DNA of 64,000 nt from CBDFMG01 sp965221205 [NCBI: bacterium] (lineage in GTDB: Bacteria > SM23-31). The notes below the pieces were generated by a model. The model was not told the origin of the DNA, searched no databases, and saw only the letters and a program-made list of their open reading frames with translations. This document shows positions 1-64,000 of the stretch, piece by piece; the stretch's first letter is position 1, and each line of letters opens with the position of its first letter. The position numbers and the translations under genes were made by a program. The stretch covers positions 2,108,001 to 2,172,000 of the forward strand of contig OZ244870.1 in assembly GCA_965221205.1 (NCBI GenBank). The letters run 5' to 3'.

Positions 1-396
1 GTAGCAAAAACTGTACCGGGAACAGACAGGGTAGTCCAAATCAGAGTAGTCCAAATTTTGTAAATTATTAAAAAATAATAGCTTACAATTTTTCAATATG
101 TATCATTATGAAAAATAGTGCAATAATTTGCACTGCAAAAAGGTGTATGTGACTGTTTCTCAGAATTAATTCTGCTTTGGGTACCATATACTGCGAGTTT
201 TATTCAGTATCAAGTCCCCACACATGATGTATATTTTACTGCACATATACAAAAGAGGCGGGATGAAGTTGAAGTGTTGTGAGATAAATGTCGGGAAGGT
301 TTATACGAATTTTTAATAGTATTCCAAAAAATTCATGCTGAAAAAATCTATATTAAATCCAGAATAATTTAATTGAATTAATAATATTAGATTTTA
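1..396. other. AT-rich intergenic stretch, no gene seen
   Basis: No reading frame with a credible start, ribosome binding site or recognisable protein was found. The stretch is AT-rich and lies downstream of the PD40 propeller gene, which is on the minus strand. Confidence 0.5.
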
Positions 397-1340
397 GTTT
401 ATCACCGGTGACCATTCAAGTGATCGAATACTAAAGGAGTTATTTGTTATCTTGAATTGATTGGCCCCATCTGCATTCATTATATATATTCGATCGGTCC
501 CCCATCTCGCCTTGAAATAAACGCAATCTTTGAACCGTCAGGTGACCAGGAAGGGCAAAAATCGCCTTCCGGATGGCGAGTTATATTGACAGGATCTGAA
601 CCATCTATATTCATGAGGTATATTTCAGCATTACCATCTCTGGCAGAAGTAAACGCAATCTTTGAACCATCCGGTGACCAAGAAGGAAAAGCATCATAAT
701 CCGGATGGTATGTTACGTTTATCTGGTTTGAACCATCTGAATTCATGGTATATATTTCATAATTATTATCTCTTCTGGACTCAAACACAATCTTTAAACC
801 ATCCGGTGACCAGCCCGGAGTATCGTCTGTTGCATAATTATTTGTCAATTGTTTCAGACCATCGCCATTGACATGAAATATATATATATTTGATGAGGAA
901 GTGAGCGCAATGCGAGTACCATCTGGTGACCAGGAAGGATCGTATCCTCCTATATTGATTTCTTTTTTCCTATCTGAACCATCAGCAGCCATTGATACAA
1001 TTCCGATATTCTCATCTTTATGGTTTAATAATGGACCTAAACCTGAAGATGATAATATTTGAACAGATTCAAAAATGATCCGTGAACCGTCTGGTGACCA
1101 TCTAGGAACCCATTCTACGTACTGTGCTGTATTTGAGATATTCAATAGGTTTGATCCATCCGGGGAGACGGTGTAAATATCATCAATCGGTGCACCGTTG
1201 GATCTGGAATCGAACACAATTTTTGTTTTTTCTAATAAAACAGGATCCAGATCGAGAGTTGGCCCTGTCGGAGATGAATCCGCACATTGTATGAAAAGAA
1301 ATGCAACAATTAAAAGACTATATTGTATGTTATAATTCAT
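397..1340 (-). pseudogene. PD40/TolB-like beta-propeller lipoprotein, frameshifted near its end
   Basis: The product has a short N-terminal hydrophobic segment ending in a lipobox-like IQCADS, so it is probably an outer-membrane or periplasmic lipoprotein. It then has at least six propeller blades marked by the recurring WSPDG motif together with DGS and IYxM strands, as in TolB-like PD40 repeats. Such propellers bind proteins; the partner here is not known. I chose the ATG at 1338-1340, just before the signal segment, over the upstream start at 1397. Near position 500 the frame breaks: the open frame ends early after RRDGG, while a neighbouring frame continues with another blade (DRIYIMNADG) down to a stop near 397. 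This is either a one-base frameshift or a sequencing error. Confidence 0.7.
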
Positions 1341-1500
1341 ATTTTTCACAAAATTCAGCTGTTTTTTAAGGGTAAAAAAGGATAACAAATTGCACAATTA
1401 TTCACATTATAAATCTTATAGTATTATAGTTAATAATTTGTTCCAAAATGTTAAGGGGAATAAAGCAATATTGTATCCCGCCTTTGCAAATGGAAAAATT

Positions 1501-1620
1501 CTACTTAATTAGCGCCATCCGTTTCGTTTCGACAAAATCTCCCGCTTCAAGTTTATAAATGTACGGCCCTGAGGCGAATTCTGCCGCATCCCACGTATTT
1601 GTGTGATGGGATTGAATATT
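1501..1620 (-). pseudogene. Remnant of a type IX secretion C-terminal sorting domain
   Basis: About 37 codons are recognisable: a TWDAAEFASGPYIYKL strand, then EAGDF, then the terminal KRMALIK and a stop. This is the end of a Por-secretion (T9SS type A) sorting domain. No complete gene precedes it; the coding sequence upstream (to the right) is not recognisable. It shows that the host once had another T9SS cargo gene here and supports an FCB-group host. Confidence 0.75.
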
Positions 1621-1866
1621 CCATTAAAGTCTCAAAAATTATCCAGGTTTGCAATGTGGCAAAAACCCGATTGATATCACCGGATAATTCGACGTTTTTA
1701 TCTCCCGAAATACTGGACAGTTTATGTATTGTAGGAAATACTCACATTCCAGTTATTTCACCGGAGAAAATTCTCCGTCATAAATGTATTGAACCGTTAT
1801 GGCAAGATCAAAATAATAACCGGCCGATTGCGCATGGTCATAAATCTGTAGCCAATGATACAGGAA

Positions 1867-2455
1867 TGTCTTTTGTTCCGGGGATTGTCTGTACCGTTTG
1901 CGTGATAATCGTTTTACAGGTAATGGATGTTCTTGTAAAGAGAGCCCGAAGCGGCTCAAGGACGATCTTGCTCTACTGCATTATGTTTCTTTGGAGATAC
2001 CTGCCAATAAAGCTGTCAGGAGTCTTGGTTTTGGCGCCACGACGGTGCGAAGAAACTAGATGCTTTATCGACAGAAAATTTATAATTTTTATGTCAGGAA
2101 GTGAGAAGGCTTTCCGGCGAGATAGAATGTGATGCAAGCTGCTTTAGTGGGAAACATGCGGGAACCAGCGGTTGCGGGAGTGCCGGTACAATAAAGGTTT
2201 TCGGCATTGTGGGACGTCACGGGAAGCTGTTTACTACGATGTGACTGCCGCTTGATGAACGGGATCAGGGACACCGCTGAGCAAGGGGGTGTCTTCTACA
2301 CTGATACGGTTCGTATACATCGCTGCAGTTTTTGGTAAACAGCGTACGGTCGATCATAGTGCATCACGGGACATCGTCGGTGTTAGCAAAAGTCATTGCC
2401 TGGTATACCGCAAGGAAATGGAATGGAGATACAATTACAGAAACCAGGATATATA
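1867..2455 (+). mobile_element. Degenerate IS1595-family transposase, copy 1
   Basis: Translated pieces in shifting frames match an IS1595/ISXO2-type transposase. There is an N-terminal cysteine pair (CPFCSG), a helical segment ending in KAVRSLGFGATTVRRN, the catalytic-core start LSGEIECDASCFSGKH, then AGTSGCG and VFGIVGRHGKLFTT. Stops and frameshifts follow, so no intact protein is made. A second copy at 22545-22972 is similar but has lost the part between the cysteine motif and the core. I could not define terminal inverted repeats. Confidence 0.7.
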
Positions 2456-2615
2456 CCATTCTTTAATCAAAATTCACGTTAGTCCGTTTTTGACCTAGTG
2501 ACCTTTTTTAAATTATTTAATCTGAACTCAACAAAATGATAATTTAGCTGTACACTGGGAAAAATTACTTGCGAATGGCGGTAAAAATGACAAAATTTAG
2601 ACCTTTTTAATTCAG

Positions 2616-3537
2616 GTGAGTGCACAATTGAAATTTGTTAAAATAAAACAAGTTGATGTTTTTACTCGTATTCCGTTTTCCGGAAATGCTGCAGATGTTG
2701 TGACGGCCGCAAGTGGATTGACAGTAAAACAGATAAAACTTATTGCCCGTGAAATGAATATTTCTGAAACGGCATTCGTTCTTCCGCCTAAAACACCGAC
2801 TGCAGACATGAGATTGAGATGGTTTACAGCAGCTTCAGAAGTGAATTTATGCGGGCATGCAACAATAGCTGCGTTCCATGCTCTTGCTGAAGAGCATAAG
2901 TACGATATGAACAGAGCAGGACTCTTTAAGTTTAACGTCAAAACACGTTCTGGAATATTGCCTGTCGATGTTTTAATAGAGGAAAATGAACCGTCATTGA
3001 TTATATTCGAACTTCCTGTTCCAACATTTCATTTGGTTGAATATGAGAGATTCGATCTTGCAGCTGCATTATCTATGCATGTTAAAAGTATCGAAACCGC
3101 TTACCCACTTTCAAAGAATAGTTCACACCTTATTCTTTCAATAAAATCACGAGAAGAACTCTTCAAGATTATCCAGAATCAGAGTGCTACTGCTAAAATA
3201 TGTTCAGATACACAAACACACGGTTTGACTGTTTTTACAACAGACACAGTTGAAAGTAAATCCGCAGTACATTGCAGACATTTTGCACCGTTGGTCGGTG
3301 CTATCGAAGACCCGGTTACGAGTTCATCTCTTGGATCACTTGATGTCTATCTCATAGAAAACGACATAATAAAGCCAACTAACGGAGTAGTTCGATTTGT
3401 CACCGAGAGAAGGAGATTGCCTTGACAAACCCGGAAGAGTCAGTGTCGAGCATGTCAAAAAGAATAGTGTGTTTGAGTCGGTTAAGATATTAGGTAATGC
3501 AATAACTGTATTAAATAGTGAAATTCGGTTAGAATAG
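2616..3537 (+). pseudogene. PhzF-family epimerase/isomerase-like protein, frameshifted near the C-terminus
   Basis: PhzF-family proteins have a diaminopimelate-epimerase fold; many members have unknown substrates. Visible family landmarks are VDVFTRIPFSGNAADVV at the start, NISETAFV with the usual glutamate, RWFTAASEVNLCGHATIA in the first half, and FAPLVGAIEDPVTSSSLGSL in the second half. The open frame stops at 3425, but a neighbouring frame continues with DCLDKPGRVSVE, the family's usual end, to a stop near 3537. One base change near 3405 would restore a protein of about 305 residues, so this is a recent frameshift or a sequence error. The start is a GTG at 2616 with a weak ribosome binding site. 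Confidence 0.8.
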
Positions 3538-3596
3538 TGCGGCTTCTCCTTAATATTTTGCCAAAAAACCCTAATTTTTCAATTGTTTACAATAAA

Positions 3597-3670
3597 GGCG
3601 GAGTAGCTCAGTTGGTCAGAGCAGTGGAATCATAATCCACGTGTCCGGGGTTCGAGTCCCTGCTCCGCTA
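3597..3670 (+). tRNA. tRNA-Met (anticodon CAT)
   Basis: A 74-nt cloverleaf can be drawn: acceptor stem GGCGGAG with CTCCGCT, T8 A9, D-arm GCTC/GAGC, anticodon stem GTGGA/TCCAC around a seven-base loop ATCATAA, and T-arm CGGGG TTCGAGT CCCTG. The anticodon is CAT. The general form suits elongator Met; a lysidine-modified tRNA-Ile cannot be ruled out by eye. CCA is not encoded. Confidence 0.9.
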
Positions 3671-3854
3671 CTAATGTAATAACAGGAGCTTAGATACTAT
3701 TCTGAGTCCCTTTTTTAATAGTGCAATCATAAAACACATATTGTAAACGGTATTATTGAACCATATTGATCAATCTTATTTGGATGACGCAAAGCGACCA
3801 TTTCACGACGTACCATTTCATCCACGGTAGGATGCGTCACATTTGTAACCTCTC

Positions 3855-4256
3855 GTGAAAATTTCTGGAAAAAGTAGACTGTATTATCTGGTCAGTAATA
3901 TTACAATTTTTGTCATTCCGCATTTCGGCTGTGGTTTTTTTCGTGAAACCCTCATGCTTGGTTCACTCTGCGAAAATGTTTATGTTGACACATCAAGTTC
4001 GAACAGGTGGCTACGGACACAGCCTGAAAGTATAACGCTGACCGATGTTTTCAAAAAGGCGTTTGAGATATTTGGAAGCAGCCGGATCATATTCGGGACT
4101 GATTCATCGGTCTTTCCCCGAGGCTGGAGAAACGATCTTTTCCGGGAGCAGTTGGATATTTTAAATTCTATTGGTTTAAATCAGGATGACCAACATAATG
4201 TTTTCGCAGGCAATGTCAAACGTATTCTTAAACTCAAAAGATTATGCATCGAATGA
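3855..4256 (+). pseudogene. C-terminal fragment of an amidohydrolase (metal-dependent hydrolase) protein
   Basis: The frame encodes the last third of an amidohydrolase-2-type TIM-barrel hydrolase. The motifs are IPHFGCGFFRE, NVYVDTSSSNRW and IIFGTDSSVFPRGWR; the GTDS aspartate is usually a metal or catalytic ligand. The N-terminal barrel with the HxH motif is absent, so this is a gene remnant. The approximately 180 bp before it (3680-3855) hold only short, unassignable coding-like pieces on the minus strand. Confidence 0.65.
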
Positions 4257-4394
4257 AATAGTTAATATATGTTGCAGTATTATTCATTTTATCCCCAAAT
4301 TTAGTGGAAATGGTCCTTGAGGAGAGATAGCAATGGCTTATTGTATATTTAAAGAAGGTGATGTTCATAGAGTAGCAACCCGGAGGGGGAGACG

Positions 4395-6956
4395 GTGGAA
4401 TACGGGAGGCGGAAGTCGAGTTGGCGGCGGTGCAGCCGGCATCTCGCCTGCTGCGGGTTTCTGTTCCTTGTTCTATGCCAAGCCTCGGGTTGCGGAGACA
4501 ATGCGTCGCCCCCGGCCCCGACTCCATCTCCGGTCGCCGCCAACCACTCTCCGGTGGCCTCCGCTGCAGTGATTCCTGATCAGGCACTGCCGGTCGGCAG
4601 AAACGCAGCGACCGTTGACATGGCACCGTACTTTACCGATCTGGATGGGGACATGCTGACGTATACAGCTGTTTCCAGTGATGCTGGCGTCGTGATCGCC
4701 AGCGTGTCGGGAAGCACCGTGACGCTCACCCCGGTGAGTGCCGGGGCCACGACCGTGGCTGTCACGGCCATGGACCCCGGCGGGGCGACCGCCACACGGT
4801 CGATCGCTGTGACGGTCGGCCAAGGCAGCACGCATGGCGGCTCGGATCTGGTTGTGGAGTCTCCCGGGGTAAGCAGCCCTACGATGGATCCAGAGGAGGA
4901 GTTCACGTTCTCGACGACGGTACGGAACGTCGGGGACGGGGACGCAGCGGCCACGACGCTGCGCTACTACTTGTCGACGGATGCGACGATCTCGACATCG
5001 GACACGGAGGTGGGCACGGATACGGTGGCAGAGCTTGCGGTTTCGGCAAGCAGTGACGAGTCGGTGACCCTGGCCGCGCCGATGACTGCTGGCACGTACT
5101 ACTACGGTGCGTGCGTGGGCGTTGTGGCGGGGGAGTCCGACACGACGAACAACTGCTCTTCGTCGGTCGCGGTGACGGTAGTTGAGCCGGAGCCCCCGGT
5201 CGCCGCCAACCACTCTCCGGTCGCTTCCGCCGCAGTGATTCCCGATCAGGCACTGCCGGTCGGCAGAAACGCAGTGACCGTGGATGTGGCGCTGTACTTT
5301 ATCGATCTGGATGGCGACACGCTGACGTATACAGCTGTTTCCAGTGATGCTGGCGTCGTGATTGCCAGCGTGTCGGGAAGCATCGTGACGCTCACCCCGG
5401 TGAGTGCCGGGGCCACGACCGTGGCTGTCACGGCCATGGACCCCGGCGGGGCGACCGCCACACGGTCGATTGCTGTGACGGTCCAGAAGTCGGAGCCCCC
5501 GCCGCCGAGCACTCCGGATCTGGTTGTGGCGTTGCCGTCGGTGAGTGACAGCAACCCGGTCGCCAACGCGGAGTTCACGTTCTCGGCGACAGTACGGAAC
5601 GTCGGGAATGGAGATGCAGTGTCCACGACGCTGCGTTATTACCGCTCGACGGACGCGACGGTCACGACATCGGACACGGAGATTGGTACGGACGCGGTGA
5701 CGGCGCTCGCGGCAGCGGGAAGCAGCAGCGAGTCGGTCACGTTGACGGCGCCGTCGACCCCCGGCACGTACTATTATGGTGCGTGCGTGGATGTGGTGAT
5801 GGGTGAGTCCAGCACCACGAATAACTGCTCGGCATCCGTTGAGGTCGAGGTAACGGAGCCTCCGCCTCCGCCTCCTCCGAGCACACCGGACCTGGAGGTG
5901 GGACCGCCGTCGGTGAACGACAACAGCCCGGAGACGGGAGGAACGTTCACGTTCTCGGCGATGGTACGGAACGTCGGTGATGGAGACGCAGCAGCCACGA
6001 CGCTGCGCTATTACCGCTCGACCGACGCTACGATCACCAGCTCCGACACCGAGGTCGGCACGGACGCGGTGCGGGCGCTGTCGGCTGGGGGAACAAGTGC
6101 GGAATCGATCGATCTGACGGCGCCATCGATGGCTGGCACGTACTACTACGGCGCGTGTGTGGACGCGGTGGCCGACGAGTCGGACACGACGAACAACTGC
6201 TCGGGATCGGTCGCGGTTACGGTAGAGGGGCCTATGCCGGACTTGGTGGTGCTGGCGCCAGATGCGAGGGACAGCGTGGAGACGGGCGAGGCGTTCTGGC
6301 TATTGGCTACGGTGACCAACCAGGGCGATGGGCAGTCGGCGGCGACAACGGTGCGGTACCTCCGCTCGACCGACGCTACGATCACCAGCTCCGACACCGA
6401 GGTCGGCACGGACGCGGTGCGAGCGCTTGTCCGTCCGCAAGGCTACGGGGCAACGATTCGTTTGACGGCGCCATCCACGGCCGGCACGTACTACTACGGC
6501 GCGTGCGTGGACGCGGTGCCCGGGGAATCCGACACGACGAACAACTGCTCGGTATCAGTGCAGGTCGAGGTAACGGAGCCTCCGCCTCCGCCTCCTCCGA
6601 GCACACCGGACCTGGAGGTGGGACCGCCGTCGGTGAACGACAACAGCCCGGAGACGGGAGGAACGTTCACGTTCTCGGCGATGGTACGGAACGTCGGTGA
6701 TGGAGACGCAGCAGCCACGACGCTGCGCTACTACCGCTCGACGGACGCGACGATCACGACATCCGATACGGAGGAGGGCACGGACGCGGTGGAAGCGCTT
6801 GGGGCTGGGGCGACCAGCAACGAGGATATCGCCCTGACGCTGCCATCGTCGGTGGGCACGTACTACTACGGGGCATGCGTGGAGGTGGTGGCCGGGGAAT
6901 TGGACACGACCAATAACTGCTCAGGGTCGGTCGCGATCACTGTGCAGCAGCCGTAG
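4395..6956 (+). CDS. Large CARDB-repeat surface lipoprotein
   Basis: The 853-residue product has an N-terminal hydrophobic segment and a lipobox-like ASGC near residue 33, followed by a proline-rich linker. Two nearly identical cadherin-like/Ig-like domains (about residues 50-140 and 270-365; LTYTAVSSDAGVV, GATTVAVTAMDPGG) alternate with five CARDB domains. CARDB is the cell-adhesion-related domain; here it is marked by TFSATVRNVGDGDA, LRYYRSTDATI, AGTYYYGACV and ESDTTNNCS. It is therefore probably an exposed adhesion or binding protein. The GTG start at 4395 is preceded by a strong AGGGGGAG. Codon use is much more GC-rich than in the chromosome. A stretch of about 180 bp is repeated almost exactly at 5860-6040 and 6540-6720, so the domain array is still expanding by duplication. 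Another CARDB start (PDLVVASP) follows the stop codon but is cut off. Confidence 0.75.
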   Translation: MEYGRRKSSWRRCSRHLACCGFLFLVLCQASGCGDNASPPAPTPSPVAANHSPVASAAVIPDQALPVGRNAATVDMAPYFTDLDGDMLTYTAVSSDAGVVIASVSGSTVTLTPVSAGATTVAVTAMDPGGATATRSIAVTVGQGSTHGGSDLVVESPGVSSPTMDPEEEFTFSTTVRNVGDGDAAATTLRYYLSTDATISTSDTEVGTDTVAELAVSASSDESVTLAAPMTAGTYYYGACVGVVAGESDTTNNCSSSVAVTVVEPEPPVAANHSPVASAAVIPDQALPVGRNAVTVDVALYFIDLDGDTLTYTAVSSDAGVVIASVSGSIVTLTPVSAGATTVAVTAMDPGGATATRSIAVTVQKSEPPPPSTPDLVVALPSVSDSNPVANAEFTFSATVRNVGNGDAVSTTLRYYRSTDATVTTSDTEIGTDAVTALAAAGSSSESVTLTAPSTPGTYYYGACVDVVMGESSTTNNCSASVEVEVTEPPPPPPPSTPDLEVGPPSVNDNSPETGGTFTFSAMVRNVGDGDAAATTLRYYRSTDATITSSDTEVGTDAVRALSAGGTSAESIDLTAPSMAGTYYYGACVDAVADESDTTNNCSGSVAVTVEGPMPDLVVLAPDARDSVETGEAFWLLATVTNQGDGQSAATTVRYLRSTDATITSSDTEVGTDAVRALVRPQGYGATIRLTAPSTAGTYYYGACVDAVPGESDTTNNCSVSVQVEVTEPPPPPPPSTPDLEVGPPSVNDNSPETGGTFTFSAMVRNVGDGDAAATTLRYYRSTDATITTSDTEEGTDAVEALGAGATSNEDIALTLPSSVGTYYYGACVEVVAGELDTTNNCSGSVAITVQQP

Positions 6957-7250
6957 CGCCATCCGGATCTGGTGGTGGCCTCGCCTATGCCGGGCCGCTC
7001 GACGACCTCGCGGACGTGCAGAACCGTTCCTTTCTGCAATTGTCTTGGTGGAACTCCCCACACGCAGTTTAGGGCGGTCTGGGTGCTCGTCCACAGGCAG
7101 GATTTTCACGGTATCTGTGACACCCACCATAACAGATTTTCTTTGAACGCCATTTTCAACTCATTGATTCTATTGAAGATAACTTGTGTGTTAAAAGATT
7201 ATCTTGCTCTGAGGAAGTAGTGTTAGTAAATTGAGCAGTGTGACATCTCA

Positions 7251-8816
7251 ATGACACTCATCGAAAAAGCACTTACCAAAACGGGGCCAACACGGACAGA
7301 ACGTCTGGTCACCACCCTGACCCAATCGCTGAACATCTCCCCTGCAGCGGCGCGCCAGCGCCTGTCGAGGGCGCGCACCCCCGTTGAGCGATATCCCGGT
7401 CTCCTCCTGCCCAGACGTGAAGCCTTTTTCTACTTGAGGAGCCAGCGCAACAGCGAGATCTACTGGCGGAATCTCCTGCGTGACCTGCGCGAGACGGGCA
7501 CCGTCTATGCTTGCGCGATTGATGGGCTCTCCGCGCGCGGCGGCATCGTACCAGTGGACGAGTTTGCCGTGGTGAGTGGCGCACCCGTTGCCCTCAAGAA
7601 ACAGGTGCCGTCGGAGGGGGTGGCGAAGAAGCTGGTTGATATCGGGGTCATGAATGAAGAAGAAGTTGGCGGTCTCGGTCGCTGCTTCGTCGCCAACCCC
7701 TACGCTGTCATGCAACCTTTGGGAATCGGTCACATCAGGGCCAGACGTCTGACCGAAGGCGTCATACTGGATGGCCTTCGCCAGTGGGCGTGGAAGAACG
7801 GTATCGGCAGCCATAACACGATCGCCATTCGCGGCGAGGGCCATCCCCTTAAGGTGGGTCAGTTCAGATGGGATTTGACCGGCCCGAGTTATCTGCTTCC
7901 CCTCCGGCGTAAAAATATTCCGCATGGCTTTGTTGTGGCCGATGTGTTTACCGAAGGCCAGATGAATGTTCCCAATATCCGATACTTTATCCGCAAGGTG
8001 CAGACCTACCAGAAAACCTCAAACAGCGGTGTGCTCTTTCCGATCCTCATGGCCGAGAGCTTTACCGGCGATGCCCTGACGGAGGGCCACAAGTATGGAT
8101 TGATACTGACAACGCCTAAAAACCTGTTTGGACGGCATGTAGCGGACGCCCTCACCGACTTAATGATGACCCTGAAAAACGCGGCGGCCATTGCTGCCGT
8201 CGACGATGATCGCTTGTACAAATTGCTCGGCGAGCTCTCTGGGATCGAGGGCCGTGCCGGCAATATGCGGGGCATCCTGTTCGAACTGATCGCAGCCCAT
8301 ATCGCCAAGCATGGAATCGGCGGCAGCATTGATTTCGGCGTCCTGCATACCCATCGTGAAAACGGACAAAAAGCCGATCTGGATGTGATTTGTGTGACGG
8401 ATCAAAATACAGTTTGTGTGATTGAGTGTAAGGGCAAGCGCCCCGGCGGAACCGTCTCACTCGGAGAGGTGAATGACTGGCTCGGCAAGCTTCCCATCAT
8501 GCAGGACTATGTGGCGAGCCGGGAGCATTTGCGCGAACGCAATCAAACCTACGAATTCTGGACCACCGGTGCGTTTGAAGTGGACGCTCTTGCCAAGCTG
8601 GAACTTGAACAGGCAAACCGCACGAGGCGGCCGATCGCCTGGAAGGATGGCGCGGCTGTACGCAAGATTGCGGCGCAACGCAAACTTAAAACCATCGGCG
8701 ACGCCTTGGACCAACACTTTATTAAACATCCCCTGGCGAAGTTGGGAGGCTTGCGGGGAGGTCTGGACGGGACGCGGCCAGCTAGAGACGAGAGCTCCAG
8801 CGCATCAACGCGGTGA
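7251..8816 (+). CDS. PD-(D/E)XK nuclease-domain protein with N-terminal winged-helix-like region
   Basis: This 521-residue protein begins with a helical region that looks like a helix-turn-helix (SPAAARQRLSRAR). It ends with a restriction-endonuclease-like core: a glutamate in the helix MRGILFELIAAHIA, aspartates D376/D378 in ADLDVI, and E392-C-K394 in VIECKGK. This is the expected E...D...ExK pattern of a metal-dependent nuclease. Such stand-alone nucleases often occur in defence islands, but no methyltransferase or specificity partner sits beside it. The last residues after about 500 look like fused foreign sequence. On both sides are CARDB gene fragments (PDLVVASP at 6965, AGTYYYG at 8900), so the gene appears to have been inserted into a CARDB gene. 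The start is an ATG at 7251 without a clear ribosome binding site. Confidence 0.7.
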   Translation: MTLIEKALTKTGPTRTERLVTTLTQSLNISPAAARQRLSRARTPVERYPGLLLPRREAFFYLRSQRNSEIYWRNLLRDLRETGTVYACAIDGLSARGGIVPVDEFAVVSGAPVALKKQVPSEGVAKKLVDIGVMNEEEVGGLGRCFVANPYAVMQPLGIGHIRARRLTEGVILDGLRQWAWKNGIGSHNTIAIRGEGHPLKVGQFRWDLTGPSYLLPLRRKNIPHGFVVADVFTEGQMNVPNIRYFIRKVQTYQKTSNSGVLFPILMAESFTGDALTEGHKYGLILTTPKNLFGRHVADALTDLMMTLKNAAAIAAVDDDRLYKLLGELSGIEGRAGNMRGILFELIAAHIAKHGIGGSIDFGVLHTHRENGQKADLDVICVTDQNTVCVIECKGKRPGGTVSLGEVNDWLGKLPIMQDYVASREHLRERNQTYEFWTTGAFEVDALAKLELEQANRTRRPIAWKDGAAVRKIAAQRKLKTIGDALDQHFIKHPLAKLGGLRGGLDGTRPARDESSSASTR

Positions 8817-8819
8817 TGG

Positions 8820-9002
8820 ATTGGGCCGCGGCGATCAGGACGGTGTGGGCGTCGGGAACCACCGGGGTGGTGGTGTTGACGGCGCCCTCGACGGCGGGCA
8901 CCTACTACTATGGGGGTGTGCGTGGACTGGAAGACGGAGGAGTCCGACACGACAAACAACTGCTCGGGTTCCGTGGAGATCGTTGTTTCGGAGAGTGAAT
9001 GA
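8820..9002 (+). pseudogene. CARDB domain end fragment
   Basis: The sequence encodes the end of a CARDB domain (VLTAPSTAGTYYYG, then in the next frame ESDTTNNCSGSVEIVV, then a stop at 9000-9002). It is shifted by one base at a run of five G. It matches the C-terminal halves of the repeats in the 4395-6956 gene and is probably the separated tail of a CARDB gene interrupted by the nuclease gene. Confidence 0.65.
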
Positions 9003-9100
9003 GGATCAGCCGGTGACTCGGATCGATCTCTGTGCGCCTCGCCCTGCTGCTCGTGGGCCGTGGGATGACGCTGATCCGGTGAGGTGGGGGTGAATCCGAG

Positions 9101-9304
9101 CTACGCCGTGAAGAGCCGAATCAAGATACCGAACATCAGCACGATGTTCGTTCCGACCATCCACTTGAGCAACTTCACATCGGATTCGATGCCAGACAGA
9201 CGATTCTCGAATCCCGCGATCTCTTCGGACGCTTCACGAGCGATCCCATCTGGCGCACCAGCCGCCTTGAAGGCGGCGTAGGTCTTCGAGAGCATGACGG
9301 CCAT
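9101..9304 (-). CDS. Small coiled-coil protein with one C-terminal membrane segment
   Basis: The 67-residue product has an N-terminal helical part, then a coiled-coil-like stretch (ENRLSGIESDVKLLKWMV), then one hydrophobic segment (NIVLMFGILIRLF). This shape is shared by DUF1640/CCDC90-like small proteins often found near mobile DNA. A partner or function cannot be stated. It lies at the right end of the GC-rich block and shares its composition. Confidence 0.55.
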   Translation of the reverse strand: MAVMLSKTYAAFKAAGAPDGIAREASEEIAGFENRLSGIESDVKLLKWMVGTNIVLMFGILIRLFTA

Positions 9305-9461
9305 TGTGGATACCTCGCTACAGTGTAGCGGCTCAGGCCGAAGGTCTCGGTCTTGTTCTCGGTCACGTGTGCTCTCAGGTGCTCTGAGTGGCGCGGGCGG
9401 TCTCGTAGTGTCTTGGAGGACGAGCGACTCGCCGGTGGCGATGTGCTCGCTGACCGCTTTC

Positions 9462-9549
9462 CATTAACATAGAAGGTAATCACATTGTGAGCAGCCGGGG
9501 GGTTGAATGGCTTCATCCACCAAATGAAAAAATCCTGCTGATCCATTGA
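9462..9549 (+). pseudogene. Remnant of the 3' end of an M24-like peptidase gene
   Basis: The last approximately 28 codons (GNHIVSSRGVEWLHPPNEK and a hydrophobic end) are nearly identical to the end of the M24 gene at 12307-13764. The remnant begins exactly at the GC-rich block boundary. An M24 copy therefore stood here and lost its body when the GC-rich DNA arrived, or the tail was copied. Confidence 0.8.
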
Positions 9550-9582
9550 GTTCAGAGCAAAAATCATAAAGGAGATTCTATT

Positions 9583-11058
9583 ATGTTTACTCAACAAGTT
9601 TTTCGTGCAATTCTTTCTTTGTTCGTGTTTTTCGGCTTGAGCGTTACTGCATCAGCCCAATCGACATTGGTAATACCTAGTGAGCAGAAGTTGAAACAGC
9701 TCAGCATCGAGGAACTTACGAATCAAATCCGCCGGGACAAGTTCGATCTCATCCTGCCTAAGGTGATGCGGGTACAAGGAATCGACATGTGGATTCACGT
9801 GATGCGGGAAGGCAATGTTCATTCCTTCGGTAACTACGTGAATTCTGGTTTTTATGCAGACCTCGGCAGTAATTCCGGTGTTTTCATTTTTACAGACCGG
9901 GGTGGTGACAGGATCGAGCGGGCAGTTCTCGGGCGTCGATGGAGCTCTAATGATGGTTCGTATCCTATTCCGAATCCGGATCCGAATACCGTTGAAGAAA
10001 GCGGAGCCTATGACATCATCAGCGAACCCATTCCTCGGAGAGAGATGCCGGGCGGTCCGAAAACAGAATATGATTATCGATTCCAGGGTATCAGAGAATT
10101 TGTGGCCGAACGTGACCCAAAACGCATCGCGTTGAATTTCAAGCATAAGCTCGGACCGATCATAAGTACACCAACAAACGATGGCATTTCGCATACAGAC
10201 TACCTTCTATTGACTGAAGCGCTTGGCGACAAATATACTGAGAGACTGGTCTCGTCGGAATTGCTGATATTCGATTACTTATCGAGACCCGTCGAGAGCG
10301 AACTTGTCATGTATAAGAAAATACGCGAGGAGTTCGAAGAAGCGTTCAAGAATGATTTCGCGAAAATCGTCCCAGGTGTGACCAAACGGAGCGATCTTAG
10401 TACCGGTTACGAGGGAGGACTTTCTATCCGGAAAAAGTATGGGAAGGGAACACGTGGTGACAATGTCGTCCAGAGAGGCGACTTCTTTATCATCGACCAT
10501 GGAGCGGAGGGTGACTACGATCTGGAAGGCGTCAGGGACCTTTGGAAATTCGGGAACTTCTTCGAGATGAAAGTCGAATACGGCTATGTGCTCCGTGAAG
10601 GAGAGACTGAACCGCCTCCGGAAATCAAAAAACTCTGGTCAGAGGGGATGAAAATCCGCAAGGTCTTAGACGAGAACATCAAGGTTGGCCGTACCGCGGC
10701 GGAAACATTCGAAATTATCATACGGAAACTTGACGAAGCAGGGATTATTGTAAATCGTGCTCAAAGATTTGACAAAGACCTCGATCCTGAAAAAACCCAG
10801 GTTTCTATCGACTTGCATGGCCTGGGAAAAGGATCATATCCCCCCAGGATTGGTTCTTTAGGCCCGGATTACCAACATGAGATGACACTCCAAATGTATC
10901 ACCACTTTGCCGTGGAATTCTTCATGTATATGCCGTTGCCTGCCACAGACGACAAAGAAGACCATCTAAATCTATGGTTTCACGACGGCGCGCATGCAAC
11001 CGAGAATGGAATCAAGTATTTGACTCCGCCGCCTTCGGAGATTCATCTCATTCGATAA
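9583..11058 (+). CDS. Secreted M24-family (Xaa-Pro aminopeptidase-like) protein, copy 1
   Basis: M24 enzymes have the pita-bread fold and remove N-terminal residues from peptides, often before proline, using two metal ions. The protein has a signal peptide (cleavage after TASAQ), an N-terminal domain with IRRDKFDLILPKVMR and DMWIHVMREG, FIFTDRGGDRIERAV, and the AERDPKRIALNF segment. The C-terminal catalytic half keeps GDFFIIDHG, DLHGLGKG (metal-binding histidine), FAVEFFMYMP and ENGIKYL (metal-binding glutamates). The second aspartate of the usual pair is hard to place because of an insertion. Start: ATG at 9583 after AAAGGAGA. It is the first of nine copies in the window and is probably periplasmic. 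Confidence 0.8.
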   Translation: MFTQQVFRAILSLFVFFGLSVTASAQSTLVIPSEQKLKQLSIEELTNQIRRDKFDLILPKVMRVQGIDMWIHVMREGNVHSFGNYVNSGFYADLGSNSGVFIFTDRGGDRIERAVLGRRWSSNDGSYPIPNPDPNTVEESGAYDIISEPIPRREMPGGPKTEYDYRFQGIREFVAERDPKRIALNFKHKLGPIISTPTNDGISHTDYLLLTEALGDKYTERLVSSELLIFDYLSRPVESELVMYKKIREEFEEAFKNDFAKIVPGVTKRSDLSTGYEGGLSIRKKYGKGTRGDNVVQRGDFFIIDHGAEGDYDLEGVRDLWKFGNFFEMKVEYGYVLREGETEPPPEIKKLWSEGMKIRKVLDENIKVGRTAAETFEIIIRKLDEAGIIVNRAQRFDKDLDPEKTQVSIDLHGLGKGSYPPRIGSLGPDYQHEMTLQMYHHFAVEFFMYMPLPATDDKEDHLNLWFHDGAHATENGIKYLTPPPSEIHLIR

Positions 11059-11067
11059 AAGTTCGCA

Positions 11068-11112
11068 AATCGTACAACCCGGGGAGCACAAAACACTTGG
11101 AAAAGTAATATG
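11068..11112. repeat. Dispersed intergenic repeat, copy a
   Basis: Contains CGTACAACCCGGGGAGCA followed by AAACACTTGGAAAAGT. The same roughly 45-bp element recurs between genes at 12213, 13778, 18614 and, degraded, 23994. It lies just after a stop codon in most cases. Confidence 0.65.
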
Positions 11113-11259
11113 CATATCTTACTGTTTTTATCATAATTTCCAATACATTCTGACCAGGTTTATTTCATCTTAAAAAAGCACCATATTGCAGCAAAAACCC
11201 TGTTTATTCTCTATTTGAAAATTGATTTCTAAAAATATTCTCATTGAAGGGGACATAGT

Positions 11260-12156
11260 ATGTTTACACGTCACGTTTTATGTGCGATTTTTTGTTTGTC
11301 TTTGTTTCTGAGTTTTTGTAGTTCAGAGACTGCTGAATCAGTATCAACTGATACGGCAAAGACCCATTATGGGGGATGTGTTATGCTTTCACGAGCAACT
11401 GCAGCACCGGCTAATCTGTATTTAAATACTGTCATCGTCCCTACAGACGAGTACCCACCATTCACAAAAAAAGTCACGGTTTACGGCTATACTCTGGTTG
11501 GCCGGGATGACATTACAGATGATTTTATGCTGAGAGTCGCTCAAACAATCACTGAGATTTTTCCGCAGAGCAGTTCTATCGACAGTGCACTTCAGGAGGA
11601 ATTTATCAGAAACATGTATGAGTACAAAGCATTGATTCCTCTCTATAAAGGCAGTGATCGTATCACGACTCCCGAAGATCAGGCGTTGTGGGATGTTACA
11701 AGAAGTCAGAACAGTGTATGCGACGTAATAATGGAATATGAAGTTGGAGATAGAGATCAGGTGATGGAAGTACTTGAACACATTTTACACTATGCAAATG
11801 ACATAGGACTTCACTATACATTTCCCGCTGAGTGGGCTGTTACGACCGAATCACAGCTATATCAGTTTATGCTGGAGGCGGTTGAAAAAGGTTATTATGA
11901 CATAAGTTCCTACGACCGGATCGAAGATGAAGAACGCCGATTACGGGTCTCACTTCAAGAATTCGGTTATTGGGTCATCTCAACTGCTTGGAACCTTCAA
12001 GAACCCTTTGGCTCGAATGGAACAGAATGGACGATAAGAAATAGAGCCGGTCTGAAGGAAAAAATGCCTCAGTTATACGAAGTTTATGAACAGACCGTTT
12101 CGAAAATTATGGTGTCACCAGGCAGCTCACTACTCAGCGAGTTGTTTGGTATTTAA
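11260..12156 (+). CDS. Lipoprotein of unknown function
   Basis: The 298-residue product starts with a hydrophobic signal and a cysteine (LSFCSSE) that suits lipidation. The mature part is mostly helical and acidic, with no motif I recognise. The first residues (MFTRHVLCAIF) resemble those of the M24 copy 1 signal peptide and of the short remnant at 19986, so the 5' region is shared among unrelated genes. The ATG at 11260 follows GAAGGGGA. It sits between M24 copies 1 and 2 in the same orientation. Confidence 0.65.
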   Translation: MFTRHVLCAIFCLSLFLSFCSSETAESVSTDTAKTHYGGCVMLSRATAAPANLYLNTVIVPTDEYPPFTKKVTVYGYTLVGRDDITDDFMLRVAQTITEIFPQSSSIDSALQEEFIRNMYEYKALIPLYKGSDRITTPEDQALWDVTRSQNSVCDVIMEYEVGDRDQVMEVLEHILHYANDIGLHYTFPAEWAVTTESQLYQFMLEAVEKGYYDISSYDRIEDEERRLRVSLQEFGYWVISTAWNLQEPFGSNGTEWTIRNRAGLKEKMPQLYEVYEQTVSKIMVSPGSSLLSELFGI

Positions 12157-12212
12157 CGGTGTTATAATCATTTTGTCTTTTACAACAATAAATATACAAT
12201 AACAACTGGTTC

Positions 12213-12256
12213 GAATATCGTACAGCCCGAGGAGCAGAAAATACTTGGAAAAGTTA
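12213..12256. repeat. Dispersed intergenic repeat, copy b
   Basis: ATCGTACAGCCCGAGGAGCA and ATACTTGGAAAAGTT match copies a, c and d. It lies downstream of the 11260 lipoprotein gene. Confidence 0.65.
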
Positions 12257-12306
12257 AATGCTTAATGTAATTTTTATCATTAAAAAATCAATAGAGGGAA
12301 CACATT

Positions 12307-13764
12307 ATGATATCTCGAATAATGATATTTTTAATAGCTGTGCTGTTAATCGTACCTAATGCAATAGCGCAGCCTGGTGTTCATACGGTTAAGACCGGTG
12401 GGGAAGTCGTTCAATTAATTAGGAAAGAAAAACTTGATCTCATCCTGCCGGAAGCCATGAAAGACAATAATGTAGACATGTGGATTCATGTTACCCGTGC
12501 CGGAGATCCTGATCCGATGTTTCCGGAATTCGGGTCGACATCCGGTTATATGATCTTTACAGACATTGGAGACAGGATTGAACGGGCTATGTTCGGCAGC
12601 GGCGGCGGTGGATTGAATTTTGACGTACGTGGTTCCTGGCAAATCGCACAAGCTATCAACGGTTATAATTATCGCGATCAGGATCCTGATGACTATAACG
12701 AATTTATAGAATATGTTCATGATCGTGACCCGAAAACAATAGCAGTAAATTATTCTGATTGGCTCGCTGTAGCGGATGGTATCTCCCATACTCAATACCT
12801 GAAATTGGAAAAGCTCTTAGGGCCGAAATATTCTGCGAGAATTATATCCGCGGAAAGAGTAATCACCGATTACAGATCACGAAGGATCCTGAGAGAAGTA
12901 GCGCTCATGACCAATGCACTGGAAGCACACCGTCAGATCCTTGAACGCTCTTTATCCCGTGAAGTGATCACTCCCGGTGTAACAACGTTAGGTGATATAG
13001 GCTGGTGGGTTGCCAATGAGTTTTACAAAAGGCACATAGATAGAGGAGGATACAGGACGAGTGCAAGTATCCCCCGGATTCTTTATACGGAAAAAGGCAA
13101 AGCTATTTCTCCTCCTGATGTGCGTTTTTGGATCATGCACCCTGAATATGTCATACAACCCGGCGATTTTGGAACGTTCGATACTGGTCTTAAATATCTG
13201 GATTATTTTGTGACGGATTATAAGCGTAATTTCTATATGCTGAAAGAAGGAGAAACAAAAGTTCCTGAAAGTCTGCAGTATGCTTATGATCAGGCGTTGA
13301 AAGCTCAAAAGATACTGCGGAAGCACATAAAAGTCGGCAGGACTGCAGGGGAAACCTTGAAGATTCTCGTTAAGGCCGTGGAAGATGCAGGCTATATCTA
13401 TACACCTTTTGAAGATTCACGGGGACTGACAGCAGATGGTAAGGGTACTCCCGACTACGTGATGATACAGAAGGCGCTCGCTGATACCGATAAGTCGGGG
13501 ATTTCTATCGATCTTCATACGCAGGGTCAAAATGCCGGCAGTAAAGTGACTGTCGGACCATCAATTGCGGCATTTCGATCAGACAGGGGGCATTTAATGA
13601 TCAATGAAAACCATATGTTTTCATTTGAATTTATGGTCCATACAAACCTTTCTGAAAGACCAGGTTTTCCAATTTCCATTAATATTGAAGGTAATCACAT
13701 TGTGAGCAGCCGGGGGGTTGAATGGCTTCATCCACCAAATGAAAAAATTATACTGATTAAATGA
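12307..13764 (+). CDS. Secreted M24-family protein, copy 2
   Basis: It has a signal peptide ending near AIAQP, then the shared N-terminal motifs LDLILPEAMK, DMWIHVTRAG and IFTDIGDRIERAMFG. In the catalytic half, IQPGDFGTFDTG and VTDYKRNFY provide the aspartate pair, DLHTQGQ the histidine and FSFEFMVHT one glutamate. The final VSSRGVEWL has serine where the active copies have the glutamate of VTERGVE, so one metal ligand seems lost. The ATG at 12307 is preceded by AGAGGGAAC. The last 80 bases are nearly identical to the remnant at 9462-9549. Confidence 0.8.
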   Translation: MISRIMIFLIAVLLIVPNAIAQPGVHTVKTGGEVVQLIRKEKLDLILPEAMKDNNVDMWIHVTRAGDPDPMFPEFGSTSGYMIFTDIGDRIERAMFGSGGGGLNFDVRGSWQIAQAINGYNYRDQDPDDYNEFIEYVHDRDPKTIAVNYSDWLAVADGISHTQYLKLEKLLGPKYSARIISAERVITDYRSRRILREVALMTNALEAHRQILERSLSREVITPGVTTLGDIGWWVANEFYKRHIDRGGYRTSASIPRILYTEKGKAISPPDVRFWIMHPEYVIQPGDFGTFDTGLKYLDYFVTDYKRNFYMLKEGETKVPESLQYAYDQALKAQKILRKHIKVGRTAGETLKILVKAVEDAGYIYTPFEDSRGLTADGKGTPDYVMIQKALADTDKSGISIDLHTQGQNAGSKVTVGPSIAAFRSDRGHLMINENHMFSFEFMVHTNLSERPGFPISINIEGNHIVSSRGVEWLHPPNEKIILIK

Positions 13765-13777
13765 ACCTCAAGGTGCG

Positions 13778-13816
13778 ATAGTAGTACAACCTGAAGAGCA
13801 AAAAACACGTGTAAAA
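13778..13816. repeat. Dispersed intergenic repeat, copy c
   Basis: GTAGTACAACCTGAAGAGCA followed by AAAAACACGTGTAAAAGC matches copies a, b and d. Confidence 0.55.
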
Positions 13817-13933
13817 GCGAATTGTATCTCCTGATTTTCAACTACGTTGTTCACCTTGTTTGGTCGACGTACACTGATCCGGTATGGTTCACAAGAGTAT
13901 TGCTGAACGACCCGGTTAGCCTTTAATATTTTA

Positions 13934-14008
13934 AATCCTCACATTGTAACCGGCAAGGGAGTTGAATTTATTCAGCCACTCAATGAGAAAATTGTATTGA
14001 TCAAATAA
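13934..14008 (+). pseudogene. Second M24 3'-end remnant
   Basis: Twenty-four codons (HIVTGKGVEFIQPLNEK, a hydrophobic end, then TAA) are the terminal strand of an M24-like protein with no body before it. With the 9462 remnant this shows that M24 gene tails are left behind or copied at several places. Confidence 0.75.
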
Positions 14009-14250
14009 GCAGAAAACTCAGAGAGAACAAGAATTGCGATTGAAGGATTTTACGGAGAGTCGGGAATAAAGTATATTTGTTATTCCTAACGTTTCTTTTT
14101 CTAACATTAAATGTAAAATAATTGAATTAATATGATTCCTGTAGTTTGGTAATAAAAACAATCTATTAACGTGTGGTAACTCCGGAAAGGATGCGCTGCA
14201 TTATTATTTGAACACATTAAACAATAAGTGCACTTTAGAAAGGTTCGAGT

Positions 14251-14841
14251 ATGTACAATCCATATATAGATAGAAGGCAGCTTTTGAAAATGGGGCTATC
14301 CTATGGTGTACTGGCGACTTTGCCATTTGGATGCAGCGCTCTGGATGATGATATTGTCAACGAGTTACTCACATTTGTTAGTGACTCCAGGCTGCCATTT
14401 AATGAGAAGCGAACCGGCATATTACCGGACGCTGATTTTGATACTCTGTTAACATTATGTAATTATGTTAACCAGGCATGGCAATTAACGACAGATCTGA
14501 GCAGCTATACTGTTCGGTTAAAGTCAGATCTCGCTTTCAAAACGAATGAAGAACCCAGCTATTTGACTGAATATGAGAATGCAGTCGAATTGATAAAATT
14601 AATGGTTAGCACAAGTGACACGATTGAAGAAGCATGGTCAATTCTCCTGTTTTCAAAATTCGATGCCGAAAATTTTGCGCATACAAAATTAGGGCGTGCA
14701 AGAAACTTTGTCTTTGCAGAAATTATCACACACCAGATACCCTTATCAGAGGGATTCAAACGATACGGATTGTTAAATTACAGGGGTTATATTGGCGGAC
14801 CATTTTCTTCACCCGGCAGCTATAGGAGAGGAGAGGTGTAA
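14251..14841 (+). CDS. TAT-exported small subunit paired with a GMC oxidoreductase
   Basis: The 196-residue product starts with a twin-arginine signal (DRRQLLKMG) and a hydrophobic stretch ending in FGCSAL, which may also be a lipobox. The mature helical domain has the size and position of the gluconate 2-dehydrogenase subunit-3-like proteins that accompany membrane GMC dehydrogenases and help export them. Its stop at 14839-14841 lies one base before the GTG start of the next gene, so translation is coupled. The start is an ATG at 14251 after AGAAAGG. Confidence 0.7.
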   Translation: MYNPYIDRRQLLKMGLSYGVLATLPFGCSALDDDIVNELLTFVSDSRLPFNEKRTGILPDADFDTLLTLCNYVNQAWQLTTDLSSYTVRLKSDLAFKTNEEPSYLTEYENAVELIKLMVSTSDTIEEAWSILLFSKFDAENFAHTKLGRARNFVFAEIITHQIPLSEGFKRYGLLNYRGYIGGPFSSPGSYRRGEV

Positions 14842-14842
14842 T

Positions 14843-16381
14843 GTGAAATCGGTCATTATTGTTGGGTCCGGTATAGCCGGTGTGTTATTGGCGAGACAGT
14901 TCCTAAAAAAAAACGACTATCACGTTACCATGTTTGAGGCTGGTCCTGATTTTAAAACAGGCGACTATCGTACATGGCTTGATCATTTGATGGGGAGTAA
15001 AAATCCTTATAGTGCGTTTCTTGATGATCCTCGAACAGAGAATCAATACTTCGGACTTCGTGGTTCACGGCTTTTTGTAAAAGGCGGTACTACCAATCAT
15101 TGGGGTGGATGGAGTCTGCGCTTTAAGCCGGAGGACTTTGAGCTGAAATCCCGAACCGGGATTGGTGCTGACTGGCCTGTTACTTACAAAGAATTATCCT
15201 CATACTATACACAGGCAGAGTCTCTGATGGGGATTGAAGGCGATTCAGGCAACGATGATCCGCCACGGTATGGTGAGAGATTTCCTTTTGACGCAGCACC
15301 GTATACCTTAACTGATATGCCTGTAATTGAAGCACTCAAAAAACTTGATATGTCGTACTCACATATGCCGATGGCGAGAAAGGGAGATAGATGTGTTACG
15401 ACAGGGACGTGCAGGTATTGTCCTGTCAATGCTCGCTATACTGCTGCGTTCGATTTAGCTGAGCTGCAAAAAGAATACGACAGCAAACTGGACTTACGGA
15501 CAGAATCACCTGTTTTGCAAATAGTAATGGACGGTAAAAAGCGAGCAAGAGGGGTGAGTTTTTTAAATAAGAAAACCGGTATTACTGAATCAATGGAAGG
15601 CGACAGGGTGGTCGTTTGCAGCGGTACGTTTGAATCTACCAAACTTCTGTTACTATCTGCCAATACTGATTGGAAAGATGGTATCGGCAATGATTCCGGC
15701 CATGTTGGGAGACACCTGGTAGGCCATCCTCTTATCGGTGCTCAAGGAGTCCGGCCGGGTAATCCAAAAAAAATAGAACCGGAACTTGGTTTTCTCACCT
15801 TGGCAAGCCGGCATTTTGATACACCACAACACCAGAAAGAAGGCAAAATGCTGATTGCCGGATTAGGAAGAGGCAGCAATACGTCCTTGGCAAGAGATAT
15901 CCTGGCTAACGTTTCGCGTTCTAAAATTATTTCCAAAATGGAATCAAGTATTCAGATCGGGTTAGAAGCCTCTGTTGAACAGTTTGAAAGTCCTGAAAAC
16001 AGAATAAGTCTTGGTGACAATACGGACAAATGGGGACTGCGTACTACAAAAATAGAATTCGGTGTTAATGAAGTAACTAAAAAGGCTAACCAAACACATG
16101 AACAGAACCTGATTAAGATATTAAAAGCGGCAGATTGTACAGAAGACAGTATTAGAACCGAATTTATTAAGCCGGATGGCGCACATGCAACATCAACCTG
16201 CCGAATGAGTGATTCGGACTCGGATGGTGTAGTCGATAAAAATTTACGGGTTCACGGCACGGATAATCTCTATGTATGCTCAAATGCAGTTTATCCCAAT
16301 GTTACGGCAGTTAACCCGACATTAACACTGGGCGCACTCGCGGTACGGTTAGCGGATCATTTTGCTACTGCATTAATGTAG
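14843..16381 (+). CDS. GMC-family FAD-dependent oxidoreductase
   Basis: About 512 residues. The N-terminal Rossmann motif VGSGIAGVLLARQF and EAGP bind FAD. NHWGGWSLRF is the GMC signature region, and RVVVCSGTFESTKLLL follows. The C-terminus has HATSTCRM with the catalytic histidine, and NVTAVNPTLT with the usual asparagine. GMC enzymes oxidise alcohols or sugars and pass electrons to a cytochrome or quinone. The upstream TAT subunit suggests joint export to the periplasm, because this protein has no signal peptide of its own. I chose the GTG at 14843 because GGAGAGGAGAGG precedes it and the Rossmann strand follows at once. The substrate is unknown. Confidence 0.85.
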   Translation: MKSVIIVGSGIAGVLLARQFLKKNDYHVTMFEAGPDFKTGDYRTWLDHLMGSKNPYSAFLDDPRTENQYFGLRGSRLFVKGGTTNHWGGWSLRFKPEDFELKSRTGIGADWPVTYKELSSYYTQAESLMGIEGDSGNDDPPRYGERFPFDAAPYTLTDMPVIEALKKLDMSYSHMPMARKGDRCVTTGTCRYCPVNARYTAAFDLAELQKEYDSKLDLRTESPVLQIVMDGKKRARGVSFLNKKTGITESMEGDRVVVCSGTFESTKLLLLSANTDWKDGIGNDSGHVGRHLVGHPLIGAQGVRPGNPKKIEPELGFLTLASRHFDTPQHQKEGKMLIAGLGRGSNTSLARDILANVSRSKIISKMESSIQIGLEASVEQFESPENRISLGDNTDKWGLRTTKIEFGVNEVTKKANQTHEQNLIKILKAADCTEDSIRTEFIKPDGAHATSTCRMSDSDSDGVVDKNLRVHGTDNLYVCSNAVYPNVTAVNPTLTLGALAVRLADHFATALM

Positions 16382-17261
16382 GGATTCAGAACAAGTTGGG
16401 CTGTTTGGGGCTTACTGTTTAGAGGAACTTCAATATATAAACATTCTCCAATGCTCCCTTAAAATCAGAAAAACCGGAAAACAAAATGGAAATAATCATT
16501 CCGCTATGCATCCGGCTCTTCCTGTCGGTGCACGTTGGCGCTGTAAGCGTCAGCAATTGTACTTCGGTTATTTAATCATCATATAGTTCAATTGTGCCAT
16601 TTCCATTATATTAAAATAAAGATGCCTTAGAATGGCTGATATCGAATTTCACTGTGTTCAAAAATGGACTGTAAACAAGCTGCCGTGACCCGACTTTCTG
16701 CCTCAGCATCAGTGAGTATTTTAATCGAATGTTCGAGTGTGTGTCTGAGTATCCTGAATTGCTTGCGGATATCGCCCATCCGAGTAATAATACTCCGCAG
16801 TGAGAATTTATTCCTTCCACGCTGCAATCCTCCTAAACAAGTTGTAATCCTTACTATAATAATGTTACTATAGCTATAACAGATGAACAAGCTGCTAATG
16901 TTTTTGATGGCTGTACAAATTCTCATTCAAATGGGTAGTCGGACATATTGTTGGATCAGGAAATTATATTGCTTCACTGGCAGGAGCCAAGGAAAATTTT
17001 GGACATCCGGAATACACTGGTGGAAAAGATAATTCATATGACCCGGGCAAACCTTATCTGGAATGCAGTGTTTTAATAGAAACATGAAGTGAACAATCAA
17101 AGTTAATGATAGACCATCTTTCAAAACTAACTGATGAAGACCTCGTTGCTAATGCCATCAGTTCTATGCTGATTCATGAATCCTGCCATTGAGGACAACT
17201 TTCTCTCTATAGAAAGAATTTAGGACGTGGATGGATAATGGGTTAGTAAATATCAGACTAG
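16382..17261. other. Intergenic region with decayed coding pieces
   Basis: No intact gene is supported. Around 16880-17090 a plus-strand frame reads like coding sequence (VGHIVGSGNYIASLAGA) but lacks a start and family match. A short frame near 17106 (MIDHLSKLTDEDLVANAISS) may be another remnant. A minus-strand frame at 16627-16926 is unsupported. The region lies upstream of a transposase remnant. Confidence 0.4.
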
Positions 17262-17951
17262 GTGAGAAAAATGAAACCATTGGATAGTGCTCTAAAATAT
17301 ATGGATATAATTTACTCCGGTGAAAATATTGATGAATTGACTAACGTAAAAAATGGCCCAAACATTAGGGACAGGTCACATTGGGGTTGGTATTACCTCG
17401 CTTCGGTAATGGATGATTACTCACGGTATAGCTTATCCTGGAAGCTGTTCAGTACAATGTCGGCAGATGATGTCAGAGCAACATTGGCTATGGCCGTTGC
17501 CAAGACCGGTGGTACGAAAGTGCATGTCAGGCACAGGCCACGGCTGCTCTCAGATAATGGTCCCTGTTATCTCTCACATGAACTTAAAGATTATCTTGAT
17601 ACGCGTGGTAGCAACACATACCCGTGGAGCACCCTCTCACCCGCAGACGCAGGGAAAGATCGAACGGTAGCTTCGATCGATCAAGACTGTCATTAATCTA
17701 CAGAACTATTATCTACCCGAAGAGTTGGAGAAAGAGACCGCAGCCTTCGTGGAATAGTATAATAACCACAGGTACCATGAATCTTTGAACAACATTATTC
17801 CAGTTGACGTCTATTATGGAAGAGATGAGAAAATCACCTCAATGAGAGAAAAAATCAAACAACAAACAATGAAATTACGAGGTGAATATAACCTGAAAAA
17901 GGAGGTGAGAAAAAAAGACTTGAAAATACCAAAACTATCTCTTAGTTTTTA
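17262..17951 (+). mobile_element. Frameshifted IS3-type transposase (integrase core) remnant
   Basis: The frame starting at 17262 shows the retroviral-integrase core: SVMDDYSRYSLSWKLF with the first catalytic aspartate and LLSDNGPCYLSHELKDYL with the second. A shift near 17620 moves to another frame with GAPSHPQTQGKIERYHRS, the catalytic glutamate. The C-terminal YNNHRYHESLNN region continues after an in-frame TAG to about 17950. At least one frameshift and one stop make it inactive. No terminal repeats were found. It may have removed the N-terminus of the cyclic-nucleotide-binding protein that follows. Confidence 0.75.
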
Positions 17952-17984
17952 ACCTGAAGTGTCCAACTTGTTCTGACGACGTAC

Positions 17985-18328
17985 ACTTCGATAGCGGCGA
18001 AGTAATTATTAAAGAAGGTGATTTAAATTCCGGTGCATATAAAATTACCGAAGGAGAAGTAGAGATTACGAAAAAAAGTGAAATTTCTACGTTAATACTT
18101 GCCAAACTTGGCGAGGGGGGAGCAATATTCGGAGAGATGAGCCTTATCGATGATAAACCTCGCTCAGCTACGGTAACGGCAATCACCGACGTAAAATGCA
18201 TTTTGATCGAAAAATTTACATTTGATCATGAACTTGCTGAATCAAGCCCGGTAATAAAAATATTGCTCCAGGTATACAGCGAAAGACTTCGCGGATGGGA
18301 TAATAGAATTTCACCACAAGTGAAATAG
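17985..18328 (+). pseudogene. Cyclic nucleotide-binding domain fragment
   Basis: The reading shows one cNMP-binding beta-roll: FDSGEVIIKEGDLNSGAYKI, then the phosphate-binding cassette FGEMSLIDDKPRSATVTA, ending with a helix (FDHELAESSPVIKILLQVY). The canonical start and any effector domain are missing, and a transposase remnant lies directly upstream, so this is a truncated gene. Confidence 0.7.
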
Positions 18329-18613
18329 CATCATTGCTGTGGATCATCGTGATATTCGTCTCAAAGCTTTCCGAATTATGGTGCCCTGTTGCCCACTTCC
18401 TCGATGAATAGTTGTCCTGTTTCATGGACTCTCATTTTACTTACTTAAAATACTTCAATAACTATCAATTTCAAAGGTTCGAAAATCGTCACATACGATA
18501 AACTACGTACTATTATTCAAATAAAAAAACATTTTTAAAATTTCTATCTTTTAACCAGTTTGGTCCATATTACTATCTTTAAATACTGCAACAAAATTCT
18601 ACTTCAAAGCAGA

Positions 18614-18656
18614 GCAAATCGTACAACCCGAGGAGCAGAAAAAACTTGTATAAGCC
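18614..18656. repeat. Dispersed intergenic repeat, copy d
   Basis: AATCGTACAACCCGAGGAGC followed by AGAAAAAACTTGTATAAGCC. Similarity to copy a continues for roughly another 60 bp (GTATCTTATCATTT, CAATACAATCT), so the unit may be longer than 45 bp. Confidence 0.6.
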
Positions 18657-18800
18657 ATATGTGTATCTTATCATTTATATCCTAATCTTCAATACAATCT
18701 AATCAAGCAGATGTTATCTAAAAAATCATCGTATTTCAAAAAAATCCTAATAATTCTCTAGCAGAGAATTAAATGTGGAGAACTAGAAAGGAAACATGTA

Positions 18801-19838
18801 ATGGAATACAGAGTTTTGGGTCGAACAGGTTTGAGAATTTCTCCCATTTGTTTTGGTACGGGTACCTTTACCGAACCGACACCGGAAGAAGAAGCAAAAA
18901 TAATGATTAACCGGGCTTTAGATGCTGATATAAATCTACTCGGTACTGGAAACATCTACGCAAATGGTGAGGGGGAACGGATAATTGGACGGGCTCTTAA
19001 AGAAAACGGTCGACGCCCGCAAACACTTATCTGTACAAAAATATTTCCAGGACCATTTGATGTATCTCATGGCGTTACACCATATAAACCCGGTCACGAT
19101 CCTAATGAACAGGGTCACTCAAAAACTGGCATTATAAAATCATGTGAAGATTGCTTGAAGCGCCTTCAAACAGATTATATCGATCTTTACCTGACGCATC
19201 GCCACGATCCAACTATTCCGTATGATGAGACACTCAGAGCATTCGATGATCTTATTCGTGCTGGTAAAGTACGGTATATCGGTTGTTCAACACATCCTGC
19301 CTGGGCAGTAATGGAATCAGTCATGGTAAGTGAGAAAAACGGCTATGCCCAATATGCCGTGGAAGAATCGCCGTATAATTTACTCGACCGACGAATTGAA
19401 AATGAACTTATACCAATGTGCCAGAAATATGGGCTTGGCATCATTGCATGGGCGCCGATTGCAATGGGTGTGCTTGCAGGTCGGTATAATGATGCTACAA
19501 AATATCCCAAGGGATCAAAGGCAGATCTCATCGGCGGTTATTATACGGATCGTGTGACAGACCAGGGTATCCAAGTGGGAGTCAAGTTTGCAAAAATAGC
19601 GAAAAAAGCAGGCATTTCGCCTGCACAGCTGGCGCTACTTTGGTGCAAAGACCAACCGGGGATAACAGCTCCTCTCATGGGACCACGAACCCTTGAACAG
19701 CTTGAGCATTTTCTGCCCGTTCTTGAGATGAATCTGGACGATGATACACGAACAGCATGCGATGCACTGGTTCCACCTGGAAGCACGGCGGCAAATTTTC
19801 ATAACACCTCTGGTTGGATGAAAGCAAAAATTTTCTGA
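18801..19838 (+). CDS. Aldo/keto reductase family protein with altered catalytic Asp
   Basis: The 345-residue TIM-barrel protein reads MEYRVLGRTGLRISPICFGT at the start. It has K in LICTKIF, H in YLTHRHDP, SPYNLLDRRIE, and the NADPH-binding end GPRTLEQLEHF. Members reduce aldehydes and ketones with NADPH using a D-Y-K-H tetrad. Here the strand that normally reads like FIDTAxxYGxGxSE is LLGTGNIYANGEGE: the tyrosine is kept but the aspartate is glycine, so activity may be reduced. The ATG at 18801 follows AGAAAGGAAAC. It is monocistronic as far as seen. Confidence 0.85.
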   Translation: MEYRVLGRTGLRISPICFGTGTFTEPTPEEEAKIMINRALDADINLLGTGNIYANGEGERIIGRALKENGRRPQTLICTKIFPGPFDVSHGVTPYKPGHDPNEQGHSKTGIIKSCEDCLKRLQTDYIDLYLTHRHDPTIPYDETLRAFDDLIRAGKVRYIGCSTHPAWAVMESVMVSEKNGYAQYAVEESPYNLLDRRIENELIPMCQKYGLGIIAWAPIAMGVLAGRYNDATKYPKGSKADLIGGYYTDRVTDQGIQVGVKFAKIAKKAGISPAQLALLWCKDQPGITAPLMGPRTLEQLEHFLPVLEMNLDDDTRTACDALVPPGSTAANFHNTSGWMKAKIF

Positions 19839-19985
19839 TAATGACTGGAAGAATTTGCAATAAGTAAATTGATTACAAGTGAGTTCAATAAATTGACCAG
19901 GTATAATATATTTCATGCACCAATCCAATTAATTCTTTTTCAGAAAATTAATTTCCAAAAATGTAATAATTGAAAGAGACTCCAA

Positions 19986-20099
19986 ATGTTTACTCGACCC
20001 GTTATTTATGCAATTCTTTCACTGTTCTTACTTCTGAGTTTTTATAGTTTGGAAAAGGTTGATTCAGAATCGACGGTTTTGCAGAAATTTAGTTCCTAA
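19986..20099 (+). pseudogene. Signal-peptide remnant (37 codons)
   Basis: ATG with an upstream AAAGAGAC, then MFTRPVIYAILSLFLLLSFY and a stop after 37 codons. The start matches the signal regions of the genes at 9583 and 11260. No mature protein follows, so it is the leftover 5' end of a gene of that group. Confidence 0.6.
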
Positions 20100-20337
20100 A
20101 CAATCAATTACAATATCATATAATTTGATCTGATAGTATTGCAAAAAAATCAAAGGAGAGGTGTTAAAAAACAGCAATAAATTTTAGGTTTTAACATTGT
20201 TTTTTCTGTTTAAGGACTTGAACAATTAAGATAATGATTAATGTTGTTGCAATATTGCACAGGAACAAAACAGAAATTCAATTGTTTATTAATATTAGTC
20301 AGGTTCAATTTCCAGTTCATGAACAAGAGGTATAAGT

Positions 20338-20823
20338 ATGCGAACATTGATGTGCACTCTTTTCATATTTGGATTCTTCATTTCGCAGACTGCCATAGCC
20401 GATAATGCGCCGAATTTTAAAATTAAAGATTTGGATGGAAAGGAGTTCGAGCTCAAAAAGGCTCTGGAATCCGGTCCGGTTTTGATTGATTTCTGGGCAA
20501 CCTGGTGCCAGCCGTGCATAAAAGCACTACCGAAACTGGAGGAAATAGAATCGAATTATGCTCTGAAAGGCCTTACTGTTGTTACTGTAAATGTAGATGG
20601 TCCGAGAAATTTATCAAAAGTCCGTCCGTTTTTAAGATCCCATAAATTGAATTTTCGCGTATTGCTCGATTTAAATTCCCAGGTAATGAATGCTTACCGT
20701 GTGAATGTTATACCAACAACGATTCTTATCGATACAACAGGAGAAATCACTTATTTCCATAGGGGTTACAAACCGGGAGATGAGCAAGAACTTATAAAGG
20801 CAATTGATAAACTATTCCAGTAA
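20338..20823 (+). CDS. TlpA/ResA-like periplasmic thioredoxin
   Basis: The 161-residue protein has a signal peptide (cleavage near AIADN) and a thioredoxin fold with the redox motif WCQPC in FWATWCQPCIKALP, followed by the cis-proline region VIPTTILID. Such proteins reduce or oxidise disulphides in exported proteins. The next gene starts 15 bp downstream and encodes an outer-membrane barrel, so the pair is probably one operon. The ATG at 20338 follows AAGAGGTAT. Confidence 0.85.
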   Translation: MRTLMCTLFIFGFFISQTAIADNAPNFKIKDLDGKEFELKKALESGPVLIDFWATWCQPCIKALPKLEEIESNYALKGLTVVTVNVDGPRNLSKVRPFLRSHKLNFRVLLDLNSQVMNAYRVNVIPTTILIDTTGEITYFHRGYKPGDEQELIKAIDKLFQ

Positions 20824-20838
20824 AATGATGGGAAGTTT

Positions 20839-22386
20839 ATGAATAATTTTACTGCGAATATTCTTGTTTCTATCGGGATATTATTGCATTCCACAGTTAT
20901 TTTTGGGCAGGTTGATATCAGCACCCATACCAGGACCGAACTGCAGGTGGGCAATTTACCGCACACAAAACCCGCAGATCTCACGGCAACCTACAGTCAG
21001 TTTAACACCGGATTGATTTATGGGGACTTTACAGGAGGCGTACGAGGAGAATTCTTCAATTCATCCTATGAACAGCCAGATTTTCACAGAATTAACGTAA
21101 CACAGCGGTATGTAAAATGGCAAAAGGGACCCGTAGCGGCGACAGCAGGCAATTTTTACGGGATTTTAGGGCGAGGTTTGACCTACCGCGCCTTTGAACT
21201 TGCCGGAGTAATCAATGAAGATTTTTCATTTCGCAGGCGGTACGCTCTCAGCCGTGATACAGACGGTTTTCTCGTCAAGGCATCGACAAACAGATTTGAG
21301 GCAACAGCACTGTATGGTAAACCGTTAATGGTCGATTTTCCCCCTGGAAACAGTGACCTTGATCAACGTAATGAAGAAATACATGGTGGCGAAGCAAAGT
21401 TTCATCCATTCTCTTCGTTGACTGTTGGGACAACATACGTAAATTTGCGCAATGCTGATACGGATCTTTCTTCTGGGTATATCGGATATGTCTTCACTCC
21501 TGATACCGGATTATTAGGTGTTGAGTTATTATATTTCGATGTATACGGAGAATATGCGCAGGCAAATGGAAGCTTTTCACAATTTTTAAGTTTTAATACT
21601 GACCGGCCATATGCTGCATACGTAATGTCGAATATCCTGATAGAGGACGTAGGGTTCAGTATAGAATATAAGGATTATAATGACTTTTTGTACAGGCTCA
21701 ATGACCCTCCATCGCTTATCCGTGAGCATTCGTGGGTTCTGCTTAACCGTGCGACTCATGTCCTGCGGTCAAGTGGAGAGCATGGACTGCAGATAGAAGC
21801 GTATTATGCGTTACCTGGGGAAAACCTTTTTGTCGCTAATTACTCTCAGGCGGATATAGAAAGTTTTTTCGGTGACCAGCGTTTTTATGAGTATTTTGCC
21901 GAGGTGGACCTGACCTATTCCCGCAAATTGACCGGGAAATACTCATTCGATTATGCAAAAGATATATCACAGCAAGAGAAAGACCGTATAACCTTTGGAA
22001 CACTATTTGAATATCTCTGGACCGATACATGGAGCATGCGTTTATCGTATGAATGGCAGCGATTAGAACGGTTATTTTCTCCGGAAAAACCGCGGTTTAC
22101 GAATATGTATGGAAGTGCCGGGTTCTCAGTCGCACCAGACCTGAGTGTCGGAGTTTCCATAGAACGAAGCACCGATTTTCTTGAGACAGATGACCCGGAT
22201 ACAGAGGTCAATGAGTTTGATCCGAAATACTGGCTCGGATTCTTTGCAGGGTATAATATTCTCGACCGGTATGATGTGAATTTTTTTGCTGGAACGCGCC
22301 GTGGAGGGCCGGCGTGTACAGCAGGAACATGTTATGAAGTACTCTCGTTTCGTGGTGCGGAATTGAGAGTTACCACACAGCTGTAA
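20839..22386 (+). CDS. Outer-membrane beta-barrel protein (DUF6029-like)
   Basis: It is 515 residues with a signal peptide ending near IFGQVD and then alternating amphipathic strands rich in aromatic residues (RYVKWQKGPVAATAGNFYGI, YEWQRLERLF), ending with RGAELRVTTQL. This resembles the DUF6029 outer-membrane proteins of FCB bacteria, which typically follow a TlpA-like gene as here. Function is unknown; the genetic link suggests a role in oxidative folding or substrate binding at the outer membrane. Confidence 0.7.
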   Translation: MNNFTANILVSIGILLHSTVIFGQVDISTHTRTELQVGNLPHTKPADLTATYSQFNTGLIYGDFTGGVRGEFFNSSYEQPDFHRINVTQRYVKWQKGPVAATAGNFYGILGRGLTYRAFELAGVINEDFSFRRRYALSRDTDGFLVKASTNRFEATALYGKPLMVDFPPGNSDLDQRNEEIHGGEAKFHPFSSLTVGTTYVNLRNADTDLSSGYIGYVFTPDTGLLGVELLYFDVYGEYAQANGSFSQFLSFNTDRPYAAYVMSNILIEDVGFSIEYKDYNDFLYRLNDPPSLIREHSWVLLNRATHVLRSSGEHGLQIEAYYALPGENLFVANYSQADIESFFGDQRFYEYFAEVDLTYSRKLTGKYSFDYAKDISQQEKDRITFGTLFEYLWTDTWSMRLSYEWQRLERLFSPEKPRFTNMYGSAGFSVAPDLSVGVSIERSTDFLETDDPDTEVNEFDPKYWLGFFAGYNILDRYDVNFFAGTRRGGPACTAGTCYEVLSFRGAELRVTTQL

Positions 22387-22544
22387 ATCTAAGATAATGA
22401 ACTGCACGATGGACTGCATATCATTTTTAGTGGCGCTGACATTCTTGTCATGTCTTATTAATATACTATAAGGAACTGAGGTTATTTTCGGATCACGTGT
22501 TACAGTATACTTGGAATGGGAAGAAAAAGTCACTATATTTATTG

Positions 22545-22972
22545 CTGGTACATCATGTCCCTTTTGTTCTGGGGACCGAATGTGATGCACGCTGCTTTGG
22601 TGGGAAACATACGGGAACCAGTGGTTGCGGCAATGCCGGTACAATAAATGTTTTCGGCATGGAGGAACGTCACGGGAAGTTATTTACTACGATGTGACTG
22701 CCGCTTGATGAACGGGATCAGGGGCACCGCTGAGCAAGGAAGCGTCTTCTCCACTGCTCCGTTCCGTTCGTATACATCGCTGAAGTTTTTGGTAGACAGC
22801 GTACGGTCGATCATAATACAGTAGTGCATTACAGGACGTCGTCATAGTAACGGCCTTGAGGGGTTCTGGTCATGTGCACAAGAAAGACAGTACCATGGTG
22901 TTAGCGAAAATCATTGCCTGGTATACCGGCAAGGAAATGGAATGGAGATACAATTACAGAAACCAAAATCCA
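22545..22972 (+). mobile_element. Degenerate IS1595-family transposase, copy 2
   Basis: It is similar to copy 1 at 1867-2455 at the DNA level (ACGGGAAG, CTACGATGTGACTGCCGCTT and downstream). CPFCSG is joined directly to CDARCFGGKHTGTSGCG, so about 240 bp between the zinc motif and the core are deleted. The C-terminal core is kept better than in copy 1 (LEGFWSCAQERQYHGVSEN). Stops interrupt it. Its end reads into the 5' region of the next gene. Confidence 0.75.
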
Positions 22973-23047
22973 TACCTGCATTTTATTATAGAGAACATTC
23001 CTTATTTGAAATGGCTGAAAATGTGCAATAAAAAAAGGTACTATTCG

Positions 23048-23884
23048 ATGAAAATCATAGTAATCATATCAATTATTATTCTATCCTTTTTCGCTGTGCA
23101 AACCGTATCGTATGCACAGCTTTCCATTGGAGACCAGGCTCCCGAATTCACCTTAAATAATATTGACAATGATCCCGTTTCATTAAACGATTTTACAGGC
23201 AAGGCAGTACTTATTATATTCTTCGGGTATGGTTGCCCCTACTGCCAAGCTTCGGCACCGTATCTCGAATCCTTAATTTGGCAGAGACACGGCGGTCAAA
23301 ATTTTACCGTACTCGGTGTTGACCAGTGGCGTGGCAGCAGCAATCAGATTAGAACCCAATATAAAGATCCGTCGATGGTAACATATCCATTGCTTCAGGA
23401 CGGGTCTGCTGTTGGAGTGGATTATAAGGTCGGTCATGACTGGTTCGTTCTCCTTGACCAGGAACACAAGGTATATTATACTGCCCCTGGTACGTTTTAT
23501 AACCGCGGTGGGGATGCAGAGGAAATCGTCAGCGACCTTGAGTCAAAAGTTGTTGCACTGATTACCACTACGAGTGTGGAAGGCGCGCATTCGAACTCTT
23601 TACCAACTGACTTTGAGCTGAAACAAAACTTTCCCAATCCATTTAATCCCAATACAACGATACAATTCGATTTGCCACAGACCATTCATGTCTCTTTGAA
23701 GATATATAATACTCTCGGTCAAGAAATAAGAAATCTCATTGATAATGTTATTCCAACTGGTGAAAATTTAATCATTTGGGATGGGAAAAATAATGTTGGA
23801 CAATTGGTGTCTTCAGGTATTTACTTTATAAGGCTTCAATCTGGAGACTTTACTGATATAAAACGAATGACGTTTATTAAATAA
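23048..23884 (+). CDS. Thioredoxin-fold protein exported by type IX secretion
   Basis: A signal peptide (cleavage near VSYAQL) is followed by a peroxiredoxin/thioredoxin-like domain (GDQAPEFTLNNI, FGYGCPYCQASAPYLE with a CPYC motif). A C-terminal Por sorting domain follows, with the classic LKQNFPNPFNPNT, LKIYNTLGQEI, GIYFIRLQSGDF and KRMTFIK. The sorting domain sends it through the T9SS to the surface or medium. I chose the ATG at 23048, where the signal peptide begins; the upstream extension to 22856 is read-through from the IS1595 remnant. Confidence 0.85.
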   Translation: MKIIVIISIIILSFFAVQTVSYAQLSIGDQAPEFTLNNIDNDPVSLNDFTGKAVLIIFFGYGCPYCQASAPYLESLIWQRHGGQNFTVLGVDQWRGSSNQIRTQYKDPSMVTYPLLQDGSAVGVDYKVGHDWFVLLDQEHKVYYTAPGTFYNRGGDAEEIVSDLESKVVALITTTSVEGAHSNSLPTDFELKQNFPNPFNPNTTIQFDLPQTIHVSLKIYNTLGQEIRNLIDNVIPTGENLIIWDGKNNVGQLVSSGIYFIRLQSGDFTDIKRMTFIK

Positions 23885-23993
23885 CCAAATTTGGTTTTTT
23901 GGAAGCGGTTAAAAAGCTGATTCTTTGTGGATTAGCCTTTTTATTTGAAATTGCAATAACAATCCTTCTATTGATTTTTAACGTAATAATTTG

Positions 23994-24016
23994 CTAATCG
24001 TACAATCAGGAGATGA
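23994..24016. repeat. Dispersed intergenic repeat, degraded copy e
   Basis: GCTAATCGTACAATCAGGAG resembles the core of copies a to d. It lies between the T9SS protein and the di-haem protein genes. Confidence 0.35.
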
Positions 24017-24168
24017 CATCAGTCTGCATGATCACCACAAATTTAAGGAAAAAATATTGTTTGCATTATTTCATCCATTTTTGTATTGTAAAAACCCATT
24101 TATAGGATTTTAAAAACCTCTTAAAATCTAAGAATATAGGCATGAAGTCATGATGAGCAAAGTATAAA

Positions 24169-25458
24169 ATGACTGATTATAAGCTTTTAAAAAATAGGGT
24201 GGGTTTCTGCTGTTTTTCGAAAACATTATACTTTTATATTGCATTAGTATTGTTCGGCTGTAGTGAAAATCCTACGGAAGCAACTGCCACTGGAGAGATA
24301 CCCGATGATGGGACTACACCAAATCCTTCTTTCGATTTGAATGCCTCTGTTGCTCGTGGTCAAGAGATTTTCAATCATGTTTTCAAAGATTCCGAAGGTC
24401 TCGGTCCGCTTTTTGTCCAATCGAGCTGTGTAAGCTGCCATACCGGTAACGGGAGAGGAACGCCGAGAACAAATCTAATACGCTTCAGCAGAGGTACCGA
24501 CCTTATTTATGATGAAGGTGGACCTCAGCTTCAAGATAAAAGTATCAAAGGAATTTCTCCTGAGACACTTCCTGCAGATGTTGATATATCTATACGGATG
24601 GGCACGCCACTTTTAGGAATAGGACTAATAGATGGCATCCCCGACGAAACACTTTTGTCATTGGAAGATCCGAATGATCTGGATGGTGACGGAATTTCCG
24701 GTAGAGTGAACAAAGTGCCACCACGAGTGGAGTTAAGCGAAAGGGGCGTAGTGGTGGATGTTAGAGAGTTCGGAGAAGAAGCGTCAGTAGTTGGACGGTT
24801 CGGAAGAAAATCGAGCGTCTCATTGCTCATTGATCAAATAAGTCTTGCTTTTCAGCAGGATATGGGAATAACAACAGATATAATACCCGCTGAAATCCCC
24901 AATCCTCTGGATTCTGTTGCTCCTTTTTCGCATAATGCATCCGCGTTCACTGCTTTCGGAGATATTGTCCAAGATCCCGAATTAATAATGCCAACTTTAC
25001 TTGACGTTCTTATGTTCGTTCGGCTTCTTCCTCCCCCAGAAAGAGGAGAAATCACTCCGAAAGTCACGCTTGGCGATGAGATTTTTACTGAGATTAAATG
25101 CTCCTCATGCCACATTCCCTCTCTTCAAACAGGTCCAAGCGATATTCCGCAACTGGAAAATGTAAACGTAAAATTGTATTCTGATTTGCTCCTGCACGAT
25201 ATGGGACCCGAACTCGCAGATTACAGACCCGATCGTGATGCAACAGGTACCGAATGGAGAACAACTCCGTTATGGGGTTTGCGGGTTGCTGGAGAAATTC
25301 TTGGAAGAAATGTCAACTATCTACATGACGGTAGAACATCAGACCTTACCGAAGCGATCCGACTTCACGGCGGTGAAGCTGAGGCATCTCGAAACGAGTT
25401 TTTGAACCTTTCTGAAGCAGACAGAAATGCCCTCATTGCATTTTTGCTCTCATTATAG
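24169..25458 (+). CDS. Di-haem oxidoreductase family (DUF1111) lipoprotein
   Basis: The 429-residue protein has a hydrophobic N-terminus with a lipobox-like LFGCSE. It has two c-type haem motifs: CVSCH in the first third (SSCVSCHTGNGRGTP) and CSSCH in the last (IKCSSCHIPSLQTG). Landmarks of the family are PLWGLRVAGE, NYLHDGRTSDLTEAI and LHGGEA. These proteins are related to bacterial di-haem peroxidases and act in periplasmic electron transfer. The next gene is a VWA lipoprotein of unknown connection. Confidence 0.85.
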   Translation: MTDYKLLKNRVGFCCFSKTLYFYIALVLFGCSENPTEATATGEIPDDGTTPNPSFDLNASVARGQEIFNHVFKDSEGLGPLFVQSSCVSCHTGNGRGTPRTNLIRFSRGTDLIYDEGGPQLQDKSIKGISPETLPADVDISIRMGTPLLGIGLIDGIPDETLLSLEDPNDLDGDGISGRVNKVPPRVELSERGVVVDVREFGEEASVVGRFGRKSSVSLLIDQISLAFQQDMGITTDIIPAEIPNPLDSVAPFSHNASAFTAFGDIVQDPELIMPTLLDVLMFVRLLPPPERGEITPKVTLGDEIFTEIKCSSCHIPSLQTGPSDIPQLENVNVKLYSDLLLHDMGPELADYRPDRDATGTEWRTTPLWGLRVAGEILGRNVNYLHDGRTSDLTEAIRLHGGEAEASRNEFLNLSEADRNALIAFLLSL

Positions 25459-25900
25459 TCTATAAACTATGCGTTAATAATACAAAAGAATACCCAAAAG
25501 ATTATTCCTAAAATGATCGTCCAAAATAATCCTGACTTTTTGGATACGTGGTTGCATAATTATTGCTTTCTCCAAAGGATATTAAATCTGAACATTTTCC
25601 CCCCCAAATGAATCACATTGTGTTGTACCGTAAAGTCCTGGGAACAAGAAGCTTTATCGAATATAGAATACGCATATTACAATTCAATTCAAAATATTCA
25701 GAAAATTCTAATGGATAACAAAATTGAGTAACAAAATTCGTGAATCCACATATATTTTCTTTTTGTGAACTGTTATGGGAAATTCTGTTATATATGTCTG
25801 AGAGAAACATGATAAGACAATTTTATATTTACGAATCGAAGGATTCACAAAGAGATAACGATTTGATAAGCTTGTTAAAGTCACCTATAATAGTACTTTT
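25459..25900. other. Intergenic, no gene seen
   Basis: AT-rich. Only short unsupported frames are present. It contains the unresolved start region of the VWA protein gene. Confidence 0.4.
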
Positions 25901-27148
25901 TTGATTTTTCTATTAATTATTATTTCTTGCTCTGGTGAAACAGGAGAAACTTTAGGTGGTGTTATAACAGGGCCTGCAGAAGTACAAATAGGCTCATTAT
26001 CCATAATGATAGAAGACCAATTTGGGGAGCCGTTGTCCTTTGCATTAGTAGGAATATTTACTATGGGAATTCAGCTTATTAGTTCTCAAACAAACGAAAA
26101 TGGACTTTTGGAAGATGAATTTGAGGTTGGGACTTATGAAATTGTCGCGAATAAAAGTGGATTTAAACAAAATTCTGCTACAGTTCTGATAAAAGGAAAT
26201 TTTAATGCTGAAGTATTGATTGTCCTTAAACCTCAATCATTACCTTCTTTTGGAACTATTGACACAAGAATAATAGGATTTAGCGGAAACACTTTGGAGT
26301 TTGAAGCTGATATATTCGTCGTCGATGAAGGTGGTAATGAGGTATCCTCTCTAACTGATTCTCAATTTGATATACGGGAAATTCAAATTTCCGATAGTTT
26401 TTTTGATTTCAGTCAACAGGAAGTATCTTTCGGATTTGACAATCCAAAAGAGCCTTATTCAGCTGCAGTTCTGTTAGATCAGAGCAGCAGCATAACCGAT
26501 ACCGATCCAAACGATTCCCGAATCCAGGGACTAAAAATTTTCTTCGATGCTCTCGGGTCGGGTGATGAGGCAACTCTTTCAGCCTTTGCAAGTAACGGGC
26601 TTCTGCCAAATGATCCAGTAACATTTTGGGGAGAAGGTTTTCTCAGCCAGGGTTTTAAATATTTTGGTGATCTTGATAATCTCAGTGCTCTTGCTGGCGG
26701 AGGAACACCTCTTTTCCAATCTATATTGATAATGATTGATTTTACTTCAAATAATGCAAATAATTCAAATAAAGCTGTTGTTGTATTCACCGACGGTAGT
26801 GATACCGAAGGTAGTGCAACGACAGATGATATCGTTGATTTCGCGGTCTCAACAAATGTCAACATTTTTACTGTCGGTTTAGGTGACCAGGTGGACATCG
26901 GTATACTTTCAGAGATTGCTGCAAAAACTGGAGGAACTGTGATGTGGGCCGAAGATGCCCGACAGCTTGTTTCAATCTACAGTGCGTTGGGGAATATCCT
27001 GAGAGGCTCTCAAAACTTTTACAGAACTCGTTGGAGTGTTTCGAGATCGCAAGGAAATTTCGGCTCCGGAAACAATATCTCAACTTCTGTAGAAATTGAT
27101 TTTATGGGAGTTACCCGGACCGCTCCTTTCTTTGTAGAAATTCCATAA
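25901..27148 (+). CDS. VWA-domain lipoprotein with a carboxypeptidase-regulatory-like N-terminal domain
   Basis: A hydrophobic stretch with ISCSGE suits a lipoprotein. Next comes a beta-sandwich like CarboxypepD_reg (FGEPLSFALVGIF, EVGTYEIVANKSGF), then a von Willebrand A domain with the metal-binding DQSSS (VLLDQSSSIT), GGGTPLFQSI and VVFTDGSDTEG. Such proteins bind ligands at the surface through a metal site. The start is uncertain: TTG at 25901 gives a very short signal, and the frame stays open back to 25859 without a normal start codon, so an ATG may have been lost or misread. Confidence 0.7.
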   Translation: MIFLLIIISCSGETGETLGGVITGPAEVQIGSLSIMIEDQFGEPLSFALVGIFTMGIQLISSQTNENGLLEDEFEVGTYEIVANKSGFKQNSATVLIKGNFNAEVLIVLKPQSLPSFGTIDTRIIGFSGNTLEFEADIFVVDEGGNEVSSLTDSQFDIREIQISDSFFDFSQQEVSFGFDNPKEPYSAAVLLDQSSSITDTDPNDSRIQGLKIFFDALGSGDEATLSAFASNGLLPNDPVTFWGEGFLSQGFKYFGDLDNLSALAGGGTPLFQSILIMIDFTSNNANNSNKAVVVFTDGSDTEGSATTDDIVDFAVSTNVNIFTVGLGDQVDIGILSEIAAKTGGTVMWAEDARQLVSIYSALGNILRGSQNFYRTRWSVSRSQGNFGSGNNISTSVEIDFMGVTRTAPFFVEIP

Positions 27149-27889
27149 ATAAGAAAGCACAAATCTTGATTTTCGGATGAAGCAAGGTGAAATCCTTCAT
27201 TTAGGCACTGCAGGTATGTAATGACTATAAATTATTCCAGCACCAAAAATAGATTAATGCAGGCTGTTGGAGAACCAATAGATATCTACCATGAAGACAT
27301 CTTGCATCCGATGATTATTCAAGAAATGAATAAATCCTTACAGTTTAAAATAAAAAACGCTGATTATTTTAAATAAATAATAAATTTTGTATATTTATCT
27401 TGACATTGCTTGATATCTAATGTAAGTTTAAACATAGTGTAAAGTTGCATGTTTCCTATCTTTAGTAAAAGGCATCCGAACCAGTTTTAGCTATTTCTTT
27501 TCTGTAAAAAATTGCAGTGAGATTATAGTGAAATACTACCAGCTATTCGCCCTGTACGTTATATTGAGAATGTACCTGAGTTGCGGTCACGTCATATATT
27601 TCTACACATAATACACAAGTCTTAAGGGGGATACAGTGTGTTTAATAGATTTTTTGTTTTTTGTGCCTGAATAACGAACTCTTTCGCATTGACTACATAA
27701 AATCATGTCAGTAAAATGTTGTAGTGTACGATTATTTGACATTTACAATCAAATATATCAGAGCTATTTGAAGAGGAGTGCATTTTTTATATCAGTTTTC
27801 TCATTTACCGTGTACAACGTACAAACTATAGAAGTATGAATCAACCCGATTTCGTTTATCATATTTGAAGAGTATGAAGGGAGGACTAT
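27149..27889. other. Long intergenic region before the SusC gene
   Basis: No supported gene. A region near 27220-27380 has a short coding-like frame with no recognisable match. The rest is AT-rich and probably holds the promoter of the SusC/SusD/M24 cluster, but I cannot point to one convincing promoter. Confidence 0.4.
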
Positions 27890-30800
27890 ATGGGTAATTT
27901 TTATCGATTCACGATTGTGCTCATAGCGCTCGTTATGGCTGTTCCTGTCATGGCACAAGTACAGCATACAGGTGTTGTGACTGATGCGGAATCAGGGGAT
28001 CCATTAGTTGGAGTCAATGTACTTGTCAAGGGTACCACTGTTGGTGCAGCGACAAACATTGATGGGGAATACGCGTTTCGTTTTACGTCGACCGATGATT
28101 ATACTATCCAGTTCAGTTTTGTCGGCTACAGGACAAGTGAGCGGAGTACGGAGGAAGGCGATGTGAACGATTTAAATATTCAGATGGAAATTGATCCCTT
28201 TGGGCTTGATGAGATTGTCGTTACTGGTGCTGCATCAAGAACTGCAAAGGCCGTTTCCGAAGTAGCCGTTTCCCGTGTTAACATTTCTGGATTAACCGAG
28301 AAGGCTGACTTTAGTACTATAGAGCAGATGCTCACGGGAAAGGTTGCTGGAGTAGAGATACATCAAACGTTTGGTGTATTTGGCGCTCCCATGAAATTTA
28401 ATATCCGGTCTGGAGGTGGTATTTCTGGTTTAGCTCAGCCTACCATTTATCTTGATGGTATCAAGATGGAAAGTTCTTCGTATGGTGGCGTAGTGGCGAT
28501 GAGAATTGCCGGGGGTTCGGCGACTTCTTTTCTGAATACTCTTGATCCGGAAGAAATTGAAAACATCGAAATTATCAAGGGTCCTGCGGGAGCGGCGTCG
28601 TACGGTACAGGTGGTTCCAATGGTGTTGTCTTGATAACCACCAAAAGAGGCAGATTAGCAGGGCAAGGAGCCAGGAACTGGTCGCTTACCTACAAAGGTA
28701 CGTTAGGTTATCATGATCAGATAAAAGAGTATGATAACCAGGATATCAGGACATACAAAGCTGTCAATGATTATTTGAAGAGAGGTCTGATCCAGAAAAA
28801 TAATTTTACACTGTCAGGTGGTTCACAACAACTTAGAATATATGCGGGAGTTAATAAATCTTTTGAAAAAGGACATATACCACAAAGTAACCAGGACCGG
28901 CTAAATTTAAGGGCAAATATGGACTTTGTCCCTAATCCAATGTTCAACCTCAAGTTCAGTCTCGGTTTTCAAAATAACGAACTTCAAATACCAGACACAG
29001 GTGAATGGGGGGAGGTACAGGCTGCAACAGTAGCACCTTATAACGTCGAATATTTCAATCGTCCTACAAGGGGATATTTTCGTTCTTTTATAAATCGTAC
29101 ATATATCAATAGTTTTGTCGGATCGACAACCGCCGAATATAGGCCGTTTGCTGGTCATTCTAATAGATGGTTACGAGGATTATCCGGAAGGTTGACACTT
29201 GGTATTGATGATACGAATTCCAGAGGGGAAGGAGTGGAATTTCCGGTGACAGATGAACAGGTGAACCGTTCTAATCCGGGAAGAAGAGATATTAACCAAC
29301 AGTACAACCGAAACCTGACATTTACCGGAGATGTGCGGTATGATTATCAGTATTTTGGTATTGATTTTTCATCCACGGTGGGAACACAAATGTTTGAGGA
29401 CAGGAGCAGAAGTATTTTAGGTGGAGGCAGAGAATTCACTATCAATCTTATTACCACAATCCAGGCAGGAGAAGACCTTTTTGCTTTAGAAGAAGAAACT
29501 AGCCACTTTAAATCAGCTGGAATCTTTACAGAACATAATTTCTCGTTTAAAGACACTTATTACGGCACGTTTATGATACGCAGGGATTACGCAAGTGTGC
29601 TCGGCAGACAATTAACAGATATTATTTATCCACGGTACAGCCTGGCAGTACGTCTTGACAAGTTTGAGCAGGTGCCTGCATTCTTCCGTTTACTAAAGGT
29701 TCGTGGCGCTTACGGAGAGACCGGAGTACTACCGGGGAGAAAAGAAGCACTTCCACAGCTTTGGTCTTTTGGACAGAGTGCCTATGGTCTTGGCGGATAT
29801 ATGAGTGAAATCGGAAATCCCAATTTGGAGCCCGAGCGTATCAAGGAATGGGAAACAGGATTAGATACGGAGTTCGGAAACTTTGCATGGGAATTTTCCT
29901 ACTACAAACAGTTTGCAACAGAAGCACATGTCGGTTTTACAAATGGTGAATCTACCGGTAAGCTCGGGGGTGGTTGGGAACAGGCGTCACGCAAGAAAAT
30001 CAATGTGGGTGAGATCGAAGGAGATGGAATTGAATCGCTGTTCCAGACATTCTTTTCAGGACCTCGTTTTGGCGGCTGGTCCGCCAACTTTACCCTGACC
30101 AACAGCTGGACGAAGAACAAGGTAACAAGTCTGGCAGGTGGTGAACCGGTTAATGAATCGGGGCAGTATATTATAGAGGGACAACCTAAGCATACGTATT
30201 TCACAAGGTCAGGAATAAAAGCCAAATTCTCAGATGGAACCGATATAATGGAAGATCGGAATGCATCAAATTTTGGTCAAGTCGTTCCGGAAGGTGAATA
30301 CTATGGTTATGAATCCGACCGTATATTTAGAGGAAAAGGTTTTCCCGGTAACATTGGTAGTTTTGGTACGACATTGTCTGCTTATGGTTTTACCCTGTAC
30401 GGAATTCTTGACTGGAAGGGCGATTTCAATGTCTATAATATAACGTATATAGATAAAATCAGAGCTTCAGGCTTTTCTAGTAATCCAAATTATTATGGTG
30501 GTGATTCCTCGAAAGGAATACCGGCGGGGGGGTTGATCTGGGATTATGACGTTATGGTACAGCAGTTAGGGTGGGGCGATACGGGCACTGGTGTTGCGGC
30601 ATTAACGCCGGGCACTCCTGAGTATATTGCCCTTGCAGAAAGATATGCGCGAACAAATCCTTGGAGAGATGGAAACAGTATTCAATCGGGAGACTTCATC
30701 AGGTTGAAAGAAATAAGCCTATCTTATAATGCTAATAAGCTTATTCCATTGCTTGGTCTCGATACTTATATACGGGGATTATCAATTGGTGTCGGAGCAC

Positions 30801-30964
30801 AGAATGTCCACCGCTGGAACCGTGGAACATATACCGGTTTTGATCCTGAAGGCCAGCAACAGGGAATACAAGGTTATGATGGTTTTGGTGTCGAGACATA
30901 TTTTCAGAACAGTCCGTTACCGACAGGCAGAGCAGTTTACTCATTCATAAGAATTGGACTATAA
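27890..30964 (+). CDS. SusC/RagA-type TonB-linked outer-membrane transporter
   Basis: The 1024-residue protein has a signal peptide (ends near VMAQV). It has an N-terminal carboxypeptidase-like domain (GVVTDAESGDPLVGVNVLVKG), a TonB plug (VSRVNISGL, LTGKVAGVEI, IYLDGIK, IEIIKGPAGAASYG, GVVLITTKRG) and a long barrel ending in an aromatic strand (YSFIRIGL). SusC-type proteins import large substrates, glycans or oligopeptides, across the outer membrane using TonB energy. The SusD partner starts 46 bp downstream. The following M24 peptidase array suggests that peptides are the substrate. The ATG at 27890 follows GAAGGGAGG. Confidence 0.92.
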   Translation: MGNFYRFTIVLIALVMAVPVMAQVQHTGVVTDAESGDPLVGVNVLVKGTTVGAATNIDGEYAFRFTSTDDYTIQFSFVGYRTSERSTEEGDVNDLNIQMEIDPFGLDEIVVTGAASRTAKAVSEVAVSRVNISGLTEKADFSTIEQMLTGKVAGVEIHQTFGVFGAPMKFNIRSGGGISGLAQPTIYLDGIKMESSSYGGVVAMRIAGGSATSFLNTLDPEEIENIEIIKGPAGAASYGTGGSNGVVLITTKRGRLAGQGARNWSLTYKGTLGYHDQIKEYDNQDIRTYKAVNDYLKRGLIQKNNFTLSGGSQQLRIYAGVNKSFEKGHIPQSNQDRLNLRANMDFVPNPMFNLKFSLGFQNNELQIPDTGEWGEVQAATVAPYNVEYFNRPTRGYFRSFINRTYINSFVGSTTAEYRPFAGHSNRWLRGLSGRLTLGIDDTNSRGEGVEFPVTDEQVNRSNPGRRDINQQYNRNLTFTGDVRYDYQYFGIDFSSTVGTQMFEDRSRSILGGGREFTINLITTIQAGEDLFALEEETSHFKSAGIFTEHNFSFKDTYYGTFMIRRDYASVLGRQLTDIIYPRYSLAVRLDKFEQVPAFFRLLKVRGAYGETGVLPGRKEALPQLWSFGQSAYGLGGYMSEIGNPNLEPERIKEWETGLDTEFGNFAWEFSYYKQFATEAHVGFTNGESTGKLGGGWEQASRKKINVGEIEGDGIESLFQTFFSGPRFGGWSANFTLTNSWTKNKVTSLAGGEPVNESGQYIIEGQPKHTYFTRSGIKAKFSDGTDIMEDRNASNFGQVVPEGEYYGYESDRIFRGKGFPGNIGSFGTTLSAYGFTLYGILDWKGDFNVYNITYIDKIRASGFSSNPNYYGGDSSKGIPAGGLIWDYDVMVQQLGWGDTGTGVAALTPGTPEYIALAERYARTNPWRDGNSIQSGDFIRLKEISLSYNANKLIPLLGLDTYIRGLSIGVGAQNVHRWNRGTYTGFDPEGQQQGIQGYDGFGVETYFQNSPLPTGRAVYSFIRIGL

Positions 30965-31010
30965 AAAGAGACGTTGTGTAACGGTAAATTCAAGGAAAGG
31001 AAACACAGAT

Positions 31011-32579
31011 ATGAAAAATCAATACATTACCTGTATAGGGCTTGCTATTCTGGTAATGAGTTTCGGAGGACTGGGATGTACTGACTGGGTTCAGGATATT
31101 GATCCACTTGCCAGCGATATCGAAGACAATGCGCTTAATGATGAGCAGTATGTTAAATTTTTACTTAAGGGACTACAGGGTACAGTAGCTGGTCAGTTAG
31201 ATCCAGAGCAGTTTGAAAGTGGAGTCCCATTCATGGTTTTAAATACTTCCGGGCAAACTGATGAAGGTTTTCATGATCGCAATAGTTTTGGTGAAGTCGA
31301 TTTAGATAGAAATAACAGCTGGCAGGATTATCATCGAATGCGGTGGACTGCTGAAGATTTGATAGCAAGAATCAACAGAATAGAGATGACAAATAATGCA
31401 CTGAAAGAAGAAGCCTTGTGGTGGTCAAATATGGTCGCTGGAATAATTCGCATGTATTTAGGCGATCACTGGGGTTGGGACGCCGACGGGAGTACACCGG
31501 GAGCTGTCATTTCCTCTGAAGATGAATGGGGCGAATTTATGTCTGATAAGGAGTTACACACAGTTGGACGTACTTATTTGAATGAGGCGTTGCAATATGA
31601 TCCTGGTGACGACACACCGGGAGTAGGTGCGGGTTTGGCAGATAAAATAATTAATTCCATTATCGCACGGAGCTATCTCTACGAATTTGATTATGCTCAG
31701 GCAGTATCCTTTGCCGCAAAGGGATTGGAGCGGGGAGACCAGCCCTTCCAGATTCTCAATACTAACACTCCTTATTGGCTGAATAACCTTTTACATAATT
31801 GGCTGGGAAGAGGATTTGATGGAGTGCCCTGGATCGGCCAACCTGGTATTGTTCATCATCGCTTCATCTGGTACGTGGCGGGTAAGCCGCTCGGAGACGG
31901 AACAATTGATCCGAATTTCCCGGGAGACAGGAAAGAAGGTGTAATTATATCTAATTTAACGGAAGTCGATGCCAGCTCGCTGTCACTACGCGGTCCTGAA
32001 GGTACTGATGGGGAGCCCGGACATTTTGCTACGGAGGACCCGCGTATAGGTCTCGGAAATGAACGTCTTCCTTTGTGGGAAGTATTGAATGAATGGGGAG
32101 CGGATTATGAAGACCCATTAATTTATGTCGGGGATCTATATCCTAATAAAAGTGATCCGGTTAATGTTATAACCTGGCAGGAAATGGAGTTAATCCGTGC
32201 TGAAGCTGCTCTTAATCCTGACCCTGGTTTTGGCAGTGGTTATTCAGGTGATGTAAACCAGTTTCTCGTTCATATAAATGAAGTTCGTGATTGGCATGGA
32301 TTGGATCCTTATACCGTTGATGATGCGCTCAATTATGATAATCCTGACGGGGGTGCAAGCACCATGAATTACATTGGTGTACACAATGTAAATATTACAG
32401 GACCAAAGGGATTACTTATCGAAGAGCGCGATAAGACCTTGTTTTTACAAGCTGTGCGGATAGTTGACCTGAGAAGGTTTGGTCTCTTTGATACTTGGCC
32501 GTATATCGCGATCCCTGGTACTGAAGCGGATAGAAATCCGAATCTTATGGACATGCCCCGGAATACAGGTGGAGTGTAA
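31011..32579 (+). CDS. SusD/RagB-type substrate-binding lipoprotein
   Basis: The 522-residue product has a signal with lipobox GLGCTD and the helical TPR-like SusD fold. Landmarks are NSWQDYHRMRWTAEDLIARI, the LGDHWGWD region, IINSIIARSYLYEFDYAQAV, EMELIRAEAAL, EERDKTLFLQAVRIVDLRR and a C-terminal NTGGV. SusD lipoproteins cap SusC barrels and bind the ligand. I chose the ATG at 31011 with CAAGGAAAGGAAAC before it, not the upstream start inside the SusC end. Confidence 0.9.
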   Translation: MKNQYITCIGLAILVMSFGGLGCTDWVQDIDPLASDIEDNALNDEQYVKFLLKGLQGTVAGQLDPEQFESGVPFMVLNTSGQTDEGFHDRNSFGEVDLDRNNSWQDYHRMRWTAEDLIARINRIEMTNNALKEEALWWSNMVAGIIRMYLGDHWGWDADGSTPGAVISSEDEWGEFMSDKELHTVGRTYLNEALQYDPGDDTPGVGAGLADKIINSIIARSYLYEFDYAQAVSFAAKGLERGDQPFQILNTNTPYWLNNLLHNWLGRGFDGVPWIGQPGIVHHRFIWYVAGKPLGDGTIDPNFPGDRKEGVIISNLTEVDASSLSLRGPEGTDGEPGHFATEDPRIGLGNERLPLWEVLNEWGADYEDPLIYVGDLYPNKSDPVNVITWQEMELIRAEAALNPDPGFGSGYSGDVNQFLVHINEVRDWHGLDPYTVDDALNYDNPDGGASTMNYIGVHNVNITGPKGLLIEERDKTLFLQAVRIVDLRRFGLFDTWPYIAIPGTEADRNPNLMDMPRNTGGV

Positions 32580-32763
32580 TCTATGCCTTAGAATATCTGG
32601 TAATTCGAGGCACTTTTTTTAATTACTCGCGCTCGAACGATTACATAGTGGTAACAATCATTGCCATTGAATGATGTAATTAACGTAGTAGTTTTCATAT
32701 TTTGACAAGAAAAGCTGATACAACTTGTTATAATCCTTTTGAAGTACGATTGTTGTAAGAGTG

Positions 32764-32797
32764 ATGCTCCGTCATTGTATGGCAGAGCATTTTTTTA
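32764..32797 (+). terminator. Rho-independent terminator after SusD
   Basis: ATGCTC and GAGCAT form a stem around a 15-base loop, followed by seven T. It lies 185 bp after the SusD stop, separating the SusC/SusD unit from the M24 array. Confidence 0.6.
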
Positions 32798-32956
32798 TCG
32801 ATAAATCTTTTTAAAAACGTACTTTTTCTTACCTTTACATTACTATATATATCACTTGATATGAACAGGTTCATTGTTCATGTTTCACCGATATTAAATA
32901 ATTATATTCATCTTGGAAAATTAGATGTTGTTTAACTCCTCGAGAGGAAAATCAGT

Positions 32957-34405
32957 ATGCATAAGACATGTATTTTACCTGCATTGTTTTCAGTTATTGT
33001 CTCTATCTCAGTATTATATGCGCAGACTCAGAATACAGAAGCCATGGTGCACATTAGCGAGGCATATTATCCAATGTTTGATTCTGACAATCCATATGCT
33101 ACGAAGGAGATGCTGGATCATATACGCCGGGAGAAGTTTGACCTCATTTTGCCCCGAATCATGCGTGAGAACAAGATCGACATGTGGATCCATGTGATCC
33201 GGCCATGGACGTGGAGTGGCAATGAATTGCGTCGATTAGAGGGAACTGGTAGAAACTACCGGAGTATTGACAGCACCGATCCTCTTCGATATGAATTTGG
33301 CAGCGATGCAGGCGTTTTCATCTTTACCGACCGTGGAGGTGACAGGATCGAGCGTATTGTCTTTGAAGGTGAGGTTGAAGATCCCGGAACCTACGACATA
33401 GTTCGTGGTCAATCCAAGTTTATTAATCAAGAGAATTATGAAATAATGGATTACGTTGCCGAAAATCCGGATAAAGTCCCGGAAACAGAATTGGGTTACA
33501 GATTTATGGGTCTCGGAGAATTTGTTGCCGAACGCGACCCCAAACGAATCGCTGTCAATTACGCAGAAAACCTGCCACTTGCCGAGGGCTCAGAGACTTT
33601 TACGCTGGCACTTACCGATGGCATTTCGTATGCAGACCACCTCCAATTGACCAAAACTTTAGGAGACAAATATGCCGAGAGAATGGTCTCTGCTGAATAT
33701 CTGATATTAGATTACCTGACAAGGAGGGTGATGAGCGAAATTGTACTTTTTGGCGGATCTGGCCTTCCACGGAGAGTGAGAAAATTTGATAAAATCGTGC
33801 CGGGCGTAACCACTTTAGAAGATGTACGTGGGAGTTGGTTTTGTACAAGGGATGCGGGGCATGATGAAGATGCTATGAGAGACTTTCCGCTCCAGAGAGG
33901 TGATATGTTCCAGAGCGGGCCCATTCCATACTATGTACTTCGGGAAGATGAAACTGAACCACCTCCGGAGGTACAAAGAAGCTGGGACGAAGTGGTGAGA
34001 GTCCGCAGGATATTAACGGATAACATCAAAGTGGGCCCTACTGCGGAAGAAACGCTTGAACTTCTCATCCGTAAATTAGAAGAAGCAGGATTTGTTTACA
34101 TAGACAGGGATACCTATGACATTAACTTAGATCCTGAAAAAACCCAGGTTCATCTCGACTTGCATGCAATAGGGAAAGGGGTGCTTGGCCCCAGGATTTC
34201 TCCTATGGGATCGAAGTGGCATAGGGATATGAAGATCCCGCTCCTTTTTACCGTGGGTGTCGAATACATGGTCCATATGCCTGTTCCCGAATGGGGTAAA
34301 GGGAAACACATATATTATTGTTCCCTCCATGAGCGTGCAGTTGTCACAGAACGTGGTGTGGAATTCGCCGCTCCACCAGTCTCAGGGATTCAAAGTATTA
34401 GATAA
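32957..34405 (+). CDS. Secreted M24-family protein, copy 3 (aspartate pair deleted)
   Basis: The signal peptide ends near LYAQTQ. The shared N-terminal half is present: LDHIRREKFDLILPRIMREN, DMWIHVIRPW, FIFTDRGGDRIERIVF, AERDPKRIAVNYAE. In the catalytic half the segment that carries the aspartate pair in other copies is cut down to QRGDMFQSGPIPYYVLRE, so both aspartates are gone. The histidine (DLHAIGKG) and both glutamates (VEYMVHMP, VTERGVEF) remain. It is probably not a normal two-metal aminopeptidase. The ATG at 32957 is preceded by GAGAGGAAAA. The next copy starts 13 bp after its stop. Confidence 0.8.
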   Translation: MHKTCILPALFSVIVSISVLYAQTQNTEAMVHISEAYYPMFDSDNPYATKEMLDHIRREKFDLILPRIMRENKIDMWIHVIRPWTWSGNELRRLEGTGRNYRSIDSTDPLRYEFGSDAGVFIFTDRGGDRIERIVFEGEVEDPGTYDIVRGQSKFINQENYEIMDYVAENPDKVPETELGYRFMGLGEFVAERDPKRIAVNYAENLPLAEGSETFTLALTDGISYADHLQLTKTLGDKYAERMVSAEYLILDYLTRRVMSEIVLFGGSGLPRRVRKFDKIVPGVTTLEDVRGSWFCTRDAGHDEDAMRDFPLQRGDMFQSGPIPYYVLREDETEPPPEVQRSWDEVVRVRRILTDNIKVGPTAEETLELLIRKLEEAGFVYIDRDTYDINLDPEKTQVHLDLHAIGKGVLGPRISPMGSKWHRDMKIPLLFTVGVEYMVHMPVPEWGKGKHIYYCSLHERAVVTERGVEFAAPPVSGIQSIR

Positions 34406-34418
34406 AGGAGGCAAATTT

Positions 34419-35822
34419 GTGAATAATGTACGGTTTATTCTCACTTTTATTTCAATGCTTTTTCTTGTTCAGGAATTAAATGCCCGGCAGTATCGGGATA
34501 TTATGTGGGGCATTAACGATGCAAATTATGGAACGTTTGATGAAAACAATCCATATGCTACGGAGGACATGCTGAATCATGTTCGCCGAGAGAGGTTTGA
34601 CCTCATCTTGCCCAGAGTCATGCGGGAACATAATGTTGACATGTGGATTCATGTGATTCGACCGTGGTCCTGGGGAGGTACTGATCCTCTGCGATATGAA
34701 TTCGGCAGCAAATCCGGTGTTTTCATTTTTACCGACAGCGGTGGTGACAGGATCGAACGGGTTGTTTTTGAAGGCGAAGTTGAAGCCCCCGGGGCCTACG
34801 ACATTGTCCGAGGACGATCTAAATTTATTAATCAAGAGAATTATGTGTTCATGGATTACATGGCAGAAAATCCTGATAATGTCCCAGACTCAGAATTGGA
34901 TTTTAGATTTTTAAATATCGGAGATTTTGTAGCCGAACGTGACCCTCAACGTATTGCCGTCAATTACATGGAAAGTCTGTCGTTTCCCGAGGGTTCAGAA
35001 ACCTTTACGATGGCGCTTGCAGATGGCATTTCGTATACAGATTACCTCCAATTAACCAAGTCTTTAGGAGACAAATATGCAAAGAGGATGGTCTCAGCTG
35101 AATATATGATATTAGATTACTTATCGAGAAGGGTGATAAGCGAAGTAGTGCTTTACGGCACATCCGGCAATCTACGAGGTAGAGCGAGTAAATTTGATAA
35201 AATCGTGCCAGATGTAACAACTTTGAGTGAAATCGGGGGTGGTTCCGTTGTTGATAAAGACGGAAATAGAAGAAGCGGAAACTATGTGATCCAGAGAGGC
35301 GACCTCATTAGCAGCAGGGAAAAAAGAGCCTATGTGCTTCGGAAAGGTGAGACTGGCCTGCCATGGTATATACAAAAATTCTGGGAAGATAATGAGAAGA
35401 TCCGTGAAATTTTCCGTAAAAATATCAAAGTGGGTCCTACTGCAGGAGAAACACTTGAACTCCTCATCCGTAAAGTAGAAGAGGCCGGATTTGTTTACAA
35501 TGACTACCAGGAATATGACATAAACGCCGATGATCCTGAAAAAACCCAGGTTCATATTGATTTACATGCTGAGGGAAAGGGAATACTCGCCCCAAGGATT
35601 TCTCCCATGGGTCCGAAGTGGCATTGGAATATGAAAATCCGACTCTTTCATACCTTTGCTGTCGAATACATGATATATTTGGATGTTCCTGAATGGGATA
35701 GGGGAAACAATTTTACCGGGCAGCAACTATATGCAGCTTTCCATGATGGTGCAGTGGTTACAGGACGTGGAATGGAAATTCCATACCCGGACCAATCCAA
35801 CAAGATACAATTAATTTATTAA
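34419..35822 (+). CDS. Secreted M24-family protein, copy 4 (aspartate pair deleted)
   Basis: I chose the GTG at 34419 because AAAGGAGGC precedes it and a signal peptide (FILTFISMLFLVQELNARQ) follows; the longer frame from 34257 overlaps copy 3. It is very like copy 3 in the N-terminal half (YATEDMLNHVRRERFDLILP). The aspartate region is again shortened (QRGDLISSREKRAYVLRK), the histidine is kept in DLHAEGKG and one glutamate in VEYMIYLDVP. The last glutamate is lost (VTGRGMEIP). Probably translated together with copy 3. Confidence 0.8.
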   Translation: MNNVRFILTFISMLFLVQELNARQYRDIMWGINDANYGTFDENNPYATEDMLNHVRRERFDLILPRVMREHNVDMWIHVIRPWSWGGTDPLRYEFGSKSGVFIFTDSGGDRIERVVFEGEVEAPGAYDIVRGRSKFINQENYVFMDYMAENPDNVPDSELDFRFLNIGDFVAERDPQRIAVNYMESLSFPEGSETFTMALADGISYTDYLQLTKSLGDKYAKRMVSAEYMILDYLSRRVISEVVLYGTSGNLRGRASKFDKIVPDVTTLSEIGGGSVVDKDGNRRSGNYVIQRGDLISSREKRAYVLRKGETGLPWYIQKFWEDNEKIREIFRKNIKVGPTAGETLELLIRKVEEAGFVYNDYQEYDINADDPEKTQVHIDLHAEGKGILAPRISPMGPKWHWNMKIRLFHTFAVEYMIYLDVPEWDRGNNFTGQQLYAAFHDGAVVTGRGMEIPYPDQSNKIQLIY

Positions 35823-35914
35823 TATCAAACCATGCAGAAGTTTGCTGGTACGTTTGACAACACTAATTAATAATTTATCAAGATTTTTTATACCATGAAT
35901 AATGGAGACAAACC

Positions 35915-37150
35915 ATGAGTAAAGTACGAATCCTTTTTACATTAATGTGCATGTTTTTTCTTACCCATGAACTCCGCGCTCAGCTGCAGGAACCAGAAGC
36001 CTCGCGGGAACTGATGAGTCTGATTCGCAGTGAGAAATTTGACTTGATCTTACCTCAAGCTATGCGGGACAACGAGATCGACATGTGGATTTACGTGATG
36101 AGAGGAGACGATCCCCTCAGTTTTGAATTGGGCGCTAATCCCGGTGTGTATATCTTTACCGATCGTGGTGGTGAGAGAATAGAACGGACTGTTCTCGGTG
36201 GTCGAGGAGAAAGAGAGCTCTACGATATTTTTGGTTCAGAGAGTGAAATAGCACAATTTGTTGCCGAACGCGATCCCAGACGCATAGCAGTCAATTATTC
36301 TGAAGAACGTTCCGGCTTCAATACTATTTCGGAAGCAGATCACACCCAATTGCTTGAGGCCTTGGGTGAAAAGTACAGCAATAACGTTGTCTCAGCTGAT
36401 TATTTGATAGCAGATTTCTTAGCGGGAAGAGGGATGGCTGAAATAGCACTTTTTGGCCGGTTATGCATGATGAGCGCAGAAATTATTGAGGGAGAATTTG
36501 ACAAAATCGTGCCCGGTGTAACCGCTTTGAGTGATCTTTCGGGGAATATTTTTGTCAGGGATCTGGACGGCAACGAAGAAAACAATACCGACTATGTAAT
36601 CCAGCGGGGCGACCTGATCGGTATACTCAACGGTGCGAGCATGATGGACTTTAGAGAGCATAATGGCGGAATCGGCTATGTACTTCGGGAAGGAGAAACC
36701 GAGCTGCCAACGGAGGTCCAAAACATCTGGGAACATGCATTGATAACCCGGGAGATTTTCCGTAAAAACATAAAGGCAGGTCTGACGGGAGGAGAAACGC
36801 TTGAGATTCTCATCGATAAATTAGAAGAGGCCGGGTATGTTTACATAGATGAAGACCAATATGACACAAATGCCGATCCTGAAAAAACCCAGGTTCATAT
36901 TGACTTCCATGCACTGGGAAGAATAATCTCACAGGCTGAAGCCCCCAGAATTTCTCCTTCGGGTTGGGGTCGGGATCTTAAAATTCCACTCTATCATACC
37001 TTTGCTCTTGAATATATGATTCATATGCCAGTTCCCGAATGGGGTAGAGGGAAACATTTATATATATGTCTCCATGACGGTGCGGTTGTCACCGAACGTG
37101 GAGTTGAATTTCCCTATCCACTAGATCAGGGGATCCGTACCATACACTAA
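35915..37150 (+). CDS. Secreted M24-family protein, copy 5 (aspartate pair missing)
   Basis: The 411-residue protein has a signal peptide ending near LRAQLQ and the N-terminal motifs IRSEKFDLILPQAMRDN, DMWIYVMRGD and IFTDRGGERIERTV. In the catalytic half, IQRGDLIGILNGASMMDF has no aspartates at the metal positions, whereas DFHALGRI, LEYMIHMP and VTERGVEFP keep the histidine and both glutamates. The ATG at 35915 follows ATGGAGACAAACC. Confidence 0.8.
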   Translation: MSKVRILFTLMCMFFLTHELRAQLQEPEASRELMSLIRSEKFDLILPQAMRDNEIDMWIYVMRGDDPLSFELGANPGVYIFTDRGGERIERTVLGGRGERELYDIFGSESEIAQFVAERDPRRIAVNYSEERSGFNTISEADHTQLLEALGEKYSNNVVSADYLIADFLAGRGMAEIALFGRLCMMSAEIIEGEFDKIVPGVTALSDLSGNIFVRDLDGNEENNTDYVIQRGDLIGILNGASMMDFREHNGGIGYVLREGETELPTEVQNIWEHALITREIFRKNIKAGLTGGETLEILIDKLEEAGYVYIDEDQYDTNADPEKTQVHIDFHALGRIISQAEAPRISPSGWGRDLKIPLYHTFALEYMIHMPVPEWGRGKHLYICLHDGAVVTERGVEFPYPLDQGIRTIH

Positions 37151-37435
37151 AATCGAACTCAACAGGAATTTATTTATTATACTGCAGAGTCAATCTTAAA
37201 AATATGATAACGTGAATATTTCATTAGATAAAGTATAGATTCTGAATTTTTGGCATAGTATTGATATTTAGTGGGATTAATTTTCTTACCATTTCCACAA
37301 ATGGACAAACAGGAATATCTATCCCGTTATATTATAGTTTTTGCCAGGTTTTGTAGAGAATTTTTTATTTAGATCAAGGCATATAAGAGTTTTACATAAA
37401 AAAATAAATTTCAAACTGAATTAGGCTGATAAATA

Positions 37436-38719
37436 ATGAATAGAGTATGTATTTTTCTAAAATTCTTTTGTATGTTTTGCCTCGTCCAAATGTTATCTGC
37501 ACAAACTCAGAACCCACAAGCATTGTTGGATCTGAGAAATCAGATTCGCAAAGAGAGATTTGACCTGATATTGCCTCAAACCATGCGGAACAACAATATC
37601 GATATATGGATTCATGTGATTAAAAAAAATGATCTTTTAGACCTCGGAGCCAATGAAGGATATTGCGTTTTTACTGACCGTGGTGGTGACAGAATCGAAC
37701 GAGCTGTTTTTAATTATAATTATTTAGAGGACGATCCTGCCGCATCGTTTCTGGAGACCTACGACATAGCAGGAGGAGAAGTTCCGGAACCTTCGAGCAC
37801 CCGTTCCAGATTTCATGGTCTCAGAGAATTTATCGCCGAACGCGATCCCAAGCGCATCGGTGTAAATTACTCAAAAAAGTTGGCGCTTGCTGATGGCATT
37901 TCGTATACAGAATACCTCGAATTGGTCAATGAATTAGGTGATACGTATGCAAAGAGGATGGTTTCGACAGACAATCTAATAATCGATTTTTTATCGAGAA
38001 GAGTGGTAAGTGAAATCGTACTTTTTGGGCAGTTAACTCAAATGTGTGCAGAAAATTTAGAGAGGGAATTTGCTAAAATCGAACCAGGTATAACCGCTTT
38101 GATAGATATTCCGGGGAATGTTTTCGTCAGACATCCTGACGGAAGCGAAAATAATAGTGACGACTATGTGCTCCAGAAAGGCGACATGCTTGTTGTAGGC
38201 CTCGGTAAAAGTGTAAAAACCTTCGATGCGGCTATAATGGAATTCGGTTATGTGCTTCGGGAAGGAGAGACCGGGCTGCCACCGGAGGTCAGGAAAATCT
38301 GGGAACATTCGTTGAACATCCGTGATATTCTACGCAAAAACATCAAAGTGGGTCGTTCTGCCGGTGAAACATTAGAACTCCTCATACGAAATCTGGAAGA
38401 GGCGGAGTATGTTTACATAGATAAAGATAAATATGACAAAAATGCCGACCCTTTAAAAACCCAGGTCCATCTTGATCTCCATGCCATGGGAAGAGGAATG
38501 GATATCCCCAGAATTTCTCCGTTAAGTGCGGATTGGGCTCTGGATTTAGTAATTCCACTCTATCACACTTTTGTTTTTGAATACATGGTCCATATGCCTG
38601 TGCCCGAATGGGGTAAAGGGAAACACTTATACTTAAATTTTCATGATAGTGCAATTGTCACAGAGCGAGGAGTCGAGTTCCCCTATCCACCAGTACAGCG
38701 GATTCGTACCATTAAATAA
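37436..38719 (+). CDS. Secreted M24-family protein, copy 6 (aspartate pair missing)
   Basis: The 427-residue protein has a signal peptide ending near LSAQTQ. N-terminal motifs are IRKERFDLILPQTMRNN, DIWIHVI and FTDRGGDRIERAVF. LQKGDMLVVGLGKSVKTF lacks the aspartate ligands; DLHAMGRG, FEYMVHMP and VTERGVEFP are kept. The ATG at 37436 has no strong ribosome binding site. The roughly 130 bp after its stop resemble the region after copy 8 (41727-41860), so gene plus 3' flank was duplicated as a block. Confidence 0.8.
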   Translation: MNRVCIFLKFFCMFCLVQMLSAQTQNPQALLDLRNQIRKERFDLILPQTMRNNNIDIWIHVIKKNDLLDLGANEGYCVFTDRGGDRIERAVFNYNYLEDDPAASFLETYDIAGGEVPEPSSTRSRFHGLREFIAERDPKRIGVNYSKKLALADGISYTEYLELVNELGDTYAKRMVSTDNLIIDFLSRRVVSEIVLFGQLTQMCAENLEREFAKIEPGITALIDIPGNVFVRHPDGSENNSDDYVLQKGDMLVVGLGKSVKTFDAAIMEFGYVLREGETGLPPEVRKIWEHSLNIRDILRKNIKVGRSAGETLELLIRNLEEAEYVYIDKDKYDKNADPLKTQVHLDLHAMGRGMDIPRISPLSADWALDLVIPLYHTFVFEYMVHMPVPEWGKGKHLYLNFHDSAIVTERGVEFPYPPVQRIRTIK

Positions 38720-39063
38720 TTTCAAACTCTGCAGAATTGCGATTTTGCGATAGTAATTGTTTATTGTAATTTTTTCGTACCTGTTTTCTACTCCCAGTAT
38801 GATACACAAAGGCCGTTTTTTCTGATTGAGGGAGAACACATATCAAATCAAGGAAATCCTCACATATTCTATTTAAGAGGGATGATATGGGGAATATCAC
38901 GTAATTTGAATTGGAAAATCTTCAATTCTAATTAGCTTTTAAATAAGAATTTGTATTGTTGTCATTATACTGAAATGTGAAAACTTGTCATATCATATTT
39001 TCATTTAGTGATCGCAAATGAGTTCATTAGGTTTTAATACCATTAAAACAAGTTGAAAAGAAA

Positions 39064-40404
39064 ATGTTTAAACAAATCAATCTTTGGATAATATTGTTAC
39101 TCATTATCTATCCAGCATGTTCGGATGTTAATAATGAGGTATCATTTGTTTCCAGTGACATTAACCAGGTCATTCAGAGTCTGAAACCGGGTGAATATAT
39201 TAAAAATATTGTTCCGATGCGGGAACGTGTCCAGATAATGGAGCGATGGATAAAATAGAAAAAAGAGAACGTGCTGCCATGGTGATGAGAGAACAGAATA
39301 TCGAGATGTGGATCGTGCGGAATAATGAAGCGGATTTGTTTACAACAATGAAGGTCCGGTCTATACTTCACTGCTGACGGTGATTTTTCAGGGGTTGACT
39401 TTACCAAGTATCTATGCTTCAGGAGTCTCACAGACACTGCCAGATTTTATGATGTTCCACGACACGGGTGAGAAGATCAGATATGTCGAGCCCCGTGACT
39501 ATAAACACATTTTCGAACTGGTCACGAAACATGATCCTGCAGCGATTGCGATTGGACAGCACAATAACGAGCAGATGCTCGAAGCTTTAGGGAGCAAATA
39601 TACGGCACGGTCGATCGATTCGTGGCTCTTGGGTGTGCATTGGCTGGAAACGATGAGCCCCCAGCAGATCAAAGTTTATCGGTATGTTATGGGTTTCCAT
39701 GACGACATTTTGGCTGAAGGATTTTAAAACGCTGCCATCACTCCGGATGTTACGACGACCGACGATCTAAACCGGTGGTTTCGGCATCGCACACACGAAC
39801 TTGGTATTGAAAATGAGAACCATCCTACCATTGAGATCCAGAGAAGCCCGGCAATTATGGAAGAGTATCCAGAGGAGACGGAGGCTTTTTTAGACGATCA
39901 GTTCAAATACAATATCGCAAGCGTGGTGATACGAAGAGGCGATATCGTTAATTGTGACTCGCACCAATATGCCTATGTGCTCAAGGAAACCGATGTCCCT
40001 GAGGTTTTGAACGGAGCGCTAAGAAAGGCGAACTGGCTTCAAGACCTGATAGCAAAGGAATATATAGTCGGAATGACCGGAATTTTTCAGGTGCTTCTTT
40101 GTCATTTCACCCGCCTGCCATGTTCATTCGACGTTTTATATTGGGCGGACTAATGTTTTGGAAAGGGACGCATGTGGCAGGGATCTCTCCGCAGCCGCAG
40201 TATTATCCGACGTCGATTGTATCGGATCAACACAAGCTCTCCTACAACACGATTCACGTTTTCCATCCACACATCCGTGTTGAGGTACCCGGCTGGGGTA
40301 CGGACGGAGTGCGACTTGGCGTCGGTCAAATTGTCGCATTTACCGAAGATGGATTCCAGTATCTTAGCAGGGCTCAGGAGTACAGATTGCATGTAATACG
40401 ATAA
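39064..40404 (+). pseudogene. Broken M24-family gene, copy 7
   Basis: A lipoprotein-like start (LLIIYPACSDVN) and the family pattern can be followed through several frames: REQNIEMWIVRNN, YKHIFELVTKHDPAAIAI, LGSKYTARSIDSWLLG, VVIRRGDIVNCDSHQYAYVLKE, and the end IVAFTEDGFQYLSRAQEY. Stops or frameshifts occur near 39256, 39375, 39725 and 40085-40150. It is more divergent from the others than they are from each other and may descend from a different M24 subgroup. It makes no full protein. Confidence 0.75.
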
Positions 40405-40436
40405 ATGGTGTTAATTTTAGTTAGGGAGGTAAAATC

Positions 40437-41726
40437 ATGAGTAGAGTGCGGATTCTTATTACACTCCTTTCCATACTTTTCTTTGTCCAGAATTTACAGG
40501 GACAGATTCCTGAAGGGGAAAATTTAGTTAATATGATGAATCAAATTCGTAAAGAAAAGTTTGACTACATTTTACCTCATGTTTTGCGAGATAACAATAT
40601 CGATATGTGGATTCACGTAATGAGGGCAGGGAGACCCGATCCTCTCGGATCAGCCTTGGGAAGCAGCTCCGGTGTTTTCATCTTTACCGATCGTGACGGT
40701 GACAGAATTGAACGGGCTGTTCTTGGTCAAAGTGATGAATCACTTCCGGGGACAGATGCCTACGACATATTTTTTAGTGAAGAAATAGAAGTGGAAGGTG
40801 ATGCCGGCTGGGAAAATATTATCGGAGAATTTGTTGCTGAACGCGATCCGAGACGAATCGCTGTCAATTTTTCAAAAAAGAATGCTGTTGCTGACGGTAT
40901 TTCGCATACAGACTACATAAGATTGGTTGAAGCAATAGGTGATACGTATGCAGAGAAGATTATCTCGGCAGATAATGTCATAGCCGATTTCTTGTCGGGA
41001 AAAGTAATAGGTGAAATAGTACTCGATGGTTATTTTGGTCTTAGAGTTGCAGAAATATTAGATCGAGAATTTGCCAGGATCGTCCCGGGTGAAACCATGT
41101 TGAAGGATATTTCAGGAAATGTTTTTGTAAGGGATCTTGACGGAAATGAACACAATAATGACGACTATGTCCTCCAGAGAGGAGACCTGTTCACTATACT
41201 CCACGGTGCAGGTGAAGGGATCTTCGTGGCGGATTTAGGTGGAAACGCCTATATACTACGGGAAGGAGAGACTGAACTCCCCCGGAGGATTATAAAAATC
41301 TGGGACGAAGCGATGGTTGTCCGTGAGATCTTACGCAAAAACATTAAGGTGGGTACCACTGCGGGAAAAACACTGGATCTTCTCATCCGTAAAGTAGAAG
41401 AAGCAGGCTATTATTATAATCCGGTGGATCGATATGATATCAAAGCCGATCCTGATAAAACACAAGTGCATTTTGACCTGCATGCTCAGCAAGGCACCAG
41501 ATCAATGAATGCTCCCAGAATTTCTCCTTTGGGGCCGGATTGGGAACGGGAAATGAAGATCCCGCTCTTTCATTCGTTTACTTTTGAATACATGATCCAT
41601 ATGCCTGTTCCTGAAGAGGGTAGAGGGAAACATTTATATATAGCATTCCATGATGGTGCGATTGTTACCGAGCGTGGAGTCGAGTTTCCCTATCCACCGG
41701 ACCAGGGGATTCGTATCATTAGATAA
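40437..41726 (+). CDS. Secreted M24-family protein, copy 8
   Basis: The 429-residue protein has a signal peptide (ends near LQGQIP), IRKEKFDYILPHVLRDN, DMWIHVMRAG, FIFTDRDGDRIERAVLG and AERDPRRIAVNF. LQRGDLFTILHGAG with a later VADLGGNAYIL keeps only doubtful aspartates; DLHAQQGT, FEYMIHMP and VTERGVEFP keep the histidine and glutamates. The ATG at 40437 has a strong GGGAGGT. Confidence 0.8.
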   Translation: MSRVRILITLLSILFFVQNLQGQIPEGENLVNMMNQIRKEKFDYILPHVLRDNNIDMWIHVMRAGRPDPLGSALGSSSGVFIFTDRDGDRIERAVLGQSDESLPGTDAYDIFFSEEIEVEGDAGWENIIGEFVAERDPRRIAVNFSKKNAVADGISHTDYIRLVEAIGDTYAEKIISADNVIADFLSGKVIGEIVLDGYFGLRVAEILDREFARIVPGETMLKDISGNVFVRDLDGNEHNNDDYVLQRGDLFTILHGAGEGIFVADLGGNAYILREGETELPRRIIKIWDEAMVVREILRKNIKVGTTAGKTLDLLIRKVEEAGYYYNPVDRYDIKADPDKTQVHFDLHAQQGTRSMNAPRISPLGPDWEREMKIPLFHSFTFEYMIHMPVPEEGRGKHLYIAFHDGAIVTERGVEFPYPPDQGIRIIR

Positions 41727-41954
41727 TGTCAAACTCTACAGAAGTGCACTCTTGTGACAGTAATAATTGGTCTGTAAATGTTACGGACCCATTTTCTGCC
41801 CACAGTATGATGTAAAAGCGTTGTGTTTCCCGATGAGAGGGGAACACGAATATGAGCTGGATATTTTCCATATAAGATTGAAGACCTCTCGAATTTTAAG
41901 GTGGAATAACTGCTGTAAAGACTTTTACGAATCATGAATAAAGGAGATAAAATC

Positions 41955-43280
41955 ATGAACAGAGTACGGGTTCTTATTGCATTGTTTTGCATGTTTTTCC
42001 TTGTACAGATATCCCGCGCCCAGATTTATGAAGCAGATACAATGGTTGATGTGCTGAATCTGATTCGCACTGAGAAATTTGATTATATTTTACCTCAAGC
42101 CATGCGGGAAAACAGGATTGACATGTGGGTTCAAGTAATGGGAACAAAAAATGTTGAAGAAGGCCATCTTGATCCTCTCAGATTAGACCTGGGTGGCAAT
42201 ACCGGTTATATTATTTTTACCGACCGTGGCGGAGATAAGATTGAACGGGCTGTCTTTGGCCGTATTACTCCCGACGTTCGAAACAGTGGAGCATACGACA
42301 TAATCGAGAGAAGCATCTCAGAGAAGGATCTCAGACAATTTGTTGCCGAACGCGATCCCAAAAGCATCGCCGTCAATTTTTCGGAATGGCTTACCATCGC
42401 AGATGGCATTTCACATACGGACTACCTCAGACTGGTCAATGCGGTAGGTGAAAAATATGCGGAAAGGTTTGTTTCTGCTGATAAAGTTATAACCGATTTT
42501 CGAACGAACAGGGTGATGAGTGAAATCGTCTTTTATGGAGAACTATGCAAAAAAACCGTTGAGGTGATGGAAAAGGCCTTTGATATCATTGAACCGGGAG
42601 TAACCACTGTGAGTGATGTTGCCCGGTGGCTGAGAAACCAGAACATGTCCGACGGATTCGGATCCGTGATCCAGTTTGGTCTGCCGGGTGTATGGAGCAG
42701 TGGCGGTTCAGGCGACCGCGTCATTCAGGAAGGCGACCTGGTGCACATAGATTTCGGTCTTATCATGATGAACTATCGGAATGACATAAAGCGGATTGCG
42801 TATGTGCTTCGGGAGGGCGAATCTACACTGCCTCCGGAGATTCAAGAGACCTTTGATGAAGCATTACGAGCCCGTGAAATTTTCCGCAGGAACATCAAAG
42901 TCGGTCGTACCGCCGGTGAAACATTTGAAATCCTCAAAGAGAAATTGGAAGAGGCTGGATATGCTCACAATGACAGACAGGAATATGATAGCAGTGCAGA
43001 TCCTGAAAAAACCCAGATTTCTATAGACTTCCATGGTCTGGGTCACGGTTGGGGAGATGAAGCTGTAGGGCCGAGAATGTCTCCTTTTAGTCCGGATCGT
43101 GACCATCTGAAGATACCACTCTACAACCTCTTTGTTCTTGAATACATGATCTACAATCCAACGCCTTTATTGGGTAATGGTAAACACATCGATATGGCTA
43201 TCGAAGACGATGTGACTGTTACCGAACGTGGTGTTGAGTTTCTTTATCCACCAATCAAACAAATACGTTTAATTCGGTAA
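41955..43280 (+). CDS. Secreted M24-family protein, copy 9 (complete metal site)
   Basis: I chose the ATG at 41955, which follows AAAGGAGATAAAATC and begins a signal peptide (VLIALFCMFFLVQISRAQ). This copy has the classic M24 site: GDLVHIDFG with the first aspartate, NDIKRIAYVLREGE with the second, FHGLGHGWG with the histidine, LEYMIYNPTP with the first glutamate and VTERGVEFLYP with the last. It is the best candidate for an active metallo-aminopeptidase in the array and ends it. The CRISPR-linked region begins about 150 bp downstream. Confidence 0.85.
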   Translation: MNRVRVLIALFCMFFLVQISRAQIYEADTMVDVLNLIRTEKFDYILPQAMRENRIDMWVQVMGTKNVEEGHLDPLRLDLGGNTGYIIFTDRGGDKIERAVFGRITPDVRNSGAYDIIERSISEKDLRQFVAERDPKSIAVNFSEWLTIADGISHTDYLRLVNAVGEKYAERFVSADKVITDFRTNRVMSEIVFYGELCKKTVEVMEKAFDIIEPGVTTVSDVARWLRNQNMSDGFGSVIQFGLPGVWSSGGSGDRVIQEGDLVHIDFGLIMMNYRNDIKRIAYVLREGESTLPPEIQETFDEALRAREIFRRNIKVGRTAGETFEILKEKLEEAGYAHNDRQEYDSSADPEKTQISIDFHGLGHGWGDEAVGPRMSPFSPDRDHLKIPLYNLFVLEYMIYNPTPLLGNGKHIDMAIEDDVTVTERGVEFLYPPIKQIRLIR

Positions 43281-43430
43281 CTGGTTCGCACATCGAACAG
43301 CCTGGAGAGTGCTTTGTCAAATTAAAATCTCGTATCTGGAAATATTTTATAATTAGAGAGAGCCTTATCGGGACTGCCTCTTTTCAGTGGACGTATGATC
43401 AAAAAAGAATCAATTTCGTTTGTATAATTC

Positions 43431-43655
43431 AAGTCTCGGTCTCGATCTCGGGTCAAACTCGAATAGGTTGGACTTTTGTTGATACAACGAACAGTAACAT
43501 TACCGGCGCAGGAGTGAGGGTGTTTAAGGCAGGCGTTGAAAAACCGGGAGGCGTTCAAGAGGAATCAAAAAATGCAGCCCGAAGAGCGGCTCGTCTTACA
43601 CGGCGGGGTTATAAACGAAAACTGATGCAACGCTCCCGCCTCATAACCCTGCTGC
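43431..43655 (+). pseudogene. cas9 5' fragment A (RuvC-I to bridge helix)
   Basis: From TCTCGGTCTCGATCTCGGG to CATAACCCTGCTG the sequence follows the start of the intact cas9 at 48195, with the bridge helix NAARRAARLTRRGYKRKL readable. The start codon, upstream promoter and tracrRNA are absent. One extra A after TCAAACTCG shifts the frame in the RuvC-I motif. It ends at the same place as fragment B, where plasmid RepA-like sequence on the other strand takes over. Confidence 0.85.
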
Positions 43656-43882
43656 CGATCTCCGGGGTTGCTCCGAGGCAAGCTGCACAGCGCCATCATT
43701 CGCGCTATGAAGCCGAGCTCGTGGTCCGTTTCGTTGGCGCTGACAAGCTGGTTCACCTGATCGGCAAGGGTGAAGGAGTGCCGCGCCTGGGGCGAAGCTT
43801 CGCGGATCGTCGGCACCAGCACGTCATCCAGGCCGGAGACGGCATCTCTGATCGGAACCAACTCGCCGCGTTTACGCTGCAT
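43656..43882 (-). pseudogene. N-terminal fragment of a plasmid RepA-type replication protein
   Basis: The minus-strand reading RKRGELVPIRDAVSGLDD, then PTIREASPQARHSFTLADQV, then ARMMALCSLPRSNPGDR, matches the start of RepA replication initiators of proteobacterial-type plasmids, from memory of that family. It breaks at the junction with cas9 fragment A after about 78 residues. It points to plasmid DNA as one source of the GC-rich sequence. Confidence 0.55.
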
Positions 43883-43958
43883 GGATTATTCTTCCATGTT
43901 CATCAGACAAGACAGGGGAGCGCGTGAGCCTCTCACCCGCTTTGCCCTCTTGGAAAGG

Positions 43959-44633
43959 TCACGTCTGCGGCTTGTTCGCCAAGTTCGCGCCCCCATTATC
44001 CTGACAGGACTTTAAAAAATCCTTGTGGGAGTAGACAGTTATGAGTACAAGCAACGCCTTATCGAGATCCAGGAAGTCGACCGGCGTACCGTTTTCTTTC
44101 TCCGCTATGTATCGCCACTCTATGAAGTCATCCTTGTGTTTCTCAAGGATTTGTTGCAGAGACGCGATTTCTTGGCTACTCTCCTGTGCGCCTACAATCT
44201 TTTTGGTTTCGCTGTCCAAGTCATTGAACAAAATCAGCAGATCGTGCCCGTTCCGATCCTTCCTATATCGACCTGTTTTCTTGAAGGACAGCGCCTTCAA
44301 CATGAGTTCCGTTGCTAATGCCCGCAACATCACCATCGATAATGAATAGCCAAGAACCCGCGTCATTTTGATCGTCTGGACGTCTACTGTCATTTGGTTA
44401 ATATCATTCTGGAGATCGTCAGCAACCTGTCGTAAAGAGACGGCCTGGAACGCCAATACGTTCGGGGCCTCTAATGTGCGGTCAAGGTTGTACCGTTGGA
44501 GCGACTGGACCGGGCAAGGCAGGTCGGCCAAGGCTTCGGCAACCTGAACACCGCCTTTGCGCTTCATCGGTGTTACGTGAACCTCATAGTCTCTATTACT
44601 TTGTGCATTCTTGTTGACAATGTAATTTGGCAT
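43959..44633 (-). CDS. HEPN-like domain protein with a foreign N-terminal tag
   Basis: The C-terminal part is helical and fits the HEPN-like group: LGYSLSMVMLRALATELMLK, then FKKTGRYRKDRNGHDLLILF with a GHD motif, then a C-terminal helix bundle. HEPN proteins are often RNases or nucleotide-modifying enzymes in defence and toxin systems; no Rx4-6H motif is certain here. The first 20 residues (YIVNKNAQSNRDYEVHV) instead resemble the beginning of a different small-protein family, so the gene seems to be a fusion. The ATG at 44633 has AGGAAAGGAAA before it. The gene lies downstream of the repeated promoter arm shared with the barrel gene at 46914. Confidence 0.6.
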   Translation of the reverse strand: MPNYIVNKNAQSNRDYEVHVTPMKRKGGVQVAEALADLPCPVQSLQRYNLDRTLEAPNVLAFQAVSLRQVADDLQNDINQMTVDVQTIKMTRVLGYSLSMVMLRALATELMLKALSFKKTGRYRKDRNGHDLLILFNDLDSETKKIVGAQESSQEIASLQQILEKHKDDFIEWRYIAEKENGTPVDFLDLDKALLVLITVYSHKDFLKSCQDNGGANLANKPQT

Positions 44634-44679
44634 TTCATTTTCCTTTCCTATTCTTTTATAAGGTTTATCAGAAGGATTA

Positions 44680-44801
44680 TAGGTTAGTTATATAGATAAT
44701 TTCCTAAAATATAATCAGTACCGAACAATATTGTATCAATTATAGAATTCCAAGTAAATGTATTGGGTAATCACGTCCTCATTTGTCAAGTAGTTATTAC
44801 A
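44680..44801 (-). promoter_or_regulatory. Repeated promoter arm A upstream of the HEPN-like gene
   Basis: On the minus strand it reads TTGACAAATGAGGACG and later ACAATATTGTTCGGTACTG, clearly homologous to 47905-48000 in front of the barrel gene. TTGACA is at 44784-44789; the -10 is weaker than in the other copy. It ends in the word GTTATTACA, where the Fic segment begins. Confidence 0.6.
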
Positions 44802-45978
44802 CTTTGTATCGTAATTTTTCAAGTATCTTATAATTGGGTTCTAAAGATTTTGCTTTGTTTTCCCCTGTTATTTTTATAAAACCATATTCTCTCAATTTTG
44901 ATAAATCTTTTCTGACTGTATGATAACTCTTTTTCGTATATATTCCTTTAATACTTGGGTCTTCGAGAGAAAGAAAATTTGAGAATCTTAACTTTTTAAG
45001 TTCAACTAAGATATCCAATACCGAAACCATTCTTTCGTTTATTTTTTGATCCTGAATTACTTTTGTTCTTTGTAAATAACGAATGTAATCCATGAACATT
45101 AACTCTTTTATTTTAGACAATGCTCTTTTTTTTATTCTATTCAATTCTTTAAGATAACCGTTTGATGCAAAGTCTAAAAAAGGCATGACATTTAACGTGA
45201 CACTGACATTTCTTAAATTATCAATATATTTATTTCTGTAAATTGAGAAATGATTTGCAAGAGACCAGAAACAATAATAATTAAACTTCCCTTTACTATA
45301 TAAAATCATAGCCTCCAAGGCTCTCGCTGTCCTGCCGTTTCCATCTCCAAAAGGGTGGATTTCAGTTAAATAGTAATGAGCAAGATTCGCTTTTGTAAGA
45401 GGAAAATCATAAAAATTACCTTTGTTGTTGTCGTTTAACCATTTAATAAAACCTTTCATACCTTCCTTAACATCACGTTCAGTTTTTAATACTGCACTTC
45501 GCCTCGGAGAACCGAATGAAATTTCCACAGTGCGGTATTCGCCGGGCTTATTGTATTGATACGGTAATCCACGGGTCATATACGTGTGAAGTTGCCTGAT
45601 AAATCTTTCATCAATTTCCTTGTCACGATTTCCATCAACATAATCAATAATAAACTTATATGCGTTTTTAGAATTCACTGCTTCTTTTTCTGCGGTTTGT
45701 AATTCTTCATGAGCTTCCTCTTTATCAAAAGCTTTTTCAATTTCATTATCTGTTAAATCAACACCTTCAATACGCTGTGTTCCACCTACGGCAAGAATCA
45801 TTTCATGTCTAAATATTTTTTTAGCTTGCGCAGGAAAGGATGGCAAGTCTAAAAGAAATTGGTTAACACCTTGAATTTTGTGTAGTGTATTAAGTAAATC
45901 GAGCCAATTCACAGCATTATTTTTTCTAAAAAGTTCATCTTCTAAATCAAACTTCAGTAACCGCTCTTTTGTAATCAT
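44797..45978 (-). CDS. Fic-domain protein (AMPylase-like) with C-terminal winged helix
   Basis: The core motif is HPFGDGNGRTAR with the catalytic histidine. An N-terminal Fic_N-like region carries GTQRIEGVDLTDNEIEKAF, and the C-terminus has a winged-helix-like TKKSYHTVRKDLSKLREYGF. Fic proteins transfer AMP or other groups to protein side chains; the group with this layout often controls its own expression. I chose the ATG at 45978 with TTAGGAAGAT before it over the upstream start at 46002. A cluster of palindromic TTGCAA sites lies directly upstream. The stop codon lies within a GTTATTACA word that recurs at the other end of the segment. Confidence 0.85.
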   Translation of the reverse strand: MITKERLLKFDLEDELFRKNNAVNWLDLLNTLHKIQGVNQFLLDLPSFPAQAKKIFRHEMILAVGGTQRIEGVDLTDNEIEKAFDKEEAHEELQTAEKEAVNSKNAYKFIIDYVDGNRDKEIDERFIRQLHTYMTRGLPYQYNKPGEYRTVEISFGSPRRSAVLKTERDVKEGMKGFIKWLNDNNKGNFYDFPLTKANLAHYYLTEIHPFGDGNGRTARALEAMILYSKGKFNYYCFWSLANHFSIYRNKYIDNLRNVSVTLNVMPFLDFASNGYLKELNRIKKRALSKIKELMFMDYIRYLQRTKVIQDQKINERMVSVLDILVELKKLRFSNFLSLEDPSIKGIYTKKSYHTVRKDLSKLREYGFIKITGENKAKSLEPNYKILEKLRYKV

Positions 45979-46012
45979 TTTCAATCTTCCTAATATACTC
46001 AAATATCACATT

Positions 46013-46178
46013 TTGCAAGTTGCAATATACAAAATAAATTACTATTATTGCAAGTATATTTGCAAATTATTTTTCATATTTTTATGAGACTTTAAATGAT
46101 TGAAAAAGAATGAGTTATATATATTATTAATTAATATATAACTATAATTTGCAATGTAATTTGCAATAGTATTTGCAT
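46013..46178. promoter_or_regulatory. Cluster of TTGCAA operator-like sites
   Basis: Six exact palindromes TTGCAA (starting 46013, 46020, 46048, 46060, 46149, 46161) and one TTGCAT (46173) lie in 165 bp upstream of the Fic gene. Three neighbouring pairs have 12-bp steps. This is the pattern of an autoregulated promoter bound by a dimeric regulator, possibly the winged helix of the Fic protein. Confidence 0.6.
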
Positions 46179-46203
46179 TGTTTTTTTATTATATTTGTTA
46201 AAA

Positions 46204-46241
46204 CCAAAAAGGCGATACCGTCCGGCAAGACAAAGTATCGC
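46204..46241 (-). terminator. Terminator facing the Fic promoter region
   Basis: GGCGATAC and GTATCGCC form an 8-bp stem; on the minus strand it is followed by CTTTTTGG, so it stops transcripts coming from the tracrRNA side. Confidence 0.6.
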
Positions 46242-46357
46242 CTACAACCATGCATTAAAGCTCTCGGACAAAGGGAGCATGATAACCCTTTAAAACATTG
46301 TTCACGGAAAAATCAACTGTTCTACATAACAATGTTATTACAAGGTTGATACGTTAA

Positions 46358-46469
46358 ACAAAAAAACCCCGACCATAATAGCCGGGGTATAAAGCGTGAG
46401 CTTTTCGCGCCCATTACTGGTGAGTAAAGAGCACTTATTATGATAAGCTTTCAAGAATCACTTACGTTT
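46358..46469 (-). ncRNA. Second tracrRNA gene (copy B)
   Basis: Read on the minus strand, the anti-repeat GATTCTTGAAAGC pairs with the repeat's GCTTTCAAGAAT. It is followed by the bulge TTATC, ATAATAAG, hairpin GCTCTTTAC/GTAATGGGC, the small hairpin AGCTCACGCT, and a terminator CCCCGGC..GTCGGGG with T7. Compared with copy C, loop bases and one stem pair differ but pairing is kept (U-A becomes U-G). The promoter is better than that of copy C. Confidence 0.8.
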
Positions 46470-46475
46470 TAATTC

Positions 46476-46504
46476 AATATAGCGTTATTATTTATAGAAT
46501 GCAA
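46476..46504 (-). promoter_or_regulatory. Promoter of tracrRNA copy B
   Basis: On the minus strand TTGCAT (46499-46504), 17 bp, TATATT (46476-46481). Predicted start near 46469, just before the anti-repeat. Confidence 0.65.
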
Positions 46505-46534
46505 GAAAAAAACAACGACACAGGGAGATTAACC

Positions 46535-46771
46535 ATGGCGACTATTCTCGGTCTCGATCTCGGGTCAAACTCGATAGGTTGGGCTTTTGTCGATACAACG
46601 GACAGTAAAATTACCGTCGCAGGGGTGAGGGTGTTCGATTCGAGGCGGGCGTTGACAATCCGGAAGAAGCTCAAGAGAAATCAAAGAATGCAGCCCGAAG
46701 AGCGGCTCGTCTTACACGGCGGGGTTATAAACGAAAACTGATGAAACGCTCCCGCCTCATAACCCTGCTGC
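46535..46771 (+). pseudogene. cas9 5' fragment B (start to bridge helix)
   Basis: It begins with the same ATG context and MATILGLDLGSNSIGWAFVD as intact cas9 and is preceded by its own tracrRNA copy. A five-base tandem duplication (TTCGATTCGA) shifts the frame after GVRVF, so the bridge helix is out of frame. Similarity ends at AACCCTGCTGC, within a few bases of the break in fragment A. No separate protein function is likely. Confidence 0.88.
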
Positions 46772-46913
46772 AGTGTAGGACGGAGGGCAGCAGCGGTCTT
46801 TTCATATGTGTGGATACTGTGCGGTACTAATGGCCCATGCCGCGGGCAAGCCTCTAAATCCTGAAACCCTGCAGGCTGACACATAGAGATTTTCATCCTC
46901 GAACAACAGGTTA

Positions 46914-47897
46914 TCAGATATGGCATTTCAGGCTCAGGCTGAAACCGAACAGCTTCACGTCGTCTGTCATGAAGGTGCCCGCTACCGGTTCGCTTCCGTT
47001 CCTGCGCACATTCGGCGCGTGGCTGCGCAACGGATCCCATACTACCGCTTCCTCACCGCCATCGAAGGATGAGAAGTTGCCCCAGCGGCCCTTCACCCCT
47101 AGAGACACAGACTCAGTGAGTTCGTAGTCCGCTCCGAACAGCACCTGATAACCGAACAGCGTATCGGAAAGTAACGATTCGCCGACACTGGCCGTTGCGG
47201 CAAGGTTCCGGCGGATCTCCTCGGCGTTGGGCAGCCCCTCTCCGGTGGAGATTGCAGTGGGGTCGGCGTTCCTGGCCCACACACTTGAGTATTCCATCCT
47301 GGTAAAACCGACACCCATACCCAACCCGATATAGGTGGTGACCCGTGTCATGTTGGTGAAGTCCAGATACAGATTCCCGAACAGGTTGTGTCCGGTGAGA
47401 GTGCCTATGCGGCCCGTCGCTTTCTGGATTTCCTGTCGAAGCTTGTCGCCGGTTGCTCCGGTGGCGAAGGGAACGTCGGCGGTCTGGTTATATTGGACGG
47501 CCCGATAGAAGTATTCAAACTCGGGCCGAAGGCGGACCTTCATCCCGTCCGGGTTGTCCTCTCCTATCTCGATACCCAGCACAAATCCGGACAGAATGCC
47601 ACTGGCACTGTTAAATTTGTTGTCCCAGCCGGCCCCGAACCCGCGATTCGAACCCGTGCAGTTGTAGTCTTCATATCCGGCAGTTTGTGTCACGGCCGCA
47701 TACATCGGGTTGATGTACTCGTCACACACGCTGGCCCGGTCGTTGCTGCTCCCTGTGGTATTCATTTCTGGGGCGAAGTTTATACCCATCTCAAAGCCGA
47801 AATAGAGTCCCTGACCGTGCGCACTACCCGGAGCGAAAACCGACATCGCAACAAAGGGGATCAACAGGAGATGAACACGTTTCATAAAGTCTTTCAT
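46914..47897 (-). CDS. Outer-membrane barrel protein (P44/Msp2-like family)
   Basis: The start at 47897 follows AAGGAGATTT. A signal peptide (LLLIPFVAMSVFAPGSAHGQ) precedes an eight-strand-type barrel: LYFGFEMGINFAPEM, FVLGIEIGEDNPDG, THNLFGNLYLDFTN-like strands, YIGLGMGVGFTRMEYSS, LFGADYELTESVSLGVKGRW and a final FGFSLSLKCHI. Related fragments with the same end (TVNLKCRL) occur among the CRISPR repeats at 59073 and 60598. GC-rich composition marks it as foreign. It is driven by the repeated promoter arm at 47966-47994. Confidence 0.75.
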   Translation of the reverse strand: MKDFMKRVHLLLIPFVAMSVFAPGSAHGQGLYFGFEMGINFAPEMNTTGSSNDRASVCDEYINPMYAAVTQTAGYEDYNCTGSNRGFGAGWDNKFNSASGILSGFVLGIEIGEDNPDGMKVRLRPEFEYFYRAVQYNQTADVPFATGATGDKLRQEIQKATGRIGTLTGHNLFGNLYLDFTNMTRVTTYIGLGMGVGFTRMEYSSVWARNADPTAISTGEGLPNAEEIRRNLAATASVGESLLSDTLFGYQVLFGADYELTESVSLGVKGRWGNFSSFDGGEEAVVWDPLRSHAPNVRRNGSEPVAGTFMTDDVKLFGFSLSLKCHI

Positions 47898-47965
47898 ATA
47901 AATCTCCTTATATAAAAGATAAGCAGTAGCCGACAAATATTGTATGAATTGCAAAATCCCAAGAG

Positions 47966-47994
47966 AATATAAGTACGTCGTCCTGATTTGTCAA
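47966..47994 (-). promoter_or_regulatory. Strong promoter in the repeated arm (copy C)
   Basis: Minus strand: TTGACA (47989-47994), 17 bp, TATATT (47966-47971). It reads away from cas9 into the barrel gene. Its homologue at 44784-44789 precedes the HEPN-like gene. Confidence 0.75.
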
Positions 47995-48021
47995 GAAGTT
48001 ATTACAGGATTGATGCTTTAA

Positions 48022-48129
48022 ATAAAAAACCCCGACTAATGCCGGGGTATAAAGCGTAAGCTTTTCGCGCTCATTACTATTGAGTAAAGAGCACTTATTA
48101 TGATAAGCTTTCAAGAATCATTTGTATCT
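48022..48129 (-). ncRNA. tracrRNA (copy C, next to intact cas9)
   Basis: Same layout as copy B: anti-repeat ATTCTTGAAAGC, bulge, ATAATAAG, hairpin GCTCTTTAC/GTAATGAGC, hairpin AGCTTACGCT, and terminator CCCCGGC..GTCGGGG with T6. Pairing of 12 bases plus ATAA with the crRNA repeat (GTTATGGTTTGC, TTTCAAGAAT) identifies it. Divergent from cas9, as in several type II-C loci. Confidence 0.9.
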
Positions 48130-48157
48130 TAACTAAAAATAGTGCATTTTTTATAAA
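48129..48157 (+). promoter_or_regulatory. Candidate cas9 promoter
   Basis: TTAACT (48129-48134), 17 bp, TATAAA (48152-48157), 38 bp before the cas9 ATG. It overlaps the divergent tracrRNA promoter, so the two may compete. Confidence 0.45.
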
Positions 48158-48163
48158 ATGCAA
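48136..48163 (-). promoter_or_regulatory. Promoter of tracrRNA copy C
   Basis: Minus strand TTGCAT (48158-48163), 16 bp, TATTTT (48136-48141). Weaker than copy B's. Confidence 0.5.
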
Positions 48164-48194
48164 GAAAAAAAACAACGACACAGGAGAATGAACC

Positions 48195-51185
48195 ATGGCA
48201 ACTATTCTCGGTCTCGATCTCGGGTCAAATTCGATAGGTTGGGCTTTTGTTGATACAACGAACAGTAACATTACTGCCGCAGGAGTGAGGGTGTTCGAGG
48301 CAGGCGTTGAAAATCCGGCAGGCGCTCAAGAGGAATCAAAAAATGCAGCCCGAAGAGCGGCTCGTCTTACACGGCGGGGTTATAAACGAAAACTGATGAA
48401 ACGCTCCCGCCTCATAACCCTGCTTCGGAAGGTGAATATGTTTCCCAATTGCAGTGAGAATATTCCGGATTATTATGCGATGGACCCGTATGAGCTCAGG
48501 TGGAAAGGGCTCTACGAAGAATTGACACCGTGTCAATTCGGTAGAGTCCTGCTCCATATTAACAAACGGAGGGGTTTCCTGTCAAACAGGAAAACCGATA
48601 CACAAGACGACACTAAAATCTTCAAGGGATATGAAGACAAGGTCGGCATAACCGAAACACAAAAAACTATCGGAGAAGGCGGATTTAAAACACTTGGAGA
48701 ATATCTCGCCAGCCTTGATCCGCATGAAGTACGACGCCGGAGCAGATTCACTCTCAGGAAAATGTATCTTGACGAATTCTCGTGCTTATGGAATACACAA
48801 AAGCCCTGCAATCCAAACCTCTATACTGATGAATTGAAAAAAAATCTTGAGAAAATCATTTTTTATCAGAGACCGCTGAAGTCGCAAAAACATTTCGTGG
48901 GAAACTGCAGTCTCGAACAGAGCAAGAAAGCCGCCCCGAAGAGTTGTCCCATCTTCCAGCAATTTCGTATTCTTGAACAACTGTCGCGTATTCGCATCAC
49001 GCTCCATGAACAAGACTGGGACGACCGGCCGTTGAGCGATGCTGAGTGGTCTGTTTTGCGCAAAGAGCTCAATGCAAAAAAAGAACTCACTTTCAGCAGA
49101 ATCAGAACATTACTCAATCTTCCCGATGAGACCCATATTAATTTGGAAGAGAATGGTAAACTCATCGGAAACAAGACAGCTGCACAACTTGAGAAAGTAA
49201 TTGGGAAAAGCCGGTGGCACACTATGGGAGACGAGGAAAAATTTAGACTATGGCACCTATTCTATTCCGCTGAAGATCATGACACGCTTGACCGCTGTCT
49301 CCAACAACACTGGGACGTCACAACCGAACAGCGGGATCGTGCCGCAAAAGTTTCATTTGAAAAAGAATACGGGAATTACAGCACACGGGCGCTGAAAAAA
49401 ATCAACCCCCGCATTGCGCCCGGCGTATCGGTGACGGAGGCGGTCGAAAAAGCCGGATACATAAGCAGTAAACCGGGAATGTCCCGGAAACAGGACCGGC
49501 TGCCCGCTCTTGAAAATCTCAGAAACCCCATCGTGATGCGAGCGCTGAATGAACTGCGACATGTAGTCAATACTGCTCTCGATGTCTGCGGAAGACCTGA
49601 TATTATCCGGATCGAGCTTGCCCGGGACTTGAGAAATTCAAAGAAAAAACGCTATGAAGAGCGAAAAAAGCTGCTGAAGCGGCAGCGGGAATATGAAGAA
49701 ATACGCAAACGGCTCGAAAATGAGCTTGATTTCGGGAGCCCGACAACCGAAGACGTCCATAAATATTGTCTCTGGAAAGAATGCGGTGAGATCTGTCCCT
49801 ATACCGGAAAGACAATATCATTGAAAATGCTTTATTCCGGTGAATTCGAAATCGAGCATATCATTCCTTATAGCAAGAGCCTTGATAATTCCCTCTTTAA
49901 CAAGACTCTTTGCCATGTAAACGAGAATAAGCGTAAAGGGAATAAGACGCCGTACGAAGCCTACGCTGGTGACTCGCGGTATGACGAAATCCTCATGCGG
50001 GTAGGAAAATCTGGCATGAACAGGGGAAAACAAAAACTATTCATGGATACGGAATTAAAAGATGATTTTATCGCGCAGCAGTTAAACGACACGCGGTACA
50101 TAAGCCGGAAAGCGGTGGAATACCTCGATCCGGTCGCAGAAAAAGTGCAGGCGGTAAAAGGCGGTTCAACCGCGCTTCTTCGGTATTATTGGGGACTCAA
50201 CTCGATTTTAGGCGATGGCGATATAAAAAGCCGGGACGACCACCGGCACCACGCTGTCGATGCTGTCGTCGTTGCATTGACCGACCACAAAAAGCTGCAT
50301 ACGCTGAGCGTATATCACAAATACGGGCGTGAATCAAAGCGTGAGCAGTATCTGCCGCCGTGGGATAATTTCCACAATGATGTCGATGCGGTGATACGGA
50401 ATATTCTCGTTTCGCGCCGCTTCAAAAGAAAAACAACCGGAAAGCTCCATGAGGAAACATGTTACGGTCTGGTAACCACACCGGATGGAGACGAAAAACC
50501 AGTTGTCCGAAAGCCATTGGAAAATATGACACGAACTCAGTTGAGAGGAATTGTCGACGCAGTCGTTAAACAACAGGTCTTTGCACGGCTCAAGAGTCTC
50601 GGCATCGCTCCAGACAAAAAATTTACTGTTCCAAAGGATATGTGGAAAGAGCCGCTCATGATGCCGGACGGGAAAACAGAGATTAAAAAAGCCCGCTATT
50701 ATGTCCAGACGAAACGGGATAACCTTATACCGCTCTACGAAGGGAAAAACCTCTATGTCGAACCGGGAAGCAATCACCATATTGCGATTTTTGAGAGCGG
50801 CAGTGGAAAACGGGAGGGCGTTGTTGTCACGCTTTTCGAGGCAGCAAAGCGGGTGCGGTTGGGCAAACCGGTAATCGACCGCAATGCATGTCCCGGCTGG
50901 ACATTTGTGATGTCGCTTTCGATCAATGAAATGGTGCTTCTCGATATTGATGAAACTACTATAGACTGGGATGATCCGAAACCTGCAAAACGAGTTTCAG
51001 ACTCCTTATTCCGTGTTCAGAAAATAGACATAAATAAAATAATCACGTTTCGGCGCCACATAGTCGCACGGCTAAAAGATGATAATAACATCGAACAGGG
51101 AAGAGTTTTTAAAAATCCAAATACATTAAAAGGCATCAAAGTCGCTGTCGATCCGATCGGAAGGATAAGGAAAGCGCATGGTTAA
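48195..51185 (+). CDS. cas9: Cas9 endonuclease, type II-C
   Basis: The 996-residue size is typical of compact II-C enzymes. RuvC-I is MATILGLDLGSNSIGWAF with D8; the arginine-rich bridge helix is NAARRAARLTRRGYKRKL; RuvC-II is IRIELARDLRNS with E474. The HNH domain is CPYTGKTIS..EIEHIIPYSKSLDNS with H555 and the conserved NKxxGNxTP. RuvC-III is HRHHAVDAVVVAL with H686 and D689. All nuclease residues are present, so it should cut DNA guided by crRNA and tracrRNA. The ATG at 48195 follows AGGAGAAT. cas1 overlaps its end by 8 bases. Two 5' copies lie upstream. The PAM cannot be read from the sequence. Confidence 0.97.
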   Translation: MATILGLDLGSNSIGWAFVDTTNSNITAAGVRVFEAGVENPAGAQEESKNAARRAARLTRRGYKRKLMKRSRLITLLRKVNMFPNCSENIPDYYAMDPYELRWKGLYEELTPCQFGRVLLHINKRRGFLSNRKTDTQDDTKIFKGYEDKVGITETQKTIGEGGFKTLGEYLASLDPHEVRRRSRFTLRKMYLDEFSCLWNTQKPCNPNLYTDELKKNLEKIIFYQRPLKSQKHFVGNCSLEQSKKAAPKSCPIFQQFRILEQLSRIRITLHEQDWDDRPLSDAEWSVLRKELNAKKELTFSRIRTLLNLPDETHINLEENGKLIGNKTAAQLEKVIGKSRWHTMGDEEKFRLWHLFYSAEDHDTLDRCLQQHWDVTTEQRDRAAKVSFEKEYGNYSTRALKKINPRIAPGVSVTEAVEKAGYISSKPGMSRKQDRLPALENLRNPIVMRALNELRHVVNTALDVCGRPDIIRIELARDLRNSKKKRYEERKKLLKRQREYEEIRKRLENELDFGSPTTEDVHKYCLWKECGEICPYTGKTISLKMLYSGEFEIEHIIPYSKSLDNSLFNKTLCHVNENKRKGNKTPYEAYAGDSRYDEILMRVGKSGMNRGKQKLFMDTELKDDFIAQQLNDTRYISRKAVEYLDPVAEKVQAVKGGSTALLRYYWGLNSILGDGDIKSRDDHRHHAVDAVVVALTDHKKLHTLSVYHKYGRESKREQYLPPWDNFHNDVDAVIRNILVSRRFKRKTTGKLHEETCYGLVTTPDGDEKPVVRKPLENMTRTQLRGIVDAVVKQQVFARLKSLGIAPDKKFTVPKDMWKEPLMMPDGKTEIKKARYYVQTKRDNLIPLYEGKNLYVEPGSNHHIAIFESGSGKREGVVVTLFEAAKRVRLGKPVIDRNACPGWTFVMSLSINEMVLLDIDETTIDWDDPKPAKRVSDSLFRVQKIDINKIITFRRHIVARLKDDNNIEQGRVFKNPNTLKGIKVAVDPIGRIRKAHG

Positions 51186-52065
51186 ACGAACAGTTGTATT
51201 CAGTAATCCGACATATCTCCATACGAAGCAGAACCAGCTTGTCATATCGGGAGCTGAGCAGAACGATAAGACGATACCGATTGAAGATATCGGGATTGTT
51301 CTCTGTGATCATGACCAGATTCGCATCACGAAAACCCTGCTGGCGAAACTGTTGGAAAACAATGCGGCAGTCGTTATTACCGACGGCAAACATCTGCCGG
51401 CAGGACTTTTTCTGCCACTCGACACGAATATACTGCAGCAGGAGCGATTTACCGGGCAGGCAGGCGCGCCGGTCCCATTGCGGAAACGACTCTGGAAACA
51501 GACGGTCCTGGCGAAAATCAGGAACCAGGCATTGATTCTTAAAAAATTCGGCATGGAAAATGCTCCCTTGTCCGCACTGTTACACAAAGTACGTTCCGGA
51601 GACCCGGGAAACATTGAGGCGGTTGCAGCACAGCGGTACTGGAAGCTTTTGTTTTCCGGGCGGAAATTCAGGAGGAGGCGCTGCGGCGGTCCCCCGAACA
51701 ACTTGCTCAATTACGGATATGCCGTTTTACGGGCACTGCTGGCGCGGAGCCTTATTGGAGGAGGCCTTCTTCCGCTTATCGGAATACACCACAGGAACCG
51801 GTATAACGCCTTTCCGCTTGCGGACGATATCATGGAGCCCTACAGACCTTTTGTTGACAGTATCGTATATGAATTGTCGACACACCAGGCAGTAGAAGAC
51901 CTTACCCCGGAATCGAAAAAGGCGTTGCTGGGGATTCCGGCGGTGACCGTGACCATGGGCGGCGAGCAGTCGCCGCTCATGGTCGCCGCCTCAAGAACTG
52001 CTTCAAGCCTGCAAAAATGTTTTCACAATCGATCATCATCACTACTTGAATTTCCACAACCATGA
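51178..52065 (+). CDS. cas1: Cas1 spacer integrase
   Basis: 295 residues. Metal ligands can be placed as E147 (NIEAVAAQRYW), H204/H205 (GIHHRNRYNAFPLADD) and E220 (IMEPYRPFVD), the usual type II Cas1 pattern. Cas1 with Cas2 inserts new spacers at the array. It overlaps cas9 by 8 bases and cas2 by 4 (ATGA). It looks intact. Confidence 0.95.
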   Translation: MVKRTVVFSNPTYLHTKQNQLVISGAEQNDKTIPIEDIGIVLCDHDQIRITKTLLAKLLENNAAVVITDGKHLPAGLFLPLDTNILQQERFTGQAGAPVPLRKRLWKQTVLAKIRNQALILKKFGMENAPLSALLHKVRSGDPGNIEAVAAQRYWKLLFSGRKFRRRRCGGPPNNLLNYGYAVLRALLARSLIGGGLLPLIGIHHRNRYNAFPLADDIMEPYRPFVDSIVYELSTHQAVEDLTPESKKALLGIPAVTVTMGGEQSPLMVAASRTASSLQKCFHNRSSSLLEFPQP

Positions 52066-52391
52066 ACTTGAATGCGTATAGAATTATGTGGCTCTTTGTA
52101 TTTTTCGATCTGCCGGTAAAAACAAAACGGGAAAAGAAGGCGCACGTGCGTTTCGTGATAAATCTCAAAAAAGACGGTTTCACGATGATGCAGTACTCTG
52201 TTTATATCCGCCACTGTCCGAGCCGCGAAAATGCCGAGGTCCACTGTAAACGGGTTCAATCGTTCCTGCCGGCAAAGGGGTCGGTCGTTATCCTGAGAGT
52301 GACCGACAAACAGTTCGGGCTGATGGAATCGTATATCAGCAAAAAGAAAAATCCTCTCCCGGAGGTGTCGTATCAGCTTGAATTTTTCTAA
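52062..52391 (+). CDS. cas2: Cas2
   Basis: 109 residues with the ferredoxin-like fold. The conserved aspartate region is FVFFDLPVKTKRE, followed by FVINLKKDGFTMMQYSVYIR and a C-terminal strand YQLEFF. It completes the adaptation complex. No csn2 or cas4 follows, which fits II-C. The array begins 100 bp downstream. Confidence 0.95.
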   Translation: MNLNAYRIMWLFVFFDLPVKTKREKKAHVRFVINLKKDGFTMMQYSVYIRHCPSRENAEVHCKRVQSFLPAKGSVVILRVTDKQFGLMESYISKKKNPLPEVSYQLEFF

Positions 52392-52410
52392 AAAAACGAC
52401 CTTATGAAAC

Positions 52411-52438
52411 AAAAAACCGGCCTGAAAGACCGGTTTTT
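52411..52438. terminator. Bidirectional terminator between cas2 and the array
   Basis: AAAAACCGG and CCGGTTTTT make a stem with A- and T-runs on both sides. It can end both the cas operon and leftward crRNA transcripts. Confidence 0.8.
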
Positions 52439-52490
52439 CGAAAGAAGATTTTGGCTAACTCGTTACTGGACATAAAGTTAGCAAAAGCCT

Positions 52491-52922
52491 AATATACAAA
52501 ACTTATTCTTGAAAGCAAACCATAACTGGAGTGGTGATGGGGGGTATCCTGGTTTTAATATACAAAACTTATTCTTGAAAGCAAACCATAACTGGAAGGG
52601 TTGTGGGAAAGTTTGATTCCATAATATACAAAACTTATTCTTGAAAGCAAACCATAACAGTCCTTTTCAATCTTGTCAAGCTTGCCCAAATATACAAAAC
52701 TTATTCTTGAAAGCAAACCATAACTAACCCCTTTTATTTATCCCCATCTATATAAATATACAAAACTTATTCTTGAAAGCAAACCATAACCACCGATGTC
52801 TAATGCGGCCGCAGAGAGAGAATATACAAAACTTATTCTTGAAAGCAAACCATAACCCATTGCCATTGTTTTATCTCCTTATTTATAATATACAAAACTT
52901 ATTCTTGAAAGCAAACCATAAC
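52491..52922 (-). CRISPR. CRISPR array: seven identical 36-bp repeats, six 30-bp spacers
   Basis: The repeat on the plus strand is AATATACAAAACTTATTC then TTGAAAGCAAACCATAAC (36 bp). Repeat starts: 52491, 52557, 52623, 52689, 52755, 52821, 52887; all spacers are exactly 30 bp. In crRNA sense (minus strand) the repeat starts GTTATGG and pairs with the tracrRNA. Each repeat holds TTGCTT, 16 bp, TATATT at its end in crRNA sense, a possible internal promoter as known from other II-C arrays. No spacer matches elsewhere in the window by eye. After the seventh repeat, kb-long inserts begin. Confidence 0.98.
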
Positions 52923-52948
52923 CGGAGAGATGTTCCTCCGTGCGGCCT
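52923..52948. repeat. 25-bp flank shared by three repeat-bounded inserts, copy 1
   Basis: CGGAGAGATGTTCCTCCGTG and CGGCC directly follow the seventh repeat. The same flank follows the repeats at 59012 and 60537. CGGAG/CTCCG can form a hairpin, so it may be the end of a gene terminator. Confidence 0.8.
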
Positions 52949-53246
52949 CCTGGGGGCATCCTCGTGCCCGGAGATAGCATCCCGGCTCGCTGGCTCGGCG
53001 AACGTGGGCAACCCCTGGGCGCGGCGGCGCTCGGCGAGCGGGTCGCCGCCCGTCGGGGTCGGAGAGCGGCGCGGCTCTGTCAGGAACAAACGCACGTTCT
53101 GGCCGAACAGTTCAGCAGCATGGAACATGGTGCGTTCCGTGTTCCGTATCTGTCAGAGAAAATACTCGAAGCCGCATTCCATAGACGGGCCGTGAAGACC
53201 GTCGCCTATCTGCGGGTCTCGCCCGGGGCGTGACCGAGGTTGGTCT
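52949..53246. other. GC-rich insert start, broken coding pieces
   Basis: No intact gene. A plus-strand frame ends in VKTVAYLRVSPG, like the first strand of a serine recombinase (TVAYLRVS), but nothing of the catalytic domain follows. The preceding part may be a helical DNA-binding fragment. Confidence 0.35.
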
Positions 53247-54179
53247 TTACTGCCGCGTCAACGTGGCCGACAGCTCGATGGGTCCGCAGACGCTGGTTGT
53301 GGCGGTTGTGCGGAATACCACCATGTTGCCAGTAAAGGTAAGCGTTATGATCGCCTCCATGATCGTACCGCAATCCGGGTCTTCTTCGTCCGGCGCGGTG
53401 AGCGTGACGCGGCCGGCCGCATCTATGGTGCCGCTGATGGTTCCGAGATCAGTGGTCTCGCCTACTACTTCGTAGCTGCCCGTGATCGCGAGTTGTGCCC
53501 CGTCCTGCGCCACGGTCATTGACATGGTTCCGCTCGAACTCACCATTGACCCTTCAATCAAGGCTGAGAGCGTCAGTGGTCCACGATAGGTGCCGGCGAC
53601 ATTCGGAATCACCGGTTGCGGCGGCATCGGCGTAGGACTCGGCGGACTTGTGTTGTCACCTTGCCGCGTCAACGTGGATGACATTTCGGCGTTGTTTCCG
53701 CAGTCGTCGCTTTGGGCTAAGTTGAATACCGCTATGTTGCCAGTAAAGGTAAGCGTTGCAACCGTGTTCGTACTGCAAACCTGGTCCGGGTCTTCTTCTT
53801 GGAAAGTGTCGGCCGGGAACGTGACACGACCATCCGTATCGATGGTGGCGTTGATGATTCCGAGATCGCTAGTGTCACTTAATACAGTCGAGCCCGTGAT
53901 CGTGAGTTGTGCCCCGGCCTGCGCCACGGTCATTGACATAGTTCCGCTCGAACTCACCATTGACCCTTCAATCAAGGCTGAGAGCGTCAGTGGTCCACGA
54001 TAGGTGCCGGCGACATTCGGAATCACCGGTTGCGGCGGCATCGGCGTAGGACTCGGCGGCGGCATCGGCGTAGGACTCGGCGGCGGCATCGGTGTAGGAC
54101 TCGTTGGACTTGTGTTGTCACCGCCGCACGCTGACAACCCGAGAACGATGATCGAGACAAGAGTAAGGTGTGCGCGCAT
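53247..54179 (-). CDS. Lipoprotein with two tandem beta-domain repeats and a PMPPPSPT linker
   Basis: 310 residues. The signal with lipobox LSACGG is followed by a proline linker made of 24-bp DNA repeats (54034-54115), then two copies of a domain of about 120 residues: VIPNVAGTYRGPLTLSALIE, GTMSMTVAQ.GAQL and a closing ELSATLTRQ. The two copies are nearly identical in their first halves, so the duplication is recent. Function unknown. It is read in the crRNA direction, downstream of the repeat at 55248 and three small frames. The start at 54179 follows AGGAGGAGC. Confidence 0.75.
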   Translation of the reverse strand: MRAHLTLVSIIVLGLSACGGDNTSPTSPTPMPPPSPTPMPPPSPTPMPPQPVIPNVAGTYRGPLTLSALIEGSMVSSSGTMSMTVAQAGAQLTITGSTVLSDTSDLGIINATIDTDGRVTFPADTFQEEDPDQVCSTNTVATLTFTGNIAVFNLAQSDDCGNNAEMSSTLTRQGDNTSPPSPTPMPPQPVIPNVAGTYRGPLTLSALIEGSMVSSSGTMSMTVAQDGAQLAITGSYEVVGETTDLGTISGTIDAAGRVTLTAPDEEDPDCGTIMEAIITLTFTGNMVVFRTTATTSVCGPIELSATLTRQ

Positions 54180-54239
54180 CTGCTCCTCCTTAATGTATTA
54201 ATATATGGGATTAATATACCTACTGACAGATTGAAAAGA

Positions 54240-54680
54240 CTATTTTTTCAAATCTTCTTTAGTAAATAAATAAACAACAATTGAATTCGGATCATTATTA
54301 TCTATAAGACTCATATCTAAATCTTCTAAAGTAACATGTAGCTCTTCTGGGCTAAGCTGATAAGCAGACCCATTTGCATTATCTATGACCATACCTATTA
54401 TCCCCCAAGAAAAAATATTTCCTCAAATGGCTGCTCTCTTTTTAAATTCTCTAGTGATATTGAGTGTCACGTCTTCATAGTTTTCCTTTTTAATAACAAC
54501 AATATATTCACGTGTTTTCTTCAAAGTAACTGTAGTTGGCGTGCTCCCCATATCTTCATTATTTATAAGCACCCTCGCCCCAGCAGGCATTGAATTGAAA
54601 CTAATACCTTGTGTAGTTCCTCTCGAAATAGTTGCACAGGAAAATGATGCCACACAAAACAACGCAATAAAAACCCAGTC
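54240..54680 (-). pseudogene. PEGA-domain lipoprotein with an in-frame TGA
   Basis: A signal-like ALFCVASFSCATIS with a lipobox is followed by a PEGA domain (ISFNSMPAGARVLINNEDMG, then TPTTVTLKKTREYIVVI). After REFKKRAAI comes TGA, and the same frame then continues with GNIFSWGIIGMVIDNANGSA, the normal end of this lipoprotein type, to a stop at 54240-54242. One nonsense change therefore splits it. There is no good start codon: the frame opens after a stop near 54690. Composition is AT-rich, unlike its neighbours. Confidence 0.65.
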
Positions 54681-54751
54681 AATCTTTTAAAAATAAAAGT
54701 GCAGTCGTGGTCACCTTCAAAAACCCGATATTTGATGCCTAACAGAGTATT

Positions 54752-54883
54752 TTAGAGCACTTCAGAAGTTTTAACGGGGGGGGGGGGGGGGGGTGCAAGG
54801 AATAGCCCCTCTTTATCTATCACTTCCTGGAACGTCTCAGCAAGCTTGATAACACTTCCATTTAACTTTTTATTATCATCCAT
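54752..54883 (-). CDS. 43-residue frame containing an 18-base C-tract
   Basis: The ATG at 54881-54883 follows AAGGGGTGTAG. The product starts MDDNKKLNGSVIKLAETF, then after LFLA has six prolines from the homopolymer and ends VKTSEVL. The tract may slip, but all three frames end soon after it. No family match. Confidence 0.35.
   Translation of the reverse strand: MDDNKKLNGSVIKLAETFQEVIDKEGLFLAPPPPPPVKTSEVL
54776..54793. repeat. Homopolymer of 18 G
   Basis: Eighteen consecutive G on the plus strand within the small frame at 54752-54883. Length is uncertain in any sequencing technology. Confidence 0.8.
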
Positions 54884-55013
54884 TCTACACCCCTTCTCTT
54901 TGAGTTAAATTATACTACTAGGAACGGACAAAAAAATACAAAATACCATGACATATTAACAATTTGCCACTAACTATAGTATAAGGAATTTTTAAAAAAG
55001 CAACATAAAAAAT

Positions 55014-55148
55014 TTATCGCAGAGGAGTGGGCTTTTTAAATTCTTTTTCTTTTACAACCGGTTTCGTCAAGTTCTTGGGATTAACCCTGATGATCCTGTT
55101 TAAAGCTTCAAGAAACCCCATACCCTCAGGAAATATTCGTTTAGACAT
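55014..55148 (-). CDS. 44-residue hypothetical protein
   Basis: The ATG at 55148 is preceded by GAAAGGATG. It reads MSKRIFPEGMGFLEALNRII and ends with a lysine-rich tail (KPTPLR). Basic, soluble, no family recognised. It begins about 100 bp downstream of the repeat at 55248 in crRNA sense. Confidence 0.4.
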   Translation of the reverse strand: MSKRIFPEGMGFLEALNRIIRVNPKNLTKPVVKEKEFKKPTPLR

Positions 55149-55247
55149 AAATGAACATCCTTTCAAAAAAACAATTTAATAAGAGCGAATCCCAAACCAA
55201 GCAAACTAAGAAAACCCCCTATTACAGAACATATAACTTTAGGGATT

Positions 55248-55324
55248 AATATACAAACTCATTCTTGAAAGCAAACCATAACAATACAGTTTGAAACGTT
55301 ATGAACTGTTTTAATATACAAACT
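55248..55324 (-). CRISPR. Isolated repeat-spacer-repeat unit (second repeat truncated)
   Basis: A 35-bp repeat variant (55248-55282; TACAAACTCATTC) is followed by a 30-bp spacer (55283-55312), then the first 12 bases of the next repeat (55313-55324). That repeat breaks at AACTCA and continues into an inverted barrel-gene fragment. Exact spacer length shows that it belongs to the same array as 52491-52922. Confidence 0.85.
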
Positions 55325-55400
55325 CAAAGGTTGAGGTGAACGGATCGACGCCGTCCGCCTGGACCGGAATGTGGCTTCGAACAAGGTTGAAGGTTGCTTC
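55325..55400 (-). pseudogene. Barrel-protein C-terminal fragment joined to a broken repeat
   Basis: The bases match 59127-59204 (plus strand AGGTTGAGGTGAACGGATCG), the end region of the barrel gene family, then jump over about 31 bp to CTTCGCGCCGAC. It begins at the word CTCA shared by the repeat and the gene. Confidence 0.75.
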
Positions 55401-55843
55401 CTTCGCGCCGACATGGCGCACGGCAAACTCGTGTTCCGAAAGGTCGGGCCTGGCGAGAGCTTGTGCGAGATCGAACTCTGGGTCGGAGGCGACAGGTATC
55501 AAGAAGATCACGATGACGCTGGCCCACTCCACGTCGCCTTCACGGGCCGCCTAATTGCTGTGAAAGCGATGACCTCGCCATCGCAATACCTGCAATCCGT
55601 GTCTACCAAACGAGAACGGGGAAGCTAGTCGTGTACCGCGACTGGCGCGGTGGCACTCTGGAGGATGCGGGCGCTACCTACCGAGAGTTTCCAGACTTGA
55701 AGACCTTGGTGGCAAGTCCGAGCGCACTGGATACGCTCTGGATCAATGGTAGTGGAAACGGTGAACGGCCTGACCTAGATCGACAGTTCCTGCACCACAC
55801 CGCCGCAGCGCTTAGAGAAAAACTGGTTATTCGAATCGACTGA
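55401..55843 (+). pseudogene. Frameshifted small protein, possibly EXLDI-like
   Basis: Two frames join to one protein: KLVFRKVGPGESLCEIELWV, HVAFTGRLIAVKAMT, then after a shift near 55590 AIRVYQTRTGKLVVYRDW, YREFPDLKTLVAS and the end AALREKLVIRID. The order FTGRL, VY.T..GK, and a terminal E.L..I segment resembles EXLDI proteins, but I am not sure. It is plus strand, against the crRNA direction. Confidence 0.4.
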
Positions 55844-55867
55844 CTCTCGGCGACAAAGGGGACTCAG

Positions 55868-56113
55868 ATGCTTACGCTTGGCCAGGCTGGGCTGCAAAAA
55901 CTCGCCAATCATCTTCTTCGACACGACCGCTGTGGCCGCAAGCGACGGCACGCATCCCAAGGAAAGGCAGAAGCCGCCATACGCGCGCTCATTCGCCGAG
56001 AACTGGACCGGCCCAGCGAAGGGTTGCTGGCGGCATATCACTGTCCCCGCTGTCTTTCATGGCATGTAGGACATCGTTCACGCCACACGACCACAGTCGC
56101 TCTGGCATCGTGA
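55868..56113 (+). CDS. Small zinc-ribbon-like protein
   Basis: 81 residues from an ATG at 55868 with AAAGGGGA before it. The C-terminal YHCPRCLSWHVGH carries a CxxC-x-x-x-H pattern typical of small zinc-ribbon proteins common on plasmids and phages. The N-terminal part is basic and helical. Function unknown. Confidence 0.5.
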   Translation: MLTLGQAGLQKLANHLLRHDRCGRKRRHASQGKAEAAIRALIRRELDRPSEGLLAAYHCPRCLSWHVGHRSRHTTTVALAS

Positions 56114-56168
56114 ACGCGACCGAGTGAGAGACGAGACGAGCGTCGTCCTCGTAAAAGGACGCTAGAGC

Positions 56169-56336
56169 ATGACGGACGACACAAGTACTACTTGGTTTCT
56201 GCTTGTTTTCGGTATCGGTGGGCTTACGTTTGTCGTCGTTAACGTGATGGAGAACGGCATGACTGAAGGCATGGCGTATCCCATTCTTTTCTCTGTTCTC
56301 GGTTCTCGCGCTCATAGCCGGAATTCAAGACCTTAG
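56169..56336 (+). CDS. 55-residue membrane protein
   Basis: ATG at 56169; hydrophobic WFLLVFGIGGLTFVVVNV and a second weaker segment AYPILFSVLGS. No family recognised. It lies 55 bp after the zinc-ribbon frame in the same direction. Confidence 0.4.
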   Translation: MTDDTSTTWFLLVFGIGGLTFVVVNVMENGMTEGMAYPILFSVLGSRAHSRNSRP

Positions 56337-56482
56337 ACAGTAAATAGCTGGCTACGTCGGCTGGCACTCGGAACGAGCGCGACCAGGACCGGGCACTATT
56401 CGACCTGCCGCCAGCCGGCGGTCCCACCCCAAAGACGCCTGCCGCCCGTTCTGTGGCGTCTTGGAGCGGGTCAGGGCCGTCC

Positions 56483-57073
56483 TCACGAGCCGGGGGGGCC
56501 CGTTTGGGGTGGGGGGTGGGAGCTGCTTAGCTTCGGCTCAGCGAACAGCTTCAGCGCCTCTCGCTCCGCATCGGTTAGCGTCAGTTGTGCGCCGGCCGCC
56601 GCCTCCGGATAGACCATCGCCGCCTTCCATTCGTGTTGCCCCATGGAGGTGGCGACGCCAAGTCTGACGCCACGTTTGCGTAACCGCTCCACCAGCGCTG
56701 GCGCATCGAACAAGAACACCTCCGTGATCACCAACGGCCGGGTCTGGCCCCGCGAGGTCATCGCCCCCGCCTTCGGCCCGGTCATTACAAGGTAGTAGTC
56801 CGGGACGCCGGCTGGATTGATGTCGAGCAGCCCCTCGCGCTTGCCGTACCACTTCACATTCACCGTCTGTCCGGCCAGCGGGCCGTCTGCAAACCGGCCG
56901 TCGAAGCCCTCCTGAACCGCGGATTCTTCCAGCGTCACCCTGAAGATTTCCCGCGCGATCCACTCCCCGACATGACCCCTGATGGCTGGACGGCCGATCA
57001 GAGCCGCAATCTCTTTGTCGATGGTGTTACGCCTCGCCAAGAGGGAGGCTAATTGCTTCAGATGATCGCTCAT
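56483..57073 (-). CDS. PD-(D/E)XK-like protein (DUF6998-like)
   Basis: 196 residues. The N-terminal helix with ALIGRPAIRGHVGEWIAREI has a glutamate, FDGRFADGPLAGQTVNVKWY provides an aspartate and a VK, and PDYYLVMTGPKAG follows. This matches a nuclease-like fold family of unknown target. The tail after residue 180 is low complexity. Minus strand, GC-rich. The start at 57073 has no strong ribosome binding site (AATAGCAACAGCC). Confidence 0.55.
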   Translation of the reverse strand: MSDHLKQLASLLARRNTIDKEIAALIGRPAIRGHVGEWIAREIFRVTLEESAVQEGFDGRFADGPLAGQTVNVKWYGKREGLLDINPAGVPDYYLVMTGPKAGAMTSRGQTRPLVITEVFLFDAPALVERLRKRGVRLGVATSMGQHEWKAAMVYPEAAAGAQLTLTDAEREALKLFAEPKLSSSHPPPQTGPPGS

Positions 57074-57229
57074 GGCTGTTGCTATTCCAGTAACGTTTTT
57101 TTGGAATAATACTGAGGAAAATCCGGAGTACTGGTGCCACTACCCCCGCTAATCCCCTCAATTTCCAGTTGAGTCGGCCTCTTTTTCAGCCGAAAGATTG
57201 TCAAGTACGTACTACTTGATCAGTACTAC

Positions 57230-57628
57230 TTGTACATAGGCATGGTGTTTATTCCAGGAGATCGACCAAAAGGCATGGTGTTTATTCCTGGAAAACTCCC
57301 CAGAATCACAGTTTTTTGTGGAAATCCACGCGTCGTGGCCGCGCTGGTGCTGATTGTCGAGCCGGGGCGCCACCTGCGCATCAATCCCGACCTGGTGGCC
57401 ACGACCCTGGAACTGACGCCGGCGGAGACGCACGTTGCGGTCGGGTTGGCGGAAGGCAAGAGCGTGCGCAACATGGCCGAGGCGACGGGGCATACGACCG
57501 CCGCCATCTACTGGCACCTGCAGCAGATCTACCAGAAGCACTCGATCTCGCGGCAGGCGGACCTGGTGCGGTTGGTGCTGTCGCTCGCGCTCACCGGCGG
57601 GAGCCGGGAGCCCGGCACTGGATGGTGA
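57230..57628 (+). CDS. LuxR-type DNA-binding domain protein, 5' end replaced
   Basis: Residues from about 60 form a classic LuxR C-terminal helix-turn-helix: LELTPAETHVAVGLAEGKSV, then GHTTAAIYWHLQQIYQKHSI and RQADLVRLVLSLAL. The sensor domain is missing. Upstream are two copies of GGCATGGTGTTTATTCC (57240 and 57274), so the 5' end looks rearranged. It may act as a small DNA-binding protein or be a fragment. Confidence 0.55.
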   Translation: MYIGMVFIPGDRPKGMVFIPGKLPRITVFCGNPRVVAALVLIVEPGRHLRINPDLVATTLELTPAETHVAVGLAEGKSVRNMAEATGHTTAAIYWHLQQIYQKHSISRQADLVRLVLSLALTGGSREPGTGW

Positions 57629-58925
57629 CGAGGGGCCGCGCACCGGTCGCTGCGGGACCCGGAGGGAAGGCTCCAGAGCGGCTCAGCAAGGGTCCGTACG
57701 GAGAGCTCTGGAGCGGCCCTAGGCGATAGGCGAGCTGCATGTGATGCACTTCGCGCGGGGAAAAGTCGGACACGTATTCGGGAAGCCAGGACATGAGATC
57801 CCCGCCGTACACGACGTGGAAGAACCCCATGGCGTGAGCCATCTCGTGGCGAAGCACAGGGAGAAGCGGACAGCCCTGACCGTCGGAATTGAACTCGTCC
57901 CGCGACAGCGCCTGACTGTTGATTTTCACCGAGCCCTGTGCCGACCCAATCGTTGCCTCCCCACACAAAGCGGTCCCGAGTTCTTCCGGAGGAAGGAACT
58001 CAATCGTGATCTGGTCGTTGGAACGTTCAGAGCCGTCCGATATCCGTCCGCCAAACGGCTGTCCCGTGATTGTGGTGACGATGCGCGGAATCTCCGCCCG
58101 AATTTGTTGCACCCGTTCCTCGGAAACGACGCGTTCGCCGCCATCGTTGTGTGTGCGGATATGAAAGTCCGGACTGCTTGTCGACAGCACATACGACGAC
58201 CGTCGTTCGAGAGGCTCACCGCACCTGTTGGGAGGACAATCCTGGGTGTTGAAGACGATCATGTTCCAGAACCAGCTGATGAAGTCCGGATCGGCATTGG
58301 GACTTCCGGCCTCGAGCGTGAAGTCACGTTCGACGAGCGAATCATGATCTGCATCCCGGCAGGAGACCGACCGCGTTGGCGGGTTGTCGTACCCCTCTGC
58401 GATCACGTCCAAAAAATAGGAACCAGTAAGCTCTGGAATTGCATACCGTCCGTCCGAACCAGTTATGGTGCGCCGCTGCATCCAGGGGCGGGTGGTGGAG
58501 GCCTGTACGGACGCCCCGGCGACGCCACGGCCAGCCTGATCACGCACGCTGCCGAGAACTGTGCAGGTGGGCTCCGGCTCCAGGTTGGGGCTAAAGTCGA
58601 GATTGCCTATGGATGTCGCCCCGGGGCTCCACCCATGCACACCTGAGTCATAGCCATGGGCGAAGGCTCTCAGGGTGAACGAGGCGCCCCCGTCGGGGCC
58701 GGCCGCGCCGGTAATGCCCGTGATCTCGTACGTGCCGTCGGCTGCCGTCACCGCGCGTCCCACCTCAGAAAACCTTGCCCAGTGGTCTTCGACGATAACA
58801 GTGGCGCCATCGATTCCCGCGCCGCTCGCCGCGTCCTGCACGCGGCCATAGACGCGGAACCCAGCAGGTGCCGGTGTAGGGGTCGGAGCCGTTGGCGTTG
58901 AGGGTCCCCCGTCGCCGCATACTGC
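57591..58925 (-). CDS. Metzincin-type metalloprotease with carboxypeptidase-regulatory domains, 5'-truncated
   Basis: The zinc site HEMAHAMGFFH (HExxHxxGxxH) and a following DLMSW Met-turn mark a metzincin. Before it are two beta-sandwich domains (VQDAASGAGIDGATVIVEDH; VLGSVRDQAGRGVAGASVQA). The reading begins as CGDGGPSTPTAPTPTP, a mature lipoprotein N-terminus, but the signal peptide and start codon are absent. The frame ends at a TGA at 58926-58928, and a CRISPR repeat begins at 58946. The gene therefore seems to have lost its start at the repeat boundary. The C-terminal 40 residues look non-native. Confidence 0.65.
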   Translation of the reverse strand, partial: AVCGDGGPSTPTAPTPTPAPAGFRVYGRVQDAASGAGIDGATVIVEDHWARFSEVGRAVTAADGTYEITGITGAAGPDGGASFTLRAFAHGYDSGVHGWSPGATSIGNLDFSPNLEPEPTCTVLGSVRDQAGRGVAGASVQASTTRPWMQRRTITGSDGRYAIPELTGSYFLDVIAEGYDNPPTRSVSCRDADHDSLVERDFTLEAGSPNADPDFISWFWNMIVFNTQDCPPNRCGEPLERRSSYVLSTSSPDFHIRTHNDGGERVVSEERVQQIRAEIPRIVTTITGQPFGGRISDGSERSNDQITIEFLPPEELGTALCGEATIGSAQGSVKINSQALSRDEFNSDGQGCPLLPVLRHEMAHAMGFFHVVYGGDLMSWLPEYVSDFSPREVHHMQLAYRLGPLQSSPYGPLLSRSGAFPPGPAATGARPLVTIQCRAPGSRR

Positions 58926-58945
58926 TCACGCAGCAGCTCAGTTAT

Positions 58946-59047
58946 AATATACAAAACTCATTCTTGAAAGCAAACCATAACAGTTATTATCATGTTGCCT
59001 CCGTGTTTGGTAATATACAGCACTTATTCTTGAAAGCAAGCCGCAAC
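58946..59047 (-). CRISPR. Isolated repeat-spacer-repeat unit
   Basis: Full repeat 58946-58981 (AAAACTCATTC variant), a 30-bp spacer 58982-59011, and a full-length variant repeat 59012-59047 (TACAGCACTTATTC, AAGCCGCAAC). Both still carry the TATATT box in crRNA sense. Confidence 0.92.
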
Positions 59048-59072
59048 CGGAGAGATGTTCCTCCGTGCGGTC
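59048..59072. repeat. 25-bp flank shared by three inserts, copy 2
   Basis: CGGAGAGATGTTCCTCCGTG follows the repeat directly and ends at the stop codon of the barrel fragment (minus strand). Confidence 0.8.
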
Positions 59073-59484
59073 TCAGAGACGGCATTTGAGGTTGACGGTC
59101 ACCGTGTAGTATGCGAGGCCATCGAACTCAAAGGTTGAGGTGAACGGATCGACGCCGTCCGCCTGGACCGGAATGTGGCTGCGAACAAGGTTGAAGGTTG
59201 CTTCCTTACTGAGGCTGCCGAACGTGGCCCAGCGTGCCTTCGCGCCGACCGAGGCGCGGTCTGTCAAGGCGTAATCGATCCCGGTCATCAACTGGACGCC
59301 GAAGGCGATCCACCTCCGGCTTGCGGACGAACATGTTCCAGTAGTCCAGGTTGGTGCGGGCCCAGCCGATTCCGGCGCCTGCGTATGGCGTCCAGCGCGA
59401 GTCGTTCACGAAGTCGTAGTACGCGTTGGCGAAGAGCTGGTGGGCGTTGTAGCTGCGGATCTCCGAACAGGAATAGTTGTCCAA
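59073..59484 (-). pseudogene. Barrel-protein fragment with internal deletion
   Basis: Two readable parts, HQLFANAYYDFVNDSRWTPY and MTGIDYALTDRASVGAKARW ending TVTVNLKCRL, are in different frames. Compared with 60598-61529 about 120 bp between GCCGAAG and CGAAGGCGATC are missing. The N-terminal half is absent. Only 25 bp separate its stop codon from the repeat at 59012. Confidence 0.75.
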
Positions 59485-60119
59485 TTGGATCGCCTACTAG
59501 GATAAGCGTGTCTCACACGAGTTGTGAAACGGAAAGTTTTTGGGCTATGGGCCATTTTAATTTGGGCAAATGCGTGGTCCCTTGCCGCAGTCGATTGCCT
59601 GCGCGTCTTTCTGAAATAACCGGACGCGCCCGGAGGTTCCAGGCCGGGTGGAGTGGTCATGTTCGACCGCGAATGGTTCATTGCAGACTGTCGCATGGCG
59701 AACGAGTGTGACCTGCCACCACCAACGAGTCCACCCTCTAAGTTAGACCTAGGACCCTTTGAAGTCCACTTCCATGGGATAGAACGCTGAGCCTGCGAGA
59801 CCTCTGGGTAATCTGGCCTCCGGAACCGAAGGCCGATAGGCCAAGGCGCTGTGAGGCCATTGCTGATCACCCCCCCAATGAGAGTCGCACAGGTCGGCAT
59901 TTAGTCTTGCGCAATCGCTTCTTTGTGTAACCCCTTGCCTGCTGACCTTCAATCCAGATAATAGCCAGCGCCAACCAGGATAGGCACCCCAAAGGTGACC
60001 ACCCGCTTGACGAAGGACGCCTTGCGCTGGGGCATCCCGTTGGAGGGGTTAATCGAGGAGTAGCACAGGAAGGTTTCCCCGTCCGATATCGTCGTGGTCT
60101 TCGTGCCATGGGGACGGCG
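59485..60119. other. Insert interior without a clear gene
   Basis: A minus-strand tail (VTFGVPILVGAGYYLD and a stop near 59950) looks like the end of a small membrane protein but has no start. Nothing else is supported. Confidence 0.35.
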
Positions 60120-60515
60120 TTATCGCTTCCGCACAATGACAAGACACCGCATGATAGCCTCCCACCGGTCCACCCCGGTCAGTTCGTAGGCATCTGCAGG
60201 TCTTCGACAATCCATGGCTTTTGCCTGCAGATAGCGGAGCTGGCTCACGCCCGTGAACTGATCGGCTGGATCGGGCCGTGTGTACCAGGTCTCGGAATAC
60301 CAAGCCTGCATTATGCCCTTACACCACGCGCGGTCGGTCTCGGTCATCTTGAGTCCGGTTGCTTCGTCGACTGCCTGGCAGGCTCTCTCCAGTTTCTGAG
60401 GGCTTGCATCGGTGTATATGGGCGCTTTCGGGCTGCAGGACGCTGCCGCAAGCATTGTGGCGATGGCGATGATCAGGCTTGCGCAAGCCTTCGTTTGGGT
60501 TGGGTCGTTTCTCAT
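60120..60515 (-). CDS. Small lipoprotein placed directly behind a CRISPR repeat
   Basis: I chose the ATG at 60513-60515, preceded by GAGAGG. The signal with LAAASCSPKAP suits a lipoprotein. The mature domain (ERACQAVDEATGLKMTETDR, WYTRPDPADQF) is unknown. The repeat 60537-60572 ends 22 bp before the start codon, so its internal TATATT box would place the transcript start a few bases upstream of the ribosome binding site. Confidence 0.6.
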   Translation of the reverse strand: MRNDPTQTKACASLIIAIATMLAAASCSPKAPIYTDASPQKLERACQAVDEATGLKMTETDRAWCKGIMQAWYSETWYTRPDPADQFTGVSQLRYLQAKAMDCRRPADAYELTGVDRWEAIMRCLVIVRKR

Positions 60516-60536
60516 GGGAGCCTCTCGATCAATTTG

Positions 60537-60572
60537 AATATACAAAACTTATTCTTGAAAGCAAGCCACAAC
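60537..60572 (-). CRISPR. Isolated CRISPR repeat
   Basis: 36-bp repeat with AAGCCACAAC at its end. Followed on the right by the 25-bp shared flank and on the left, 22 bp away, by the lipoprotein start. Confidence 0.93.
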
Positions 60573-60597
60573 CGGAGAGATGTGCCTCCGTGCGGCC
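60573..60597. repeat. 25-bp flank shared by three inserts, copy 3
   Basis: CGGAGAGATGTGCCTCCGTG, then CGGCC; lies between the repeat and the stop codon of the barrel pseudogene. Confidence 0.8.
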
Positions 60598-61529
60598 TTA
60601 GAGGCGGCATTTGAGGTTGACGGTCACCGTGTAGTATGCGAGGCTGCCGAGCTCAAGGTTGGAGTCAAACGGGGTAACACCGTCCGCCTGGACCGGGGCG
60701 TGGCTGCGGATGAGGTTCCACGTCGCGTCATGGCTGAGGGTGTCGAACGCTGCCCAGCGTGCCTTCGCGCCGACCGAGGCGCGGTCCGTCAAGGCGTAAT
60801 CGATTCCGGTCATCAACTGGACGCCGAAGACGTTCTGGCGCACCGGCATATCAATGAAGGAGACCGTGCCGGCGGCTGCCTGTTTGGCTTCGTCGGGCCA
60901 GTCGGGGTCGAAGGCGATCTGCAGGTACTCCGCATCCGGCTTGCGGACGAGCATGCTCCAACGAGCATGCTCCAGTAGTCCAGGTTGGTGCGGGCCCAGC
61001 CGATTCCGGCGCCTGCGTATGGCGTCCAGCGCGAGTCGTTCACGAAGTCGTAGTACGCGTTGGCGAAGAGTTGGTGGGCGTTGTAGCTTCGGATCTCCTC
61101 GTACGGTGGTTCCTCGCTGCTCCACTCGGTGTTCTTGCCCTGGAGCGCCACATTGGAGGTCGCACCGAGCGCCGGAGTGTCATTTCCGTGGTACCGGTTG
61201 AGGTATTCCACTTCAAAGCGCGGCTTGCCAGCCATGTATCCGAAGCTGAGGCTGCTCACGAACCCGGCGCCCGTTTCGAACTCGTTGGACGTGAGCTGCT
61301 GCGCGATGTTGTTGACGCAGGCCGGGTCGCTGGTGGGCGGGGAAACCGACGCCGGATAGAGGAGACGGTCGCATCGCGTCGGGTGGTTGACGCCGCTCAG
61401 GCTCGAGGTGACGGTGGATGCGATCGACACCCCTGTCTCGATGCCGACGTAGAAGCCGGACCGATCCTCCTGTGTGCGCCAGCGGTGCCCGCCGCGCCAA
61501 GCAGGCAGAGGCTCACCGCGGCGACGCGG
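60598..61529 (-). pseudogene. Outer-membrane barrel gene, frameshifted and 5'-truncated at a repeat
   Basis: Clear barrel protein of the same family as 46914-47897: DRSGFYVGIETGVSIASTV, FETGAGFVSSLSFGYMAGKP, PYAGAGIGWARTNLDYW, then after a shift TGIDYALTDRASVG and the end TVTVNLKCRL. The shift is due to a direct duplication of ACGAGCATGCTCC around 60947-60974. The signal peptide (AAVSLCLLGAAGTAGA) is in another frame and its start codon is missing, because a partial repeat begins at 61530. Confidence 0.75.
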
Positions 61530-61599
61530 CAGCACTTATTTCTGAAAGCAAACCACAACTTTTTATAGTGTTTTTCATTGTTTTTAAATATACAAAAAC
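61530..61599 (-). CRISPR. Two broken repeats around a 27-bp spacer
   Basis: The right part of a repeat (61530-61559; AGCACTTATT, TCTGAAAGC) has lost its first bases to the barrel gene. It is followed by 27 bp of AT-rich spacer and the first 13 bases of the next repeat (61587-61599), which then joins GC-rich sequence at AAAAAC. Confidence 0.8.
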
Positions 61600-61693
61600 A
61601 AGAGGGAGGCGTCAGCTTCTCGTCCCCCTGCGGACGGTTTTGCTCCGGGTTCCGTTCCGGGGGCCGGCTTATCCACAGGACAGCCCGTTTCTA

Positions 61694-62200
61694 CTACTTC
61701 CGGAACAGAATGTCCGGGCAGCGATTCCTGGGAATTTTCAGGGGATCGCCGAGCCAATACCCCCTTCTCCCCCGTTGGTTCATGTAGACCCGAAACGCTT
61801 TTCTTGGCTCCAGTGCGATGAGCAGCTGATACGGGTCTTCTTCCCGGCTCCGAGCCGTTCTATGTTTTTCCAGCAGATTCGTTAGCTCTTTGTACGTCAG
61901 ACAGCAGATCTCTCGGTCTTCCACGCAGATCAGGGCGAGGTGGAGATCGTTTCCCGCCTCGGCGAGATGCCTCAATTCTTTGACGTGCTGCTGGTTGAAA
62001 GTGAACCGATACTCTCCGAATATACCCTTCCTGGTGCGGGATATCTTGAGATAGACGCCTATGTCGTTGTTTACCTTAAAAGCGCTGCGAGAGACCACCT
62101 CACCCTTCACCTTTAGCGCATTGATCGCTGTAAATCGCGGGTGTTTTGCGATCTGATTGAGAACTGCCCCGTGGTACAGATGTTCATCGCTGATCTTCAT
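61694..62200 (-). CDS. 168-residue protein of unknown function next to a TIR-like fragment
   Basis: It starts MKISDEHLYHGAVLNQIAKH at an ATG at 62200 after GGGAGAATGCG. It is compact, with a helix, mixed strands (SRSAFKVNNDIGVYLKISR, EYRFTFNQQHVKEL) and a basic C-terminus (YWLGDPLKIPRNRC). It appears complete. I cannot name a family. The neighbouring TIR-like start suggests a defence-type pair. Confidence 0.6.
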   Translation of the reverse strand: MKISDEHLYHGAVLNQIAKHPRFTAINALKVKGEVVSRSAFKVNNDIGVYLKISRTRKGIFGEYRFTFNQQHVKELRHLAEAGNDLHLALICVEDREICCLTYKELTNLLEKHRTARSREEDPYQLLIALEPRKAFRVYMNQRGRRGYWLGDPLKIPRNRCPDILFRK

Positions 62201-62234
62201 CGCATTCTCCCGTGAGCGAAATCAATATCGTGCA

Positions 62235-62366
62235 TTAGCAGAGCACCAGGGGTTGCCGCCTTCCCGCACAAGCACCGCGCGATCGTTTGATCTGACCGAC
62301 GAACAGGTACTTGTCCATCAGATTGTTGTCGAAATCGAAACTGATGAACGCTCTTGGGTCGGCCAT
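62235..62366 (-). pseudogene. Truncated TIR-like (DUF1863-type) protein
   Basis: A strong AAGGAGAAG precedes the ATG at 62366. The first 27 residues (ADPRAFISFDFDNNLMDKYL, FVGQIKRS) match the first strand and helix of DUF1863 TIR-like domains, which act in NAD-linked or signalling defence systems. After that the sequence is unrelated and ends at 43 residues. Confidence 0.65.
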
Positions 62367-62539
62367 TGCTTCTTCTCCTTGTCTGGTGCATGTCCTCTCA
62401 TTCTCCCACGTCCTCAAGACGGGAACCACAGGGCCGCGCGCTGAGAAAGACAGAAAACCGAAGCACTCAGACGATTCCGGGTTCTCTCAAAGAGCACGCC
62501 CCCAACAGCCCCTATCATCTCATCAGATTTGATATGTTC

Positions 62540-62575
62540 AATATACAAAACTTATTCTTGAAAGCAAACCACAAC
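62540..62575 (-). CRISPR. Isolated CRISPR repeat
   Basis: 36-bp repeat with the AAACCACAAC variant. No second repeat 30 bp away on either side. It reads toward the TIR-like fragment and the 168-residue gene. Confidence 0.93.
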
Positions 62576-62580
62576 TTCTG

Positions 62581-62766
62581 CTACTCAAAAGCGACACACA
62601 ATACCTTCGAAACATAGTGACAATACAGTCCAGCTTCAGCAACTTTGTTATTATTCTCTTCTGCTATTTCATCCTTGAGAAGTTGTAATTCGGCAGGGAG
62701 TTGATTGGCGATATCTTTGTGCCACCGGGACAGCAGCTTTCGCTTGTGGAATAATCCCCACAACAA
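62581..62766 (-). CDS. Possible 61-residue protein ending at a repeat
   Basis: TTG start at 62766 without a good ribosome binding site; helical, charged (LPAELQLLKDEIAEENNNKV). Its stop is within 6 bp of the repeat at 62540-62575. May be a gene fragment. Confidence 0.3.
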   Translation of the reverse strand: MLWGLFHKRKLLSRWHKDIANQLPAELQLLKDEIAEENNNKVAEAGLYCHYVSKVLCVAFE

Positions 62767-62813
62767 TCATCACGCCTACTAATCAGACATATCAGCTGAG
62801 GCCGAGGTCGCTC

Positions 62814-63794
62814 TCACTCATATGGGAACCTTAGTTTCTTTGGGCGAGGTGAATAGTTCCTAGGAGCTTCACACGCCCGTCTCACATGAAAAAGTATGTT
62901 TTCGTCGAACCAGGTGATTTGATCAAGATCGGCGAACCGATCCCGCAGTCGCCGTTCGAAAATAACCATTGCTTCATCGAATTCCCCGTCTTCGTAGAGC
63001 GAAAACGTTGAATAGTGCCGGTTGTGAGCCTGATCCATTAACTGGTCGAGCTGCGCGCTGCGCTGATAGCGGAAGCACGTGGCAGAGCTGAAGAACAGAG
63101 ACTCGGTTCTTTCGATCGACCGATACACCGTCTCGAGCTCGATCAACCGGGCCTCCTTTTCGACGAATCCCGGGAAATATCGTCCCCAAATAGTACGTGC
63201 GTTTTGCGCTGGCAACCGGGTGTAAACGAACAGATGACCATCCTCCTTGAGGCCATCACACGTCACGCGGAAAAAGTCGTCGAGATCGAAATGATGGACC
63301 GCATTGAACGAAACGACACAATCGAAGGACTGCTCGCCGAGTTCGAGGGTCTCGACCCGCGTTTGTTTCGTCTCGAAGTGATCGATCCCATTGTCGCTCA
63401 GCAACTGCGCAGCTTTTCCCAGCATTGCCTGGTTGGTGTCGATGCAGGTCAAATGCAACCCGGGCAACGCATCAAACAATAGCAAGTCATACCTGCCCGC
63501 CCCGCACCCGATATCCGCCGCGCGAACAGACGAATATCCAGCGAACTCCTGGGCAATGTGATGTATCGGCTCGGGGTCGGTCGTCCGCACCTTGCGATAG
63601 ACGGCGGACACCCTGGTGAAGTGGTCCTGCATTTCGATAATCGACGTCACGGCCGGCCTTGGTTTCATGTACGATGCCGTCTTTGCCCCCTGCAGCAGGA
63701 TCGGACTGTCTGGACCAACGGTCAGCGAGTACTCGTCGCTCGATACGGGGATTCCCACGTCGGTTGTCGTAGGTTTGCGATTCTCTTTCTTCAT
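62814..63794 (-). CDS. SAM methyltransferase fused to a catalase N-terminal fragment
   Basis: The 326-residue frame has a class I methyltransferase core: RAADIGCGAGRYDLLLFDAL (SAM-binding), HLTCIDTNQAML, SFDCVVSFNAVHHFDLDDFF. The first 36 residues (TTDVGIPVSSDEYSLTVGPD, SPILLQ) are instead the conserved beginning of catalases, which normally continue with a haem-binding domain not present here. The ATG at 63794 has AAAGGAGAC. An active methyltransferase is possible; its substrate is unknown. Confidence 0.75.
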   Translation of the reverse strand: MKKENRKPTTTDVGIPVSSDEYSLTVGPDSPILLQGAKTASYMKPRPAVTSIIEMQDHFTRVSAVYRKVRTTDPEPIHHIAQEFAGYSSVRAADIGCGAGRYDLLLFDALPGLHLTCIDTNQAMLGKAAQLLSDNGIDHFETKQTRVETLELGEQSFDCVVSFNAVHHFDLDDFFRVTCDGLKEDGHLFVYTRLPAQNARTIWGRYFPGFVEKEARLIELETVYRSIERTESLFFSSATCFRYQRSAQLDQLMDQAHNRHYSTFSLYEDGEFDEAMVIFERRLRDRFADLDQITWFDENILFHVRRACEAPRNYSPRPKKLRFPYE

Positions 63795-63895
63795 GGTGTG
63801 TCTCCTTTGCGTGTGGGTTGTGGGAGTGGGATCGGCCGCGTCCCCGAGGGTTCTGCGTGCCGATCAGCGCGTTTGGCTTCATCTGGGATTTCCAT
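63791..63895 (-). CDS. 34-residue leader frame coupled to the methyltransferase
   Basis: ATG at 63893-63895 after AGAAGGCAAC, proline-rich product (MEIPDEAKRADRHAEPSGTR), with its TGA overlapping the next ATG as ATGA. It begins about 20 bp downstream of the repeat at 63916 in crRNA sense. Confidence 0.35.
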   Translation of the reverse strand: MEIPDEAKRADRHAEPSGTRPIPLPQPTRKGDTP

Positions 63896-63915
63896 TGTTG
63901 CCTTCTTTGGTTTTT

Positions 63916-63951
63916 AATATACAAAACTCATTCTTGAAAGCAAACCACAAC
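63916..63951 (-). CRISPR. Isolated CRISPR repeat near the window end
   Basis: 36-bp repeat (AAAACTCATTC and AAACCACAAC variants). The 49 bases to the window end hold no further repeat, so the series may continue beyond. Confidence 0.92.
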
Positions 63952-64000
63952 TAAACTTCTAATATGCCTTTCGTATTCCGTCCGAAATAAGCATTAGATA

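What the first reader, a model, noticed from the sequence alone, without database searches (positions are those of the whole stretch)
52491..63951. CRISPR array whose outer part is a series of repeat-bounded gene cassettes
Seven perfect repeats with 30-bp spacers are followed by at least nine more copies or parts of the same 36-bp repeat over 11 kb (55248, 55313, 58946, 59012, 60537, 61530, 61587, 62540, 63916). Short units keep the exact 30-bp spacing. Between them lie inserts of about 2.3, 3.6, 1.5, 1.0, 0.9 and 1.3 kb holding lipoproteins, barrel fragments, a metzincin, a nuclease-fold protein, a TIR-like start and a methyltransferase, mostly GC-rich against an AT-rich host. Genes are cut exactly at repeats (58946, 61530). 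Cas1 is not known to add kb-size spacers, so recombination between repeats, or another capture route, would be needed. An assembly chimera is the main alternative.
Basis: partly seen in the sequence, partly recalled or inferred. Interest (0 to 1): 0.92.

Follow-up and report, generated by a model that had tools for sequence, protein, structure and literature searches.

The report
CRISPR array broken up by foreign genes
The old end of a bacterial CRISPR array is split by kilobase pieces of mostly foreign-looking, GC-rich genes, probably brought in by recombination at CRISPR sequences, which would make an immune memory bank double as a landing site for genes from other bacteria.

Summary
A type II-C locus (cas9, cas1, cas2) is followed by seven perfect 36-bp repeats, then nine full or partial, mutated copies over 11 kb, with inserts of 2.3, 3.6, 1.5, 1.0, 0.9 and 1.3 kb between them. 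Of 12 related arrays, none showed such a series, but in five the far end is cut by the contig end; one (G290) has a single 12.9-kb phage-gene insert exactly between two repeats.

Several inserts look foreign: two barrel proteins and a LuxR-like fragment have relatives in Acidobacteriota with sponge-type names; one barrel was not found in 244 genomes of the host-like phylum. They are mosaics, and not all are separate captures: three repeat/insert junctions are copies of one. Similar inserts lie beside duplicated cas9 5' ends, and a GC-rich block lies elsewhere.

Best reading: the leader-distal end is a repeated landing site, through homology at CRISPR sequences with illegitimate joins, then duplication and decay. 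By a curated count 12 of 13 gene remnants point in the crRNA direction (raw ORF list 10 of 15), so repeat-borne promoters may drive some. Cas1 capture is unlikely. Assembly error is unlikely but untested against reads.

The parts
43434..43655 (+). cas9 5'-end fragment 1, ends in CCTGCTGC, followed by GC-rich insert B
   Evidence: 95.0% to 48206-48424 over 220 nt; same breakpoint as fragment 2
43962..44633 (-). insert B gene, weak HEPN match
   Evidence: HEPN E 0.0011, 19.5 bits, below the cut-off of 22
44800..46002 (-). Fic-domain protein, set between two GTTATTAC copies (44793-44800 and 46334-46341)
   Evidence: Fic E 2.8e-15; sequence
46334..46771 (+). duplicate of tracr region plus cas9 5' end (fragment 2)
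   Evidence: 88.3% to 47998-48424 over 437 aligned nt; anti-repeat core at 46447-46458
46917..47954 (-). insert C, outer-membrane barrel protein, GC-rich, open frame of 346 aa
   Evidence: matches 7 of 7 Acidobacteriota genomes that had been chosen because they match the barrel of insert G, best 48% E 4e-69; 0 of 244 host-like genomes
47966..47994 (-). sigma70-like promoter TTGACA-17-TATATT upstream of insert C gene
   Evidence: 22 promoter-like sites found, 13.4 expected in shuffles; similar stretch upstream of insert B gene
48000..48130 (-). tracrRNA candidate: anti-repeat core 48107-48118 and terminator-like site 48029-48048
   Evidence: extent inferred
48195..51185 (+). cas9, type II-C size, 996 aa
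   Evidence: Pfam HNH_4, RuvC_III, Cas9_a; PADLOC Cas9; 47% to L088
51178..52065 (+). cas1
   Evidence: Cas_Cas1 E 4.7e-29
52062..52391 (+). cas2
   Evidence: CRISPR_Cas2 E 2.9e-17
52491..52922 (+). intact array part: 7 perfect repeats, 6 spacers of 30 nt
52923..55247 (.). insert D: about 26 nt of barrel-gene 3' flank, gene fragment, lipoprotein 53247-54179 (-), AT-rich part with PEGA protein 54423-54662 (-)
55248..55326 (+). repeat (35 nt), 30-nt spacer, first 14 nt of a repeat
55327..58945 (.). insert E: 83-nt barrel fragment (from 55321), ORF 56486-57073 (-), LuxR-like 3' fragment 57329-57625 (+), metzincin-like ORF 57594-58925 (-)
58946..59047 (+). repeat, 30-nt spacer, repeat
59048..60536 (.). 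insert F: barrel 3' part (-), lipoprotein in ORF 60123-60545 with ATG at 60515 (-)
   Evidence: 59012-59310 is 85.3% to 60537-60835 over 299 nt including the repeat
60537..60572 (+). repeat copy sharing GCAAGCC with 59012
60573..61533 (-). insert G: barrel gene split over two frames, start cut at the repeat remnant
   Evidence: Surface_Ag_2 E 1.1e-4; 46% to L095
61534..61597 (+). repeat remnant (positions 11-36), 27-nt spacer, repeat remnant (positions 1-11)
61598..62539 (-). insert H: ORF 61697-62200 and ORF 62238-62429, neither with a family match
62540..62575 (+). repeat copy, canonical CCACAAC end
62576..63915 (-). insert I: AT-rich 0.2 kb, then methyltransferase 62817-63794
   Evidence: Methyltransf_12 E 4.9e-15
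63916..63951 (+). last repeat copy in the window

Best explanation
This is the leader-distal (old) end of an ordinary type II-C array that has repeatedly received foreign DNA. Incoming molecules most likely crossed in at a short homology to the locus: a repeat, a spacer matching its target, or, at the other edge of the locus, the tracr/cas9 5' end. The other side was often closed by a microhomology or illegitimate join. This leaves foreign genes bracketed by direct copies of host CRISPR DNA. Unequal exchange between repeats then duplicated some repeat-plus-insert units, and mutation, small deletions and further joins decayed them. Shown: the anatomy, the likely foreign origin of some inserts, the duplication of repeat-plus-insert units, ordinary arrays in relatives. 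Inferred: array polarity, the crossover step, its order, the vehicle. Likely consequence, untested: each repeat keeps a -10-like element pointing towards cas2, so captured genes in that direction may be expressed.
For: Nine outer repeat copies, all + strand; of the two edges of each of the six inserts, 9 of 12 abut a full-length (35-36 nt) repeat and 3 a truncated one. The repeat-plus-barrel stretches at 59012 and 60537 form one homologous block, 85.3% over 299 gap-free nt, both repeats sharing GCAAGCC: duplication with the repeat, then divergence. The join at 55313 shares AACTCA between repeat and barrel gene. Similar logic at cas9: insert C lies between a 437-nt duplicate (88.3%) and the intact copy. 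Foreign look: barrel G matches 7 of 20 genomes, none of the 6 Marinisomatota among them; barrel C matches all 7 of those same genomes and 0 of 244 Marinisomatota; a LuxR-like fragment is 84% to two of them and is only the last ~87 of 376 aa. Six of the seven relatives' arrays whose far flank could be seen (at least 1.9 kb) are uninterrupted. The first repeats are identical and the outer ones mutated, as expected of an old end (trailer repeats often carry changes: PMC8047081, passages read); the far end is degenerate in L105 too. Precedent: spacer-target recombination (Varble 2019, not held, cited in PMC8616872, passage read) and proposed integration at repeats through solitary repeat units (same review).
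Against: No donor molecule with a repeat or matching spacer was found for any insert; viral scans with the barrel flank and with two of the six spacers gave 0. The one viral repeat match (L103) is 22-24 nt and may be chance. A GC-rich block also lies at 4.3-9.46 kb without repeats, so a general propensity to take up DNA may suffice. In five of 12 control arrays the far end is lost at a contig end, so the control is small. Not all insert DNA is GC-rich or of shown origin: the metzincin-like ORF matched 0 of 297 Acidobacteriota-phylum genomes. Long reads were not available.
Confidence: 0.5

Rival explanations
1. General insertion tolerance: the old array end and the flank upstream of cas9 are dispensable DNA in a decaying, uptake-prone genome; foreign pieces land anywhere and persist where harmless. 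Repeats merely mark what was there.
For: GC-rich block at 4.3-9.46 kb away from the array, ending at an 85-nt M24-gene fragment; possible insertion-sequence remnants at 2125 and 22578 (label by eye); inserts are mosaics with small deletions.
Against: 9 of 12 insert edges abut a full-length repeat rather than falling anywhere in repeat or spacer; two cas9 fragments break at the same nucleotide. Duplication makes these edges partly non-independent.
Confidence: 0.22
2. Giant spacers by spacer-target recombination: array spacers recombined with their targets on incoming DNA, dragging in the target's surroundings exactly at repeat ends.
For: Junction exactly at a repeat end, in three copies of one event; D shares only 23-26 nt (near spacer size) with F and G after the repeat; G290 has 12,888 bp of one phage-like gene exactly between two repeats.
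Against: The shared length is short of 30 nt; none of the edge 30-mers tested recurs as a spacer in the window or the 1.6 Mb of held loci; in G290 no other spacer clearly matches the insert; the window's inserts look cellular, not phage.
Confidence: 0.12
3. Assembly or amplification chimera in a metagenome.
For: No reads or whole genome held; an 18-G run at 54776; fragments that look like those of another lineage; the join at 55313 lies at a 56-nt exact match with the barrel copy at 59125.
Against: Repeat-plus-insert duplicates differ by 15% and cas9 duplicates by 5-12%. Exact matches within the window that overlap the other eight outer repeat copies are 13-33 nt, and at the two cas9 fragment ends 27 nt, short for an assembler to jump on; matches outside the window could not be tested. 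The repeats carry graded mutations.
Confidence: 0.1
4. Cas1-Cas2 integrated kb-size prespacers.
For: D, F and I lie between two full repeats; cas1 and cas2 are intact open frames with Pfam matches.
Against: New spacers are expected at the leader end, yet the seven repeats there are normal; partial repeats and mosaics do not fit; the cas9 inserts need another route.
Confidence: 0.03

Closest known systems
Type II-C CRISPR-Cas locus (cas9-cas1-cas2-array)
   Same: Gene order, 36-nt repeats, 30-nt spacers, anti-repeat upstream of cas9, repeat ending in a -10-like TAnnnT as in 12 of 12 relatives' repeats
   Different: Outer array split by six kb inserts; cas9 5' end duplicated twice with inserts
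Spacer-target recombination in staphylococci (Varble et al. 2019; recalled, paper not held, seen only as cited in PMC8616872)
   Same: CRISPR sequences act as homology for exchange with foreign DNA
   Different: There phage DNA and transduction; here cellular-type gene fragments lodged in the array
Solitary repeat units in viruses, proposed to integrate at arrays (PMC8616872, passage read)
   Same: Repeat-repeat recombination would leave foreign DNA between two repeats
   Different: Only proposed; no repeat-bearing donor found here
Integron cassette array (recalled)
   Same: Series of genes mostly in one orientation separated by a recurring short sequence that may hold a promoter
   Different: No integrase among the ORFs scanned, no attC core seen, fragments rather than whole cassettes

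Membership tests
Type II-C CRISPR-Cas | cas9, cas1, cas2 only, Cas9 about 1000 aa | tested here: met
   no ORF of 60 aa or more other than overlapping frames lies between cas9 and the array
Type II-C CRISPR-Cas | regular repeat-spacer array with tracr anti-repeat | tested here: met
   7 repeats, 30-nt spacers; anti-repeat core at 48107-48118
Type II-C CRISPR-Cas | promoter in each repeat (reported for some II-C systems) | tested here: inconclusive
   TATATT at the repeat end, TAnnnT in 12 of 12 relatives; PMC7038990 passage reports a repeat promoter for N. meningitidis and a similar motif in C. cellulolyticum; no transcription data
Integron | tyrosine integrase gene | tested here: inconclusive
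   none among the ORFs scanned with Pfam; an rve-type integrase core at 17262-17696 is of another kind; not all ORFs were scanned and the genome is not held
Integron | attC sites with RYYYAAC/GTTRRRY cores (recalled) | tested here: not met
   repeat ends CCATAAC or CCACAAC do not fit the recalled core, by eye only
Insertion-sequence disruption of an array | transposase in the insert | tested here: not met
   no transposase among the insert ORFs scanned; short ORFs were not all scanned and inverted ends were not searched for

The most novel reading that the evidence does not exclude
A CRISPR array that works as a gene-capture platform: repeats serve both as recombination sites and as promoters, so foreign genes accumulate between repeats in the crRNA direction and are expressed, an integron-like by-product of type II-C repeat design.
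Probability: 0.07. Interest if true: 0.9.

Novelty: new variant of a known kind. Interest (0 to 1): 0.6.

Why it matters
If confirmed, CRISPR repeats would be shown to act as entry points for cellular genes from neighbours, not only for 30-nt memories. The trailer end of an array would then be a record of gene transfer between community members. Because II-C repeats can carry promoters, inserted genes could be expressed at once, which is easy to test.

Tried and rejected
A guessed repeat pattern gave 0 matches; the true repeat was then read from the sequence. The genome-contig scan with Cas9 confirmed no relative among 4 stretches; the M24 family was used instead to reach host relatives. The metzincin-like ORF gave 0 of 297 Acidobacteriota-phylum genomes, with no positive control. 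Viral scans for the barrel protein (0 confirmed of 2 stretches), the barrel flank and two of the six spacers were empty. Plasmid and phage searches with Cas9 gave only distant hits (57 records, best 33%; 1 record, 27%). Twelve spacers or spacer-like 30-mers and five 30-mers before repeats were compared with 1.6 Mb (window plus held loci): apart from the three junction copies, the best other match was 16 nt (E 0.005, L045), not convincing. A natural barrel 3' flank to compare with the junction was not found by my script. attC-like sites and insertion-sequence disruption were considered and set aside. A reverse-transcription route (the junction lies at the base of a terminator-like hairpin, 52923-52940) was considered but not tested: no search for a reverse transcriptase was made. 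The Rfam search, structure prediction and fold search were not used.

Literature: ten searches (one search was malformed and not run). Their listings (top 4-20 rows each) showed no report of an array split by a series of kb cellular-gene inserts; the library lacks most subscription papers, and two papers that I wanted were not held. Passages were read in PMC8616872, PMC8047081, PMC7038990, PMC8163846 and PMC9531527 (the last gave nothing used here); no paper was read in full.

Full report
What is there. A 996-aa Cas9, Cas1 and Cas2 precede an array of seven identical 36-nt repeats with 30-nt spacers. Nine further full or partial copies follow on the same strand up to 63951. Six inserts of 2325, 3619, 1489, 961, 942 and 1340 bp lie between them (computed). 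Three short array relics survive: repeat-30-partial repeat at 55248, repeat-30-repeat at 58946, and a remnant-27-remnant at 61534. Of the 12 insert edges, 9 abut a full-length repeat (35-36 nt) and 3 a truncated one.

Array polarity. In L104 and L105, the two nearest relatives by Cas9 score (47% and 45%), the array follows cas2 with the same 66-nt period and repeats that begin GTTGTGG in the crRNA sense. The window's outer copies ending CCACAAC are therefore the canonical form and the inner CCATAAC the derived one. In L105 the end away from cas2 is degenerate. I infer that new spacers enter next to cas2 and that the broken part is the old end.

Controls. I fetched flanks of 18 Cas9 loci: 12 of 297 genomes in the Acidobacteriota-phylum search and 6 of 245 in the Marinisomatota-phylum search. 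An array was found in 12 of 18. In five of the 12 (G016, G155, G085, G202, G524) the side away from cas9 runs to a contig end after 0-1.6 kb, so a broken far end could not have been seen. In the other seven, 1.9-20 kb lies beyond the last copy; six of these show no kb interruption. Across cas9, 11 of the 12 loci have a repeat-like hit 4.3-4.9 kb away, which I take to be the tracr anti-repeat (G234 has one more 373 bp from it; G524 has none). The seventh, G290, has two groups of repeats separated by 12,888 bp that hold one open reading frame of 4283 aa, best matched by a DarB-like phage family (E 0). The insert starts and ends exactly at repeats and is the only copy found in that genome. So a single giant insert exists elsewhere, but I saw no other series.

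Origin of the inserts. The host DNA of the window is mostly 35-47% GC per kb, the cas genes 43-50%, the GC-rich inserts 54-65%. The barrel in insert G matches 7 of 20 genomes, none of the 6 Marinisomatota among them. Barrel C beside cas9 (46917-47954) matches all 7 of these same genomes, which were chosen for that reason (up to 48%), and 0 of 244 genomes of the Marinisomatota search. The two barrels are distant homologues (27-30%). A LuxR-like piece (57329-57589) is 84% identical to G125 and G006, where it is the tail of a 376-aa gene; the label rests on an NCBIfam match (E 1.3e-6) and a sub-threshold Pfam GerE match. That DNA search matched 7 of 15 genomes, mostly through this piece. 'Sponge-type' rests on record titles (SB0667, SB0670, SB0675, RHO1, COS1, CO36388) and on sponge species named in PMC8163846 (passages read); the link of titles to sponges is my inference. 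No origin was found for the lipoproteins, the metzincin-like ORF (0 of 297) or the other ORFs, most of which were not searched for.

Host. Cas9 is nearest to Marinisomatota (47%; 40% at best in the Acidobacteriota search). A SusC-like receptor is 42% to a Neomarinimicrobiota genome over its length, and 43% to two partial copies in a Verrucomicrobia-titled one. A di-haem oxidoreductase matches 4 of 244 Marinisomatota at 41-47%. The M24 proteins are nearest to Aminicenantes and an Acidobacteria-titled genome (56-58%). The placement is tentative.

How the inserts relate. The sequence CGGAGAGATGT[T/G]CCTCCGTGCGG follows a repeat directly at 52923, 59048 and 60573. From the repeats at 59012 and 60537 the two copies run on as one alignable block (85.3% over 299 nt), and a later part is 97.1% alike over 138 nt: duplication followed by divergence and conversion or deletion. 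Insert E begins with 83 nt of the same barrel gene at 98.8%, joined to the repeat through AACTCA. The number of independent captures is therefore below six.

Beyond the array. The cas9 5' end occurs three times (fragments in 43434-43655 and 46334-46771, intact from 48195). Both fragments break after CCTGCT and run into different GC-rich inserts. The genes of inserts B and C share an upstream promoter-like stretch (TTGACA-17-TATATT at 47994). A duplicate-insert-original order is what a single crossover of a circle carrying that host piece would leave; tandem duplication with deletion would also do. Another GC-rich block (about 4.3-9.46 kb) ends at an 85-nt fragment of an M24 gene (94.1% to 13673-13757). 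The tendency is thus not confined to repeats.

Direction. I count 13 gene remnants between 52923 and 63915: 12 on the - strand, the crRNA direction, and 1 (LuxR-like) on +; sign test 0.0017, not independent because two are duplicates. This count is curated. The raw list of ORFs with a third-position GC signature has 10 - and 5 +. I dropped four + ORFs that run through repeats or lie antisense to a called gene, and added two - genes recognised by a signal peptide (53247-54179, by eye) or a Pfam match (54423-54662). Repeats of all 12 relatives end in TAAATT, TAAACT or TACACT in the crRNA sense, here TATATT. PMC7038990 (passages read) states that N. meningitidis II-C repeats start transcription and that C. 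cellulolyticum repeats carry an extended -10-like end. In insert F the repeat's TATATT lies 21 nt before an ATG with GAGAGG between. Expression is inferred, not shown.

Judgement. Recombination at short CRISPR-locus homologies with illegitimate closure explains most features, but no donor was found. Capture of kb DNA by Cas1 does not fit the normal leader end or the cas9 inserts. A chimera does not fit duplicates diverged by 5-15%, nor the short exact matches at most junctions (13-33 nt at eight of nine outer copies, 56 nt at 55313), but only reads can close that question.

Noticed in passing
L121+L122 (G290 contig 2, 414747-427634): 12,888 bp of one phage-like gene (DarB-like family, 4283-aa open frame) sits exactly between two perfect repeats of a 49-copy type II array, like a giant spacer.
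   Followed up: partly
L103:11-34: A 105-kb viral contig (IMGVR_UViG_3300033141_003544) carries 24 nt identical to the crRNA-sense start of the canonical repeat, just upstream of an ORF: possibly a solitary repeat unit (RNA anti-CRISPR), possibly chance.
   Followed up: partly
54776-54793: Run of 18 G in an AT-rich stretch, inside the 3' end of a short reverse-strand ORF; phase-variable tract or assembly artefact.
   Followed up: no
9583-13764 and 32957-43280: Eight paralogues of an M24-type peptidase with signal-like starts (38-57% identical to one copy); nearest relatives found in Aminicenantes and Acidobacteria-titled genomes.
   Followed up: partly
4300-9457: GC-rich block with a CARDB-repeat protein and a 521-aa ORF without Pfam match; a piece of the CARDB gene recurs at 8875-8993.
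   Followed up: no
2125-2457 and 22578-22976: 76% alike stretches that look, by eye, like decayed insertion-sequence remnants.
   Followed up: no
52923-52940: The duplicated barrel-gene junction lies at the base of a terminator-like hairpin whose tail is the repeat itself.
   Followed up: partly
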